NCBI RefSeq assembly: GCF_021018805.1
Contig: NW_026960611.1
Location: forward strand, 2,790,001-2,854,000
DNA from: Prinia subflava
Lineage: Eukaryota; Chordata; Aves; Passeriformes; Cisticolidae
Direction: 5' to 3'
Length of the DNA stretch: 64,000 nucleotides
Each line of letters starts with the position of its first letter. The stretch's first letter is position 1. Below are positions 1 to 64,000 of this stretch, one piece after another. The position numbers and the translations under genes were made by a program. Under the pieces are notes generated by a model. It worked only from the letters and a program-made list of their open reading frames with translations, made no database searches and was not told the DNA's origin.

Positions 1-1233
1 TTGTCTGCCCGGTCCAGGGCCTCCCCAAACTGACAGGGGGCGGAAAGCTGTGGTCGATCTGCCACGCCCCCCTGCCCAGTGCTATGTACACACCCTTGCA
101 CAGCTCGGAGGCTGAGTGAGGAGGGGTCTCTGTCGCCCCCCTGCTCCCCCAGCAGGCCCGAGTCGGCTGAGAGAGGGGCAAGTAAGGCTCAAGGGTTGTC
201 ATATGTGCACACTCGCCCTGCCCTGAACTGGGATGAAATTTTTGGTACTGCATCGCAGCTGATTGCTGCTGCTGAGCTGACGGAGTTGCTGTCTTAATGT
301 GCAGCTGTGCTCAAGCCTGTCCCGAGAGCTGTGGGCGTGGTTTCACAGCCTCACGGCCATGCTGCCCTGTCCTGGGCAGATATGCCTCCCTTCTGAAGGG
401 ATGTGGCCAAAAGTGATGTCGGTTTTTCTGATGTCATACAATGGATCAGTGTTGAATTTGAGGATTTAATCCTTCCATATGAAATTAGATGCCTGGCTTT
501 GGCGTTATTTGGACCTGTTCAGGTTTCTACCTTTGAAGACAATTCAGAATGACTGGCCACAGAAGTGGCTGTCCAAAATAGTCAATTGTCTCAAGAAGAT
601 CCCTTGTTTGGGATCGGAGCTATTTTGCTTACAGGGAGGAGTGAATATGCTTACCCTGATGTGCAATTTGGCCTTCCTCAGACTGTCCTGAATCTGTGCA
701 GACACATAGGTATATCTGCACTGGTAAAAACTATGCTATCCTCCTCTCTAAAGCAAGACTTCTTGGATATAGTCCAGAAGCCAGACAAAACCTTTGTTCA
801 ATTTGTAAGGCGTCTGATGCATGCTTTGGAGAAGCAAGTTGAGAATAGCACTTTGAAAATAATATTACTAGAACAATTTGCAAGGATCAATGCTAATGCT
901 TCCTGCCAGAGGCTCCTTGGAAGCATTCCTGAGACTTCTAATGTGCTGGAAATGGTCCAGGCCTGTGCGGTTCTGGACACCTCTGACCTTAAGGTGTCTG
1001 CCACGGCTGCTGCCCCACAGCTGTCCGATAAGGGGCTGAAACGTGAACATAAGACACAGGCAAATGTTCAGGCCAGTGGAAAACAGGGAAAGGAGGCACA
1101 GAAAGTGACCCCCTTGTTTTTCTGCGCACGGTGTGGCAGGCCAGACCATACTGCAGACATATGTAAAGCAGTGGTTCATGTTGATGGCCAGCCCTTGCCA
1201 AGCCTGAAAAATCAGAAGCGGAGAAAGGGCTGA
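1..1233 (+). pseudogene. gag: gag remnant of gag-only ERVK-like element, copy 1
   Basis: This is the second half of a retroviral Gag coding region, matching 39,540-40,769 almost base for base. The part from 565 to 1233 is open and carries a major-homology-like segment (around PDKTFVQFVRRLMHAL) and, near its end, one CCHC zinc knuckle, CARCGRPDHTADIC. Those motifs identify capsid and nucleocapsid. Upstream the frame is closed by a TAA at 295-297, a TGA near 394-396 that copy 2 shares, and a TGA near 553 where copy 2 reads through. The frame therefore cannot encode a whole Gag. No protease or polymerase follows. The 5' LTR and first part of the element lie before the window. Confidence 0.85.
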
Positions 1234-2185
1234 AGACGTCTGGCGAATGAAACGGTTTCCCAAGCTCTGGAGCAAGAGCAAGTTTGTTTGGCTGGATTGC
1301 AGACAGCATCTGCAGTTTACGAGGTGTTGATGTCACCACAGTAGCAACGGTCATTCTTGGACTCTTGCGAAGTGCACATTTGTGCAAAGTGGTTTCCACA
1401 CCCACCTCCCATGTCGCATTCTTTGAGAAAATTCAAATTGCTCAATTTGTGTTTTTAAGTTTTCTGTCCTCAGGTTTGAGGATCGATGTCACAAAGGCGG
1501 CTGCCTCAAGTCTGCCGAGCTGCCTCAAGTGCACTGGACTGTGATCCTGTCTGATCCTGAAACCTTGTGTACTCTGTGCCACCCTGGTGCCACCCATCAG
1601 AGAAGCCTCTTCAAGATCTGATTGACATGGACACGGATTTAGCCATCCTCTCCTTTTCTGCATGGCCTCCATTGTAGTTTTGGATCCTGTGGAGCTGCCT
1701 GTTGCAGGATGGGGTGGAACAGCGTGATGCTGTGTGAGCCAGCAGGCTGTGTTAATCGTGGACTCAGAGGAACTGTTTGCGATGGTTCAGTTTTATGTAC
1801 TGTAGCCATTGTAACCTTTGTGGGGAATGTGCCTGTGGTTTAGGGTTGCGGTTTGGGACAGAACTTTTGATTTGAGTGATTTTTTTCTTGGAATGCTCTT
1901 GCCTTTTCATCATATTGCCTTTACATCATATAGAAATTTGGAAAATGAGGGTTGTTTGGTCAAACAGTTGTAGAATATGCTCGAGGTACTTTGATCAGGT
2001 TACTGCAAAGGGATTCAGGGTAAAACCCTGCACAGCAAAGGCAGAATCAGGCCAACAAGCAACCCTCACACCATGACCAAAATGAAGGTCGGTGGGCTTT
2101 GTACAGGTTTTTTTCTTTTTTCCGTTGTACAATTGTTCATTTTTCTTCTTTGTGTTTTCTTTTTTGTAATAGTTAAAAGGGTGAG
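1234..2185 (+). other. 3' non-coding part of gag-only element, copy 1
   Basis: About 950 bases between the gag stop and the 3' LTR, matching 40,770-41,713 in copy 2 with scattered differences. No protease, reverse transcriptase, integrase or convincing env motif was found in any frame. The end is T-rich and then gives a short purine-rich tract (aaaagggtgaga) directly before the LTR, the expected position of a polypurine tract. Confidence 0.7.
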
Positions 2186-2514
2186 ATGTCACCATGAGAT
2201 TTTACTAGTTGCTGAACGTTCATATTAAAGTAGAAGGTTTTGCACCTTCTCACGCTCCTTTCATGTAAACACCAGCTATGTTCTATAAACGTATCCATTG
2301 TTTTCACATTCCTCGCTGGTACAAACAAGACTGTGTGACAGTCCCCTTGACCAATGTGGTGAGAGGTGGGAATGCCCACTCTCCAATCCATGGTCACCTT
2401 GCTAGGAGTATATAATAGGAAGTAATAAACAAAGCAGGAGGATTCTCCCTGCTGCTGCTCTGATCTCCCCAAACTCCAGCTCCGTGTGTCTTTCTGGCGA
2501 GGCTCACAGCAACA
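2186..2514 (+). repeat. 3' LTR of gag-only ERVK-like element, copy 1
   Basis: The unit begins TGTCACCATGAG and ends CACAGCAACA. It matches the two LTRs of copy 2 at 38,143-38,470 and 41,714-42,041. It contains a TATA-like tatataa and an AATAAA polyadenylation signal, so it is in the + sense. The bases that follow (gagggg) would be the 3' target duplication, but the 5' end is outside the window. Confidence 0.85.
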
Positions 2515-2925
2515 GAGGGGGACAAGATGACAACATCCAGGTCTGGGTTTCTGGCTCTACCTTTTCACATGGAGGAGGGGCATCCCTCTTTAGAGGGGGG
2601 GCCTGTAGGGCCAGAAGAAAGTCTGGGCTTTCCAATTTTGCATCCCTTCAAAGGGTCTGATCCCTCGTCTTCCAACCCCTTAGGGGGAGGGAAGAAAGGG
2701 CCTCGGAAAGGAGGCATGGAACCGGGGATAGATTTGGGGAGCAGAAAAGAAGGAAAAGCGAGGGAAAAGGGACTCCAAGTGGTGTGCGCATCGCCATCTT
2801 GGAATGGGGGGGCCCAGGCACTGGAGGGTCTCGACAGTGGCTGGCCGGGCACTTGGGATGTCTCGTACAACGCCATCACCAAGGGAGGACCGGCAAGGGT
2901 TTGGGGAGGTCTGAGGGGTTAACAT
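2515..2925 (+). other. Unassigned GC-rich segment with 131-codon ORF (2527-2922)
   Basis: A G-rich segment directly downstream of the LTR holds an ATG-initiated frame of 131 codons, rich in Gly, Pro, Ser and Lys, with no domain I recognise. The opposite strand is also open and proline-rich (2565-2882). GC-rich low-complexity DNA opens frames easily, and retroviral gag linker regions look similar. The composition changes sharply to AT-rich at 2926. It could be a fragment of another retroelement into which copy 1 inserted; I cannot assign it. Confidence 0.25.
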
Positions 2926-3737
2926 TTTGAATGAAATACCAATATAGCTAATTGGGAATTAATTTTTATAAATTCAGAAAATATAAGATTCAGAGAAAGA
3001 AGCAAAACTTAATGTCCTTTCTGATGAGGACTACACAGAATTATTAAAGTCCTGACACCAACAAGCTAATCTGAAGGGTGGAAGCCCCAGGAGGAAACCA
3101 ATCTTCTTCTATATATCAGTCCGATATTTACTACAAGATGCCATGTATTACTACAGAACAAATGCATGAATTAATTTATTACTGGTATAATTTTAATCAT
3201 CAATTATATTATTATATGTATATTATAAAGCTATCTCAAGTGTCAAAAATAATAAAATGGAAATGCTTCATAATTCCACTGCATAAATCAGTGAAAGCTA
3301 CAAAATGTTACTTCCTTATGGCCTAGAATGTTTCAGGTCATATTCAGAAAACAAATTCATGGGATAAACACCCTGAGTCCCCAAATCCTTTTTACTATGA
3401 AACTTTCTTCTACAATGTGATAGTACCTTGGTCTTTTAGACTCATCTGGGAGCCCAAAGTTGAGGAAAGGACTGCTAGTCCTTCAGAATGCCGTGGTAGT
3501 ATGTATTGAGAAAAATAATGTGTGGTGAACTGTAAGGTTTTTGTCTTGTCAGGACAGAGCCTCATATTTCTTTGTTCTTCCTGCAACAAATGATGAATAA
3601 ACATGGTATTATTGTTTGCAAAATTGCCAAACATGGTAACGCTGATATCAAGCAGTTGACAGTCATGCTTTGGTTCCAAACCAAGGGTCCTCTTTTCATG
3701 ATCCATTATTACTGTTCATGTCTCTGCCCTTAATAAC
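2926..3737. other. AT-rich DNA, nothing recognised
   Basis: No coding motif, LTR terminus or known repeat was recognised in this stretch. Confidence 0.5.
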
Positions 3738-3799
3738 AGATTGGAACTAGATGACCTTTAAAGTTGCTTCCAACCCTAACCATCCTCTGATTCAATAAG
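3738..3799 (+). mobile_element. CR1 LINE 3' end fragment
   Basis: The sequence around gaactagatgacctttaaag, then ttccaaccctaac and gattcaataag, is the conserved 3' terminus of avian CR1 elements, ending in a degenerate short-repeat tail. Only the last ~60 bases are clear, and the upstream limit cannot be placed. Confidence 0.65.
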
Positions 3800-5892
3800 A
3801 TTGCTCAGCTCAGTAGATTCTTTAATGGTGGGGGAGGCACTGTCCTGCAGGTGTTTACCACTGCTAAGAATTAGCACCACATCTTTAAACACTCCTACAG
3901 GTGACAGAGCTCCTCAACAGATCTGTGAAAACCAAACTGGCTGTGTACCAGGATGCTCTTTTGTTGCTTATCAGATATGCTCTAACATTTTTATTTTGCA
4001 AGAATTTCCCAGCTAGGAGCTGAATACTGCAATCACTGCCATAATCCATGAAAGTCACTTGCTTTGAAAATAACAAGAATGTTATCATAATTGTCAAAAT
4101 GATGGTTCCGTAATCTAGGAATGCTTGTTATCTTGCTGGCTGTAATTTGTGGACCTGGTCCAAAACGCAGGAATATAAGTGAGAGGCTTTTCATTGGCCT
4201 CAGCAAGTCTTGGATCAGGCCTTCCATTAAGATTAAGGAAGGAAACGGCCATTGTTGTAGTGCTGAGACAGGGTGCATGAATAAAGAGCAAGTGCTAAGG
4301 TGAGTGAAGTGGTTCCTGTATGCCACATGTGGAGTACAATAGCATCCAAAATGTTCCATCAACACAAGGCAAAGTTATTATTCCAGATATTACTAACTGG
4401 GTTTCGCAGGCATCTCTACCATTCATTGGATGTACATTCTGCTTTCTGGCAGCATTTTAAAGGTAATTTAATAGAATATTAATGTAATCATGACCAATGA
4501 TAAGCCAGATTTTATTATGTTCTGGTTAATTACAAAATCGTATCTACTTAGTCTTGTAGAAAGCAGATTAGCTGAAATGCAGTGGGTCTTCACTGAATAG
4601 CCAAGGAAGGAATGAACTAAAGAGGAAAGGCAGGAAGCAAATCACCTAAGTCAGTGCAAAAAGATTTAGGTGCACCCTTTTTGCTCTGACCCATAATAAA
4701 ACTCCCCTCCCCTCAAATATGAGGTGAATGTACCTTTTAAAAGTCTGAAACAACCACTCATTTTTATATTAGGATTTGGTTTTATGACTGTATCTCAATT
4801 CAAGCATTTTCTGCACTGCTATTCTGCTGATTTATGACTGAACTGCTATTTATTTAGTGGAAAGGCATCCTAATAGGAAACTCCTACCCCGAAGGAATCA
4901 GCCGACAAATCACACCAAAACCTTTCTTAGCGATTACTCGGTAACACTTATTAGAGAAATTAAAATTCATGAGAAAAGATTTTGATAACTGCTGAAGCAG
5001 CTGCTCACATTTCCAGATGGTCTGCACAAAAGTAAAATCCTACACCCCTCGTGATAATACGACATGTTGGCAAGTGATTGTGGACATTTGCTTATTTAAT
5101 TAATAGAGGATTGCACATCATTCAGCAATAAAGCCTGCATGCTCAGCTCCACCGAGTCATATGTGCTTCGAGTAGGGATTATGGAGGATTTAGGCTCTAC
5201 TGCCAAAACTTGCATTCCTCAAAATCATATCAGTTGCCATCTACCACAGCAAAATCCACAATTTTCAACTGAGGGAACAGGAAAGCTCTTCTGGCATCAC
5301 AGATGGATAAAAGTAGTGGCAGACACTGCTACATTTTAAAGCACAGGAGAGGATGGACCCCATTAAAAAAAAAGGACAACAAAACCCAAAACCACCATCT
5401 GGGTGCTGGAACATGCATATTTCTGTGAAGAACCATCAGGTAGACAAATTTCTGTGCTTTGTTGCAGTCCAGTCGCACAGCCACTCCCTTTCAGGAGTGT
5501 TGTTTCCTTACAAAAAGGCTTTTTGCCAGTGTTTCCACTATCATTGGAGTTGTTTGCAAGCTGCACATAGACACATATCCCTAGTGATTGGAGTAGACTT
5601 ACAGGCAACTTACAGAAGAAAGAAGAAAGTGTGATAAATTTGTTTGCAATGGTAGCAATACATCCGTTACGAGATAGTGAAGAAAACCCTGAGTGCATGC
5701 GCAGTTTCCATTATAGCTGTATCAACAGCATGTACTTCCACACCTATTTTTGCCTAATAGATATCTTCTCTTCTCTGTTCTTTTCTTTGCTCCCCTATTT
5801 CACTCACATTTACTGCAGAGTTTGCTTTTAGTGAGTTTCATATGCAGGGATTTTCAAAGTGGCTTGAGGCTATTGACTTTCAATAGGATTTG
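3800..5892. other. AT-rich intergenic DNA, nothing recognised
   Basis: Short open frames occur by chance. None carries a recognisable domain, and no LTR, CR1 or RNA gene was seen. Confidence 0.5.
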
Positions 5893-5897
5893 GGTAG

Positions 5898-6535
5898 TGT
5901 GAAAAACGTGAGATGATTAATTCATGTTCTTATGGTAAATTGGAAAATTATAAAGCTGTATAAATTTATATCAGGTAAAAGTCTATGTTTTAGGAGGTTT
6001 CTCCATTCAGAAGGGAACAAAAGACTTTGCAGCTTTCTCAAGTATTGGGAGGGGACCTGTTGAGATGAGCCGGTATCAGCAACTCACACCTCGGGAGCCA
6101 CCTTCACAGACTATCAAGCAATATCACCCATATCTCGAACATTCATCAACTATAAGGATCCATAGAAACTGAACATTAACACATGGACTTGGGAGGGGAG
6201 CTCTTTTCAATCTGACCGGAGATGGATTTGGGTTTGAATAGCAACCAAGAAACAAAGGGAAATATGCCAGAGTCAGAATAAAGAGTATAAAAACCAAGCC
6301 TCGAACATGGCAAATTCGTGTACCCAGCTAGAGACACAGACGGCCAGGGTCTATGTCTATGGATCACCCTTAGCTCTCTTTTTCCTGGGAGAAACTCTGT
6401 CAAGTAAGTGTCGCTGTTTGTGGGGGGTTTTTTTATTGCTTAAAATTCTGTAATTTGATTCCAAATTTTGTGATTTGAATTTTTAATAAACGAAATTATA
6501 GAATTTAGTAATAAATTGTCCTGGCATTTATAACA
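5898..6535 (+). repeat. Solo LTR A, flanked by GGTAG target duplication
   Basis: A 638-bp unit begins TGTGAAAAAC and ends ggcatttataaca. The 5-bp direct repeat ggtag sits at 5893-5897 and 6536-6540, which fixes both ends and shows a completed insertion followed by LTR-LTR recombination. A TATA-like agtataaaaa, the block aattcgtgtacccagctaga and a late AATAAA give the + sense. The 3' half is closely related to the LTR at 8684-9368. Confidence 0.88.
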
Positions 6536-6540
6536 GGTAG

Positions 6541-7363
6541 TTAATTGCCTTTTCCTTTGTACTTCACAAATTCCAGACATAGATCTTCTGTGAGTTCGTT
6601 TTAGTCTTTTATGACTGAATTTCCTGAAATATTATATCCCTTTTGAAAGGGGAAAACAAAAAAAAAGAGAGAAAAAATATTTCTCCTGTCTCTTTTTAAT
6701 GTAAACCAAAGGAAATAGTTGTCCTTCTTCTAAAGGTCCAAAGCTCTTGGTCTCTTATTTAAGTTAAACAGAACAGATATCAAACACATTAATTCAAGGC
6801 TCCTTGAGTTCTTGATTACAGCCTGGCAGCTGATCTGGGTGATAGAGATTTCCCCTGTAAACCCTTCTCAGTGTGTGCCATGCAGTGGTGGCTTAGAGCC
6901 TTTTAAGGAGGGTGGCAATGCTGAAAACACAACCAATAGCCTTAGGGCTGCCCATTCAGAAACTTCAGTTTCAGTCTTTCACACCCAGCCTGCATGAGCT
7001 ACTGCTGTCAGAGCTGACATGCCGCTTTGACCCCTGGTTGCCCAGAGTACCTTGTTTTTTGTCTCACTACTGTGCTTAGCTGCGTGTTAACAGCTGCTTA
7101 CTGCCAATCTCAGAAAGCAAAAGGCAAGAGATGCTCCATGCAAAACAGAAGCAAACCATTCACCTAACAGAGCAGATAGGCCCATAAAACTTAGAAGGAA
7201 AAACAAATAGATGTTTTGCAATGGTAGCAGAAGTCTGGCAAAGACATTCAGTAAAACAGGAGTGCACGGAAGAAGCAAACTGCAGCGTGAGATTTTTGTG
7301 AATGCTACCTCAGCAAGAGTGAACCAGGCAGATGCACAACTGGGAGAACTACATATAGAAAAC
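6541..7363. other. Unassigned DNA between LTR A and a hairpin
   Basis: Nothing recognised. There is a short A-run near 6,655-6,680. Confidence 0.45.
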
Positions 7364-7402
7364 AAATTAGGAGAAACCAGAGCTCGTGGTTTCTCCTAAT
7401 TT
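7364..7402. repeat. Perfect 16-bp inverted repeat (hairpin)
   Basis: The arm aaattaggagaaacca (7364-7379) and its exact reverse complement (7387-7402) flank a 7-base loop, gagctcg. The hairpin lies immediately before the LTR that begins near 7405. No element family was recognised for it. Confidence 0.85.
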
Positions 7403-7404
7403 CC

Positions 7405-8067
7405 TGGTATAGTAAATATAGTATGTTAATTCACGTTTTGATGCATGCAAACTGTAAACATGTTCTGTAAAATGTAAAACCAGTTCAAATCAGACAGGGA
7501 GCTGACAAATTCCAAGGCAGGCAACACCCAGAAACCGCCATTCAGAGAAGGGCAATGCAATGCCAGGAACTGGAGATTGTGCCATTGGCATCAGAAAGGA
7601 GGACACATCAAGATAAGCCATCAGTCCTCCTCCCAGAAAACAGTGGAGCCACAAGCACCCGACCATCATGCTTATCATAGGAGGGGAATGCCTGCCCATT
7701 CAAAATTTCATCTTTCATTCACCCACCGGAGGAGAGAAATTGACATCACTCCCTCTCAGAGGAGACCCCATTCAGCAGACCAACCACAGCGATGCATTCA
7801 AATAACCACCCCAAGAAAACAAAGAACTATGGGGAAATCCTGTGCCAGGGACGAAATAAAGTGTATAAAGCCTGGACCCCAGAAGGGACCAATTTGTGAA
7901 CTCTGGGGGATTGCAGTGTGATAGAGGCTGCTTTCCGTTCACCCTCTGAAAATTCCGGGTTATCATCACTGTAACTCCGCTTGTTGGTTTTACTGAAATT
8001 CTGTAATTTTATTTTTTTAATAAACCAAATTATATTTAATTGGCAAAGTGGACTGGCATTTATATCA
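7405..8067 (+). repeat. LTR B (same superfamily as LTR A)
   Basis: The 3' part is diagnostic. It holds gaaataaagtgtataaagcc (TATA region), a late ttaataaacc and the end ggcatttatatca, all collinear with the minus-strand LTR at 8560-9969. The start near 7405 is inferred by aligning tatgttaattcacg with tgttaattcatg in that LTR. No clean target duplication was seen, so both ends are approximate and the copy is older or altered at its ends. Confidence 0.7.
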
Positions 8068-8559
8068 CTAGGAAAATGCAGAGGGAGAGAAGCATTAGTC
8101 ACAGGTTACAATTTGTCCTTTTTTCTATTTTTCTCTATCTTTGCTGAGTGCATGGACTGCGCTCTGGCTTCAGGCAACTCAATGCCTTTCTCAGCAAGGG
8201 ATGGGAATAACTCCACAGAGCAGGTGTGCTGTAAGCTCTGTTAAAAGTAATTTACACACAAGGAGACTTCACTGGAAGTGGAAAAGAAGTAGGAATAGAA
8301 AAGCAAATATAATATTCTGCAGCAGCCTTTTTTGTCCAACATAATAGTGCTGTGTGACTGTCAGAAGAAGCATTAGGAGAAAGTCACCTCTGTTAAAGAC
8401 TAAAAACTGTTTCAACTCCTTCAAAAAAGGTGCTAAGTGGACTTAGCAGTTTAAGTTCACACTGTTTTGGAGGACAACATTTGCCTAATAAAAGAAGTTA
8501 CCCGAGCCTCCAAGCACACCTTGTGTCAGTTATAAGTTTCCTATGTTTTATCTTCCAAA
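8068..8559. other. Unassigned DNA between LTRs
   Basis: Nothing recognised between LTR B and the minus-strand LTR. Confidence 0.4.
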
Positions 8560-9969
8560 TATTATAAATGCCAATCCAGTAGTCCAATTAAAAATATAAT
8601 TTTGGTTTATTAAAGAGAATAGAATTACAGAATTTCGGCAAACCCCCCCCCGCCCAGCGGAGTTACATTGACAATATACCTGGTGTGAAAAATAGGGTTG
8701 ATTCATGTTCTATAGATAATTATAATCTGGAAACTGTAATATATTGTATAAAAGTATGTGTACGTGCTCAACCAGCGTGCTTCACAAACTTCCGTGGAGC
8801 ACCTCTCCTGATCTTCCTGGTCCAGAAATAGAAGGTGAAAATACGAGGCACTAATAAGACAATGAACATTGACCAACCTACCCCTGCCTACCTGCAGCGA
8901 AGATTGCCTCAAAGCAAGGATTTACTCTGATCGATCACCAAGTTCGGAAAAGTCATCACACACTTCTACGGCTGTTAGATTATTCAAAGCAAGGATTTAC
9001 TCTGGACATTAGCATTTGAATGGACCAAGGGACTTTTTCAGGGCTTAGTGTAAACACTCTTAATTGCCGGTGCTTAACAGAAACAATGGGAAGAGTGCTG
9101 CCGAGGGGGGGAAATAAAGCGTATTTAAGTTGAGCCTCTGGGCGGGCGAATTCGTGTACCCAGCTAGAGACCAGACAGCCAGGGTCTGTGTCTAAGGGTC
9201 ACCCTTGGCTCTTTTTCCCGGGAGAAACTCTATCAAGTAGGTATCGCTGTTTGTGTGGGGTTTTTTTATTGCTTAAAATTCTGTGATTTGATTCCAAATT
9301 TTGTGATTTGAATTTTTAATAAACCAAATTATTGAATTTGGAAATAAATTGTCCTGGCATTTATAACACTTGGGATTGTCAACGGGCGAACTGGGATGCA
9401 GTATCTGGCACACTGCCATCCCCCCAAAGTTCAAAAATTGGCCTTGTTCAGGGCATAGATTTTATACACTTTATTCCGCCTCTGGCACAAAATTTCCCCA
9501 TAGTCCTTTTGTTTCCAGGGTTGGTTATTCTAATTCATAGTCGTCTCTGGGCTAGCTGAAAAGAGTTTCCCCCTCTGTTGCAAGGTGTCAATTTCTGGTT
9601 TCCTGTGGGTGAATGGACACTAAAGTTTATGAATGGAGGGGCATTCTTCTCTGGGGATCCGGGCAATGATGGTGCTCTGATGATTCTGCCAGTGCTCTGA
9701 TGGCTCTGCTGCCCATGGGAGGAAGGACTGATTGCTTATCTTAATGTGTCCTTCTTTCTGATGCCAAAGAGAAGGCCAGGGTTTCCTGTAAATCCTTTGT
9801 CTCTTTTCTAAATGGAAATTCCAGGATGGTGCCTGCCTCAGTCTCAGTGAATTCCAAGGCAGACTGAAACTAAGGTTATATTCCCATATAACATATATAC
9901 AGTGGTTTTTATAATTTCTAACATACCATAACCCATAAGAACATGAATTAACATCCCATATTTTTCACA
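8560..9969 (-). repeat. LTR D (minus strand), interrupted by LTR C
   Basis: Read on the minus strand, the unit starts TGTGAAAAATATGG at 9969, follows LTR B through its middle (tgtataaaatctatgccc and aactttggggggatggcag) and stops at 9369. It resumes at 8683 with gtaactccgc and ends ggcatttataa near 8560. The 685 bases between the halves are a second LTR in the opposite orientation. Flanks caaat (8556-8560) and caaac (9970-9974) may be a decayed 5-bp duplication. Confidence 0.75.
8684..9368 (+). repeat. LTR C, nested inside LTR D
   Basis: The unit begins TGTGAAAAATAGGG and ends ggcatttataaca. Its 3' half closely matches LTR A, including aattcgtgtacccagctaga and the AATAAA region. It splits the minus-strand LTR D, and the flanking cctgg (8679-8683) and cttgg (9369-9373) differ by one base, consistent with a 5-bp target duplication. 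It therefore inserted after LTR D was in place. Confidence 0.82.
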
Positions 9970-10081
9970 CAAACCATCTCCAGATACATGAATCTGCAGG
10001 AAAGCTACTGTACCTGAACCTGTGCCTAGAAAAGGGTATTTCCTCTCCTAAAATCCAGCTACAGTGTCAATACCACTAAAG

Positions 10082-10200
10082 TGTGAAAAACAAGGTTCAC
10101 TTTCCTGGTAAATTTAAAAATATGTTTAATAAAAAAAAAAAAAAAAACCAATTAGGAGACAGAAATAAAGCAAAGGATTAATATGGTCAACCTGGTACCT
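10082..10200 (-). repeat. Possible minus-strand LTR 3' end fragment
   Basis: On the minus strand, a late attaaacatatttttaaat followed by gaaagtgaacc and a terminal ttttcaca resembles the 3' ends of the neighbouring LTRs. An A-run of about 17 interrupts the + strand near 10,130-10,147. No other boundary was found, so this is tentative. Confidence 0.3.
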
Positions 10201-11104
10201 TGGCCAACTGGGTGACTTGGCATTTAGCAAAGTGCACACTTGCTATTTCAGAGACATTCTTTAAATACCTTTTCTATTGCATCAGCCTGTTGCATATTCA
10301 AACTTTTCTTCAAACTAGTTTCCATATTCCAGGAACTGTTTTGCATGGTCCTGCCTTTTTAGAGCATGCCTGTTTCTTGACTGTCTTCATTATCACCTCC
10401 AGTTTGGGCTGTGGTCCATGCTTTCTTCAGGCGGCAGGTGCTGATAGTTTTGGCATATCAATAGCAGGGTCCTCTTCACATGTTCACTGGATGTTATCCC
10501 AACCAAACAGACAGTTCAATTGCAAGCATAACTATATATCAGCTATCCCATTACTATGACTAAGCAAAAACATAAAATCTATATCCTTATAGCAGAGTTA
10601 TTTCAACACCACACATATAACAACCAATTTTATAATTGCGAAAAGCCAATACCACAATGTGCATCTATAACAAGAAGATGGGTATGAGCTGTTTCTAGAT
10701 AAGTAAATACTGATGTCAATACTGGCTGCATTTCACTTCCAGGATTCCCAGAGTAAAGTGTCTCAGGATTACTCCTCATAAAACTCTGAGTCATGGTTGC
10801 TGCTTCTCAGTTTCCCTAGACACAAAATGCGACTCCTGCTGATTGAGCTATCAAAGGAACTGCTTCAGAGTCTCATGCTTTCAAACCACTGTGACACATA
10901 TTCAGGAAATCATCTCTATTCAGCAAAGTAGTAGCCCTTTCTGACCATGTACTTCTTTATTGCAAAGATTTCAAGGTATCTCCAGCAGAACTCTGCAGTC
11001 TGAAATAAAGAGCCAGATTTTTGTCTGCTGGGTTATCACAGGTTTGGAGTTCCCGTGACTTAAACCAAGAAAATAAGTTAAATACATACTGCTTGGCATT
11101 GTAC
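10201..11104. other. Unassigned AT-rich DNA
   Basis: Nothing recognised. A 119-codon frame at 10200-10559 has no recognisable motif and is treated as chance. Confidence 0.45.
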
Positions 11105-11460
11105 AGACCAAATTTTCCAGGGCAGTAGAAGCCCAACTAGGAAAAAAAAAATCTCCAACAAGATACCAGTTAGAAGAGAAAAGCCCAGGTGTTGCCCTTT
11201 GCATTTGGACTTGTTGAATTTCATTAGGTTCTCGCTGGCCAAGATGTCAAGTGTGTCCATCAGACCCCATAGACTTGTGGCTATTCAGGTTCACCAGGTG
11301 GTCCCAAACCTGCTCTTTGCTTACAGTGGGAGGGAATCCTGTCCCCCAACCAGCACCTAGGAGCTCAGGGACTCAGAGATGTGGAGAGCCTGACTACCAG
11401 TGAAGACTGAGGCAAAGAACCTCAGTCTTCTACATATCAGTTGTCACCAGTTCTCCCTTC
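11105..11460 (-). mobile_element. CR1 LINE fragment with internal deletion
   Basis: On the minus strand, two parts of CR1 reverse transcriptase lie next to each other. An N-terminal part (VWDHLVNLNSHKSMGSDG, 11,265-11,340) is followed directly by a far downstream part (ENLMKFNKSKCKGQHLG, 11,180-11,235). The catalytic core between them is missing, so this copy has an internal deletion at about 11,240. Both ends are approximate. Confidence 0.65.
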
Positions 11461-13761
11461 TCATTCATCTCCTTAGCACAACACGGAACATGGATAACTG
11501 CTAGGCTAAACTTATTCCTGAATAAGAGTATGTTTAATACCCAGGAAAGGACCTGTGGTTTCTACTAAGTGAACTGCAGATAAATTGATTGCAAAAAAAA
11601 AAAATCAAAATAAGATACATGGTGTATGGCAGATTTCACCTTGATATCATTCATGTTGGGAAGAAATGGTCAGAGATAAGTGAAACAACAGCAAAATAGT
11701 TTTCTACAAGCAAATATCCCTAGGTTATAAAGCTCACCTTCATCAGTTTGGCACAATTTAATTACATTATTAAAGATTTTCTTGCAAATCATTGTATAAT
11801 TTGGCAAATTTGAGTAAAGTCAGTAATTACCAGCACAACTGCATTCCTAAGTTGCAAATTAATTGTTTTATTGAGTGTCATTGCTCTGTATTTGGGAAAC
11901 TATCACATTTCAGGTAAATGTAACATGCCAGCATGACAGAAAACTATAACACATATAACACATATAAGCACATTCCTTGGGTTTTTTGCAATATTGTAAT
12001 GAGCTATGAGACTAGGAAAAGCTGATAACCATTTCTTGGTTTGTGCTCATGTATTGCCATTTCATACAATGACAGTAAAAGTAATTCAGGCTGTTAAAGA
12101 TAAGCACAAGCAAATCAGATAGATGGAAGAAACTTCCCTCCTTCATCCCCATCTCATCTGTTTCAGTAGCTTAGAGCATCTTTCTGGAGTTTCATGTCTC
12201 CTCATCCCCATGACAGCTTGGGGCAGGAAAAACACCTCCACTAGCACCCACACCGGGTCCAGTGGCTCCTGTCTGGTCCATGTTGGGCTACACCACTGCA
12301 GAGCAAATTTTGTCAGGGAGGCTGTCAGGGAGGTTTTGAGCCACTCCATTATCAGCTCTGAAGTCAGCCCAGCCTGCTTCCTTGGACAGCTGTGCCAGAT
12401 GTGCTGCATGGAAAGGAGGCTTAGCAAACTCACCTTCTCTGCAAAACCACATTCTATTGCTTCCCAGTCATTTAAATGTTACTGTCTGGCCTCTCAGATG
12501 AAATGTTTTTGTAGGACCCCTAATATGAGGAAGATAGCATGGTATTTTTCCTCATGAGTAAACAATTGGATTTATCTCAGGATAAGTTTCTGAGTAGGGC
12601 ACTGTAAAGACATCCTTGTACTCTTGTGGAATAGGGAAATTTTACTCCAAGTCAGAGTTCCAGCACACCAGAACAGCAGAGGATACTGGAACACTTTTGT
12701 GCTTTGAAAGTGTCAAGGCTGGCAGGAGGGACACTTGAATATACAGTCACCATTACAGACGACTCAACAATATTTCACGTATGACAACACCAATCCTTAA
12801 GATGCATTTGAAGGTAAGAATTTCTATAGGGGGAAAAACTGAGCTTCAGAGGCCAAACTTATTTAAGGCCAGTTAAAAGCTGAGGGTAAAGCCAAGCCCA
12901 GACCTTAAGTTACAAGTCACAGTCTCATAATTTTCTTAAAAAACATTGTTTCATCAAAATAAAATTAGTTATTTCCCCTCAGTTCAAAAATGTTTCATGG
13001 GAACAATTCTTTTCCCTTGCCAACAGAACTATTCAGATGTGACCAAAAGTCAAACCATCTCAATAATGTGAATTGCTTTAGGTGACTTGTTTCTTTCTCT
13101 CTGCTTTACCTCTTGGTAGATGTCTGCCTGACCTCTTCCAAACTCTGATTTCAAATAGAAATTCCAGCAGTGCCCCATAGAGGCCAATTTGATTTGATGA
13201 TTGCAGGAGACAGAGAGGATAAAGTTAATAAAGTTATCAGAGTGCAAATAGCCATTACATGTTATTTAATGTTTCTTCTCTTCAAAACGGTCACAAGGAT
13301 CATCTTCCATTTCTCTTATGAGGAAAATCAAGCATTAAGGAAAGGAACATTTGTGTCAAGTTCACTTCACTGCTGAAGTGCAGAAAAAATGCAGAAAATT
13401 CCTATCACTGGCTAATGACTGCATCATACTTTGTTGAACTGTAGCTAAAAATAGATGGATTAATTAAATACTCCTAATAAGAATCAAAATGTAAAGAAAG
13501 CTCTAAGTCCTTTCCTTCTTCAAAAAGATAAGGAATAAGAAGGTGTCATCTGGCAACTAATCACCACACAGCTGCTACTTCATTCCCCACCGCATGTGGT
13601 GGGGGAAAGGATCAGAAGGGCAAAACTGAGAAAACTTGTGGATTGAGATAAAGATACTTTAATAGGTAAAGCAAAAGCTGTGCATGCAAGCAATACATAA
13701 CAAATGCCTTCAATATTTCCCAAGTGCTTAGCCATCCCTAGGAGACCAGGGCTCAATTTTC
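11461..13761. other. Unassigned AT-rich intergenic DNA
   Basis: No repeat or gene was recognised. The longest frame (12123-12557, 144 codons) has no domain and is probably spurious. Confidence 0.45.
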
Positions 13762-13766
13762 AGCAC

Positions 13767-14460
13767 TGTGATAAATGACATGGGGTAATTCGTGTTTATG
13801 ATGTATATAAAATATAAATTAAGCAATACTCTGAAAAAGGAATGGTAAAAGTCAGTCGGGCTTGGGACAAACAAGTTTTGAGATGGACAATTGCCTCTGC
13901 CGGGAACCTGGGGATAGACAATACCTCTGCTGGGAAACTGGGTACTACAAGATTTGCAATAGAAAAGAAGGAGGGTCCAAGACAGATGGGTCCTCTCAGG
14001 CGGTGGAACTGTGAACGATCCAGCATTAGGACCGATATGGATCTTGCTCCACCATCTGGGGGATGCGTCCCAATACACGATTCCGAGAAACTGAATGGAT
14101 CTCAATACATGATTCTGAGAAACCGAATTAATATTCATCCTCTCTGGGAAGAACTATTCAACAGACTGGGCACAGAAGAAGAACTCCCATGAATATGAAG
14201 GAAAAGAAGAAAGACAAAGATGTGGAGAAATTCTCTGCCCCCGGCTAAATAAACTGTATATAAGCAAACCCCGAAAAGGACTGAACTTGTGAACAGGGGA
14301 GTTACGGTGCCCTAGAGGCCGTAGCTAAGGTTCACCCAGTGCCGATCCCGGGACTCGACACTGAACTTTTGATTGTTGGCTGACCCGAAATTCTGTTTGT
14401 TAATTCTTTAAAATTAATAAAATAATTTTTTAATTTGGAATTGGCTAAAAGTTTACAACA
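13767..14460 (+). repeat. Solo LTR, flanked by AGCAC target duplication
   Basis: A 694-bp unit begins TGTGATAAATGAC and ends gtttacaaca. The 5-bp repeat agcac at 13762-13766 and 14461-14465 defines it exactly. It contains tgtatataagc (TATA), cacccagtgccgatcccggg and a late AATAAA. The same blocks occur in the 5' LTR of the ERV1-like provirus at 15,656-17,693, so both belong to one LTR group. Confidence 0.9.
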
Positions 14461-14465
14461 AGCAC

Positions 14466-15655
14466 AAATCCCAAACACAGCCCCACACAGGCTACTATGA
14501 AGAAATTTAACTCTTTAATCTAAAAGTAGCATTTCTACTTACGAAAAAAAAGAAAAAACAAGCTTGACTTCCATGTCCACTTTTTCATTTTGGGGCTCTA
14601 GTTTTTTAAGTATCTTCCACCATATAATGAGTTTCTACATGGTAACAAAGTGATTGCATCTACAACCCAAAGGCAAATCAAAGTCCAAATGTGTTTCATC
14701 TTCAAGGTACTTAACATGCACATAATCAGATTTAAGTCTAAATTAGGAAAAATTACATTACGCATATATGCTTTGTGCATTTCTGACTCTACTCAAAATT
14801 TTGATCTTCATATATCTGCTACTCATACGAAATAACACATTGTCTTTATGTCAAAAAGCATTTTCATTAAAAGTCTAGAACTTCTGTTATAAGTATGCCA
14901 CCTTTGTGTCTGCAGGCTGAAATTAAAGTTATTTAAAGTGGCTGAAAAACATGACTGGCGATTTTACAAGCAATCAGAGGAAGGTAGAAGGTGTAAATTA
15001 GAAAGATTATGACACAAATAACTGTGAATTCTTGTGCTAACCAATTACCAGCATACAAAGTACAATCTTTTTTTCTGTACCATTTTCTGCAGAACAGTAT
15101 CAATGATCTGGCAAAAATTTATGCTCCAGGGAAAGGTAGATTGGGAAGATAATTGGATAGAGAGAAATAATTATAGCCTACAAAATCCTCTTCTGTCAGG
15201 ATATGGATACAAATTTGGTCCATGATCAACTGCTACTGAAAGATACTGTCAGGTTAGTAATGTTCACGGACATTGTCATCTCCAGTTCATTTCTTAGAAG
15301 TCATTAATTAATACATCTGCTTTGGAGGTCTGAAGAAATAAAATGAAAAATGGAACTGGAAGTCAGCTGGGGACTACCTGGCTACTCCAAACAAGTTCAA
15401 ATCATACAGATATTAAAGAAATACTTTAAGAGTGAGTTATAAGTACTTCAAGTCTACCACCAGACCCATTTGACATCCATAACTGCCACTTTCCAATGAG
15501 AACTTGATATTTGTATTTGTCTAATGAAGTGTTATGCTACTTTAAGGACAAAAAGATCACCTTCATATGAAGACTGCTTTATTATGCAGCAGCATCTAAA
15601 ATGGACTCTCTTCTCTGAGGATATTTATAGTTCCATTTTTCATTGCCATCAGTAC
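14466..15655. other. Unassigned AT-rich DNA
   Basis: Nothing recognised between the solo LTR and the next provirus. Confidence 0.45.
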
Positions 15656-17693
15656 TGTAATATATGATATAATTCGTGTTCATTTAATATAAGTGTATAA
15701 GCACCGATGTTCATGTGATATGATTTATCAATGGTATAAGTTCAGCACATTTTAGAAGGAATACGGTAGCAGTCACCAGGGCTTGAAAATAAAGTGAAAA
15801 AGGATTGAGAATTAAAAAAAGCCCTTGCTCAAAACTTGGGCAAGGACCATAATTTACAACAGAAAGGAGGGTGGCCATGTGTCATGGGTTGGCACTGGCC
15901 AGATGCTAATGCACCCATGAATATGTGTTTTTTCCTGACAACTACTGTGGGATGTGATCAAGAACAGAGCAGAGCAGCCCCAGAACTTAAAAACAAACAA
16001 ACAAAAAAAACTTTATTAAACTACATAAGAACAGAAATAGAAAAGAAAAAACCAACCAAACAAACAAAATAACACCTAAACACACAAAAACAGAAATGAA
16101 AACCTCCCAGAACATTTCTTCTCCTCCCCCCATTTTCCACCCCTTACACATTACCCTCCATAAACCAAAACCCTGGGTTATAAATCAAACAATCACCACT
16201 CAAAAAAACCTAATCTCCAATTCAGCAAGGGAGAGAGGAGCCTCTCTGGCACCACAGACTGCACCCCAGAAAACACAGGTCTACCCCTTATGTGTTTCCA
16301 TGTCACCCATGGCACCACCCGGAGAGGTCTGCCGTGGTGACACTCTTTTCCATGTCCAGTGCTCTCACCACTGTCCATGGGCCAAAGCTGCATATAGGGC
16401 TCTTTTAAGGACGCTTGCATGCCGAGCTCTCCCCATCTTTCCCCTGGGGCCGAGGGTTTCCAGGAACAGAAATCTTCTCTTCTCTGTTCGCTCCACTCTT
16501 ACAGTGTCAGTCACTGCAGCAAAGTCCAGCTGGCTGCATCCACCCAAATGCAGTTTATGTTCCAAAGAGACTCAAGTTCAGTCTATGGCTAACATTATGC
16601 AAGAAAAGTCCAGCCTAAAAGCCACTCCTCTTCATCACTGCTCGTTCTAGTATTCTTTTCATCTTCCTTTGTCATCTCAGTCCTAAGCTGTCTCTCTCTT
16701 CTTACAAACCACCAGCCATGAGGATCAATGTCTGGGAAAAGTTTCCTTCTGCCTCAGAAACAGTTAATAGTTCTTGGCTCCCGGCAGGGCTGCAGGCTCA
16801 CGCACTCGCAGGCTCGGCAACTCCCACACACAGCTGGGCACCTTCTCCCAGGGGGGGGGGGACGGGACAGGACGGAAGGCACCTCCACAGTTCTCCACCC
16901 CTCCATCCTGGATGGGGACAGCTCAGCTCCAGTCCCTTTCACTGTCTTCCCCCCCTGGGGAACCGGCTTACCTCAGCCCGGCCACATAGTTCCCCTCCCC
17001 CACCCAGCCTTGTAAGCTGGGCAGGGGAGGAAGAGAAGATGCTTCTCTGCTGAAACCGGAACCCAAAAAGAGAAAGTACCTCTGGGAGACCTTGCTTTTA
17101 ACTCCTTGTGTTCTCAGAGGCGTGTCCAACCCCTCAGTGGCTACTCTAGGTGACAGCATAAAACCTGACCACTGATTGGTTTGCCCACAACTTCCTGGAA
17201 AATTCACCTCCCCCTCAACCACGACACCATTTGAAGAGATAAGCCCACTCTGGAGATGGACTCACCAATGACTGACGATTATCGCCAGATATGGATCTAG
17301 ACTCCATCAGCCGGTGTGTGCATCCCAATACAGGATTCCTCGAAATCAAATCACGTATTTCTCTCTTCTGGGAAATCAAATCAACTGTACCAGCAGTGAG
17401 AACAGAATTTCATGAATTTGGAGAAAGAGTGGGAAAAGGACAAAAGAAGTATGAAGAAATTCCCTGTCCGGCCAAAACTGTATATAAGCTGACTCTGCGG
17501 GGACTGGAATTGTGAACAAGGGGGCTATGGTGCGATAGAGGCTGTAGCTAGGTTCACCCAGTGCCGATCCCGGGCTCGACACTGACCTTGTTTGTGGCTT
17601 TTTCATTTTGCAAATTTTGTTTCCAAATTTTATTTTTGTAAATTATTAATAAAATTCTTTTTTATTAATTGGATTGGCTATGTATTTATAACA
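15656..17693 (+). repeat. 5' LTR of ERV1-like provirus, split by another LTR
   Basis: The LTR starts near TGTAATATATGATAT (15,656), aligned to the start of the solo LTR at 13,767. It runs to 15,879, is interrupted by the ERVL-type LTR at 15,880-17,226, and resumes through ctgtatataagctgac (TATA region) and ttaataaaattc to the end gtatttataaca at 17,693. Without the insertion it is about 686 bp, close to the 694 bp of the solo copy. A primer binding site follows four bases later. Confidence 0.8.
15880..17226 (-). repeat. ERVL-type solo LTR, copy 1 (inside ERV1-like LTR)
   Basis: A 1347-bp unit runs from TGTCATGGGTTGGCAC to AACCACGACA. Flanks ccatg (15875-15879) and ccatt (17227-17231) look like a 5-bp duplication with one change. 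Its own sense is minus, because an AATAAAG polyadenylation signal reads on that strand in the 60-kb copy and its counterpart here lies near 16,010-16,020. Two further copies are at 31,240-32,298 and 60,266-61,644. The TGTC...GACA termini and 5-bp duplication fit avian ERVL LTRs. Confidence 0.85.
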
Positions 17694-17697
17694 ATCT

Positions 17698-17715
17698 TGG
17701 GGACTCATCCGGGAT
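17698..17715 (+). promoter_or_regulatory. Primer binding site, tRNA-Pro-like
   Basis: The 18-mer tggggactcatccgggat begins four bases after the LTR end. From knowledge of retroviral primer sites it differs at two positions from the tRNA-Pro type used by many gammaretroviruses. This supports an ERV1/gamma-like assignment. Confidence 0.7.
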
Positions 17716-18371
17716 CCAGTTTTTGGGGTCTACGGTCCCCCTCTTTCCATCCGGGAGGCACCCCGCTGATTTAGTGGCCCGGTGGAATGGGGAGATCTCA
17801 TGGAACCGACTGGACATACCTAACCAATCAGAAAAAGCCACAAGCAAAAGGGATAAGAGGTGGCTCAGGGGCTCTTGGAAAACTCAGGGAGGACTCAGGG
17901 TAAGGGGTCCTTGGAACCATGGTAAGTATTGCGTGGTTGAGTGGAGTGACTGAGCGTGAGTGAGACTTGATATTATCACGAGGCGAGTGCGGACCCCAGG
18001 ATCACAGTTCCATTGTCCCGCGAGGGAGACGATCGGTCCTGGGTGAAGCAAGTGACTTATCTCACATAAAAGTCCTATCCAGGGAAGGGTCGGACATCAG
18101 TCACGGTGGCTAAAAGGGAAGGAATGTCCTTGGGAGTTTAAAGGCTGGTAAACCCTTTTAGTCCAGGACCAGGGCAGATCCAGGAGAATTAGGAAAATAG
18201 AGAGCTCATCACCAGGTGAAACCCTCCTTGTCGGACCCTTGCGGGGCTAGTAGTCTGGTGATACCGGAATCAGGAAATTGGTGACATGGTACCGGGTAAG
18301 TTCAGGATTTGTGAAGTCAGAAAAACCAAGACTTCAAGGGTGATAGGTTAAACTGCAGTAGCCTAGACAAC

Positions 18372-19998
18372 ATGGGACAGCAAAAGAGTAAGTCTCTAAA
18401 GAAAACAGAGGAGAAATCCTCTGAGAAACTGAAGGATAGCACCCCAGAAATCCCATGGGAAAGCCCACTGGGGTGGTTACTGGAGCGTTGGGACGATTGT
18501 CCCGTGAAAAGGAAGAAATCTAAGGAAAAGATTATTCATTTCTGCTTAGAAGTCTGGGGAAGAGATACGGGATCATGTTTGGCCTGTGTTTGGTACGTTT
18601 GAGCAATGGACCTGTAGAGCTTTGTGCACTTATGTAGCTGGCAAACAGACACGGGATGATGAAGAGTATGAGTACGCTAAGGTGTGGGAAAGGGTGGACT
18701 TCAGGCTCTTTCCAATAAAGACCAAAAAACTTAGCAGGGCTCGAGATAGAACATGGGTTCCCCTTGATAATTTACCATCACCTTACCTACAGCCCTTACC
18801 CCAACCTGCACCCTTTCCAGCACTCCCGGGACCCCCACCCCAGCCCCTGCAGGTGGCTCGGGCCCCTCTGCTGGGGGCCTCGGCACCGCCTTGGGAGCAA
18901 CAACCCCCACCAGCAGGGACCCAGCCCCCACCTCCTTCCCAGCCCCAGGACATCTTACCCTCAGAACACCCACCTCCCGAACTGGACTCGGCACCCCCTC
19001 CCACCCCGACCCCTCCATAAGCCTTCCGAAAGCAACCTCCACACTACCAGTCAAGAGGACGTGGCGGAAACCAAAGAGGATAGGTGAAGAGGTCAGTGAA
19101 GAGGAGGAGGATAGGCACAATCTCTTTCCCCTAAGGGAAGTGCCATCCGTCCCCAGAGTGATCGGATACGTGAACGTACCGATCAGTGCTGGAGATGTAA
19201 GGGCTTTTAAGAAGGAGATGGGAAAATTAATGGATGACCCTCTAGGGGTCTCGGATAGACTGGATGAGTTTCTGGATGAGTATCTATTCATATGACGACC
19301 TCACCGCAATCCTAAGATCCTTATTTAATACAGAGGAAAGAGAATTAATTAGGCAGGCAGGAATGCGGGAGTGGGAGCACCGGAATCCCCAGGGCACAAC
19401 AAGGGAGCAGAAGTGGCAGAGTCAGAGACCAAATTGGGATGCCCAGACGGAGGATGGCAGGCAGAATATGATGGATTAAAGGGACATAATAATACAAGGT
19501 GTGAGAGAAGCCGTGCCAAGGGGGCAGAACATCAGTAAGGCATTTGGGGAATGTCAAGGGAAGGATGAGACCCCTTCAGAATGGTTGGACAGGTTAAGGA
19601 AGAGTTTGCAGATGTATTGGGGAATGGACCCGAATTCCCCTGTAGGGGAGGTGTTGTTGAAAACGCAGTTTGTGGCAAAATCATGGGAAGATATACGGAG
19701 GAAACTTGAGAAAATTGAGAACTGGCAAGATAAGGGGTTGCAGGAGCTGCTTAGGGAAGCCCAAAAGGTGTACATGAGAAGGGAGGAGGAGAGACAGAAG
19801 GTACAGGCAAAGGTGTTAGTTGCTGCTGTCAGGGATGTGCAGAGGCAGGATTGGCCCTGTGATTCTGGAAGAGAGATCGCTCTCAGAAGAGGAAACTACC
19901 ACTGCCGAGAAGGGACTCCAATAGTCAGAGGGAAAGCCCCAAATGCTATTACTGCAAGCAGAGGGGGCATTTCAAGAGGAATTGCAAAAAGAGATTAA
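18372..19998 (+). pseudogene. gag: gag of ERV1-like provirus, frameshifted
   Basis: The start at 18,372 encodes MGQQKSKS, with Gly-2 as expected for a myristoylated matrix. The frame is then broken repeatedly: matrix to about 18,600, a proline-rich linker in another frame (18,586-19,018), a charged segment (to 19,295), and capsid pieces in a third register (19,264-19,479 and 19,501 onward). Capsid is identified by a major homology region around QGKDETPSEWLDRLRKSL. The nucleocapsid zinc knuckle CYYCKQRGHFKRNC lies at 19,944-19,985, in yet another frame from the preceding capsid. Several frameshifts and stops make it inactive. Order and content are gammaretrovirus-like. Confidence 0.8.
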
Positions 19999-20400
19999 AA
20001 GTTTTGAAGATATTTCAGGAAGATTAGGGAAGTCTGAGGCTCTTCATTTTGGGGTCAAAAACATCTAAGGAGCCCTTGATAAAATTGAGAATAGGACCTA
20101 ATAGGGAGGAGGTGACCTTCCTAGTTGACTCAGGAGCTGAACGCTCCACGGTTCAGAAATTACCAAAGGGGTGCAAATGGAGTAGGGACACCATGATGGT
20201 GATAGGAGCAAAGGGGGAGCCCTTTAAGGTTCCAGTTATTAAAGATGTAGAAATAGAATCAGAAAATAAGATTTGAAGAATATTTTACTGGTGGATGAGG
20301 CAGATTACAATCTGTTGGGAAGGGACTTGATTGTGGCTTTAGGAATAAATGTAATAGTTCAGGGACCAGACTTGGTAGTAAGTTTATATAAATTGACAGA
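19999..20400 (+). pseudogene. pro: Protease region of ERV1-like provirus
   Basis: The aspartic protease active-site segment FLVDSGAERS (D-S-G-A) is encoded near 20,122-20,150, within a frame open from about 20,049 to 20,276. A stop at 20,274-20,276 marks a frameshift, and the flap-to-C-terminal part (NLLGRDLIVALG, near 20,310) continues in another frame. A retropepsin processes Gag-Pol, but this copy is broken in its middle. It is followed without a gap by the linker to reverse transcriptase (DPIVW). Confidence 0.75.
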
Positions 20401-22440
20401 GGAAGATGAGAATAAGGTAGATCCTATAGTTTGGCACACCCAGGGAGGAGGGGGGAGATTAGAAATGGAACCAATTTCCATTGAAATTCAGAGACCGGAG
20501 GAACCCACCAGAATAAAGCAATACCCCATTTCCATGGAGGGAAGAAAAGGACTAAAACCCATAATTGATGACCTAGTAAAACGGGGAATTTTAGAACCGT
20601 GCCTGTCCAGGCATAACACCCCGATTCTGGCAGTGAGAAAAACTGATGGAAGTTTTAGGTTGGTTCAGGATCTGAGGGCGGTGAATCAGAGGACGAAAAC
20701 CAGCTTCCCTGTAGTTGCTAACCCATAAACCCTCCTGAATCAGATCTCCCATGAGGACACTTGGTACAGTGTAATAGATCTCAAGGACGCTTTTTGGACT
20801 TGCCCTCTAGCTGAAGATAGTCGGGATTATTTTGCTTTCCAGTGGGAGAATCCGGAGACAAATAGGAGACAGCAGTTCCGATGGACATCCCTGCCCCAGG
20901 AGTTTACTGATTCCCCCAGTCTGTTTGGGCAAGCGTTAGGGCAGTTGCTAAGCCAGTTCGTTCCAACGGAAGAAACAAAACTTTTGCAATACGTAGACGA
21001 TCTATTGATCGCTGGTCCTAGGGAGGAGGATGCAAGGGCAAGCACGATAGTGTTGTTGAATTTCTTAGGGGAAAAGGGACTGAAAGTGTCAAAATCAAAA
21101 CTGCATTTCACCAAGCAGGAGGTAAAATACTTGTGGCATTGGCTCACGAAGGGGAAAAAGAAGTTCGATCCCGATAGGATTGTGGGAATTATTGCATTAC
21201 CTCCTCTGCGGTAAAAAAGGGAGGTTAGGCAGTTGTTGGGACTTCTAGGGTATTGCAGACAATGTATTGAGGGATATAGTGAAAAGGTAAAGTTTTTGTA
21301 TGAGAAGTTGACCACAGATAGGATAAAGTGGACAGAGCAGGATGAGGCAAAATACGAAGAGTTAAAGGAGACACTGGTCACAGCTCCAGTATTGAGCCTT
21401 CCCGATGTAAGAAGGCAGTTTCAGTTGTTTGTGGATGTTAGCAATCATGCGGCATATGGGATGTTAATGCAGGACTGGGCAGGAATCAGGAAGCCGGTAG
21501 GGTATGTATCAAAGCTCTTAGACCCCGTGAGTCGAGGCTGGCCCACCTGCTTGCAGGCGATAGTCTCGATAGCACTATTAGTGGAGGAAGCCAAAAAGGT
21601 CACCTTAGTGGCGCCTCTGGTAGTGTATACCCCTCACAATGTAAGGAGTATACTGCAGCAAAAGACAGATAATGGGCTCACCGATGCTAGATTGCTAAAA
21701 TATGAGGCAATACTGATTCATTCACCAGATTTGGAGCTTCGGACAGCTGCTGCCTGAAACCCTGCCCAGTTCCTGTTCAGAGAGGTATCAGAGGAATGTA
21801 GTCATGATTATGCAGAGGTGGTAGACCTACAGACAAAGATAAGACCAGACTTGGAAGAAGAGGAGTTAGAGGAAGGGGAGAAATGGTTTGTGGATGGATC
21901 TGCAAGGGTTGTGGAAGGAAAAAGGAAATCAGGGTACGGGATAGTGGATGGAAAGATGGGGGAAGTAGTAGAGTCTGGACCTCTGAGAGCCGGCTGGTCA
22001 GCTCAGGCATGCGAATTATATGCAGTATTACAAGCACTCAGGAGACTGAAAGGAAGGAAAGGTACCATTTTTACTGCCTCCAAGTGTGCCTTTGGGGTAG
22101 TGCATACATTTGGGAAGATTTGGGAGGAAAGAGGGTTGGTTAGCACTCGAGGAAAAGGGCTGATCCATAAAGAATTAATCAGACAGATTTTGGAAGCGAT
22201 AAGGGAGACTGAGGCTATTTCTATTGTACATGTAAAGGGGCATCAGGCAGGCATACAGTTCTGGACCCGAGGAAACAACTTGGCAGACCAGGAGGCTAAG
22301 AAAGCTGCACTCCGCATGGTAGAAACCTCTGAGGTTCAGGAAAATAGCACACAGGAATACCCCTCCCATCTCGAAGGGTATAAGAAGATAAGAGGAAGGT
22401 GGGAGGAAGGAAAGTTAAAGCTACCAGATGGGAGGAAACT
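20401..22440 (+). pseudogene. pol: Reverse transcriptase-RNase H of ERV1-like provirus
   Basis: One reading frame runs through the region but is closed by TAA at 20,726-20,728, TAA at 21,212-21,214 and TGA at 21,755-21,757. Visible landmarks are the fingers segment LVQDLRAVNQ, the catalytic motif QYVDDLLI (YVDD at 20,990-21,001), the connection domain, and RNase H with KWFVDGSAR near 21,885 and VHVKGHQAG near 22,230. The RT motif set is gammaretrovirus-like and similar in kind to the minus-strand element at 42-47 kb. Point stops rather than large deletions inactivated this part. Confidence 0.85.
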
Positions 22441-23130
22441 CTTATCCAGGGATTACACCAGAAAAATCCTGCATAGGCTCCACCAACAGACCCATTGGGG
22501 GGCACAGGCACTTGCTGAGCAATTCCTAAAGTTCTTTGGGTGTAAGGGGATCTATGAGTTAGCAAAACAAGAGGTACAGGGATGTATGATATGTCAAAGG
22601 ATTAACCAGGCCAGGTCTCATCAGACTCAGCTAGAATGGCATATTGCCCATTCGGGAGGATTCAGGTGGACTTTACCGAGTTACCCAAGGTGGGCAGGTA
22701 TAGATACATATTAGTGATAGTAGATCAATTGACACATTGGGTGGAAGCCTTCCCTAGTTCCAGAGCTACGTCACAAACGGTATCCAGGATTTTATTAGAA
22801 GAGATCATCCCTTGATACAGCATAATAGATTACATAGACTCAGACCAGGGGACTCACTTTACCTCTAAAATTATTAGGCAATTGGCAGACACTGTAGGGA
22901 TCCTATGGGATTATCACACCCAGTGGCACCCCCAAAGTTCAGGGCAGGTAGAGCGAATGAATCAATCTTTGAAGGCTCAGTTGTCTAAGTTAATGCTGGA
23001 GACCAGGATGTCATGGATTAAGTGTCTCCCTCTAGCCCTGTTAAACATAAGAACGATGCCCAACTCATTGTTTGCTGAACCAGGAAAGATAATTATGTCA
23101 CCATATGTATCCACAGTTCTCACACCCTTT
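22441..23130 (+). pseudogene. pol: Integrase of ERV1-like provirus
   Basis: The N-terminal HHCC zinc domain is visible as LHRLHQQTH followed by CMICQR (22,470-22,600). A frameshift near 22,640 moves the catalytic core to another frame, where VDFTE supplies the first acid, DSDQGTHF the second and SGQVERMNQ the glutamate. A TGA interrupts the core near 22,813-22,815. The frame ends at 23,130. No env or complete 3' LTR follows; the next bases (tttaataaaatttgg) resemble only the last part of the LTR, so env and most of the 3' LTR are deleted. Confidence 0.8.
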
Positions 23131-24093
23131 TAATAAAATTTGGAAATTGGACAAAGCCTAAGAAAGGCAGCAAGGGATATTGAAACTCTGGTGGTGCAGC
23201 TCTCAAGCAAGGAATGACCAACTGAGTAGACTAAATTTCTCCACCCTGGGCAAGAGACAACTGAAGATATGTTGGATACAAAAGTGTGAATAACATACTG
23301 AGGATAAAGGGGGATTTATTATTCACTCTCTTCCAGTATAAGCATCAAGAGTATCAAATGAGGACAGCAAAGCCACAAATTAAAGGAAGTGGTTCTTCAG
23401 GCAATGGGTGGTAGAATTACCTGCTCAACATCCTTCCAAAGGACCTTGTTTCTGATAGAGGTTGTCAGGAGTTCAAGGACAGACAGAATGAAATGCTTGG
23501 AAGAAAGAACCATGAAAACCTTTTGAAACAGAGAGACAAACTACAGCAGGAAAAGCCTTGCTCTGCATGTGGTCCAAGAGCAGGGAAGTGTCATGTATGC
23601 TTTGCTGGAAACAGAAAATTGCACTAGATTAGACCTGTAAGCAGAACTAGTACAGCTGTGTTGATCAATGTTTTCCATGTTCAATATCTCTGTATATATT
23701 TCTGTCCATATAGTTACACTCCATCATTTTTGAGAACTCAAAGAGCACCTCCCTCAAAAAAGCTACGGGCAATAATCTTTCCCAGGTTTCAAATTAAGCT
23801 GTTTTGCCACAGTGTTCTTGCTCATCCCTCTCAGAAAGAGTGCCACAGCAAGGAGATTCCTGTGTCCTAAGACCTTCTGAACACATGGGAACTCTTTAAT
23901 ATCCTTTATGGAATAAATACATTATTTTTATTTAGGATGTTGACCCCCTAAGCACTTAGTTCTTTGGAGATTGTTCCCTTCCACTGAAGTAGAGTGGGGG
24001 AATAACCTTCTCTGAGGAGATATAAGGCAATCAGGTTGGGGTTTTTTTTTGTCACTAGAGGATGGGATAAATAAAAGTTATATAATATTAATC
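23131..24093. other. Unassigned DNA after truncated ERV1-like provirus
   Basis: The first ~30 bases may be an LTR-end remnant. The remainder shows nothing recognisable. Confidence 0.4.
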
Positions 24094-24139
24094 GCTTATT
24101 ATTATTATTACTACTATTATTATTATCATCATCATCAGC
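24094..24139. repeat. (TAT/TCA)n microsatellite
   Basis: Trinucleotide repeats of tat, tac and tca abut the LTR that follows. A further tcatcatcatca lies on the LTR's other side at 24,568-24,582. Confidence 0.85.
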
Positions 24140-24567
24140 TGTGGAGTTGCATTTTATTGAAATGGTATGCTCTGGCTCACCCCTCGAAGTGTATGGTTTA
24201 TCCCAAGTCTGTAACCTCCCCTGCAGTATCGTGTGTCTGTAAACCCATTGGCCTGAGAATCTATCCACGCCCATTTCGAAACTCCCTGATAAAGGTGCAA
24301 ACGGAGAGGGCTCTCTCTCTGCCCTGGAGGCCTCCAGAGGCTCCGCTCCTCTCCCCTTCGCTCTCCCCTTCCCTCTCTCCCCCTCCTTCCCCCTCTCCCT
24401 CAGTGACCATGCTGCCTTCCTGGAGTCGAACTCCAAATAAATCCTCACCTCACCAGCCATCTAGAGTCTCCTTGCCTGCCTGCATGCAAATACCAACGAA
24501 CATAGAGCCCGGGGGGTTCCTGGGGAACCCTCCCCGGGAACCCCCCCCTAAAATCTAAATTACAATA
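24140..24567 (+). repeat. Solo LTR, same family as 43,394-43,831
   Basis: A 428-bp unit begins TGTGGAGTTGCATTTTATTG and ends ttacaata. It is collinear with the LTR at 43,394-43,831: it shares gctctggctcacccct, a cytosine- and thymine-rich middle, an AATAAA signal and the GC-rich end ccctccccgggaa. It inserted in a tca microsatellite, whose repeats on both sides hide the exact target duplication. Confidence 0.8.
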
Positions 24568-27500
24568 ATCATCATCATCAAGTGTGGTCAGATTTTACCT
24601 CAGGCACTTTTCAGAAACTCATTTCTGTCACATTTTACCAGGCTAACAAAGCACAATTTGTAGAACCCTACAGTAGTACAGTTTTTCCAGATCTAGAAGC
24701 TTGAGTTGGTGCAAGAACAAAATGGAAGAATCTTTTGTTGATGTAAAAGTGAGGAAAAATGGAGTAGATGGATGCCATCAGCTACTAATTATCAATGTTC
24801 TTGCAGAACACGCCCAGCATCCAGTTCCTAATGAGATATGCAATATTTAACCTGAGTTCTAAACACGGTGTCAGGAGGGCAACTAGATGTGTCAGAATAA
24901 ATGCTGTCTCGGAAGATTGTCATGTCAGTCATAAATTTCTTCACATGCTTTTTGATCATGGCCCTCTCCTAACACATCCAGTTTTAATCAGCTGTAAAGG
25001 CTAATTAACCTCTACATGTTTTGAAGAATAAAGGGAGTTTAAAATAGCACCTGTGCCAGTACTGTCAGACACAGGTTCCTTGCTCAAAGCTTATTTATCC
25101 CTGTTCAAGCAGGAGATAGCAGGAAAAAAAACCAAAAACACAAAAACAAAACAAACAAAAAAATACAACAGGGACAGAAAGAGCTCTAAACTATGTGTTG
25201 GACAGAAAACCCCCCTCTTCCAAAGTGTAGCAGTTACCAGATGTAAAGGGGCTACCAAGGTTAATTGTAGTGGGACCTAATAAATATGTTCTCCTGTTCA
25301 TCCTCTGATGAACAGAAAAGGAGCAGTGGAGCAGCTGAAAGGAGTAGCAGGATCTTGGGTTTTTATGGAAAGTTTGAGTGATCTATGAAATCATCTAGTG
25401 GAACACAGAAATCACGTGTGGAACACAAGATGGGGTTTTCATTGTGACAGATGTGATTAAACTTCTGTAGGACGCAGACCTTTGCTGACATGTGTTGATG
25501 CTGTTAAGCTCTACTGACAAATGTGTGGGATCTTTTAATTTGTTGCTCTGTAGTTTTCTTTGTTATTTCTTAATTTTGCCACTCACAGCTTCAGAATTCA
25601 TTCCAGGAAAAAAAAAATTACAGCCATGATAGGTCCTCAGTTTATCAAGGTGTTCATCCTTGACTATTTACCCTGAGCTCCTGGATTTGTGTGATTAGCT
25701 GAAGATTTTTTTTATCACTAGAGTTTGTTTTGTACTCTGGTGACAGGATTAAAAAAACAAACCTGCTGCCACCAAAAAACTCCACTGCACTCTGAAAATT
25801 GGCACAGAGAGACAATTGAATTCCTGGGCACTACTATCCAAAAACAGGAAGCATGGGAGTCATCTTCTGTAAAATGTCCCCCCATAGTTACATATTCCTG
25901 CATATTGAAGTACTTTATCTATTATTTCCTGAACATATCATGTGAATGAAGCTGCACTTAAAGTTTTTGCAGGAGCAATTACAGAGGGTTTTTTTCCCTG
26001 AAACCTACACACAGTATTTGCAATGAAGATTCTTTTCTGTGAACAGAAATTTAGAATAAAACCAGTGTGCCACCAGTTGCCATGGTGCCAGGATTTGACA
26101 ACTACAGCTGATACAGCATAGTATCACTTTCAAGCCAAAGTTTTTGTAGAGATAGAAGAGTCTTCAATCAGGAAACCTGATGAACTGATTCCATTGTGAT
26201 ATGTGGGCAGAGAGTGAAAGCAGCAATACCAGTCATTACTGAAATGAGATTGTGGAGTTAGAGGAGATGAGGTGGAAGGGAAGAGCAATAAAATCAGGGA
26301 AGTTAAAACAAGGAGATGAGTAGGAAAAGAGAAGGAAGGACAGGACAGAGAGTGTTTATTCAAAATGATACAAGAAAAGGCCAGAGGAAAAATAATAAAA
26401 ACAAACAGATGAAGAAAAACAAGAGAATGAGGAGAAGGTAAACAAAAAAACAGAAGTGGAGTTTACATGAGCATTATTTTTAAAATTTACAGTTGATCAG
26501 AGTTGACTGGAATTATCGGTTATTTACAGTGGGAAATCAAGATTTTTCTGGTTTTCTGTGGAGGAGGGCAGGGGACTTTTTTCTCTAAGGGAGCAGAAGC
26601 TATGCAAGTATTTTTTAAAGTAGGAGTATACAAGTTATTTAATCACATCTCTTTTGTAATAAAAATAAGCTTCAAATAAGCTTGGTCTTTCTCAACACAA
26701 AAAAGGTAAAGATACATAAATTATACCTAATTACAAACACGCAAAACAAATCTAAGAGAAATTCACATGTATGGGTGCATCCATCCAGGTGCTTCCATCT
26801 TTGAAGCAGCACAACCCAGCTCTGGCATTTCAAGCAGTAATGTGCCTAGTGAAATTAAATTACCCATTGATAAATGTGGATCCAGTTACTTATTTGACAG
26901 AGCAGCATCAGAATTGTCAACTGGGATACAAAATATGTGTTACTTTGTGTCCTCTCTTTAGCAAGTCAGCACTGGTTCATGAAGTACCACTGGCAAGTGT
27001 GGCTGCTGGTTCTCACCATCTGTCTCAGGCCAGTGGCCATGGAAATGTGCTGAAGTTCACTGCAAGGGAGGATATGTTTCCCCTGGGAAATGTGTAGATT
27101 CAGGGGAAATCAAATCTATCCAGACAAAGTGGGATACACTGAGGGACAGTGGTCAAAAACATTCTCAGCAGAGAGCCAAACTGATTTCCAGTGAGGCATC
27201 TGGAGTGATCAAGGGTTTGTGAAGTAAATGGACTTGATTCCTAAAGGAGCTTGAAAGGTAATAAAAAGAGTCATAAGGGGTTGAAAACTTTATTGCAGTC
27301 TAAGCTGAGACACTCTCCCTGCACAAAGTAGAATAAAGGTCAGGCTTTCTTTACCAAACCCTTGAGATATGTACAAATCAACTTGACAGCATTTATCTCT
27401 ATTACAATTTATATTCTAATATTAAAAGTAAGAAGGCTAAACACACAAAAAAACAAATAAGCAAAACCTCCCCCAAACCCAAAATATGCAACACAAAAGA

Positions 27501-30148
27501 AAAGGGCTTCCAAAAAGAAAATTGGAGAAAGGCTTTTCCAGAAGATAACTCACCATGGAAAACGAATTTAATTAATGAACTTAACACACATGCTTTGTTT
27601 TAAAGCATATATTTATTCCATATTCAACAGAGAATTTAAATCCGCATTATGCAGTGATTCAATAGAATCAAGGTGCATATACAAGATTAAACATGGGTTC
27701 AAATGCTTTGCTGAATCAGGGCACAGCTTAGGTATCAAGGAACTGTAATTCTGCTCTCTCTGCACTTGCTAAATTTGATAGTGATGTGCAGGTTATACCC
27801 CTTCCATGCCTCTCAAATTATCATCTGTGGGAGTACCAATGTGTGACTGACATACAGAGAACTAATGAATACTTCATGAGACTCTCAGTTATTATTTAAT
27901 CACAGCTCCTTTATGAGTTGATGGAATTTGAGTTGATACGAAGGCAAAATAGAACAGCACTGAAATGTAATAGTGAAAACAAAGCTACAAGTAAACTAAG
28001 TTACTATTAAAAGTAGAAGAAGCACAGAAAAGAAATATGAAGTAATGGTTGAAAACACAGATATTTGAAAGATTTCATGAAAAAGACCAGCGTGAAACAA
28101 CAGACTACTTGTTCAGTTCTATGGTATGACACTACAATTTATTCTTATGTAAAAGATCAATTTTTTCCACAAATGTCTCATTAAATAATCTGAGAGTCAG
28201 GGCTAAAGTAACCTACAAGTGGAATGCATAAGAAAAAATAAGAAGCATTTAAAAACCTGGTCTAAACTGCTATTTTTTTTTATAAACTTATATTTTTCTC
28301 CAAGAACATGTACAGCAGAATGGAAACTACAGGTAGTTAAAAATGAAATATTTTCTTTGTCTGCTAAACTGCTACCACCAAAGTTTACAGCCCAATCAAG
28401 ATTATTAACTCTAAAGTTAACAACTTCAATAATTTTGTTACTTAAATTAATTGTTTCTGCGATTTCTTTTCCCAAACCATTGTTATTATGACCAATTTAA
28501 TGTGGAATGAGTCAATATTCCAGATTTCATAACACCTATGTGCCAAGTCCCAATTCTCTGTGCTCATAATGCATTATTTATACTGTTGTAATAAGGCCTG
28601 ATCTAAAGACCTTTGAAGTAAATGAAAAGACTCCCACTGACTTCAAAGGACTTTCTATTAGGCCCAGAGTATTTCTTTGCAGGGCTTTTGTACTTGATAA
28701 TATCTGATATGGTAAAATTTGTGCCGCCTCTCTCTCCTTCACCCTCACCCTGGATGTTATTTCCTATGTTTACAGGTTACTTAGTATCTGGACTTCTTTT
28801 TTTTGTTTGTTTTATACAAGGATAATTCTTAATGAAGAATAGCATTTTAAGAGCAAAAGATTGAAAAGTTGCACTTCAAGAGGTTTAAATTCAAATATTT
28901 TGGAAATAAAAAATTCATATTGTGAAGACTGAAATATTTTAAATAGTCACTTAAATATTTACTCAGTATTTTAGGCTGTTTTTCCTGTCGGTTTCACTTG
29001 GATTTGTGAATAGGTTTATCTTCCTCAAACCATATTTCTATTAATGAGTATTCAATGGGTGCAATATATAATGGTTAGCCACAAAAATCCAACTGCTGAT
29101 AATTTCAGAAGAAAACAATCTTTTTCAACTCATAGAAATCATTGTCCTTATTAACCTTATTGCCTATGATAAAGATTTTGAAATAGGTTTCTTTGGACCT
29201 GCTCAAACTTCTGTGTATCATGACTGAGTTTTATAAATTTTATATTTCACACTGAGTTGACCTTTGTTTAAGACGTTTGGGATGCATAGCCCCCTGTCTT
29301 TTCCTTCCCTTTTTCTAAATTAAAGTACAGGATTCACAGTCTTCCTCCTTATCTCTCTTTTATCTTTTGTGTATTAAGATGTGGGTGTTAGCAAGAACAT
29401 CTTACTTCCTCTTTTTATGCAGTTAGGTCCTCCAAAATAATTTGGAGGAGGTTGTTTACCATGCAGTATACATGTAATCTTCATTACATTTTCATTATTT
29501 TCCATTTTTTATTTGCTTTTTTCAGGCCAGCAGCTTCTGGAGGATGCATTTTCTCTCTTACATACAAAATCTTGAGAAAATGCAGATCAATTCTTTTAAG
29601 ATCAGCAAGAAATATCTATGTGATGCATTATGACACTATGTGGTTGGTTTTCTTTTACTTCCACTAGATAAAAACCTTGAATGCCCTGATGTTCAGAGCA
29701 GTGTGCTACAGTTTAAAGGATGTGAACCAAAGTGTACTGAATAGTGCAATAGAAATCTTTCCATTGATCAAAGCAGACTTTTGGTCTGAATTTACACATC
29801 CAACAAATTAATTTCACTTATTGTCAATCTGATATTATAGATTAATTTCTCTAATGGGGAAACTGTGAGCTAACAACTTGCATTTGTTAAAAGATTTATG
29901 TATAATTTATAATGAAACCATGAGTACAAGGCATTTATAACAGAAGATGCAAGTCAAGAAAGAGATGTAAGTCCCTCATAGACCCTCTTTGGAAGATAGT
30001 TGTCTCTGGTAATGAGCAATGTCATGCAGATCAAATGGCACAACGACCTCAGTTTACCTCCACATCCATGCTAAAGGCAATGTCAGATAAAAGGCAACCT
30101 TCACAGTACTTGCAAAATAATGCTGAGCCCAGCAAACTCCTTAAACAG
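24568..30148. other. AT-rich intergenic DNA, nothing recognised
   Basis: About 5.6 kb without a recognisable gene, LTR terminus or CR1 end. Open frames are under about 110 codons and show no domain. This is the longest stretch in the window free of identifiable retroelements. Confidence 0.5.
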
Positions 30149-32650
30149 TGTTATAGGTTGACACAGTTTGGTTTTTATTTAAGTAGAAACAGTTCCCTGT
30201 CAGGACCTTGGAACTGTTTTGAGACAGGCACCTATCAGAGTTCATTTTTAAATATTGACATATTGTTGGACCATTGAGGAAGCTAGATGCAACTCTGAGG
30301 AATACCCATATAAAATTCTGAGTGAGTCCAAGTCTTCCCTTTCCTCCTGATCACTCAAACAGGTAACATTGAGCCAGCCCATTCTCTTAGGACGGCCTTG
30401 GCCAGCCCGGCCCTGCTGCTCCCTTCCCCTTGGGGGGGAATCAGCTTAGAGCCTGGCCATGCCTCTGGGCCTGAGCAGCTGGAGGCCTGGAGCTAGCCGG
30501 GCTGGGAGGGAGCCGCAGCAGCTGGGCCTCCGATAACACCTTTTGGCCTAGCTGGGCCGAGCCCACCCGATTGCTACCGAGGGATGGGCAAGGCCCCTCC
30601 CTCCCCTCTCTCCTCTGGTGACTCCCGGGCTGAGAGGGAAAGGGGGAGAAAAAGCTCAGCCTCTTCAGAGTGGCTGATCACATTGACCATCGCAGACCTG
30701 GGCAGATTTAACCCTTGGCAAGATGAAGCTTTCAGACCTCCAACCCTTTCCCTGAGAGAGAGAAAGGAACACTAGAGAAACAGCATGATATAAAATCAGT
30801 GAAAGAACTGATAAAGATTATTGGAAGAAGGGATTGAGGAAGTGGACATTTCTGACTGGATTTCTCTGTATGTAAACCATGGAAACTGGACTAATATATC
30901 CCTTCAAATCATGGGAAGATATGCATTTAGGAAGATGTTGTGAAAATCTGTGTGTAGATTTTGAACAAAGGTGTGTGATGGACTGAGTAATATTGATCTT
31001 ATGAGATGCTTGAACAGAGATAAAGATAAGTCCATTGTGCTGGTGAAGAAGTGAGAAGATATCTCTGTTCCCTGAGAAGAAGAATCCTTTGTTTTTTTGA
31101 GTTGTGCATCTTTAAAAGGTGACACTGTAATATGCAAAAGTCTAGACCCATGAACCATAAGCAGCTTGGGAAACTGCTAATGGGAAAGGTCACAGAAGCA
31201 GGGTTTTTTTACCGGGCAGGCGGCTGTTTTTTGTGGCAGTATCGTGGTTGCTGGGGGAGGTGAATTTTTCCAGGGGGATGTGAGCAGGCCAATCAGTGAT
31301 CAGCTTTTCTGCTGGCACCTGGATTGGTCACTTGGAGGTTTAGACACGCCTCTGAGGACACAAAGAGTTAAAGCAGGACTCTAGGTGGGTTTGCCCTCTT
31401 TTGGGTTCCAGTTTCAGCAGTGGAAACATCTCCTCTCCCCTGCTCAGCTCTGGGCTGAGTGGGGGAGGGGGAAGCCATGTGGCCGGGCTCAGGACAACCA
31501 CGCGGTGGAACTAAAGTAAACTGGGGCCCCCGGGGGGAGAAGAGAGTGGACAGGACTGGAACTGAGCTGCCCAGTCCAGGATGGAGGGGTGGAAAACTGT
31601 GGAAGTGCCTTCTGTGTGTGGTCACCCCCCTCTCCCCCCCCAAACTCTGAGAGAAGGTGCCCAGCCACGTGGGGGTTGCCGAGCCTGAGAGTGCCTGAGT
31701 CTGCACCCTGCCAGGAGCCAGAAACTGTTAACCCTTGCTTGGCAGAAAGAAACTTTTCTTAGACATTGATTCTCATGACTGGTGGTTTAGAGGAGAGAGA
31801 GGGAAGCGGCCTGGGACCGAGATGATAAAGCACGATTGGAAGGAACCCGATGGGCAAAGAATGAGAGGAGTAGCTTTCTGAGCTGGACTTTTCTTGCATA
31901 ATGTCAGCCATGGACTGAACTTAAGTCTCTTTTGAACATAAACTGCATTTTGGGTGGATACAGCTGCCCCTGCTTTTGCTACAGTGACTGGCACTTGAAG
32001 AGTGGAGCGAGCAGAGAAGAGAGGGGGAGGGTGAGGTGGCGCCTTCTGCCCTCAGGGGAGACCTGCTCTGAGAACCCCGGCCCCTGGGTAAAAAAGGGGA
32101 GAGCTCAGCATGCAAGTATCCTTAAAAGAGCCCTGTATGCAGCTTTCAGCCTATGGACAGCGGTGAGAGCGCTGGACATAGGAAAAAGAGTGTGTCACCT
32201 GCTCTGCTCTGTTCCTGATCACATCCCACAGTAGTTGTTAGAGGAAAAAACATATATTCATGGGTGCATTAACATCTGGCCAGTGCCAACCCATGACAGG
32301 CAGTTAAGACCCACAAGAAAACAGTGGGGAAATTCCATAGGGACATCAAGAGAGAGTCCTCTCCCAAAGTGATGAAAGATTATGCTTAAATGGTGAAACT
32401 GACTGAAAATCATAGTTTTGTCTCTCTATGCTGGTTGTGGGAAAGTGAACAGTTTATGGGGAAGGGAGAAGGGTTTTGAAGGGTTCAAATTTTCTGGTTT
32501 TTTAATTTCATTTTTTTTCTTTTCTTTTCTTCCTTTAGTGTGTGTTAATAAAACTATCTTTGCAACTTTTAAGTTGGGCCTGTTTTGCCTTTTTCCTCCC
32601 AAAGGTCTATCTCACAGAAAGAAAAGAGAGTCAACACAAAAACCATCACA
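30149..32650 (+). repeat. Long ERVL-like LTR, split by an ERVL-type LTR
   Basis: A probable LTR begins TGTTATAGGTTGACAC at 30,149 and ends ccatcaca at 32,650. It carries gtgtgttaataaaac (a polyadenylation signal near 32,550) about 100 bases before its end. Five bases downstream is tggtgcattggctggg (32,655-32,670), which has the TGG start expected of a primer binding site. The unit is interrupted at 31,240-32,298, leaving about 1.4 kb of its own sequence. The start is inferred from the terminus only, and no target duplication was found. Confidence 0.45.
31240..32298 (+). repeat. ERVL-type solo LTR, copy 2, flanked by GGCAG
   Basis: A 1059-bp unit in sense orientation runs from TATCGTGGTTGCTGGG to CCAACCCATGACA. 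The 5-bp repeat ggcag at 31235-31239 and 32299-32303 is exact. It is the reverse complement of the units at 15,880 and 60,266, but lacks roughly 300 bases near its 3' part that in those copies include the AATAAA polyadenylation signal. The first dinucleotide is TA instead of TG. Confidence 0.9.
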
Positions 32651-32670
32651 AATTTGGTGCATTGGCTGGG

Positions 32671-33654
32671 AAAAGTCAAAATTGACGAATGTGAAATTAC
32701 TACATGAATTGGTGTTTCTGCCCAGTTAGAATCAAACCAGAACACAGAGCAAAGCAGGGGAGTGGAAATATGTTTATTCAAGGACTCAACAACCCCACAT
32801 GCCGCAGTTCCATCCTGGAATTAACTAGAGCTCTCCTTTCTCATGCCCGTAGAACCTCACAAGTGTGCTGGCTTCCAGCCAGCATGGTGCCTCCTTAAAC
32901 TGAAGTGCAAAGGACAAGTAAACACTGTTTCCAAACTGTTCCTGTAGCACCAGCTGAAGCTGGAAACCATCTCTGATGAATATACACACCATTCTGGTCA
33001 TCTGGCTGGGCTGACACCAACAGATTCAATGCCTTTGGGTTTGAAGATGACAGAAGTTTCAGTTCTTTCATGCATTGATGTTATTCTCTGTCCTAAAAGC
33101 TGTCATCTGGAGGGGAATTATTACAAGCAGACAACCTAGAATTGCATTTGAGACTGTGGAAGCTGATATTTGTTCCTGCTAAGCACCAGAACACTGCACA
33201 CTGATTCATGGAAGAGGGAAATGTCATTATTCACAAAGAGTTTCCTCCAGCTGCATGTCATTTATCACTTTCAATCAGTATTACAAGGAAAGAGCAAGCT
33301 TGGGGCATGGCCACCATGTTCACCCTTTTAACAATTTATAATTTACCAAATACAAGATGTTTGTTTCTACTTTACAATGGCCTTGTGATGAAACAGGCAA
33401 CTAAAACCACTCATTTCATGTTATGTATATCAGGACCTCAAACGACTCTATTATAGTCACAACAAAGGACCATCAAAAGTAACTTGTGGGTACAAAGAGT
33501 TGGAAAATTCACCAGAATAGACATATCCATCTACCATACCTGCATGGCCACACAAATCTAATAAAAACAGAAATATATATAGGATGGGCAGAGAGAATTA
33601 AGATGCCCCTAACACCCACATTTGCAAAAAAGAGTGCTCAAAACCATTTGCAGA
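32671..33654. other. Unassigned DNA
   Basis: No retroviral coding motif follows the LTR-like unit, so its internal region is absent. Nothing else was recognised. Confidence 0.4.
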
Positions 33655-34020
33655 ATCAAAGGATAACTGAGGTGGGAAGAGACCTCTGAGGTCATGTAGT
33701 CCACCTCTCCTACACAAAGCAGGGTCAGTTAAAGAAGGTTGTCTAAGACTCCATTCATTATCTTTTTTCAGTTCTCCAAGGATGGAGACTGCACTCCTTC
33801 TCTACACAGCTTGTCCCCATGTTCAATCAAACTTAGGATAACATACATTTTTCTTTACACAGAATTTTTTGTATTTCAGTTTGTACCCATTGCCTCTTGT
33901 CCTATCACTGGATACCTCTAAGAAGTCTCCTACTCCATCTTCCTTAGTCTTCTCCATCAGGTATTTATGCACCTGTCATCCTCTATCACATTCTGTCCCT
34001 TTTTTGAACAGCAAAGCCCT
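33655..34020 (-). mobile_element. CR1 LINE 3' fragment
   Basis: The + strand reads ggtgggaagagacctctgag, then tagtccacctctcc and later cattgcctcttgtcctatcac. This is the usual reverse-complement signature of the CR1 3' region, so the element is on the minus strand. It is decayed, and both ends are approximate. Confidence 0.65.
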
Positions 34021-35189
34021 AAACTGGAACAGCATTTAAACTGGGACCTTGCTGCTACCAAGAAGAACGGAAGATTTATTGAGAATACTTTCCAAATGAA
34101 AACCCTTCATGGAAGCACCAGATGTGTCCTGCTAATAGAACAGAGAGCCTTCCAAGAGTATGAGCAATCACCTGTTGCTCTGGCTCATGAAGGAGCTATG
34201 ATATCAGCATACACCCATACTTTCACACTTCTACATGATGAGAAGGGTGTCAGTTTTCTGAAAATGCATAGAATTTGAGTAGACATTGCTTCTAAAGCAC
34301 CATGAATCACTTCTTTTTAAGATGAGCAATCTCTCACCCCTCAGAATGTTGAGATGTATCTCAGTCAGTGCAGAAATACAGGTTAGCCATGACAGATGTC
34401 TTCATCTTTCTTGAAGGAAGAAATATATTCACTAAAGCCCAGTTCACCAATCACTAGGTAGACGAAGCAGATCAGCAGCAGAGTGCCCAGCAACACAAAC
34501 TATGTCACACATACTGTAAGACTCCAAGTATGTGGAAGAAATCACTGTGGGTATCAGTGATTAAAACAGATCAGAGCTGTAGTGGGCACTGCCTTGTTTG
34601 ATTGGCAGTTTTCTAACATTCTGATGATGAAACTTCAAGCCCTTCTGCAATGACACATGAAGATGAGACCACATCCATAAGAACAACCTTGTCTGTAGGT
34701 ACATACATACATACATGAAAAATATATAAATACCTTTTTTCTTTTATTTTTTATTCTCAGACCCATCTAACTTGAGGGTGTTTTTTAGCCCAGTTTTGGA
34801 TAAATGGAGGAACAACAGCTATAACACAAGTGATCCTCTCAGTAGGCATGAAAGTGACTCCAAGAAGAGTGTGTCCCACTGAAAATAACTTCAGTTTTCT
34901 CATCTTGACCCACAAATTTGCCTCTTCACATCCTTTTTAATGCCATCATGATTGTGTTTTCGTGTCATCATGCACTGCAGTTTTTACAGTACAACCTTGC
35001 AAGACACGTTGAAAGTGAGTCTCCCAAGAACAGGATAAAGAAGGGATGCTCTGATTTGCATGTAATGACCAGAAAAGGACCTTGCAGGGAGTGTCAAAAT
35101 GAACTGCTTGTCCAAGTAATATAGTTTTTCTCTTTCACCCTGGCTGTGAAGAGGAAAGGTTGATCCTGTCGTCTCTCATCATAGGAGAA
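34021..35189. other. Unassigned DNA
   Basis: Nothing recognised apart from a short acat repeat near 34,700. Confidence 0.45.
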
Positions 35190-36078
35190 TATCAGTTTGA
35201 GACCACCTGAGGAACCTGAAGTTCATGGGATCCTGGGTGCCAGGGCCCTGAGGGAATAGGATTATATAGTTGCCAAAACAATCTCCCTCATATTTGAAAA
35301 GTACAGCAGCCAGGCAAAGTCCCTGGTGAAGAGAGAAGCAAAAAACCTCACACTCATTTTTAAATAAAGTAAAAAAGAACTACCAGCCTGTCAGCTTCCC
35401 CTCTGTGCTAAGACCATGGAAGAGATCCTCCTGGAACATCAGTTGAAACACAGAAGACAGGAAAGTGATGAGAAAAAGCCAACAGGGCTTCACAAAGACC
35501 AAATGGATCCCGACAATGGAATGACAGCATCAGCAGGCAGGGGAGGAGCTATGAATGCCATCTACCTAGACGTCTGTAAGGCCTTTGACATGGCAATCCA
35601 CAACAATCTTACCTCTAAATTGGAGAGATATGGTTTGATAGATGGATTGTTCGATGGATAAGGACTTAGCTGGAATGCTGCATCCAAAGAGTTAAAGTCA
35701 ACTGCTCAGTGTACTGGTGGAAACCAGAAATAGGCAGCATTCCTCAAGGGTCCATATTGGGACCAGTGTGATTTGATATGTTCATCTCCAACACAGATAA
35801 TGAGACTGAGGATGTCCTTGGCAAGTTTGCAGGTGACAACAAGCTGTGTGGTGGAGTTGATTCAATACAAAGAAGGGGCATTCAGAGGGACTTTAAAAGG
35901 CTGGAGTTGGGCCCATGTGAACCTCATGAAGTTCAACAAGGCCAAGTGCAAGGTCAGGTTGGATGGGGCTATGAGCAAGCTGGTGTAGTGGAAAGTGTTC
36001 CTGGCCATTGCAGAGGGTTCAGAAATAGATGATATTTCACTGTCCCTTCCATTCCAACCCATTTTATGATTCTATATG
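35190..36078 (+). mobile_element. CR1 LINE fragment with reverse transcriptase remnant
   Basis: The + strand encodes pieces of the CR1 ORF2 reverse transcriptase, including AIYLDVCKAFDMAIHNNLT and LERYGLIDG. The catalytic FADD segment has become FAGDNKLCG. Then follow the C-terminal AHVNLMKFNKAKCKV (another frame) and the 3' end ttccaacccattttatgatt. Stops and frameshifts are numerous and the 5' part is missing, as usual for CR1 copies. This is not a host gene. Confidence 0.85.
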
Positions 36079-38136
36079 CACAAGTTTGATATGGCTCATG
36101 TTTTGATTTATTTCATTTGGGAAAACTCCTACCTTCTGTTTACCCACATGTATTCCAAAGAACAGGATTTTTAATGAGGAGAGTAAAATTGACATATTTG
36201 TGCTTGCAGTAACCAATCCTCCTCCACAGTTGAGATGAGGACAGTATTTAAATGACTTTTCTGCATCAATAATTTGGATTTCTGTAGCAGAAAATTAATT
36301 TGTCTCTTCTCTGTTGAAAATAACTCAATGCATATTCCTGTATCCCAGATGGACTAGCAACAGAGGAGAAAGAAGCAACAGCACAACTAGTTGGAGAAAT
36401 AGGATACAGAGCTCTTACAAAAGACAATTATATTTTCATCAGATCCTGATGCATATTTCCCTGTTTTGTTAAACACAATACAAGCAAAACTTGAAAGAGA
36501 AAGAAACGGAAATAGTAATGAGCAAAAATAATTATTAAATTCAAGCAGCACAAGACAGTGCAGTGAAGTAAACAACAGAAGTAGTGTAGCTTTTAATCTG
36601 ATCCCTGCAAAAATATCTCCTTTCCTCTCACTTTTCATATTCCTATGTAAATATCTGCTGCTGATCAGCAGCACCCAGGATGAAGAGGAGAATACTGGCC
36701 TAGATGGGCCTTCTACTGTGAGCCACTCTCATATTTAGCAAGATGATGTTCATCTTCAGGTGCAGAGTCATGGCCATATGAATACTATCAGAGCCACTGA
36801 AAACAAATTCAGTTCTCTTGGAATCATGAACTCCCAAAATAGACATATTCACAAAATCTTCCTGCTCCCTTCCCTGTACCAGTCCTACAGTTCAACTTTT
36901 GTTTCCAAAAATAAAAGAAAAAAGAAATCACACCTATACTGGCAAAATTTGCACCTGAACTTTTTTACCTGAGTATTGAATTGCATTTTCAAAGCAGAAC
37001 CTGTACTCACAGATGTCTATCTTGTGATTACAGTCAGAACATAAACTTAAAGCCACACTGCTTGTCATTTCTTATTCAAAGCCTGGGTACAAAGCTACAG
37101 GTGCGGATGCCAGTGGCATATAATTTGCTCCTGCAGTGATATTGCCTGATTAGCCATCTGCTACTGCATCAAGAATTTTGTTACCTTCAGTTTAACCATG
37201 TCATGTTTTCAGCTGATCTGCATTTTGGTTTATGAAGGAACATTGCAGCAAAAGCACTAGTGGTTTATAAAGCTGGTAAAAACAGTCATAATTGTAGCAG
37301 GAAACAAAAAATGCAAAAAAAATATTGTCTGCTCTCTGAAAATGACAATACATTTAAAGGTGAATACTTTCTATTATCTCTACTTATATCGACATCATTA
37401 CTTGGAAAGGGGTACTTGAGGTTTCTATAAAAATTAGGCAAGTTCAGGCACTGAGTAAGGAATTAATGTGCTTCTGATAATATTCAAAAATAAGGGCAGA
37501 ATTCAGACTAGCACACAAGTAGAGACCTCATGACAGGGAGGTATAGCACAGCCACAAGGAGCCCAAAGAGATCAAGAAAAACTGTCCTGTCCAAAGGAAA
37601 ATTAATATCCACATCAGAATGAAGTCAACTATTTTCTTTGGTAGTTTCAGCCATCCCTACAGCCTTTGCTTGCCTGTAAATTTACTTATATTGTTGAATA
37701 TATTTGTTTCAAACCATCTGCTTAAGAGCAGGGGCTAATGGAAAACAGAAATGGCCTTGGTACAATTAATGGAAAGTGAGTGCCATTAGATGAGAAAAGA
37801 TTGAGGAGCCAAATGGCTGGTGTCAATGCTGACTTACAGCTACAGAAACTTGCCTGACTTTCCCTGCAGAGAGGAGTGATTAGCTCTGGTGAAACTAGAT
37901 TGTCAAATGTTCTCTCATAGCCTGTGTGTGTCAAAAGGGAGAGAGAAGACCTGCGTAGTTCGTCCTGGATTTAAGGCCTGTTGGGTACTTTCAGAGCTCA
38001 GCAGAAAGTCACAGACTAATCTTCACAAGGTGGATGAGCAGCACACTGAGCAGACCATACAGTGTTCAGAAGAAGGCAAAGCATCATCACAATTTGCTCA
38101 TATTTACCCCATACTCTTCTTAAGATAAAGGTCATT
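36079..38136. other. Unassigned AT-rich DNA
   Basis: Nothing recognised between the CR1 and the next ERV. Confidence 0.45.
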
Positions 38137-38142
38137 GTAGAG

Positions 38143-38470
38143 TGTCACCATGAGATTCTACTAGTTGCTGAGTGTTCATATTAAAGTAGAAGGTTTGCAC
38201 CTTCTCACGCTCCTTTCATGTAAACACCAGCTGTGTTCTATAAACATAGCCATTGTTTTCACATTCCTTGCTGGTACAAACAAGACTGTGTGACAGTCCC
38301 CTTGACCAATGTGGTGAGAGGTGGGAATGCCCACTCTCCAATCCATGGTCACCTTGCTAGGAGTATATAATAGGAAGTAATAAACAAAGCAGGAGGATTC
38401 TCCCTGCTGCTGCTCTGATCTCCCCAAACTCCGGACTCGGTGTGTCTTTCTGGAGAGGCTCACAGCCACA
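38143..38470 (+). repeat. 5' LTR of gag-only element, copy 2
   Basis: The LTR begins TGTCACCATGAG and ends CACAGCCACA. A TATA box (tatataa, 38,364-38,370) and an AATAAA signal (38,379-38,384) are only ~15 bases apart, so the R region would be short. It differs from the 3' LTR at scattered positions. Confidence 0.88.
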
Positions 38471-38472
38471 TC

Positions 38473-38490
38473 TGCTGCCCAACGTGGACA
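38473..38490 (+). promoter_or_regulatory. Primer binding site, tRNA-Lys(1,2)-like
   Basis: The segment tgctgcccaacgtggaca starts two bases after the LTR. Its core gcccaacgtgg matches the tRNA-Lys(1,2) type primer site typical of betaretroviruses, with mismatches at both ends. Confidence 0.65.
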
Positions 38491-38584
38491 AATTGCAAGC
38501 TGTGAGACAAGAAAAAAGAAGAAAAAACCCGTCTTCCATGGCTGCAATCAGAAACCCACGATGTTCTCCGAAGATTGACTGCTA

Positions 38585-39358
38585 ATGGAACTTCTCCGAT
38601 CAATCCTGATGTCCCGTGAAGCCCAGCTACCCAGTGGACACATAAGAGAATGGTACACTTGGGGAAAGACACGTGGAATTTTTTATAGTGCTGAGAAAGC
38701 ACTTTCAATCACCCCATGGAAAACCCTAGAGAAAAGCTTTTTTTCATCCGTTCTTGACGGAGATTCTAATGTGGGCATTCTCTTAGGGACTTAAGCGACA
38801 GTCTTTTTGCTTCTAAAAGAGACTGTTCAGGATTGGGATTTGTATTCTGGGTTTTTGACAGACAGTAGAGTCGGTTCCCCGGCCAGCTCCGTTGCTTTCA
38901 ACGATGAATGCTCTGAAGCAGGGTTTGAGCCACCGTGGGAGATCCCCACCCCCATGTCCGGGGTTGAGTGTAACCAACGCGAATTTTGGGAGGGCTGTGA
39001 GGTTTTTTTGGGTCCTTTTGCTGGGTCAGTGTGTGCTGGGGCCGCCGGCGGGCCGTGGGAGAGGGGCATCCCGGCTCCCAGGTTGGTGCCACGTTCTGCG
39101 CGGGTGCTGGGTGCAGAGGCACCCCTCCCCCTCAGCCATGGAGTGGGGATGGAGGCCCCCTCTGCGCCTGCGCCGTTGGCGGTCATGCTGGCGGGGGGGA
39201 TGTCTGCCGCCCTGCCCGCTCGCTTGGACCCTGCTGAGGCGGCCACGCTCTGTCCCTCCCCGCGTGTGCGGGGCCAGCCCAGCGCCGCAGCTCACCTCAT
39301 CCCCCAACCGGGACTTGCCCGCCCGGTCCCGGGCCCCCTCGAACCAAGAAGGGGCTGA
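38585..39358 (+). pseudogene. gag: gag matrix and linker region, gag-only element copy 2
   Basis: A frame from ATG 38,585 (MELLRSILMSREAQLPSGHI) runs 69 codons and is stopped at 38,792-38,794. It continues in the same frame from 38,807 to 39,358. Position and composition suggest matrix followed by an alanine- and proline-rich linker, but matrix identity is inferred from location only. The capsid lies in a different frame, so at least one frameshift separates them. Confidence 0.5.
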
Positions 39359-39640
39359 GTGCTGTGGCCTCTCTGCCAAGCTTCCTTGCCCCGCGCGGCG
39401 CTGGACCCCCTGGCACAGGGCAAAAGGCTGAGTGCAGATACGGCCGTGCCGTGCTCCCACTCCCCCCAGCCAGCACTTGCAGGCTGAGTGGGGAGCAGGG
39501 GCAGCAGCCGTGCTGCCATCATTCCCTCCCGACCGGGACTTGTCTGCTCGGTCCTGGGCCCCCTCCAACCGGCAGGTGGCGGAAAGCTGTGGCCGATCTG
39601 CCGCACCCCCCTGCCCAGCGCAATGTATACGCCCCCGCAC
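39290..39640 (+). repeat. Diverged ~225-bp tandem duplication in gag linker
   Basis: The block around ccgggacttgcccgcccggt (39,308) recurs as ccgggacttgtctgctcggt at about 39,533, followed in both cases by related GC-rich sequence ending in ctgccca or similar. The duplication falls in the GC-rich linker. Copy 1 enters the window at the second unit. Confidence 0.6.
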
Positions 39641-40769
39641 GGAGCGGAGGCTTAGTGAGATGTGTCTGTCGTCTTCCCAGTACCCCAGCCAGCCTGAGCC
39701 TGCTGTGAGAGGGGCGAGTGAGGCTGAAGCGTTGTCATATGTGCACGCTCGCCCTGCCCTGAACTGGGATGAAATTTCTGGTCCTGCATCGCAGCCAAGC
39801 CTGGCTGCTGAGCTGACGAAGCCGTGGTCTGAATGTGCAGCTGTGCTCAAGCCTGTCCCGAGAGCTGTGGGTGTGGTTTCACAGCCTCACGGCCATGCTG
39901 CCCTGTCCTGGGCAGATCTGCCTCCCTTCTGAAGGGAGGTGGCCAAAAGTGATGTCGGTTTTTCTGATGTCATACAACTGATCAGTGTTGAATTTGAGGA
40001 TTTGAGCCTTCCATATGAAATTAGACGCCTGGCTTTGGCGTTATTTGGACCTGTTCAGGTTCCTACCTTTGAAGACAATTGGAAACGACTGGCCACAGAA
40101 GTGGCTGTCCAAAATAGTCAATTGTCTCAAGAAGATCCCTTGTTTGGGATCGGAGCTATTTTGCTTATCGGGAGAAGCGAATATGCTTATCCTGATGTGC
40201 AATTTGGCCTTCCTCAGACTGTCCTGAATCTGTGCAGACACATAGGTATATCTGCACTGGTAAAAACTATGCTATCCTCCTCTCTAAAGCAAGACTTCTT
40301 GGATATAGTCCAGAAGCCAGACAAAACCTTTGTTCAATTTGTAAGGCGTCTGATGCATGCTTTGGAGAAGCAAGTTGAGAATAGCACTTTGAAAATAATA
40401 TTGCTAGAACAATTTGCAAGGATCAATGCTAATGCTTCCTGCCAGAGGCTCCTTGGAAGCATTCCTGAGACTTCTAATGTGCTGGAAATGGTCCAGGCCT
40501 GTGCGGTTCTGGACACCTCTGATCTTATGGTGTCTGCCCCGGCTGCTGCCCCACAGCTGTCCGATAAGGGGCTGAAACGTGAACATAAGACACAGGCAAA
40601 TGTTCAGGCCAGTGGAAAACAGGGAAAGGAGGCACAGAAAGTGACCCCCTTGTTTTTCTGCGCACGGTGTGGCAGGCCAGACCATACTGCAGACATATGT
40701 AAAGCAGTGGTTCATGTTGATGGCCAGCCCTTGCCAAGCCTGAAAAATCGGAAGCAGAGAAAGGGCTGA
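39432..40769 (+). pseudogene. gag: gag capsid-nucleocapsid, gag-only element copy 2
   Basis: A single frame runs from 39,432 to 40,769 with one TGA at 39,930-39,932. The part after the stop (from 39,939, no ATG at its start) is 276 codons and holds capsid. It includes a major-homology-like segment around PDKTFVQFVRRLMHAL near 40,320 and ends with the CCHC zinc knuckle CARCGRPDHTADIC at 40,659-40,700, then a basic tail. The same TGA occurs in copy 1, so it predates their separation. Capsid type is betaretrovirus-like, distinct from the two other betaretrovirus-like lineages in this window. Confidence 0.85.
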
Positions 40770-41713
40770 AGACGTCTGGCGAATGAAACGGTTTCCCAAG
40801 CTCTGGAGCAAGAGCAAGTTTGTTTGGCTGGATTGCAGACAGCATCTGCAGTTTATGAGGTGTTGATGTCACCACAGTAGCAACGGTCATTCTTGGACTC
40901 TTGCGAAGTGCACATTTGTGCAAAGTGGTTTCCACACCCACCTCCCATGTCGCATTCTTTGGGAAAACTCAAATTGCTCAATTTGTGTTTTTAAGTTTTC
41001 TGTCCTCAGGTTTGAGGATCGATGTCACAAAGGCGGCTGCCTCAAGTCTGCCGAGCTGCCTCAAGTGCACTGGACTGTGATCCTTTCTGATCCTGAAACC
41101 TTGTGTACCCTGTGCCACCCTGGTGCCCCCCATCAGAGAAGCCTCTTCAAGATCTGATTGACATGGACACGGATTTAGCCATCCTCTCCTTTTCTGCATG
41201 GCCTCCATTGTGGTTTTGGATCCTGTGGAGCTGCCTGTTGCAGGATGGGGTGGAACAGCGTGATGCTGTGTGAGCCAGCAGGCTGTGTTAATCGTGGACT
41301 CAGAGGAACTGTTTGCGATGGTTCAGTTTTATGTACTGTAGCCATTGTGACCTTTGTGGGGAATGTGCCCGTGGTTTGGGGTTGCGGTTTGGGACAGAAC
41401 TTTTGATTTGAGTGATTTTTTTCTTGGAATGCTCTTGCCTTTGCATCATATAGAAATTTGGAAAATGAGGGTTGTCTGGTCAAACCATTGTAGAATATGC
41501 TCGGGGTACTTTGAGCAGGTTTACTGCAAGGGGATTCAGGGTAAGACCCTGCACGGCAAAGGCAGAATCAGGCCAACAAGCAACCCTCACACCATGACCA
41601 AAATGAAGGTCGGTGAACTTTATACAGGTTTTTTTTTCTTTTTTTTTTCCGTTGTACAATTGTTCATTTTTCTTTTTTTTGTTTTCTTTTTTGTAATAGT
41701 TAAAAGGGTGAGA
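40770..41713 (+). other. 3' non-coding part of gag-only element, copy 2
   Basis: About 940 bases without recognisable pro, pol or env motifs. A T-rich stretch (41,628-41,690) precedes the purine-rich aaaagggtgaga at the LTR boundary. It could contain decayed env, which I cannot demonstrate. Confidence 0.65.
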
Positions 41714-42041
41714 TGTCACCATGAGATTTTACTAGTTGCTGAGCATTCATATTAAAGTAGAAGGTTTTGCACCTTCTCACGCTCCTTTCATGTAAACACC
41801 AGCTATGTTCTATAAACATAGCCATTGTTTTCACATTTCTTGCTGGTACAAAGAAGACTGTGTGACAGTCCCCTTGACCAATGTGGTGAGAGGTGGGAAT
41901 GCCCACTCTCCAATCCATGGTCACCTTGCTAGGAGTATATAATAGGAAGTAACAAACAAAGCAGGAGGATTCTCCCTGCTGCTGCTCTGATCTCCCCAAA
42001 CTCCGGCTCCATGTGTATTTCTGGCGAGGCTCACAGCAACA
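41714..42041 (+). repeat. 3' LTR of gag-only element, copy 2
   Basis: The LTR runs from TGTCACCATGAG to CACAGCAACA, followed by the gtagag target duplication. It is the same length as the 5' LTR with a few substitutions. Confidence 0.9.
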
Positions 42042-42047
42042 GTAGAG

Positions 42048-42551
42048 TGGTACAGAAGTTGGCTGCTCTCAATCTTTACTAGCTGAAAATTCAGACTTTT
42101 TATTGGAACAGATCCTTATGTGGACACCAATTGAAACCTTTTGTGAGAATTTGAGTTGTATTTGCTTGCAGGGAGAAAATCCCTTTAAATTTTCAGTCCT
42201 TTTCATTGAGAAAATCCAGAATCAAATCAAATCCCATCACACAAAGTTGCACACCTTTTTCTGCAGGTTAGAACTTCCTTTCAGTTTTCCTTTTTTTTTT
42301 TTTTATCAGATTCCCAAATGTCCTTCCTCAGGTCAAAACCAAGGAAAATAGATCCATAACCAAAATGGACAGGCTCAGACAACACAATTTGTCTTCCAGC
42401 ATGGGTCTTGAGGTACCAGAAATCCAAACTGTTGTTGCTACACACTCAAGGAGGGCCTGTTTGCCTATATGTTTCAGTATGAACATTTATTCTTCCACTC
42501 ATAAGATTCTGCCTGAATCATAAATACTATTTATCATACTGCAGAGTCCAC
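42048..42551. other. Unassigned DNA between two ERVs
   Basis: Nothing recognised. A T-run lies at about 42,289-42,304. Confidence 0.45.
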
Positions 42552-42686
42552 TGATGCCTTGACAGGCTGAAACAGAGGCTAGGCAGAGTGAAAGGAACAA
42601 AGTGAGTATTTATTCAAAATTATGCCCTGGTGTCTCCAGAGCCACAGAAGTGGCCTAGCCCAGATGTTTCCAAGATGGAGACAAAT
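42552..42686 (-). repeat. 3' LTR remnant of minus ERV1-like provirus
   Basis: The segment from tgatgcc to gatggagaca matches the 3' third of the 5' LTR at 47,036-47,442, including tgaataaatactc (a polyadenylation signal on the minus strand). The U3 part is missing where it joins reverse transcriptase. Confidence 0.8.
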
Positions 42687-43387
42687 AAACTACTGTTTCC
42701 TTAACAATGTGTGCTTTGTCTTTTGAAACTCTATACCCACTCAGTCCCAAGAAATTTAACAAACTTACAGTAAGTCGTATACAGTCCTGTCTGGTTCCGG
42801 CTGCGATCAAGATGTCGTCTACATACTGTAGAATAACTGCTTCTGGCTCCTGCCTTTTCCAGTCCTCTAGTTCCTTTGCTAGCTGGTTTCCAAATATAGT
42901 CGGCGAGCACTTAAATCCCTGCGGTAGGACTGACCAGGTAAGTTGACTTTTTCTCCCTGTCTGAGGGTTTTCCCACTCAAAAGCAAAAAGCTCTTGGCTG
43001 TTTTTGTGCACAGGAATGCAAAAAAAGGCATCCTTCAAGTCAACCACAGTAAACCACCCTAACTCGTCTGTCAGCGTAGTCAAAAGGGTATAAGGATTGG
43101 CTACTACTGGGTGTATGTCCTCTGTAATTTTATTAATCACTCTTAGATCTTGTACTAATCGGTAGCTCTTACCATCTGCTTTCCTAATAGCTAAAATGGG
43201 AGTGTTAAATTTAGACTCACATTGCACTAATAAACCATGTTCAAAGAATTTTACAATTATAGGCATTAGTCCCTTACAGCTCTCTAATTTCAAAGGGTAT
43301 TGTTTTTGCCTTACTGGTGTAGCTCCTGGTTTGAGTGTATCGATCACTGGTTCTGCCCATTTGGATCTTCCTGGGATATCACCAGCC
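42687..43387 (-). pseudogene. pol: Reverse transcriptase, 5' half, minus ERV1-like provirus
   Basis: An open minus-strand frame encodes WAGDIPGRSKWAEPV, the fingers (LVQDLRVINKITED), the first catalytic aspartate (FTVVDLKDAFF) and LQYVDDILIAAG, with YVDD at 42,814-42,825. It stops being RT at ETVVYL, where it meets the 3' LTR remnant, so the thumb, RNase H and integrase are gone. The motifs resemble the ERV1-like pol at 20-23 kb. The remaining frame has no internal stop, so the truncation rather than decay is the main damage. Confidence 0.85.
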
Positions 43388-43393
43388 CACACT

Positions 43394-43831
43394 TGTGGAA
43401 ATGTATTTTATGGAAATGGTTTGCTCTGGCTCACCCCTGGAAAATGTATGGTTTGTCCCAAGTCTGTAACCTCCCTGCAGTATCGTGTATCTGTAACCTC
43501 ATTGGCTGGAGAATGTTACCGCACCCCTTTGAACCTCTGTGTTAAGAATGCTAAGGCAAGGGGTCTCGCCCTCTTTGCCCCTCTTCCCCTGGAGGCCTCC
43601 AGACGCTCCCCTTCCCTCTTCTCCCTTCCCCCTCTCCCCTTCCCTTCCCCCACTCCCACAGGACCATGCTCCCTGCCTGGAGTGGGACTCTGAATAAACC
43701 CTCATCTGATCAGCACCCCACCAGCATCTGAAGTCTCTTTGCCTGACAGCACGGGAACACCCATGACCATAGGACCCGGAGGTCTCCCGGGGGACCCTCC
43801 CCGGGAGCACCCCAAAATTTAAACTACAATA
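43394..43831 (+). repeat. Solo LTR inside minus provirus, flanked by CACACT
   Basis: A 438-bp unit runs from TGTGGAAATG to actacaata, collinear with the LTR at 24,140-24,567. The repeat cacact at 43388-43393 and 43832-43837 flanks it; a 4-bp duplication with a TG...CA unit is also possible because the bases are ambiguous. It splits the protease-RT linker between NPIV and WAGD. Confidence 0.88.
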
Positions 43832-43837
43832 CACACT

Positions 43838-44270
43838 ATTGGATTTACCTCCTTCTCAACTTCAGCAGGGATTTCATTATGTTTTTCCTGTACAAAAAGT
43901 GAGGCAACTTCAACAAGTTTAGATTCAGGGATTATAACTTGTACACCCTTTCCCTTTTTAAATTTAATTTCTGCTTCCAATCTTTCTAGTAAGTCCTTCC
44001 CCATCAATGGTCATGGGGAGGTAGGCATATAGAGGAATTGGTGGTTTACCCAATGCTTTCCCAGTTTAAAGTCTAAAGGTTTGAAGAAAGGCCGTGTTTT
44101 GCTTACCCCGGTTGCTCCGATAACGTGCAGTATCGTGACTCAGTTTCCCTTTTAAAGTATTTAACGCGGAGTAGGCCACTCCAGCATCTACCAGAAACTC
44201 AATATCTTCATTCCCCAGCTTAGCTATAACTGAGGGCTCTGCTGGGGGGGGTAACCCTCGGTCCCCATCA
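43838..44270 (-). pseudogene. pro: Protease remnant, minus ERV1-like provirus
   Basis: On the minus strand, EFLVDAGVAYSALN near 44,165-44,205 occupies the retropepsin active-site position. The expected D-T/S-G-A has become D-A-G-V, which would remove activity. A stop follows, and the C-terminal part (GKDLLERLEAEIKFKKG, 43,950-44,007) is in frame with the RT linker. The region is decayed. Confidence 0.7.
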
Positions 44271-45883
44271 CTCAGATCCTGAGCCGCTTGAGGTTTGTAC
44301 TACTGGGAGTTGGGGGACTGAGGATTTTCCTTTCAACACTGGGCAGTCCTTTTTCCAGTGCCCCAAATTCTTACAATATGCACACTGGTCTTTCTCTGTA
44401 GGGGGAGCTTTCTTGGATGGCTTTTCCTGAGTTGCCTTCTTACCAGGTTGGAATTTGCCTCTCTCATTTGGACCTCTATCTCGAAACACCTTCCAGGCCA
44501 CTTCTAGAAGTTTATCTAGATTTCAAACTCCCTCTATCTTTTGCAGTTTTCTTCTTATATCATTTGAAGCTTGACCCATAAACAGCAAAACCAGATGTGC
44601 TTTCCCATCACCTGATTCAGGGTCTAGATCAGTATATTTGATGGCAGTTTCTCTTAACCTGTTTAAAAAATCAGTAGGTGATTCATCATAATTTTGCCTC
44701 ACTTCATAAAGTTTTGACCAATTTATAGCCTTAGGGACACCATGCTTCAACCCATATACCACAAGGTTTTGGTATCGTTTTAACCTTGCCATCTGTCCTG
44801 GTACATTCGGATCCCACTCTGGGTTTTCAAGCGGAAATATCTGAGTGACAGTACCTTGAAGCAGTCCACTAGCTATGCCCCCTTCCACGAAAGTAGTAAT
44901 TGCCTTATTAACCATTTGTCTCTCAGTAGGATCAAGTAATGTGCCTAACATAGAATTCAAATCAACCCAGTCAGGATTTTGGGACTTGACAGCTACTAGT
45001 TGTGCTACTTAATCTGGGTTCTCCTTATACTTCCCCACAGTGGTTTTCCACTGTTCTAACTCTATGAGGGAGTATGGGACCTTCACATATACTGGCCCTT
45101 GATTACCGACAGCTTGTCTCAGCGGAGCTTGCAGAACTGGCTCTCTTTCTTTTTTCCTAGTATGTCGGGCAATTGGGCTACGCTCTCTAATCACTCTTCT
45201 TGCTATCTTTCCCCTCCTTCTCCTATTTGGGGCAGCACTGATCTCATCAGTTTCGTCCTCAGTTTCTTCCCCCTCAGAGCTGTCAGATTCTGTTGCAGCC
45301 GGTTGTCTAGCTCGGCTAGTCCCAACTCTAGAAAGCATCACACAAGACTTGCTGCTGCAAACCTTCTTTGCTGCGTGTCTGCTGTCCTTAAAAATATCTT
45401 CCTCGGAGGCAGCTCCCTGGCCTTCGGGGTTGCTATGGTAACTCACAGGCCTGAGGACGGGGGAGGCACCCCTCCCCCTTCGGGAAGTTCCCTCCCCGCC
45501 CTCTCGGTGAAAGGCTCTATCCCTCCGCCCCCCTTCCCTAGGTGGCTGCACAGCCCCACAGTCTCTTCCCCCCTTTCCCGCCCCTTGGGGCGGCGAAGGA
45601 GGAGGTGACAGGGACGGTGCCCGTCGCTGCCGGTCCGCGCCTTCCTCCTTCTTCACTGACCGGGGCCTGACCCGAGCCACGCCCCCCCTGCCGCCCCCCT
45701 TCGCGACGGTGACTGAGGGGACGGCGGGGAAGGGGCCGCCCTCCGGCCCGAGCCCGCGCCTGCTGTACGCGCGGCTGGGACCAGCTCCGCCCTCATGGCG
45801 GGTGCAATTAGATCTATTTCTGCCTCCTCTGGGTTCTTATACATATTGCTAATGGTCACCTTTTTCTTTTCACCTTCCAAGAC
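44271..45883 (-). pseudogene. gag: gag linker, capsid and nucleocapsid, minus ERV1-like provirus
   Basis: The minus strand encodes, in order, a basic and proline-rich linker (45,880-45,009, two overlapping frames), capsid (44,960-44,523) and nucleocapsid. Capsid carries YDESPTDFLNRLRETAIKY, the major homology region. Nucleocapsid carries one zinc knuckle, CAYCKNLGHWKKDC, at 44,343-44,384 followed by a Ser/Gly tail. A stop at about 45,009 and another near 44,520 break the frame. One knuckle and this order suit gamma-type ERVs. Confidence 0.82.
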
Positions 45884-46523
45884 TGTGAAAAAGGCATATT
45901 GTATGTGTGGCTCTACGCAGATATTTACTATATGTAATCTGATAGATAGAAAAGTTATACTATATTAGCATTAGAATAATGTAGTGAATGTAGTTTTGTA
46001 ATTAACAATAAGTTATAGTACAATAGAAGCTGTGTATGTGTGTTATATTTTTTTGCTCAAGAAGAAAAATTCCTCAGCACAGAGATAACATTTACAGAGG
46101 CCCCTAAACCTTACAGAGGCCTCTAAACCTTCTAGTGAAGAAGAATTTATGGCCTCTTATCCACAGAACCTAACTTTCTCAAGGACGTATGCTCTCATGC
46201 GTTCTTTTAATTAACAGAAAGCTTTTGTGACAAGAAACAGCTGAAAATTACTTGTTTTACGTAAGATATGAATGGTCATAAACTGAAGGCTTAAAAAAGA
46301 AGACTTCTCTTTGTTCTGGGCCCTTCTCCTTCGCAGCCTTTGTCTGGGAGGGAGGGGGGACAATAAGCCCGGGCTACCTTCTTTGCTTTTATTGTCTCAT
46401 TATTTGTCTTGTCTCTGAAAACTTTTTAAACTTTTATTATTGTATTAATATTTTTGTAACCAATTTTTATTCTTTATTAAATATTCATAAATTTCAAAAA
46501 GCGAGTGATTGGCGTTTATCACA
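45884..46523 (+). repeat. Solo LTR inside gag, flanked by AAGAC
   Basis: A 640-bp unit begins TGTGAAAAAGGC and ends ggcgtttatcaca. The exact 5-bp repeat aagac lies at 45879-45883 and 46524-46528. Length, termini and orientation match the LTR A/C superfamily at 5.9-9.4 kb, although the middle is diverged. It splits matrix between ILV and EGEKKK. Confidence 0.9.
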
Positions 46524-46770
46524 AAGACCAATATATTTTCTTTCTTATTACCCAAGATCCGTTCGCAGGCTAACACCATAAAGAGCCGAGCATACTTCAA
46601 CTCCTCAAAAGCCCTGTCCCAGCGTAGGCAGGACATCAAATTTGATATAAATTTTGGGTCCACACTCCCAAATCTAGGCCATGTTTCTTCATTACCTAAT
46701 TCATATGTAGGCCACATCCTCTCCAACAGCCTAATAAGTTTAGGTATAGAAACCCCAGTGGCAGTTTGAT
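46524..46770 (-). pseudogene. gag: gag matrix N-terminus, minus ERV1-like provirus
   Basis: The minus strand reads IPKLIRLLERMWPTYELGNE and continues to the LTR insertion at 46,524. An in-frame TGA lies a few codons before this, near 46,770, where the Gag start is expected, and no clear ATG-Gly start remains. The segment is separated from the rest of matrix only by the 640-bp LTR. Confidence 0.65.
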
Positions 46771-47035
46771 CTCAGTGCCCCTGCAGGACTCTGAGAGGCC
46801 AAGCTGGAAGGGTGGAAAGTCCCGGGCTGGTGGATGAGATCAGATGCACTGCGCTGGTAGCTGGAGCGGCAGAGATGTCCCGGCAGGGCAGGGCAGGGCA
46901 GTGCAGGGCTACAGAGTAGTAGCAAAGCCTCAAAGCTGTGAAGAAACAGCGGCGGTGGGGGCAGGGCCGGAGAAGGCGAGCTCAGGATTCCTGGGTACAC
47001 AAGCAAATGATGGTAGATTTCCTGGGACGAGACAG
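46771..47035 (-). other. 5' leader of minus ERV1-like provirus
   Basis: GC-rich sequence between the 5' LTR and gag. It is clearly related to + strand 63,775-64,000, where the same leader occurs behind a different upstream sequence. A recognisable primer binding site was not found next to the LTR. Confidence 0.6.
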
Positions 47036-47442
47036 TGATGCCTTGACAGGCTGAAACAGAGGCTAGACAGAGTGAAAGGAACAAAGTGAGTATTTATTCA
47101 ACACTATGCCCTGGCGTCCCCAGAGCCACAGAAGTGGCCTAGCTCGGATTTTCCAAGATGGAGACAAAAGGGGGTTGTCCCGAGATCTTACCCCTTTTAC
47201 AAGATTCCATTCATTTGCATATAACAACCCACTGTCCAATCAACAACCCCAAATCACAGAACACCATCCTCCCTGCTTGCCCTTCTCTTCCACGTTGTTT
47301 ATGCTGGGGCCTGGAGTTTGGAGACAGTGTCCTTGAATTCCCCGCCAGGACAAGACTGCCCTACCCCCATCACCCTGTGAATAGATCCCAGCACCACTCA
47401 ATGCTATCAAACAAAACAGAAAAACCCAGCTCTAAGGCATCA
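47036..47442 (-). repeat. 5' LTR of minus ERV1-like provirus
   Basis: A 407-bp unit has perfect 7-bp terminal inverted repeats, TGATGCC and GGCATCA. On the minus strand it carries tgaataaatactc about 60 bases before its end. The last third recurs at 42,552-42,686. Confidence 0.8.
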
Positions 47443-47447
47443 CCATG

Positions 47448-49049
47448 ACTGAAAGGCAGAATATAGCCTACAGATCCAATAAATCTTTTGGAAAAGAATT
47501 TAACTGCATAAGAAATTTAATATAAATACAGAAGAATATATTTTTTATATATGTGATGAAATTAAGAATTCAGTAAAAGAAATTCTGTTACCTGGCAAGT
47601 ACAGTCTAAGCTATTAATGTGTCGCAGAATGTGTTAAGATACAAATTGGCATCCCTATGAAAGGAGCTTGACTTTTACCCATTTGTGTTCATAGATTTTA
47701 AAGTGATACCAGAATCAGCTTGTTAGGCTATGACAGTTTCCAGCTGGATTTCAAACACATCCATTTCTAGAATGAAAAATATGTTAAAATATGTTATTGA
47801 AATATGCCATGGAAAGAAATATAAGGGACAAAACAAAAAGAAATAAGGTGGGTGTTTGGGTTTTTTTGGTTTGTTTTTTTTTTTTTTTTTTTTTAATTTC
47901 CAACAGAGAAGAAAGACCAGGAAAACATTGAATTTTTTTTTCTTCCAGTAATGCAAACTTTAATATTACAGAAGTGACAAGAAGGTAGTCACTTTTCCCA
48001 TGGGTAAGAAGGAAGCAGGAACAGAGGAAGGAGCCCAAATTAAATAAATTAATAAACATCTCTAGCACATGGAAAAAAGCTACTATAATCTACTAGGATA
48101 TTTAAAGAAGTATGTCTTCATGGGGAAGGGAATACATTTTTCTCCAATGCTTGACCATCTAATTGAAATATCAGCAGGTTAAGCAGATAGAAAAATAGAG
48201 AAAATAGGAATCTACCAGATGCTGCTCTAAGAAAGTGTTGGTCCTATTAAAATTTGAGTAAAATATTCATGTGCTCTTATCATGACCAAAGGGCCACAGG
48301 AATTAGAAGTGCACGATCTGTGTGTCTTTGTGTTCCATGAACAAAATGATTTTCATTTGGCACGTGGTTTTTAGTCACCTGATTTTGTTCTCTAGCAGTG
48401 ATCAGCAGCTGTCCTTGTGGGAAGCTGAGCTTATGCACTTGGAGTACCTGACTATTTTGGCCTCTATAGTGGTACTTCAGCCATAGTAGGTATCATGAGC
48501 AACGGCAGCAAGAGATGTGATACATAGCTTAGTTCTTCCAAAGAACAACTTGAAGATCTGTGGGGGATGTAAGGGAGACTCACCATGCAAAAGCATGTCT
48601 TGTTACCTTCAGTTATGTGTAGTGTATGCCTTCATCAACAGCAGTATTAGAAACCACCCACTGTAGTTCCTGAGGAAAAATGCCATGGAGATCATGGAAG
48701 TATTCCACCAAAATGCTCTATTTTTCCTGTAAAAGTTGAACCCTCTGAGTTATGTTAATAGTTCTATTAACATGATTTCAAACAATCTCTGCTTCAGTCT
48801 TACCAGTCTGAGTCCCCTTGATTAGACTGGGCCAAACCCAAGAGTCTCAGCAGAAGTAAGGGTTTATAATTACTGGTTGCTACAGGAGCAAAATTAATGT
48901 CTTCTGCCATGCATGCAAGACAAGAAAACATGGGAGGAAGGCAAAGGCAGCTTGATGTAACCTCTAAAGGTGAGGAAATGAATCTGCTGTAGCTCAGATC
49001 TGCTGTAGCTGTCTCTCTCAAACAATTCAGGAAATATGAATTATTTGAA
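47448..49049. other. Unassigned AT-rich DNA
   Basis: Nothing recognised except a T-run at about 47,873-47,894. Confidence 0.45.
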
Positions 49050-49221
49050 AAGAATCACAGCATCATAGAATCATTTACATTGGAAAAGACCTTCAAGATC
49101 ACAGAGTCCAACCTAACACTGCCAAGTTCACCACTAAACCATGTCCCTAAGTGCCACACCTACATGTCTTCAGGGGTGGTGACTCAACCACTTTTCTGGA
49201 CAGCTCATTCTAATGCTTTCT
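49050..49221 (-). mobile_element. CR1 LINE, 3' part, left of provirus
   Basis: The + strand reads atcatagaatcatttacatt, aagaccttcaagatc, then ccactaaaccatgtccctaa, the reverse complement of the CR1 3' end. It breaks at 49,221 and resumes at 57,797, so the provirus inserted into it. Confidence 0.85.
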
Positions 49222-49755
49222 TTTTGTTTTTCCCCGGTAGCTTCAGTCGGTGTCTCGGCTGCCTTTGTTGGTCCTGGTTAGGGGTGCACTTACGTACCCC
49301 CCTGTCCAAGCAACTCCGGCAAAGCTCCCGGGCCCAGGCAACACTTAGCAAGCTTAGTTATAGTGATATTCAGCTCTTAGCAGTGATCAGCTCTTTAGCA
49401 GTGATTCTCAGCTCATAAGCTTGCTAAGGTGCCTTGGCAGACGCAGGGAGAGAGAGGAGAAGCGCCGTATGGAGTTCCACAGATGAATCTTTATTAGCTT
49501 CTTCGGTGAAGGGTTCCAGGGACAGCGGCTTCTACTGAGCTGGGGGAAAAGTGGGGTTTTTATAGGGTACAGAGGTTTTGAAAAGGTGTCCAATGGTATG
49601 GTTCGGGGTACAAAGTGACCTATTGTCTTACAGGGAGATAAGCGAGGGTCCAAGCGCGGGAGAAGGGTTATTCTGGCCTAGTCACCATGACTAGGCATTT
49701 CTGCCCTTAAGCAACTGACCGCCACGGGAGCCTACCAGGCTTCCCGGCTGCAACA
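49222..49755 (-). repeat. 3' LTR of complete provirus
   Basis: On the minus strand it begins TGTTGCAGCCGGGAAGCC and, by the target duplication, ends at 49,222 in AAAACAAAA. A TATA box (tataaaa, ~49,557-49,563) and AATAAA (49,490-49,495) read on the minus strand. The last 16 codons of env lie inside it. The purine-rich agaaagtggaa directly upstream is the likely polypurine tract. Confidence 0.9.
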
Positions 49756-51002
49756 ATTCCACTTTCTGTATTTAATAAAAAAGCGTTCCCTATAGTTCTT
49801 TTAAAGCAATAGATAAGGCATGAGAACATAACTAATACAATGACAACTACAATGAAAATCCACAGAATTCCCTTAACAAGAGATGCAACCCATCCTGTTA
49901 ATCCCCATTGACCAAAAAGGTCATTGACCCAGTCTGGGTTCTTTTCTATTTTTAAGTCCTTCACAAGTTCTCTCAGTTTTTGGATGTTTGCATGGATGGA
50001 TTCTGAGCGTGATGAGAGATTGAAGCAACACATCCCTTCGAAGTCTTGGCATCCGTGTCCGTGGGCGAGCAGCAAGAAGTCAATCGCGGCGCGGTTCTGG
50101 AGAGATGCATGTCTTGTGGTTTCCTCATCCTTTAAAAGATCACTCAGGGCAGCAGATGTAGCGTTGGCTTGCTTACTAAGCCAGCAGCCTAAGTGATTTA
50201 TTTCACCAAGGGCCTTAGCTGCAGCTACCCATGGTAAGAATAGGGAGACAGCAATTCTTTTTGGTTTATTCCAATTGTATAATTTGGGATCACAGGTTTC
50301 GTCAAATTCTGTATAGGATCTTTTGTGGCGATTTGCTTCACTTTCTTTTTTCCAATTATGTAACAAGGTAATATTTGGTGTGAGGGTAGAAAGTCTCCCA
50401 AGGCTACAGGGACCTCCCTGCAGGCGTGAGGGGATCCCAGCCCATACTCGGTCACCACAGATGAGAAACATCCCTTTGGGTAGTACTTTGGGATGGATAG
50501 AGGATACAGATATCACGCGAGTGGTGTAATTGCACCAATCCGGATAGTTATAGGCTTTGTTAATGGGTGATATGTCTTTTCTGAATGTGTTTTTTAACTG
50601 ATTAGTTTCTGGCCCATTATTCCTTGGGCATCTATAGTAAAATTTAACACAGTATGCTGCTTTGGTGGACCCCAGCAAGTCCAATTCTTGGGGTTCCTCT
50701 AGGGCATTAGGTAACATTTTTGTCCAATCATCCCAAGTATCTACTGCATTGGGTCTCTTACCTGTGGTGCGGAGGAGCTCAGAGTTATAGACGGGCCAGT
50801 CCTCTGCTACAAAAGGGATCCCTACTAGACATGTGGAAAGTGGGTTATCAACGCTGCCCATGGATAAGCACATGTTATCCTGTTTCAATGTTTTTGCTAA
50901 GGTTACCCAAACATTATGACTAGGCTGGGGGCTAATCCAGCCGCAGGCGTACGGTACGGTGAAGAGCATCCAAACAGAAGTGAGGAGAACACCAGTTTTC
51001 AT
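49707..51002 (-). CDS. env: Env glycoprotein, intact 431-aa frame
   Basis: Env mediates receptor binding and membrane fusion. The frame starts at ATG 51,002 with a hydrophobic signal peptide (about residues 1-20). The surface subunit is short (about 205 residues) and ends at a furin-type RHKR, residues 225-228. The transmembrane subunit shows a fusion-peptide-like segment near 249-262, a heptad region, LQNRAAIDFLLLAHGHGC (301-318), and C-x6-CC at C318, C325 and C326. A membrane span follows at about 377-399, then a short tail. N-glycosylation sites are NYT 158, NIT 210, NAT 280 and NLS 328. C-x6-CC marks alpha/gamma-type Env, unlike the beta-type pol upstream. The C-terminus runs 16 codons into the LTR. 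It is presumably made from a spliced RNA. Confidence 0.92.
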   Translation of the reverse strand: MKTGVLLTSVWMLFTVPYACGWISPQPSHNVWVTLAKTLKQDNMCLSMGSVDNPLSTCLVGIPFVAEDWPVYNSELLRTTGKRPNAVDTWDDWTKMLPNALEEPQELDLLGSTKAAYCVKFYYRCPRNNGPETNQLKNTFRKDISPINKAYNYPDWCNYTTRVISVSSIHPKVLPKGMFLICGDRVWAGIPSRLQGGPCSLGRLSTLTPNITLLHNWKKESEANRHKRSYTEFDETCDPKLYNWNKPKRIAVSLFLPWVAAAKALGEINHLGCWLSKQANATSAALSDLLKDEETTRHASLQNRAAIDFLLLAHGHGCQDFEGMCCFNLSSRSESIHANIQKLRELVKDLKIEKNPDWVNDLFGQWGLTGWVASLVKGILWIFIVVVIVLVMFSCLIYCFKRTIGNAFLLNTESGIVAAGKPGRLPWRSVA

Positions 51003-51316
51003 CTCTGGACAGGGATAAGGCTTCTGATAGGGAATATAAACAAAAATTGTTATCTTTCATGATGGAAGGAAAGGGTTTGGGTTTTTTCCTTCATTCCATT
51101 TCTCTGTTCCTTCCCCCCTCCCCCCCTCTTTTTTTATACAAGGGATGGGTAAGTGGGTGTGAAGTTAGGGGTTTTTGGTAAGAGTTGGGAAAGGGAATAA
51201 TAGGGGTTTTTGGGGTAAAAATTTTCTAAAAAAAGATAATGACATGTAATTCAGAGGACAAGTTTGTGTTCAAGCTATGTCTGGCTTATAGCTTGACTGA
51301 TGCAGCAGAATGTTGT
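51003..51316 (-). other. pol-env spacer of complete provirus
   Basis: About 310 bases between the pol stop and the env start on the minus strand, rich in A and C on that strand. A splice acceptor for env mRNA may lie here or in the end of pol. No accessory frame was recognised. Confidence 0.6.
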
Positions 51317-54145
51317 TCATCTTTTCTGTTTCTTCTGCTGTCGTGGGATGGGTCGGTTTTTTCTTTGGTACGTGGATATTCGGCGACGCCTTCGTCTCCA
51401 GGCAGAACTTGTCTGGTTTTGAGGCGGTCTTGTATTCAACTCAGAAGAACTCTTGTCAGTGTCTGACTGAGTAGTGTTTGTAGTGCCTAGGTATGGTTTT
51501 ATGTGTTTTCCTGGGTACCATCTTGGACCAGATGGTAGTGAAACACACGCATATCCTCTCCCCCAAGTAATTAACTGGAAAGGCCCGGAAATTTGATGAG
51601 TCTCTGGGTCCTTCACTAGCACAGGTGGTTTCTCAGCAAGCTTTGCTTGGGTGGTATTTGCGAAGTGGCGAAGTACTGGAGGGTCGGGCTCTGATGTTGT
51701 ACCATTTAGGAAGTTGATGACATAGAGAGCCTTGCAGAGTCTTTCAACTGGAGATATGATTTTTGTTTCACTTCGCTGCTGATTGAGGACTCTTTTGAGG
51801 GTTTGATGTGTTCTCTCTATGATGGATTGTCCTGTGGGATTTGCAGGTATGCCTGTCTTGTGTTCTATTCCCCAGTTACTGAAGAATTCTTTTAACTTAC
51901 GAGAGGCATAGGCAGGTCCATTATCTGTTTTGATCTGTTTTGGTACTCCCAGGGTAGCAAAGGCAAGGAGGAAGTGCTTTATGGCATGCTGTGTAGTTTC
52001 TCCTGGATGAGATGATGCAAACACTGCTCCAGAAAACGTGTCAACCGATACATGCACATACTTTGACCTTCCAAAAGGTGGGAAGTGAGTGACATCTGTC
52101 TGCCACAGCTGGCAGCTGTTAAGTCCTCGGGGATTGACTCCTGTCCCCACAGATGGTATCTGGTAGCTTTGGCAGTTCGGGCACGTGGCAACAATAGCTT
52201 TTGCTTGATCTTTTGAGAGCTTGAACATTCTAATAAGGGCAGCTGCATTTTGGTGATAAAATGCATGTGACAACTTTGCCTGGGCAAAGATGTCAGGGAT
52301 GTTAGCAGTCTCTAGTGCCATGGCCAAAGCATCTGCTCTCCTGTTCCCTTCTGCAATGATACCTGGGAGGTCAGTGTGTGACCTTACATGCATTACATAG
52401 TAAGGTTGTTTTCTGTGGGAGATTAAACGTATTAATGCAGAAATCAATTGGTGTAACTTTGGATTGGAAACGTCTTTGAGAAGGGCTTGTTCTGCCCTCA
52501 TAGCTATACCTGCGACATATGAAGAGTCTGTAATGAGATTAAAAGGTTCGTCTTTGAATTTCTCAAAGGCTCTGACAACAGCTGCTAACTCTGCAATCTG
52601 TGGAGATCCCTCCACAATTTGGACATCAGATTCCCATTTTTGGGTCTTAGGGTCTTTCCATGTCATTACAGACTTGTGGGATGACCCCGAGCCATCTGTA
52701 AAGACTGTTAGAGCTTTGAGAGGTGTTCTACTCTGTACTAATTTTGGGGTCAGATTAAAGGTTATATTAAAAAGTTTATGTTTTGGGATATGGATGGAAA
52801 TTTGGCCTGTATAGCTATCTAGGGCGTACTGGAGATTTTCATTGGTCTGAAGCAAATGTTCCAGGTCTCCGCCGGTTAATGGCATGTATATGCATGTGAA
52901 CTCACACCCTGCAAGGGAACGGAGGCGAGTTCTGGCCTTTTTTATTAGATGTGCCATGATTTCTTGGAAGGTGGTAATTGTCTTTGTAGGTTGGTTGTTT
53001 GTAAAGATCCACTCAATTATCAATAAAGGGTCTCGAAGCTGAGTATCCCATTGGAAAATCAGTCCATGGAACCGGGGTGCTTTTCCCAGGATGACAAACT
53101 GGAAAGGCAGGCTAGGCTCGAAGCGATGGGCTTGGTGTAAAGATAGGGCTTCTTGGACTTTGGTGATGGCATCTCGGGCTTCTGTTGTAAGAGTGCGTGG
53201 AGAGTCCAGGTCTCCGTTGCCACGGAGAAGGTTGAACAGGGGAGCGAGGTCCTCTGTTGTAATTCCTAGCAGAGGACGTACCCAATTGATGGATCCACAC
53301 AGACTATGTAAGTCTCTCAGAGTTTTTGGGTCATCTCGGATGACGAGTTGCTGGGGTACGATGGTCCGTTCCCGGATCTGGAATCCAAGATAAGTCCATG
53401 GGTTGGTGTACTGTATTTTGTCTTCACGGATCTCGAATCCTGCTTTTTCTATGGTTTCAATAGTCTTTGTAACCGCTTTGTCTAGGTAGGCTTTGTCTGA
53501 TGCACAGATCAGGATGTCATCCATATAGTGGTAGATGATTGCATCTGGAAATAGGCTCCGAACGGGAGACAAAACACGAGCAACATACCATTGGCATATG
53601 GTAGGTGAGACCTTGAGACCTTGGGGAAGAAAAAGCCAATGATATCTTTTGAGTGGAGCCTCTCTGTTAAGAGAGGGGACAGAAAAAGCAAACCTTGGAG
53701 CGTCCTGGGGGGGCAGCGGGATGCTGAAGAAACAGTCTTTAATATCTATGATGGCAAGTGTCCAGTCTCGAGGCAACATCGATGGTGAAGGCAGTCCAGG
53801 CTGAAGGGGGCCCATATCCTCAATTACCTCATTGATTTTACGCAGGTCCTGGAGGAGCCTCCACCTGTCCGTTCCAGGCTTTTGCAGTACAAAGACTGGG
53901 GTGTTCCAAGGGCTGGTGGTCTCGACGATGTGACCTTTGGCAAGCTGTTCTTCTACAAGTGCTTGTAGTGCGCACAGTTTTACTTTAGGGAGGGGCCACT
54001 GTTCAATCCAGATCGGGGTTTGGCATTTCCAGGTAAGCTGAGGGGTAGATTCTGGTAGTGTGCGCTCCTCAGTGGCCCCAATTAGAAATCCTGACTGGGA
54101 ATTTGTAAGGAAGCTCCCCATTGGGATAGAACATCCCTTCCCCAA
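51317..54145 (-). CDS. pol: Pol: reverse transcriptase, RNase H, integrase, intact
   Basis: Pol copies viral RNA into DNA and integrates it. It is reached by a -1 shift from pro at about 54,085-54,091, so the ORF's first ~20 codons overlap pro. RT shows IIDIKDCF (first Asp) and YHYMDDILI (YMDD at ~53,516-53,527). RNase H shows TVFTDGSG, IAELAAVV, ITDSSYV and RRADALA. Integrase has the HHCC zinc domain (HAFYH and CPNC), then TDVTHF, KTDNGPAY and SIIERT, with exactly 35 residues between the second Asp and Glu. A basic tail (RRRRRR) ends the protein. All catalytic residues I looked for are present, with no internal stop in about 920 codons. The type is betaretrovirus-like (YMDD rather than YVDD). 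Confidence 0.93.
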   Translation of the reverse strand: MGKGCSIPMGSFLTNSQSGFLIGATEERTLPESTPQLTWKCQTPIWIEQWPLPKVKLCALQALVEEQLAKGHIVETTSPWNTPVFVLQKPGTDRWRLLQDLRKINEVIEDMGPLQPGLPSPSMLPRDWTLAIIDIKDCFFSIPLPPQDAPRFAFSVPSLNREAPLKRYHWLFLPQGLKVSPTICQWYVARVLSPVRSLFPDAIIYHYMDDILICASDKAYLDKAVTKTIETIEKAGFEIREDKIQYTNPWTYLGFQIRERTIVPQQLVIRDDPKTLRDLHSLCGSINWVRPLLGITTEDLAPLFNLLRGNGDLDSPRTLTTEARDAITKVQEALSLHQAHRFEPSLPFQFVILGKAPRFHGLIFQWDTQLRDPLLIIEWIFTNNQPTKTITTFQEIMAHLIKKARTRLRSLAGCEFTCIYMPLTGGDLEHLLQTNENLQYALDSYTGQISIHIPKHKLFNITFNLTPKLVQSRTPLKALTVFTDGSGSSHKSVMTWKDPKTQKWESDVQIVEGSPQIAELAAVVRAFEKFKDEPFNLITDSSYVAGIAMRAEQALLKDVSNPKLHQLISALIRLISHRKQPYYVMHVRSHTDLPGIIAEGNRRADALAMALETANIPDIFAQAKLSHAFYHQNAAALIRMFKLSKDQAKAIVATCPNCQSYQIPSVGTGVNPRGLNSCQLWQTDVTHFPPFGRSKYVHVSVDTFSGAVFASSHPGETTQHAIKHFLLAFATLGVPKQIKTDNGPAYASRKLKEFFSNWGIEHKTGIPANPTGQSIIERTHQTLKRVLNQQRSETKIISPVERLCKALYVINFLNGTTSEPDPPVLRHFANTTQAKLAEKPPVLVKDPETHQISGPFQLITWGRGYACVSLPSGPRWYPGKHIKPYLGTTNTTQSDTDKSSSELNTRPPQNQTSSAWRRRRRRISTYQRKNRPIPRQQKKQKR

Positions 54146-54870
54146 AGGGTGATGGGGGCCCTTACCACAAATGGGCGGATAGTTGCCAACTTGCCTTCAG
54201 GCCCTTCGATGAGCACGTTGTGCTTGCTTCGCATGGACATTGTGGCTCCACCGATCCCTGAAATCATACCTGGTACCGGTTCTAGTTCCCAGTTTGCAGG
54301 CCATTCTGAGCGTGCGATGAGGCTCAGGTCTGCGCCTGAGTCCAGGAGTCCCAGTCGGTGGATCTTCTCACCTTTGCAGGATAGGCCACACTCAATGGTA
54401 GGCCTATTGGATCCCAAAATTTGTGCCCACATTGCTATAGGGTTGAGAGGAAGCTGTTCCTTGTGATTTTTTGGGAGTAGAAAGGCTTGTGCAATTGGAG
54501 TTCCCTTTAAAAGAAAAAATGGTAAGTCTGTGCAGCACAGCTGGACCAAGATTTCTTGACCTGGGTGCACTGTTTGTACTGCTGGAAAAACAAAAATTTC
54601 ATCCGGCCCATTAACGGTATCACCTATAATTAAAATGTCAAAAGGACCTCCTTTTGGCCCATACTTGCCAGTAGGGACACGATAAACATCCCTCTTTTTT
54701 AAGTCAATGGATAAAGCAGTTACCAGCTGGCGCCGGGTTCCCGTCTGTATTGCTCTGTATGTTGGATCCCCTTCTTGTGACGTGGCATCTCCTGGAATGA
54801 TGCATGGTTGGGTCTGGATGGCTTTTGATTTGTTGTCTTGGCGTGGAGCCTGACCACGCTCTGCTGGCAG
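54082..54870 (-). CDS. pro: Pro: dUTPase-like segment and aspartic protease, intact
   Basis: The frame is entered by -1 shifting at 54,870-54,876 and stops at 54,082-54,084. Its first part includes YGPKGGPFDILIIGD and a segment ending KGTPIAQAFLLP, which fits the dUTPase-like domain of betaretroviral pro. I did not identify all catalytic dUTPase motifs, so activity is uncertain. The protease follows with GLLDSGADLSLI (D-S-G-A), a glycine-rich flap-region segment (GMISGIGG) and LWGRDVLSQWG near the end. Retropepsin dimers process the polyproteins. The frame overlaps gag at its start and pol at its end. Confidence 0.88.
   Translation of the reverse strand: MPAERGQAPRQDNKSKAIQTQPCIIPGDATSQEGDPTYRAIQTGTRRQLVTALSIDLKKRDVYRVPTGKYGPKGGPFDILIIGDTVNGPDEIFVFPAVQTVHPGQEILVQLCCTDLPFFLLKGTPIAQAFLLPKNHKEQLPLNPIAMWAQILGSNRPTIECGLSCKGEKIHRLGLLDSGADLSLIARSEWPANWELEPVPGMISGIGGATMSMRSKHNVLIEGPEGKLATIRPFVVRAPITLWGRDVLSQWGASLQIPSQDF
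54085..54091 (-). promoter_or_regulatory. pro-pol -1 frameshift heptamer G GAT TTC
   Basis: On the minus strand GGATTTC lies directly before the pro TAA stop (54,082-54,084), in the register G GAT TTC of the pro frame. It resembles the betaretroviral pro-pol slippery type G GAT TTA. Confidence 0.65.
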
Positions 54871-56921
54871 TTTCCCGAACGCTGCTGGAAGCGCTGCTGA
54901 TTTTGGGGTCTGTGGTAAGTGTTACGGGGAATTTGCATAGGTGACCTATGTGGACAGTCCTTTATAAAATGTCCAAAGTCTCCACAGTGAAAGCAGCGGG
55001 TCTGGTCTTGGGAAGTCACTACTGCAAATGCACCAGAAACTCCTTCTGCAATACCCTTAGCAACTGCTTGGGCTACTGTGTTTTCAGTGGAGAGGTGACG
55101 TGTACAGCTTTCCACCATTTGTTCTATGGTAGGTTCTGTATCCAAGGGTAAGGCTCTCAGAATAGTTTTACATTGTTCATTAGCATTGCTCATGGCAAGT
55201 TTGCATAACAGTTCTTTTCTTGCCTCTATGCTCTCTATCTGTTTATCCAGAGCATCTTTAATTCTGTCCACAAATTTTATAAAGCTTTCATCTACTCCTT
55301 GTTTAATATTAGAGAAGTGTAGGGTAGGGATAGAGTCATCTGGGGTAAGAAGTAAGGAAGTCTTAGCTGCAATAGCCAAATCTCGTATTGCTGCCTCAGA
55401 CAAAGTTTTAGCTTGATCTGAGGGTTTCTGCAAATTGCCTTCTCCAGCCAGCTGTTCAACTGAAAAACTTTGCCCAGTAGGATCTTTAGCGTATGTGTCT
55501 GATAATGTTTTTAATTGTTTTTTCCAATGCCTTTCCCATAGCATATATTCTGCCGGGGATAGGAGGCAGTGAGCAATATTCTTAACATCACGGGGTATTA
55601 AAACATGTGCCGAGAAGATAGCTTCTAGGAAATTTTTAAAAATATGTGAACTTCTGCCATGTTCTTTGGCTACTTTTCGAAGTTCTATGAGCTCTTTGTT
55701 TGTATTAGGTTCCCACATAATTTTAGTGGAGGCACCACCTCTTTTTCCCTTTATATAAGTTACAGGGAAGGCAGAAATTTTCTGAGCCAACTCCCAGTCA
55801 CCTGCGTGAGTGGCTTCCATTTTAATTAAAGCCCATGGATCAATGTCATCTTCATCAGAACTGAGCTCAGTATCACTACTATCCTCAGATGAGGAGTGCT
55901 TTTTCTGGCGTTTTGGAGTGGCATTTTGCAGGGGTGTGGGGTGCTGTAGACAGGGCTGCAAGACCTGGCTACGGGAGGCGCAGCTGGGACAGGGTTGTGA
56001 GGCCTGTAAAAGCGTTATGCTACCATGGGGTGTCTCAGAAGTACCATGAGGGTTTAGTGGCTGCAGGGTTTGGGGATAAGGTAGCGACGGGTGGGTGGGA
56101 TTGCATGGGGTCGCGTTCGCTACAGAGGGAGTGGGGGGGGTGAGGTGTGGGGGTGCAGAGTCTATAGGAGCAGGCACAGTTGCATTCGAAGATACTGCGG
56201 GGAAAGGGTGATGGCCACACATGAGATAAGCAGGTCCTGCAGGCTTTGCAGGCACACAGGAAGGGTTTGGGATCAGCGCGAGGGAGGGGGAAGGTGGGGG
56301 CGGCGCGGAGAGGGGGGGTGGGGACAGCACGGAGTCCGTGTTCTCCGTCCCCGGGGGGGCGGCTGAAGGTGGAGGAGGGGGGGCCGAGGGGTGGGGGTGG
56401 GGGCTTTGGGGAGAGGGCGTGGGGGTGCCGGGGGCCGCGGTGGTCCCGGGGGCGCAGGGCGGGAGCGGGGCAGGAGCGGCGCATCCGCGCCCTACCCCCC
56501 TGTGGCCGGCATCTGGAGAGAGGGGGAGGAGATTAGCATCTGAAAGGACACAGTCTGGCGGGAGAGATAAGGATGGACAGCTCTCTCCGGGGGGACTGGG
56601 AGACTTCTTAACATTTCCTTGTTCTACTACTTTGGTAATATTATGAAAAATGGGCAGAAATCGTGTAACAGAGAAATCTCCATTAAGTTGGGAAGTGTAT
56701 ATTTTTATCCCCACCGAGTCCCAAAAAGAATCTAAAGTGATAGATTGTGTATTAGTATCAGGAAACTGGGAAATGATCCATTTGATAAACTTTTTCAAGT
56801 TAGTTTTTAAGATTTTACTTTTAGAGAAAGAAGGGTTGTTAAGAGATAGAATTTCTAAGATTTCTAAATATAAGTCTCTCTCGTTCTGGGATCGTTTAAA
56901 TTTACTATTTTTTGATCCCAT
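54720..56921 (-). CDS. gag: Gag polyprotein, intact 733 aa
   Basis: Gag builds the particle. The ATG at 56,921 (MGSKNSKF) gives Gly-2 and a nearby Ser for N-myristoylation; the open frame extends 32 codons upstream but without an ATG. Matrix spans about 1-105. A long proline-rich region (about 115-330) contains PSAP, a late-domain motif. Capsid spans roughly 345-610, with its major homology region at about 539-558 (KQGVDESFIKFVDRIKDAL). Nucleocapsid has one CCHC knuckle, CFHCGDFGHFIKDC, at 643-656, where many betaretroviruses have two. The frame is uninterrupted to TAA at 54,720. It overlaps pro by about 150 bases, across the shift site. Confidence 0.92.
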   Translation of the reverse strand: MGSKNSKFKRSQNERDLYLEILEILSLNNPSFSKSKILKTNLKKFIKWIISQFPDTNTQSITLDSFWDSVGIKIYTSQLNGDFSVTRFLPIFHNITKVVEQGNVKKSPSPPGESCPSLSLPPDCVLSDANLLPLSPDAGHRGVGRGCAAPAPLPPCAPGTTAAPGTPTPSPQSPHPHPSAPPPPPSAAPPGTENTDSVLSPPPLSAPPPPSPSLALIPNPSCVPAKPAGPAYLMCGHHPFPAVSSNATVPAPIDSAPPHLTPPTPSVANATPCNPTHPSLPYPQTLQPLNPHGTSETPHGSITLLQASQPCPSCASRSQVLQPCLQHPTPLQNATPKRQKKHSSSEDSSDTELSSDEDDIDPWALIKMEATHAGDWELAQKISAFPVTYIKGKRGGASTKIMWEPNTNKELIELRKVAKEHGRSSHIFKNFLEAIFSAHVLIPRDVKNIAHCLLSPAEYMLWERHWKKQLKTLSDTYAKDPTGQSFSVEQLAGEGNLQKPSDQAKTLSEAAIRDLAIAAKTSLLLTPDDSIPTLHFSNIKQGVDESFIKFVDRIKDALDKQIESIEARKELLCKLAMSNANEQCKTILRALPLDTEPTIEQMVESCTRHLSTENTVAQAVAKGIAEGVSGAFAVVTSQDQTRCFHCGDFGHFIKDCPHRSPMQIPRNTYHRPQNQQRFQQRSGNCQQSVVRLHAKTTNQKPSRPNHASFQEMPRHKKGIQHTEQYRREPGASW
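54870..54876 (-). promoter_or_regulatory. gag-pro -1 frameshift heptamer G GGA AAC with hairpin
   Basis: On the minus strand GGGAAAC is in the register G GGA AAC of the gag frame, a classic slippery heptamer. Ten bases downstream, gcgtgg and ccacgc form a 6-bp stem with loop tcaggct (54,841-54,859). The loop's ggct can pair with agcc further downstream, allowing an H-type pseudoknot. Confidence 0.75.
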
Positions 56922-57256
56922 GGTAATGTGGTCCCGTTCCCCTCCCAGCAGAAAAAGAGAAAAAAAAAATAAAAAGAAAAAGAAAAAGACCCGAGTAAAG
57001 AATTTTTTTGCGCGCAAAAAAGGCTCTAATCAACTTACTCCTCAGCCGAATGTGGGTCACAAAGCTGCTGGTAGGGTGGTCTGCCAACGTCTGACTCCTC
57101 AGAGCTGGACTGGGAGGGTCGTCAGACGCCTTCTGCAGAGAAATTCTTCTATAACGGAGAAGTTGCCTTCAGAAGGACTCTGAGTGAACCAAGGCAGTAA
57201 CTCTTCGCGGTGAAGGCTGCTCTCCAGGGGTTTTCCACCCACGTTGGTTCGCCAGG
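56922..57256 (-). promoter_or_regulatory. 5' leader with lysine-like primer binding site
   Basis: On the minus strand, tggcgaaccaacgtgggt (57,237-57,254) starts two bases after the LTR end set by the target duplication. It matches the tRNA-Lys(1,2) primer type apart from a one-base insertion and neighbouring changes. The rest of the leader (~310 bases) presumably holds the packaging signal and splice donor, which I did not locate. Confidence 0.65.
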
Positions 57257-57790
57257 TTTTGTTTTTCCCCGGTAGCTTCAGTCGGTGTCTCGGCTGCCTT
57301 TGTTGGTCCTGGTTAGGGGTGCACTTACGTACCCCCCTGTCCAAGCAACTCCGGCAAAGCTCCCGGGCCCAGGCAACACTTAGCAAGCTTAGTTATAGTG
57401 ATATTCAGCTCTTAGCAGTGATCAGCTCTTTAGCAGTGATTCTCAGCTCATAAGCTTGCTAAGGTGCCTTGGCAGACGCAGGGAGAGAGAGGAGAAGCGC
57501 CGTATGGAGTTCCACAGATGAATCTTTATTAGCTTCTTCGGTGAAGGGTTCCAGGGACAGCGGCTTCTACTGAGCTGGGGGAAAAGTGGGGTTTTTATAG
57601 GGTACAGAGGTTTTGAAAAGGTGTCCAATGGTATGGTTCGGGGTACAAAGTGACCTATTGTCTTACAGGGAGATAAGCGAGGGTCCAAGCGCGGGAGAAG
57701 GGTTATTCTGGCCTAGTCACCATGACTAGGCATTTCTGCCCTTAAGCAACTGACCGCCACGGGAGCCTACCAGGCTTCCCGGCTGCAACA
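57257..57790 (-). repeat. 5' LTR of complete provirus
   Basis: A 534-bp LTR reads the same as 49,222-49,755 at every position compared by eye. It is followed on the + strand by ctttct (57,791-57,796), the copy of the target site. Confidence 0.9.
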
Positions 57791-58052
57791 CTTTCTAACT
57801 TTTTTGATGAAGAATTTTTCCTTAATATCCAATTTAAGCCTCCTCTGGTACAACTTGAGGCCTTTCCCTCTTGTCCTATTGCTTGTTACCTGGGAGAAGA
57901 GATCAGTCCTGTCTTTGCTACAGCCTCCTTTCAGGTAGTCATAGAGAGTGATAAAGTCTCCTCTTAGCCTCCTTTCTTCCAGGCTAAACAATCTTACTTC
58001 CTTCTTCTGCTCCTCAAAAGATTGTTCTCTGGATCCTTCACCAGATTTGTTG
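57791..58052 (-). mobile_element. CR1 LINE, continuation right of provirus
   Basis: The CR1 reverse complement continues: ctaacttttttgatgaagaa, cctttccctcttgtcctatt, gataaagtctcctcttagcc. It joins 49,221 across the provirus. The right limit is approximate. Confidence 0.85.
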
Positions 58053-58182
58053 TCTGTATTTGGATTTTTTTTTCCCTTTCTTTTTCTTAAACTTGATTTG
58101 AAGTGTTGAAGCTCAGCCAAAGAAGTTCATTACAAGGGTGGACACACGGAGGATGCACACAGGAAGAAAGAAAGCTGACTTT

Positions 58183-58512
58183 TGTTGCCATGAATTTTCC
58201 TGGTTTGCTGAGCGTTCATATTAAAGGAGAAACGTGCAGTTTCTCACGCTGGTGAATTGTAAACACAGGACCATGTTTTGTAAATATTGGCAATGTTATG
58301 AATACTTTCTCCAAGAGAAGGGGAGGTTGAATGACAGCCTCCTGGACCAGTGTGACAGGAGAGGTGGCGATACCCTTCTCCAATCCATGGTCACCTTGCC
58401 ACAGGTATATAATGGAAAAATAAACTAAGGGCAGGTCTGCTGCCCTGCTGCTGTTGTTGCACCCAGATCTGTGTCCCCAGTCTGTGTTCCTGGTTGGGCC
58501 TCCACGGTGATA
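58183..58512 (+). repeat. Solo LTR related to gag-only element, flanked by GACTTT
   Basis: A 330-bp unit begins TGTTGCCATGAATTTTCC and ends cacggtgata. The exact 6-bp repeat gacttt lies at 58177-58182 and 58513-58518. It shares gcgttcatattaaag, ctccaatccatggtcacctt and the TATA/AATAAA arrangement with the LTRs at 2,186, 38,143 and 41,714, but is more diverged, so it is an older or sister subfamily. Confidence 0.88.
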
Positions 58513-58518
58513 GACTTT

Positions 58519-59549
58519 GGTGTTAAATGTTAAAAATTTCAGAATGGACAGGATCAAACAACACTATTTGATATGGTCAGTGCTATCTAAACCACTAGTA
58601 CTTGAAAATTCACTTTGAGACAAGGAACTCAATGTGCTGAAAGAGCTTTGTTCCAGGAAAGAAAAGAAAACCCATTAACAGTGTGTGGACACAGGTTTCT
58701 TTGTATGCAAACACATCTGAGGCATGCTTGTCCCATACACTTCAAACACACGTTTTCTGGCCAGTTAGCATTCACTGCATATATTTAAATGCCTTTATTT
58801 ATTTGGGAGATTTTCAATTGTGCTTGTTAGAGGAGCTCTCAGCAGAAAATATTACAAAAAACATTTCTTGATTTCAATTCATAGTGTGCAGTCAAGTTTT
58901 GATTTTTCAGCAGAATTGCTACATTGCATTTTTGAGCTCAGACAAAACTTTTAGAAGAGTGGGGCAACATTATCAGTGGATTTTTCTCCAAGCTCTGACT
59001 AGTTAATACTCAAGGCTGAGTTACTTCTGAGAAGCTACTGTTAGCACAGAGTTAAAATTCCTGGAGGAAAAGATTACCCTGTGTGGTTTTGGACTCTTTT
59101 CCTTCCTTAAGTAGTAGTATACAGCCAAAGCAGAACAAAGCTCCTTCAGGCATTAAAACTTTTTAAAATCACAGCAAGTATTTTACAAATCTCTTCATAA
59201 TTACTGGATTCTATACAATTGTGTGGAAGGAGTCTTTGCTGTGGAGAGAGTAATCCCACAGTAAACTGCAAAGGTGGTTCAGTTGCAGGATTCTTCTTTT
59301 AGGTTATCTTCAGTATGCTTGTGAATGGAACATTAGCATTGAAAATGGAGAGAGAAGGAGTAGAAAGCTGAACAGGTACAAATAACCACAGTGAAATTAT
59401 TTGATATAATTTCATTCTCAGACAGATTTTTGCATCAGTCATAGATTTTATCAGTGCAGCTAAGTTAAGGTTGAAACCATTTCTACCATAGATTTTTTGC
59501 TGTGGTCCCATATGTGAGTAATCACTGTTGATATCCCGGGCGCAACCAC
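58519..59549. other. Unassigned AT-rich DNA
   Basis: Nothing recognised. The left end of the following gag fragment is not marked by an LTR. Confidence 0.45.
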
Positions 59550-60265
59550 ATCTTTGAGAGATCCCTCCGCAGCAGGCGACCTTGCACAACTAACAGCTGA
59601 TGTACCTCCAGTGCCGGCTCCTATGACTCCGATGCCTGCTGCCCTACCCCCGCTGCCTCACCTCCTGGGTCACCCAGCCGCGTTCCCGCCTTCCGCATCC
59701 CTGGCACAGAGTGGGACTACTTTGTATCACAACTTGTCCATACAGTCCCAACGAAACACACAAACCATGCAACGAGGAGGGGGAGGGTGGAATACGACAG
59801 CTGCTTCAATAAATACAGGACAGACAGAGAACTATTTTGCCCCTGCAAATGACAACCCTTTGATCCCAATACAAGGGAATTCCAAAAAACAACTAAGTCT
59901 GTTTCCAAACAGCTCCAGAGTCCCCCCGGTGTTTGGGACAGATTTCTCAACCCAAAATGAGACACTAAACCCTGAAAATTTGCTACCATTTATCCCAAAA
60001 TTAGAAAACTTCCAGAAGTGTTTTGATAATTTTCAGTTAACAGACTGGCATGAAGTCAGACGCCAGATTTGCAAAGAGGAAAGTCTAAATCCTCTAGCTA
60101 TGCCTTTGCTATTCAGCCAGCAAGCCGAAGGTCCAAGAACATGGGTAGCTATCCCACCTCATGAGATAAAATAATTACGAAAAGCAGTGAAAGACAGTGG
60201 CATTTGCTCGCCATACTTTAAACAACTGCGGAAAAGTACCCTAGAAGGACACACGCTTACACATG
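59550..60265 (+). pseudogene. gag: gag linker and capsid N-terminal part, betaretrovirus-like ERV
   Basis: A frame open to 60,172 begins inside a proline-rich linker (VPAPMTPMPAALPPLP), with the matrix and 5' LTR missing. It runs into capsid (QLTDWHEVRRQICKEESLNP near 60,040-60,100). A TAA at 60,172-60,174 interrupts capsid, and the same frame continues after it up to the LTR insertion at 60,266. This is a third betaretrovirus-like lineage, distinct from the gag-only family and from the complete provirus. Confidence 0.72.
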
Positions 60266-61644
60266 TGTCATGGGTTGGCACTGGCCAGATGTTAATGCAC
60301 CCATGAATATATGTTTTTTCTCTAACAACTCCTGTGGGATGTGATCAGGAACAGAGCAGAGCAGGCTTAAATCTTGAAAACAAAAAAAACCCACCAAAAC
60401 TTTATTAATTACATAAGAACAGGGACAGAAATACTCTTAAACACACACAGAGACAGAAATAAAAACTTCTTAGAACATTTCTTCTCCCAGTTTCTACCTC
60501 CCCACACATCACTTTTCACAGACCAACCTTTGGGTTTTAGATCAAACAATCACTAGTCAAAAAAAAACTAATCTTCAATTCAGCAAGGGAGAGAGGAGTC
60601 TCTCTCGCACCACAGACTGTTCCTCAGAAAACACGGGTCCACCCCTTATGTGTTCCCATGTCACCCGTGGCACCGCCCAGAGAAAGTCTGCCAGGGTGAC
60701 TCTCTCTTTTTCCTATGTCCAGCGCTCTCACCGCTGTCTCATAGGCCAAAACTACATACAGGGCTTTTTAAGGATGCTGCATGCCGAACTCTCCCCTTTT
60801 TACCCAGGGGCCGGGGTTCCAGGAGCAGGTCTGCCCTGAGGGCAGAGGGTGCCACCTCACCCTCCCCCTCTTTTCTCTGCTCGCTCTACTCTTCCAAGTG
60901 CCAGTCACTGTAGCAAAAGCAAGGGCAGCTGCATCCACCCAAAAATGCAGTTTATGTTCAAAAGAGACTTAAGTTCAGTCCATGGCTGGCATTATGCAAG
61001 AGAATTCTAGCTCAAAAGGCTACTCCTCTCATTCTTCCATCGGGTTCCTTCCAATCATGCTTTATCATCTCGGTCTCAGGCCGCTTCCCTCTCTCCGAAA
61101 ACCACTAGTCATGAGAATCAATGTCTAAGAAAAGTTTCTTTCTGCCAAGCAAGGGTTAACAGTTTCTTCTCGGCAGGGTGCTGCAGGCTGAGGCACTCCC
61201 AGGCTCCGCAAACTCCCACGTGGCTCGGCACCTTCTCCCGGAGTTTGGGGGGAGGAGGGGGGTGAGCACACACAGAAGGCACTTCCACAGTTTTCCACCC
61301 CTCCATCCTGGACGGGGCAGCTCAGTTCCAGTCCTGTCCATTCTCTTCTCCCCCCGGGCCCCAGCTTACTTTAGTTCCACCGCGTGGTTGTCCTGAGCCT
61401 GGCCACGTGGCTTCCCCCTCCCCCACTCAGCCCAGAGCTGAGCAGGGGAGAGGAGATGTTTCCACTGCTGAAACCGGAACCCAAAAGAGACTGAACCCCC
61501 TAGACTCCTGCTTTTAACTCTTTGTGTCCTCAGAGGCGTGTCTAAACCTCTGAGTGACTAATCCAGGTGCCAGCAGAAAAGCTGATCACTGACTGGACTG
61601 CCTACATCCCCCTGGAAAAATTCACCTCCCCCCCAACCACGACA
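60266..61644 (-). repeat. ERVL-type solo LTR, copy 3, inside gag, flanked by ACATG
   Basis: A 1379-bp unit runs from TGTCATGGGTTGGCAC to AACCACGACA. The exact 5-bp repeat acatg lies at 60261-60265 and 61645-61649. Sense is minus, with an AATAAAG polyadenylation signal on that strand at about 60,400. It is the fullest of the three copies and splits capsid. Confidence 0.92.
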
Positions 61645-61649
61645 ACATG

Positions 61650-62457
61650 TAAAAATCTTGCTAGTATAATTCTCACAGACTCAAAATATAAGTTATGGGA
61701 ACTGAAATGGAGAAGGATGCTTACAGGGGTATTGGCAATTTACAGGCAAAAAACTGATGTAAACCTTCACCCCCTTACCATGTCTAAGCTGACTGGTGAC
61801 CCTTCCGATGATCAGAATGATAATCAACTGAATTTACCCAGAATGGCATTTGATGACATTAAAAAAATGGCTTGCAGAGCCTTTTTGCAAATTCAGCTTG
61901 CAGGGAGTTTTGAAAAAGCCTATAACCTGATTAGCCAAGAGTTGTATGAACCATTTACCGCATTTGTGGACCAGATAATAGAAGCAGCAGAAAGGCAATG
62001 CGGCGATGATATAGCTCGCCCAATAATGATATGGGACATTACTGTAAATAATGCCAATGCAGAATGTAAAAGAGTAATCAAAGCCCTAGGAAAAGAAAGA
62101 CCCACAGTACCTGAAATGATTGATGCCTGTAACAAAATTGGAAGTCCACAGCAAGTGGCAACTATCCAAGCAAATGAACTTGGAAAGACTTTAGGAGAAA
62201 AAATTGAGAGGGCTCTTACAGCTCAAACAGCACAGGCAGCTGCCCAGGCAGCACAAGTAGAAGCACGAGACCAAAAACTTACTGAAATCCTAGCTGCTTT
62301 GCACCTAAACACTCAGCAACAAGGCAACACTATGACTGTTATGCAAACCACTGTAACTTCAGGACCTTGCTACTTCTGTAAAAAACCCAGTCATATTGTG
62401 AGAAATTGCCCAGAAATCAAAAAGGGTGCACAAGCACTGCATCACTGCCCTGCCTGA
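61650..62457 (+). pseudogene. gag: gag capsid C-terminal part and nucleocapsid, betaretrovirus-like ERV
   Basis: The same frame as before the LTR continues here without a stop for about 270 codons. Capsid is recognised by LYEPFTAFVDQIIEAAERQ in the major-homology position and the following NNANAECKRVIKAL helix. An alanine/glutamine-rich spacer leads to the zinc knuckle CYFCKKPSHIVRNC (62,368-62,409). A second knuckle would follow but holds a TGA at 62,455-62,457 in place of its second Cys and a TAG a few codons later. Confidence 0.85.
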
Positions 62458-63358
62458 AAGAAGGGAAAGCATGTTGCCTAGCAGTGTCAATTTAGACATG
62501 ATATTAGAGAAACCCACTCTCCAAAAAACTCGAAAGTGAGTGCGCAATGCCATCACGCGATGGAATAAGTAGTGGCACCCCAAACACCTGAGGCGAAATT
62601 CATGAATGCCCTGACCCCGGGGCACTCCGCTACATTGCCAGCCAAATCCCAGGTAATGACCCAGACTTAGTACCCACAGGGTCCTGGTGTACTTTGGCAA
62701 CCTCCAAACCAACAAACTGTTTGAAAGACAATGGCTACGAGCATATTTCATCAGGTATTACAGAGACTTCACAAAAAAGACAAGACTTTTTAGATTTCGG
62801 TAAAGAAAGAAAGAGCATCCTGGGACTGCTTGTTTTGCCTTGTGTTATGTCTGTTAACTGCAATGAAGAATTACTAGTGCTAGCCAATGCCTGCTATCCC
62901 CCACTGCATATTCCACCCAGAACGCCTATAGCTATTGCTATAGCACTGCCAATGCGGACTGCAGATCAAATGCCACCATGCTGTTTTTCAGTCTTTCCTG
63001 AAAATCCTGAGGTTCTATGGGTTCAACATATAAGTAAACAACGACCAATGATAACTTGTGAATTGTCAAATAGTGGGGTTCAAGTTCATATCAAGGGGAT
63101 GATTGATAAGGGGGCAGAAAGTTTTTGTTGTCTCTTACTATAGCTGGCCAACAGATTGGAAGCTGGTAACTCCCCCAGGCGCTCTCACAGGCATTGGAGG
63201 TATCACTCCGTGCTTGCGAAGCGAATCTGTAATCAGTATTACAGGACCACAAGGGAAGAAGGCATTGATCTGCCCCTATGTAGTGCAGAAACCCATCACA
63301 GTGTGGGGAAGAGATTTGCTTTCAGAATGGGGAGCTAAAATTGAACTGGATTTTTCGT
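62458..63358 (+). pseudogene. pro: dUTPase-like and protease region, betaretrovirus-like ERV
   Basis: The frame from 62,694 to 63,143 encodes a segment with PPLHIPPRTPIAIAIALP, which has a counterpart in the dUTPase-like part of the complete provirus. The protease active site reads GMIDKGAES, with Lys where Ser or Thr is required, so it would be inactive. A frameshift lies near 63,110-63,140. The C-terminal part (TGIGGITPCLRS, VWGRDLLSEWG) continues in another frame to a stop at 63,358. Confidence 0.72.
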
Positions 63359-63499
63359 AGGGGCCACTGAAGCACTCAGTACCTTAAAACTGACCTGGAA
63401 AACTGACACCCCTGTCTGGGTCGACCAGTGGCCTCTGTCAGATAATAAGCTGAGTGCCCTCAGAGAACTAGTGGCTGAACAACTACAAAAAGGCCACAC
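63359..63499 (+). pseudogene. pol: Reverse transcriptase start, betaretrovirus-like ERV, truncated
   Basis: About 45 codons ([20 protein letters not shown] and [11 protein letters not shown]) correspond to the first part of RT in the complete provirus. They end at 63,499, where another element begins. No catalytic motif remains in the window. Confidence 0.7.
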
Positions 63500-64000
63500 T
63501 GTTGGGGGTTAGATTTGGTGTTTTTTTTTTCTCTTCTCACAGAATTTTTTCCCATAAGTTTCCAAAAGCCTTGATGACTACTTAGAACAAAAAGAGTGCT
63601 TGAGGGATATAGCAGCACGAGGCTACACCTATTGTTTTTGAGTCCCTGGGAGTGTCCCTCAGAGGGGAGAGATGATGAGCTTTGGGAAAGGCAAAAAAGA
63701 CAGATCTGGGGGAGGGGGAGGCACTCTTGCTCTCAGCGCCGAGGAGGACGGTCAGGCTGCCCTCTGCCTCTGCCTCGTCCTGGGAAATCTATCGTCATCT
63801 GCTGTGTACCCGGGAATCCTGAACTTGCTTTCTCCAGCCTCTCCCCCCACCGCCGCTGCTTCTTCGGACCTTTGAGGCTCTCCTGCTACTCTGTAGCCCT
63901 GCACTGCCCAGCCCTGCCGGGACACCCCTGCTGCTCCAGCTGCCAGCGCAGAGCTCCTCATCTCATCCACCAGCCCGGGACTTTTCCTTCCTTCCAGTTC
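63500..64000 (+). mobile_element. LTR and leader of a further ERV, running off the window
   Basis: The sequence changes at TGTTGGGGGTTAGATTTGG, which has an LTR-like TG start, exactly inside the RT frame. From about 63,775, ctcgtcctgggaaatctatc and what follows are related to the leader of the minus ERV1-like provirus (46,771-47,035). An element with that leader therefore seems to begin here. The LTR's own end and polyadenylation signal were not identified, and the other end lies beyond the window. Confidence 0.5.

What the first reader, a model, noticed from the sequence alone, without database searches (positions are those of the whole stretch)
49222..57790. Complete provirus with LTRs that read as identical and all frames open
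The two 534-bp LTRs show no difference by eye, the 6-bp target duplication is exact, and gag, pro, pol and env have no internal stop. Catalytic residues of protease, RT, RNase H and integrase are in place. Such a copy is recent and may be insertionally polymorphic or still expressed, in a neighbourhood where every other ERV is broken.
Basis: partly seen in the sequence, partly recalled or inferred. Interest (0 to 1): 0.85.

Follow-up and report, generated by a model that had tools for sequence, protein, structure and literature searches.

The report
Young songbird retrovirus with odd ends
This is a recent, open-framed endogenous retrovirus of a songbird (most likely the tawny-flanked prinia), one of at least 22 near-identical copies in that genome; its family combines two retrovirus lineages and joins host DNA through an unusual end.

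Summary
A provirus lies on the minus strand, 49222-57790. Its two LTRs match at 534 of 534 bases, the 6-bp target duplication is exact, and gag, pro, pol and env are open with catalytic residues in place. No LTR difference means an age below about 1.4 My (95%) at the zebra finch mutation rate. The genome is Prinia subflava, inferred from three matching contig lengths. The copy is not alone: 22 env copies are full length at 98% or more, 20 of 22 without a stop. Of 21 readable LTR pairs, 7 are identical; all 21 sum to 21 differences: a recent burst.

Two features go beyond a routine ERV. (1) The gag-pro-pol is betaretrovirus-like, the Env alpharetrovirus-like ('avian gamma-type'). (2) The LTR ends in CAAAA, not CA: 23 of 25 readable insertions show an exact 6-bp duplication at that boundary, 0 of 25 at the canonical CA.

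Polymorphism and expression are untested; W linkage is inferred only. Best filed as a new variant of a known kind.

The parts
57791..57796 (-). target-site duplication, 5' side of provirus (CTTTCT on +)
57257..57790 (-). 5' LTR, 534 bp; TATAA at LTR position 192 (another at 394), AATAAA at 261
57257..57260 (-). non-canonical U5 terminus (...ACAAAA instead of ...CA)
57237..57254 (-). primer-binding site, two bases (CC) after the LTR; same 18 bases in 22 of 29 other copies' pieces, 7 pieces had no hit
57038..57038 (-). predicted splice donor (GTAAG)
   Evidence: consensus match only
54720..56921 (-). gag, 733 aa from ATG (CA, one CCHC zinc knuckle, PSAP)
54870..54876 (-). gag/pro -1 slippery heptamer G GGA AAC in gag frame
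54082..54921 (-). pro open frame (279 aa stop to stop)
54478..54732 (-). all-beta domain upstream of the protease, probably a degenerate dUTPase
   Evidence: model, inferred
54094..54426 (-). aspartic protease, DSG triad at 54334-54342
54085..54091 (-). pro/pol -1 slippery heptamer G GAT TTC in pro frame, just before the pro stop
51317..54145 (-). pol: RT, thumb, RNase H, integrase (open from 54196)
51228..51228 (-). predicted env splice acceptor (TAG after a T tract starts here; other candidates at 51577, 51026, 51007)
   Evidence: consensus match only
49707..51002 (-). env, 431 aa; last codons lie in the 3' LTR
50319..50330 (-). SU/TM furin-type site RHKR (residues 225-228)
50025..50051 (-). 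CX6CC motif (residues 318-326)
49222..49755 (-). 3' LTR, identical to the 5' LTR
49216..49221 (-). target-site duplication, 3' side

Best explanation
It is a young member of a recently multiplying class II endogenous retrovirus family of (by inference) Prinia subflava. Shown from sequence: complete LTRs; open gag, pro, pol and env; pro and pol each in the -1 frame of the gene before, with shift-type heptamers; an Env of the alpharetrovirus ('avian gamma') type on a betaretrovirus-like gag-pro-pol; many recent insertions. Inferred mechanism: LTR-driven RNA; Gag, Gag-Pro and Gag-Pro-Pol made by two frameshifts; Env from a spliced RNA; cleavage of Env at RHKR, SU-TM linkage through CX6CC and fusion by an internal, Cys-flanked peptide; tRNA-primed reverse transcription; integrase removes the two bases (CC) before the primer site and joins the resulting ...CAAAA end and the TG end 6 bp apart. 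The family spread through the germ line mostly within the last million years or so, by retrotransposition or reinfection. Copies have collected on a small set of contigs that are probably the W chromosome (inferred).
For: LTR identity and TSD; open frames and motifs. 22 full-length env copies at >=98%, 20 of 22 without stops. 21 of 22 with both LTRs readable: 7 at zero differences, sum 21, mean K 0.0019, about 0.47 My at 2.0e-9/yr. 24 different duplications among 25 readable insertions. Integrase identity 120/255 to 7usf (MMTV by recall), 95/255 to 7jn3 (RSV by recall), 99/255 between those two. Protease closest to M-PMV entries, CA to ERV-K Gag entries ahead of RSV CA. TM closest to ASLV. 112 of the 120 Env relatives listed (356 found) show the Cys-flanked stretch plus CX6CC; 74 of 120 also the cleavage string. 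Three gene models from Hirundo and Zosterops fuse class II pol with this kind of Env.
Against: No RNA, protein or second-individual data. Host named by three matching contig lengths only. Protease triad differs from that of relatives, effect unknown. Pol differs from relatives at 7 of 298 positions that are >=95% conserved. Zero LTR differences could in part reflect gene conversion. No tree against named reference retroviruses was built; placement rests on similarity and layout, and dUTPase is not seen by Pfam. The W assignment was not tested and the contig grouping was made after seeing the data.
Confidence: 0.87

Rival explanations
1. An older insertion whose LTRs were made identical by gene conversion, or falsely identical by assembly collapse.
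For: Zero differences alone cannot tell age from conversion; three between-copy LTR pairs of 231 are also identical.
Against: Within-copy differences are 0-4 and the between-copy median is 6, so LTRs are not homogenised across loci; gag, pro, pol and env are all open; 20 of 22 young copies, this one included, have stop-free env.
Confidence: 0.07
2. The copy or its env is kept by selection as a host gene (syncytin-like or restriction factor) rather than being merely young.
For: Env frame is open and databases name some relatives 'syncytin-A-like' (names as given by the source).
Against: All four frames, both LTRs and the duplication are intact, and 21 other env copies are as similar; nothing singles out env or this locus.
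Confidence: 0.04
3. The CAAAA end is an alignment artefact and the LTR ends at the usual CA.
For: A run of A follows CA, so a sliding boundary is possible in one copy. Two of 25 insertions lack an exact 6-bp match even at CAAAA (one shares 5 bp, one has 5 of 6).
Against: Shifting the end from -6 to +3 bases gives 0 of 25 exact duplications at every offset but 0, and 23 of 25 at offset 0.
Confidence: 0.03

Closest known systems
Betaretroviruses (MMTV, M-PMV, HERV-K) and class II bird ERVs annotated as ERVK
   Same: gag, pro and pol in three frames with two -1 shift-type sites; protease nearest M-PMV, CA nearest ERV-K Gag, IN nearest 7usf and RT nearest 7sr6 (MMTV and HERV-K by recall); probable dUTPase-like domain before the protease
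   Different: Env is not of the beta type; DSG protease triad; LTR end not CA
Alpharetroviruses (ASLV/RSV)
   Same: Env TM: cleavage site, first Cys nine residues into TM, 35 residues between the flanking Cys, CX6CC; TM 110 bits to ASLV by profile
   Different: pro lies in its own frame; integrase 95/255 identical to 7jn3 (RSV by recall) against 120/255 to 7usf; SU only about 228 aa up to the cleavage site
Recombinant bird ERV of Henzy and colleagues (described in passages of PMC3758190 and cited in PMC9967133; the 2014 paper itself not held)
   Same: class II gag-pol with a foreign Env in birds
   Different: there the Env is called gamma-type; here it is the avian gamma type
Filovirus GP

Membership tests
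Betaretrovirus-like gag-pro-pol | pro in a frame separate from gag and pol, two -1 shifts | tested here: met
   frames and heptamers GGGAAAC and GGATTTC in frame; shifting itself not shown
Betaretrovirus-like gag-pro-pol | dUTPase domain in the pro frame | tested here: inconclusive
   no Pfam dUTPase match; model is all-beta there and the three best viral matches span both domains
Betaretrovirus-like gag-pro-pol | Pol closer to beta than to alpha references | tested here: met
   IN 120/255 v 95/255 (species labels recalled); similarity only, no rooted tree
Betaretrovirus (type B) | beta-type TM, CXnC without the third Cys | tested here: not met
   CX6CC at residue 318; definition from PMC3758190
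Alpharetrovirus | protease in the gag frame (recalled) | tested here: not met
   pro is -1 to gag
Avian gamma-type Env | CX6CC | tested here: met
Avian gamma-type Env | internal fusion peptide about nine residues after the cleavage site, flanked by two Cys | tested here: met
   Cys 237 and 273 after RHKR 225-228; definition from PMC3758190; disulfide not shown
Canonical retroviral LTR | 5' TG ... CA 3' joined to host DNA | tested here: not met
   TG present; 3' end is CAAAA, 23 of 25 duplications fit there and 0 of 25 at CA
Recent ERV | near-zero LTR divergence and exact duplication | tested here: met
Polymorphic or expressed provirus | empty allele in the species; transcripts | not testable with these tools
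   no other individual or RNA held; no empty-allele search was sent, as the genome search stopped answering

The most novel reading that the evidence does not exclude
A currently spreading bird retrovirus lineage whose integrase has given up the terminal CA that is (recalled) nearly universal in retroviruses: it cuts at a fixed two bases from the viral DNA end and joins an AA end, while carrying an alpharetrovirus-type Env on a betaretrovirus-type core, and perhaps still circulating as an infectious virus in Prinia.
Probability: 0.45. Interest if true: 0.72.

Novelty: new variant of a known kind. Interest (0 to 1): 0.5.

Why it matters
It gives a dated natural series of 21 insertions in one bird, mean age about half a million years, with which to ask whether a retrovirus is colonising a germ line now. 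The CAAAA end is a natural test of what integrase needs at the viral DNA end. [quoted passage not shown] If the copy-rich contigs are the W, it is also a case for the W-refugium idea (PMC8310711).

Tried and rejected
Rejected: a beta-type Env (CX6CC found); a lone copy; the canonical CA end.

Led nowhere: a viral-contig scan with Env found nothing. tRNA and Rfam scans of the window found nothing. The protein search with gag returned only 2 hits (only the 7981 candidates sharing most words were scored). The primer tRNA was not identified; by recall the site resembles a lysine-tRNA type with differences. VIA-align rows for the pro model covered only the protease (no dUTPase row is listed), so the dUTPase reading rests. 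Papers: searches (3 papers; 10; 0; 1; 1; 15 of 27 listed; 12 of 236 listed) were read as listings, save the papers named in the text; none listed showed a report of this Env and core pairing or of this LTR end. That covers open-licence PMC only. PMC11009239 was seen in passages and gave no rate. Three papers looked up by id were not held. One find request was malformed.

W test: a W/Z gene family search (PF02513) and a search for all LTR copies (solo LTRs included) were sent repeatedly and never answered. A search for an empty allele was planned but never sent. The W reading is inferred: nine size-ordered contigs C36-C44 (43.3 Mb, 3.9% of 1.12 Gb) hold 12 of 22 young copies, 63 of all 101 env rows lie on contigs C36-C52, and a 103-Mb contig follows at C53. 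The grouping was made after seeing the data.

Rows dropped: 29 of the other 100 env rows were sampled, the best full or near-full ones by eye; one row of similar rank, C38:3543261 (91%, residues 1-414), was left out. Of the 29, 3 had no 5' LTR hit in the piece and 2 more had an incomplete LTR end, so 24 gave a readable junction, 25 with the window.

Full report
What is there. On the minus strand of the window lies a complete provirus. The LTRs at 57257-57790 (5') and 49222-49755 (3') agree at all 534 positions, and CTTTCT flanks them on both sides. gag opens at the ATG at 56921; pro (open 54921-54082), pol (from 54145) and env (from 51002) carry no stop. Pfam and PDB searches find capsid, zinc knuckle, protease, RT, thumb, RNase H, integrase and Env. 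Catalytic motifs are present. The protease has DSG; 28 of 120 pol relatives matched my motif search and all 28 have DTG. DSG is, by recall, also the RSV form.

How old. With 0 of 534 differences and 2.0e-9 per bp per year (zebra finch, PMC12047795, passages read) the median age is 0.32 My and the 95% limit 1.4 My. The control provirus at 38143-42041, with an exact GTAGAG duplication and a canonical ...CA end, has LTRs at 315 of 329 columns: about 9 My from mismatches alone, 11 My with gap columns counted.

Whose genome, and how many copies. The own-genome search answered once: the window is C42:2790001-2854000 of a 1.12-Gb genome. Contig lengths 153,903,191, 103,208,101 and 3,460,022 equal those listed for Prinia subflava proteins P0040, P0041 and P0004, so I take the host to be that species (taxonomy). 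The env query gave 101 rows, a lower bound by the tool's own note; 22 are full length at >=98%, and 20 of 22 have no stop. I fetched LTR and flank pieces for 29 other copies, 21 from the young set and 8 older. For the young set with the window, 21 of 22 pairs were readable: 7 with no difference, 10 with one, 4 with two to four, 21 in all, mean age about 0.47 My. Six of the eight older copies gave a pair, with 4 to 29 mismatches, two of these from incomplete LTRs. Between young copies the median 3' LTR difference is 6 over 231 pairs, with three pairs identical, so the loci are separate insertions and not homogenised.

The end of the LTR. In 25 readable insertions (the window and 24 of 29 others) I slid the 3' boundary from -6 to +3 bases. 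An exact 6-bp duplication appears in 23 of 25 at the CAAAA boundary and in 0 of 25 at every other offset, the canonical CA (-3) included. The two exceptions share 5 bp or 5 of 6. The last eight bases are AAACAAAA in 24 and AAACTAAA in 1. There are 24 different duplications. In the window the LTR is followed by CC and then the primer site TGG..., the same 18 bases in 22 of the 29 other pieces, 7 without a hit. So trimming of two bases from the linear end would leave exactly the joined end. The 5' end is the ordinary TG. That retroviral ends are nearly always CA is recalled, not looked up; the one search on it was read as a listing.

A mosaic. Layout (three frames, shift-type sites GGGAAAC and GGATTTC in the right frames), integrase identity (window to 7usf 120/255, window to 7jn3 95/255, 7usf to 7jn3 99/255; these entries are MMTV and RSV by recall), and PDB ranking of protease (M-PMV first) and capsid (ERV-K Gag ahead of RSV) point to a betaretrovirus-like core. 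RT is nearest 7sr6 (HERV-K by recall), but I recognised no alpharetrovirus RT among the 60 of 334 rows shown, so that ranking compares few genera. Upstream of the protease the model is all-beta (mean pLDDT 67.5), and the three best viral matches span both domains, in two python ERVs and a prairie dog retrovirus: probably a worn dUTPase, though Pfam does not see it. Env is different: RHKR at 225-228, Cys 237 and 273 around an internal stretch, CX6CC at 318, an anchor near 370-400, and ASLV as the best TM match (82 bits single, 110 bits profile). [quoted passage not shown] Of the 120 Env relatives listed out of 356, 113 have CX6CC, 112 the Cys-flanked pattern, and 74 also the cleavage string in place; they come from many passerines and some other birds. 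Three database gene models (P0206 Zosterops, P0230 and P0235 Hirundo) join class II pol, 61-65% identical to ours, to an Env 43-49% identical; two of the three meet my strict Env pattern and the third fails it. So the pairing looks like an established passerine lineage and not an accident of this locus; gene models can be fused wrongly, so this is support and not proof. I saw no paper that describes it in the listings.

Where the copies sit. Contigs C36-C44 form a size-ordered run of 43.3 Mb (3.9%) and hold 12 of the 22 young copies; 63 of 101 env rows lie on C36-C52; C53 is 103 Mb. Bird W chromosomes are known to hoard full-length ERVs (PMC8310711, one section read, and passages). W linkage is therefore likely, but it was not tested.

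How it works. Transcription, double frameshifting, splicing, entry and integration are inferred from anatomy. Repeated recent integration is shown by the copies. Whether it spreads by cells being reinfected or within germ cells is open; stop-free env in 20 of 22 copies leans toward reinfection having mattered, by inference.

Verdict. It is one of many, and the family, more than the copy, is the finding: a young burst, a mosaic genome and a non-canonical integration end.

Noticed in passing
window 38143-42041 and 1-2515: A 3.9-kb LTR element with a capsid/zinc-knuckle frame and no pol match inside it, TSD GTAGAG; a 94% copy of its right part (39540-42042) reaches the window start. Looks like a non-autonomous gag-only ERV.
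   Followed up: partly
window 57237-57254: Primer-binding site of constant 18 bases (22 of 29 other pieces) that fits no tRNA I can name; resembles a lysine-tRNA type with differences (recalled).
   Followed up: partly
window 54334-54342, pro residues 194-196: Protease triad DSG although all 28 relatives that matched the motif search have DTG.
   Followed up: partly
window 31239-32298, 60262-61648, 15876-17230: Repeats of one family at about 75-91% identity, next to class II gag/pro/pol fragments at 61636-63503.
   Followed up: no
window 20067-23067 and 42658-43437: Fragments of other retroviral pol genes, one with an H2C2 integrase domain.
   Followed up: no
genome contigs C36-C52: 63 of the 101 env rows lie on these contigs, far more than their share of the genome.
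   Followed up: partly
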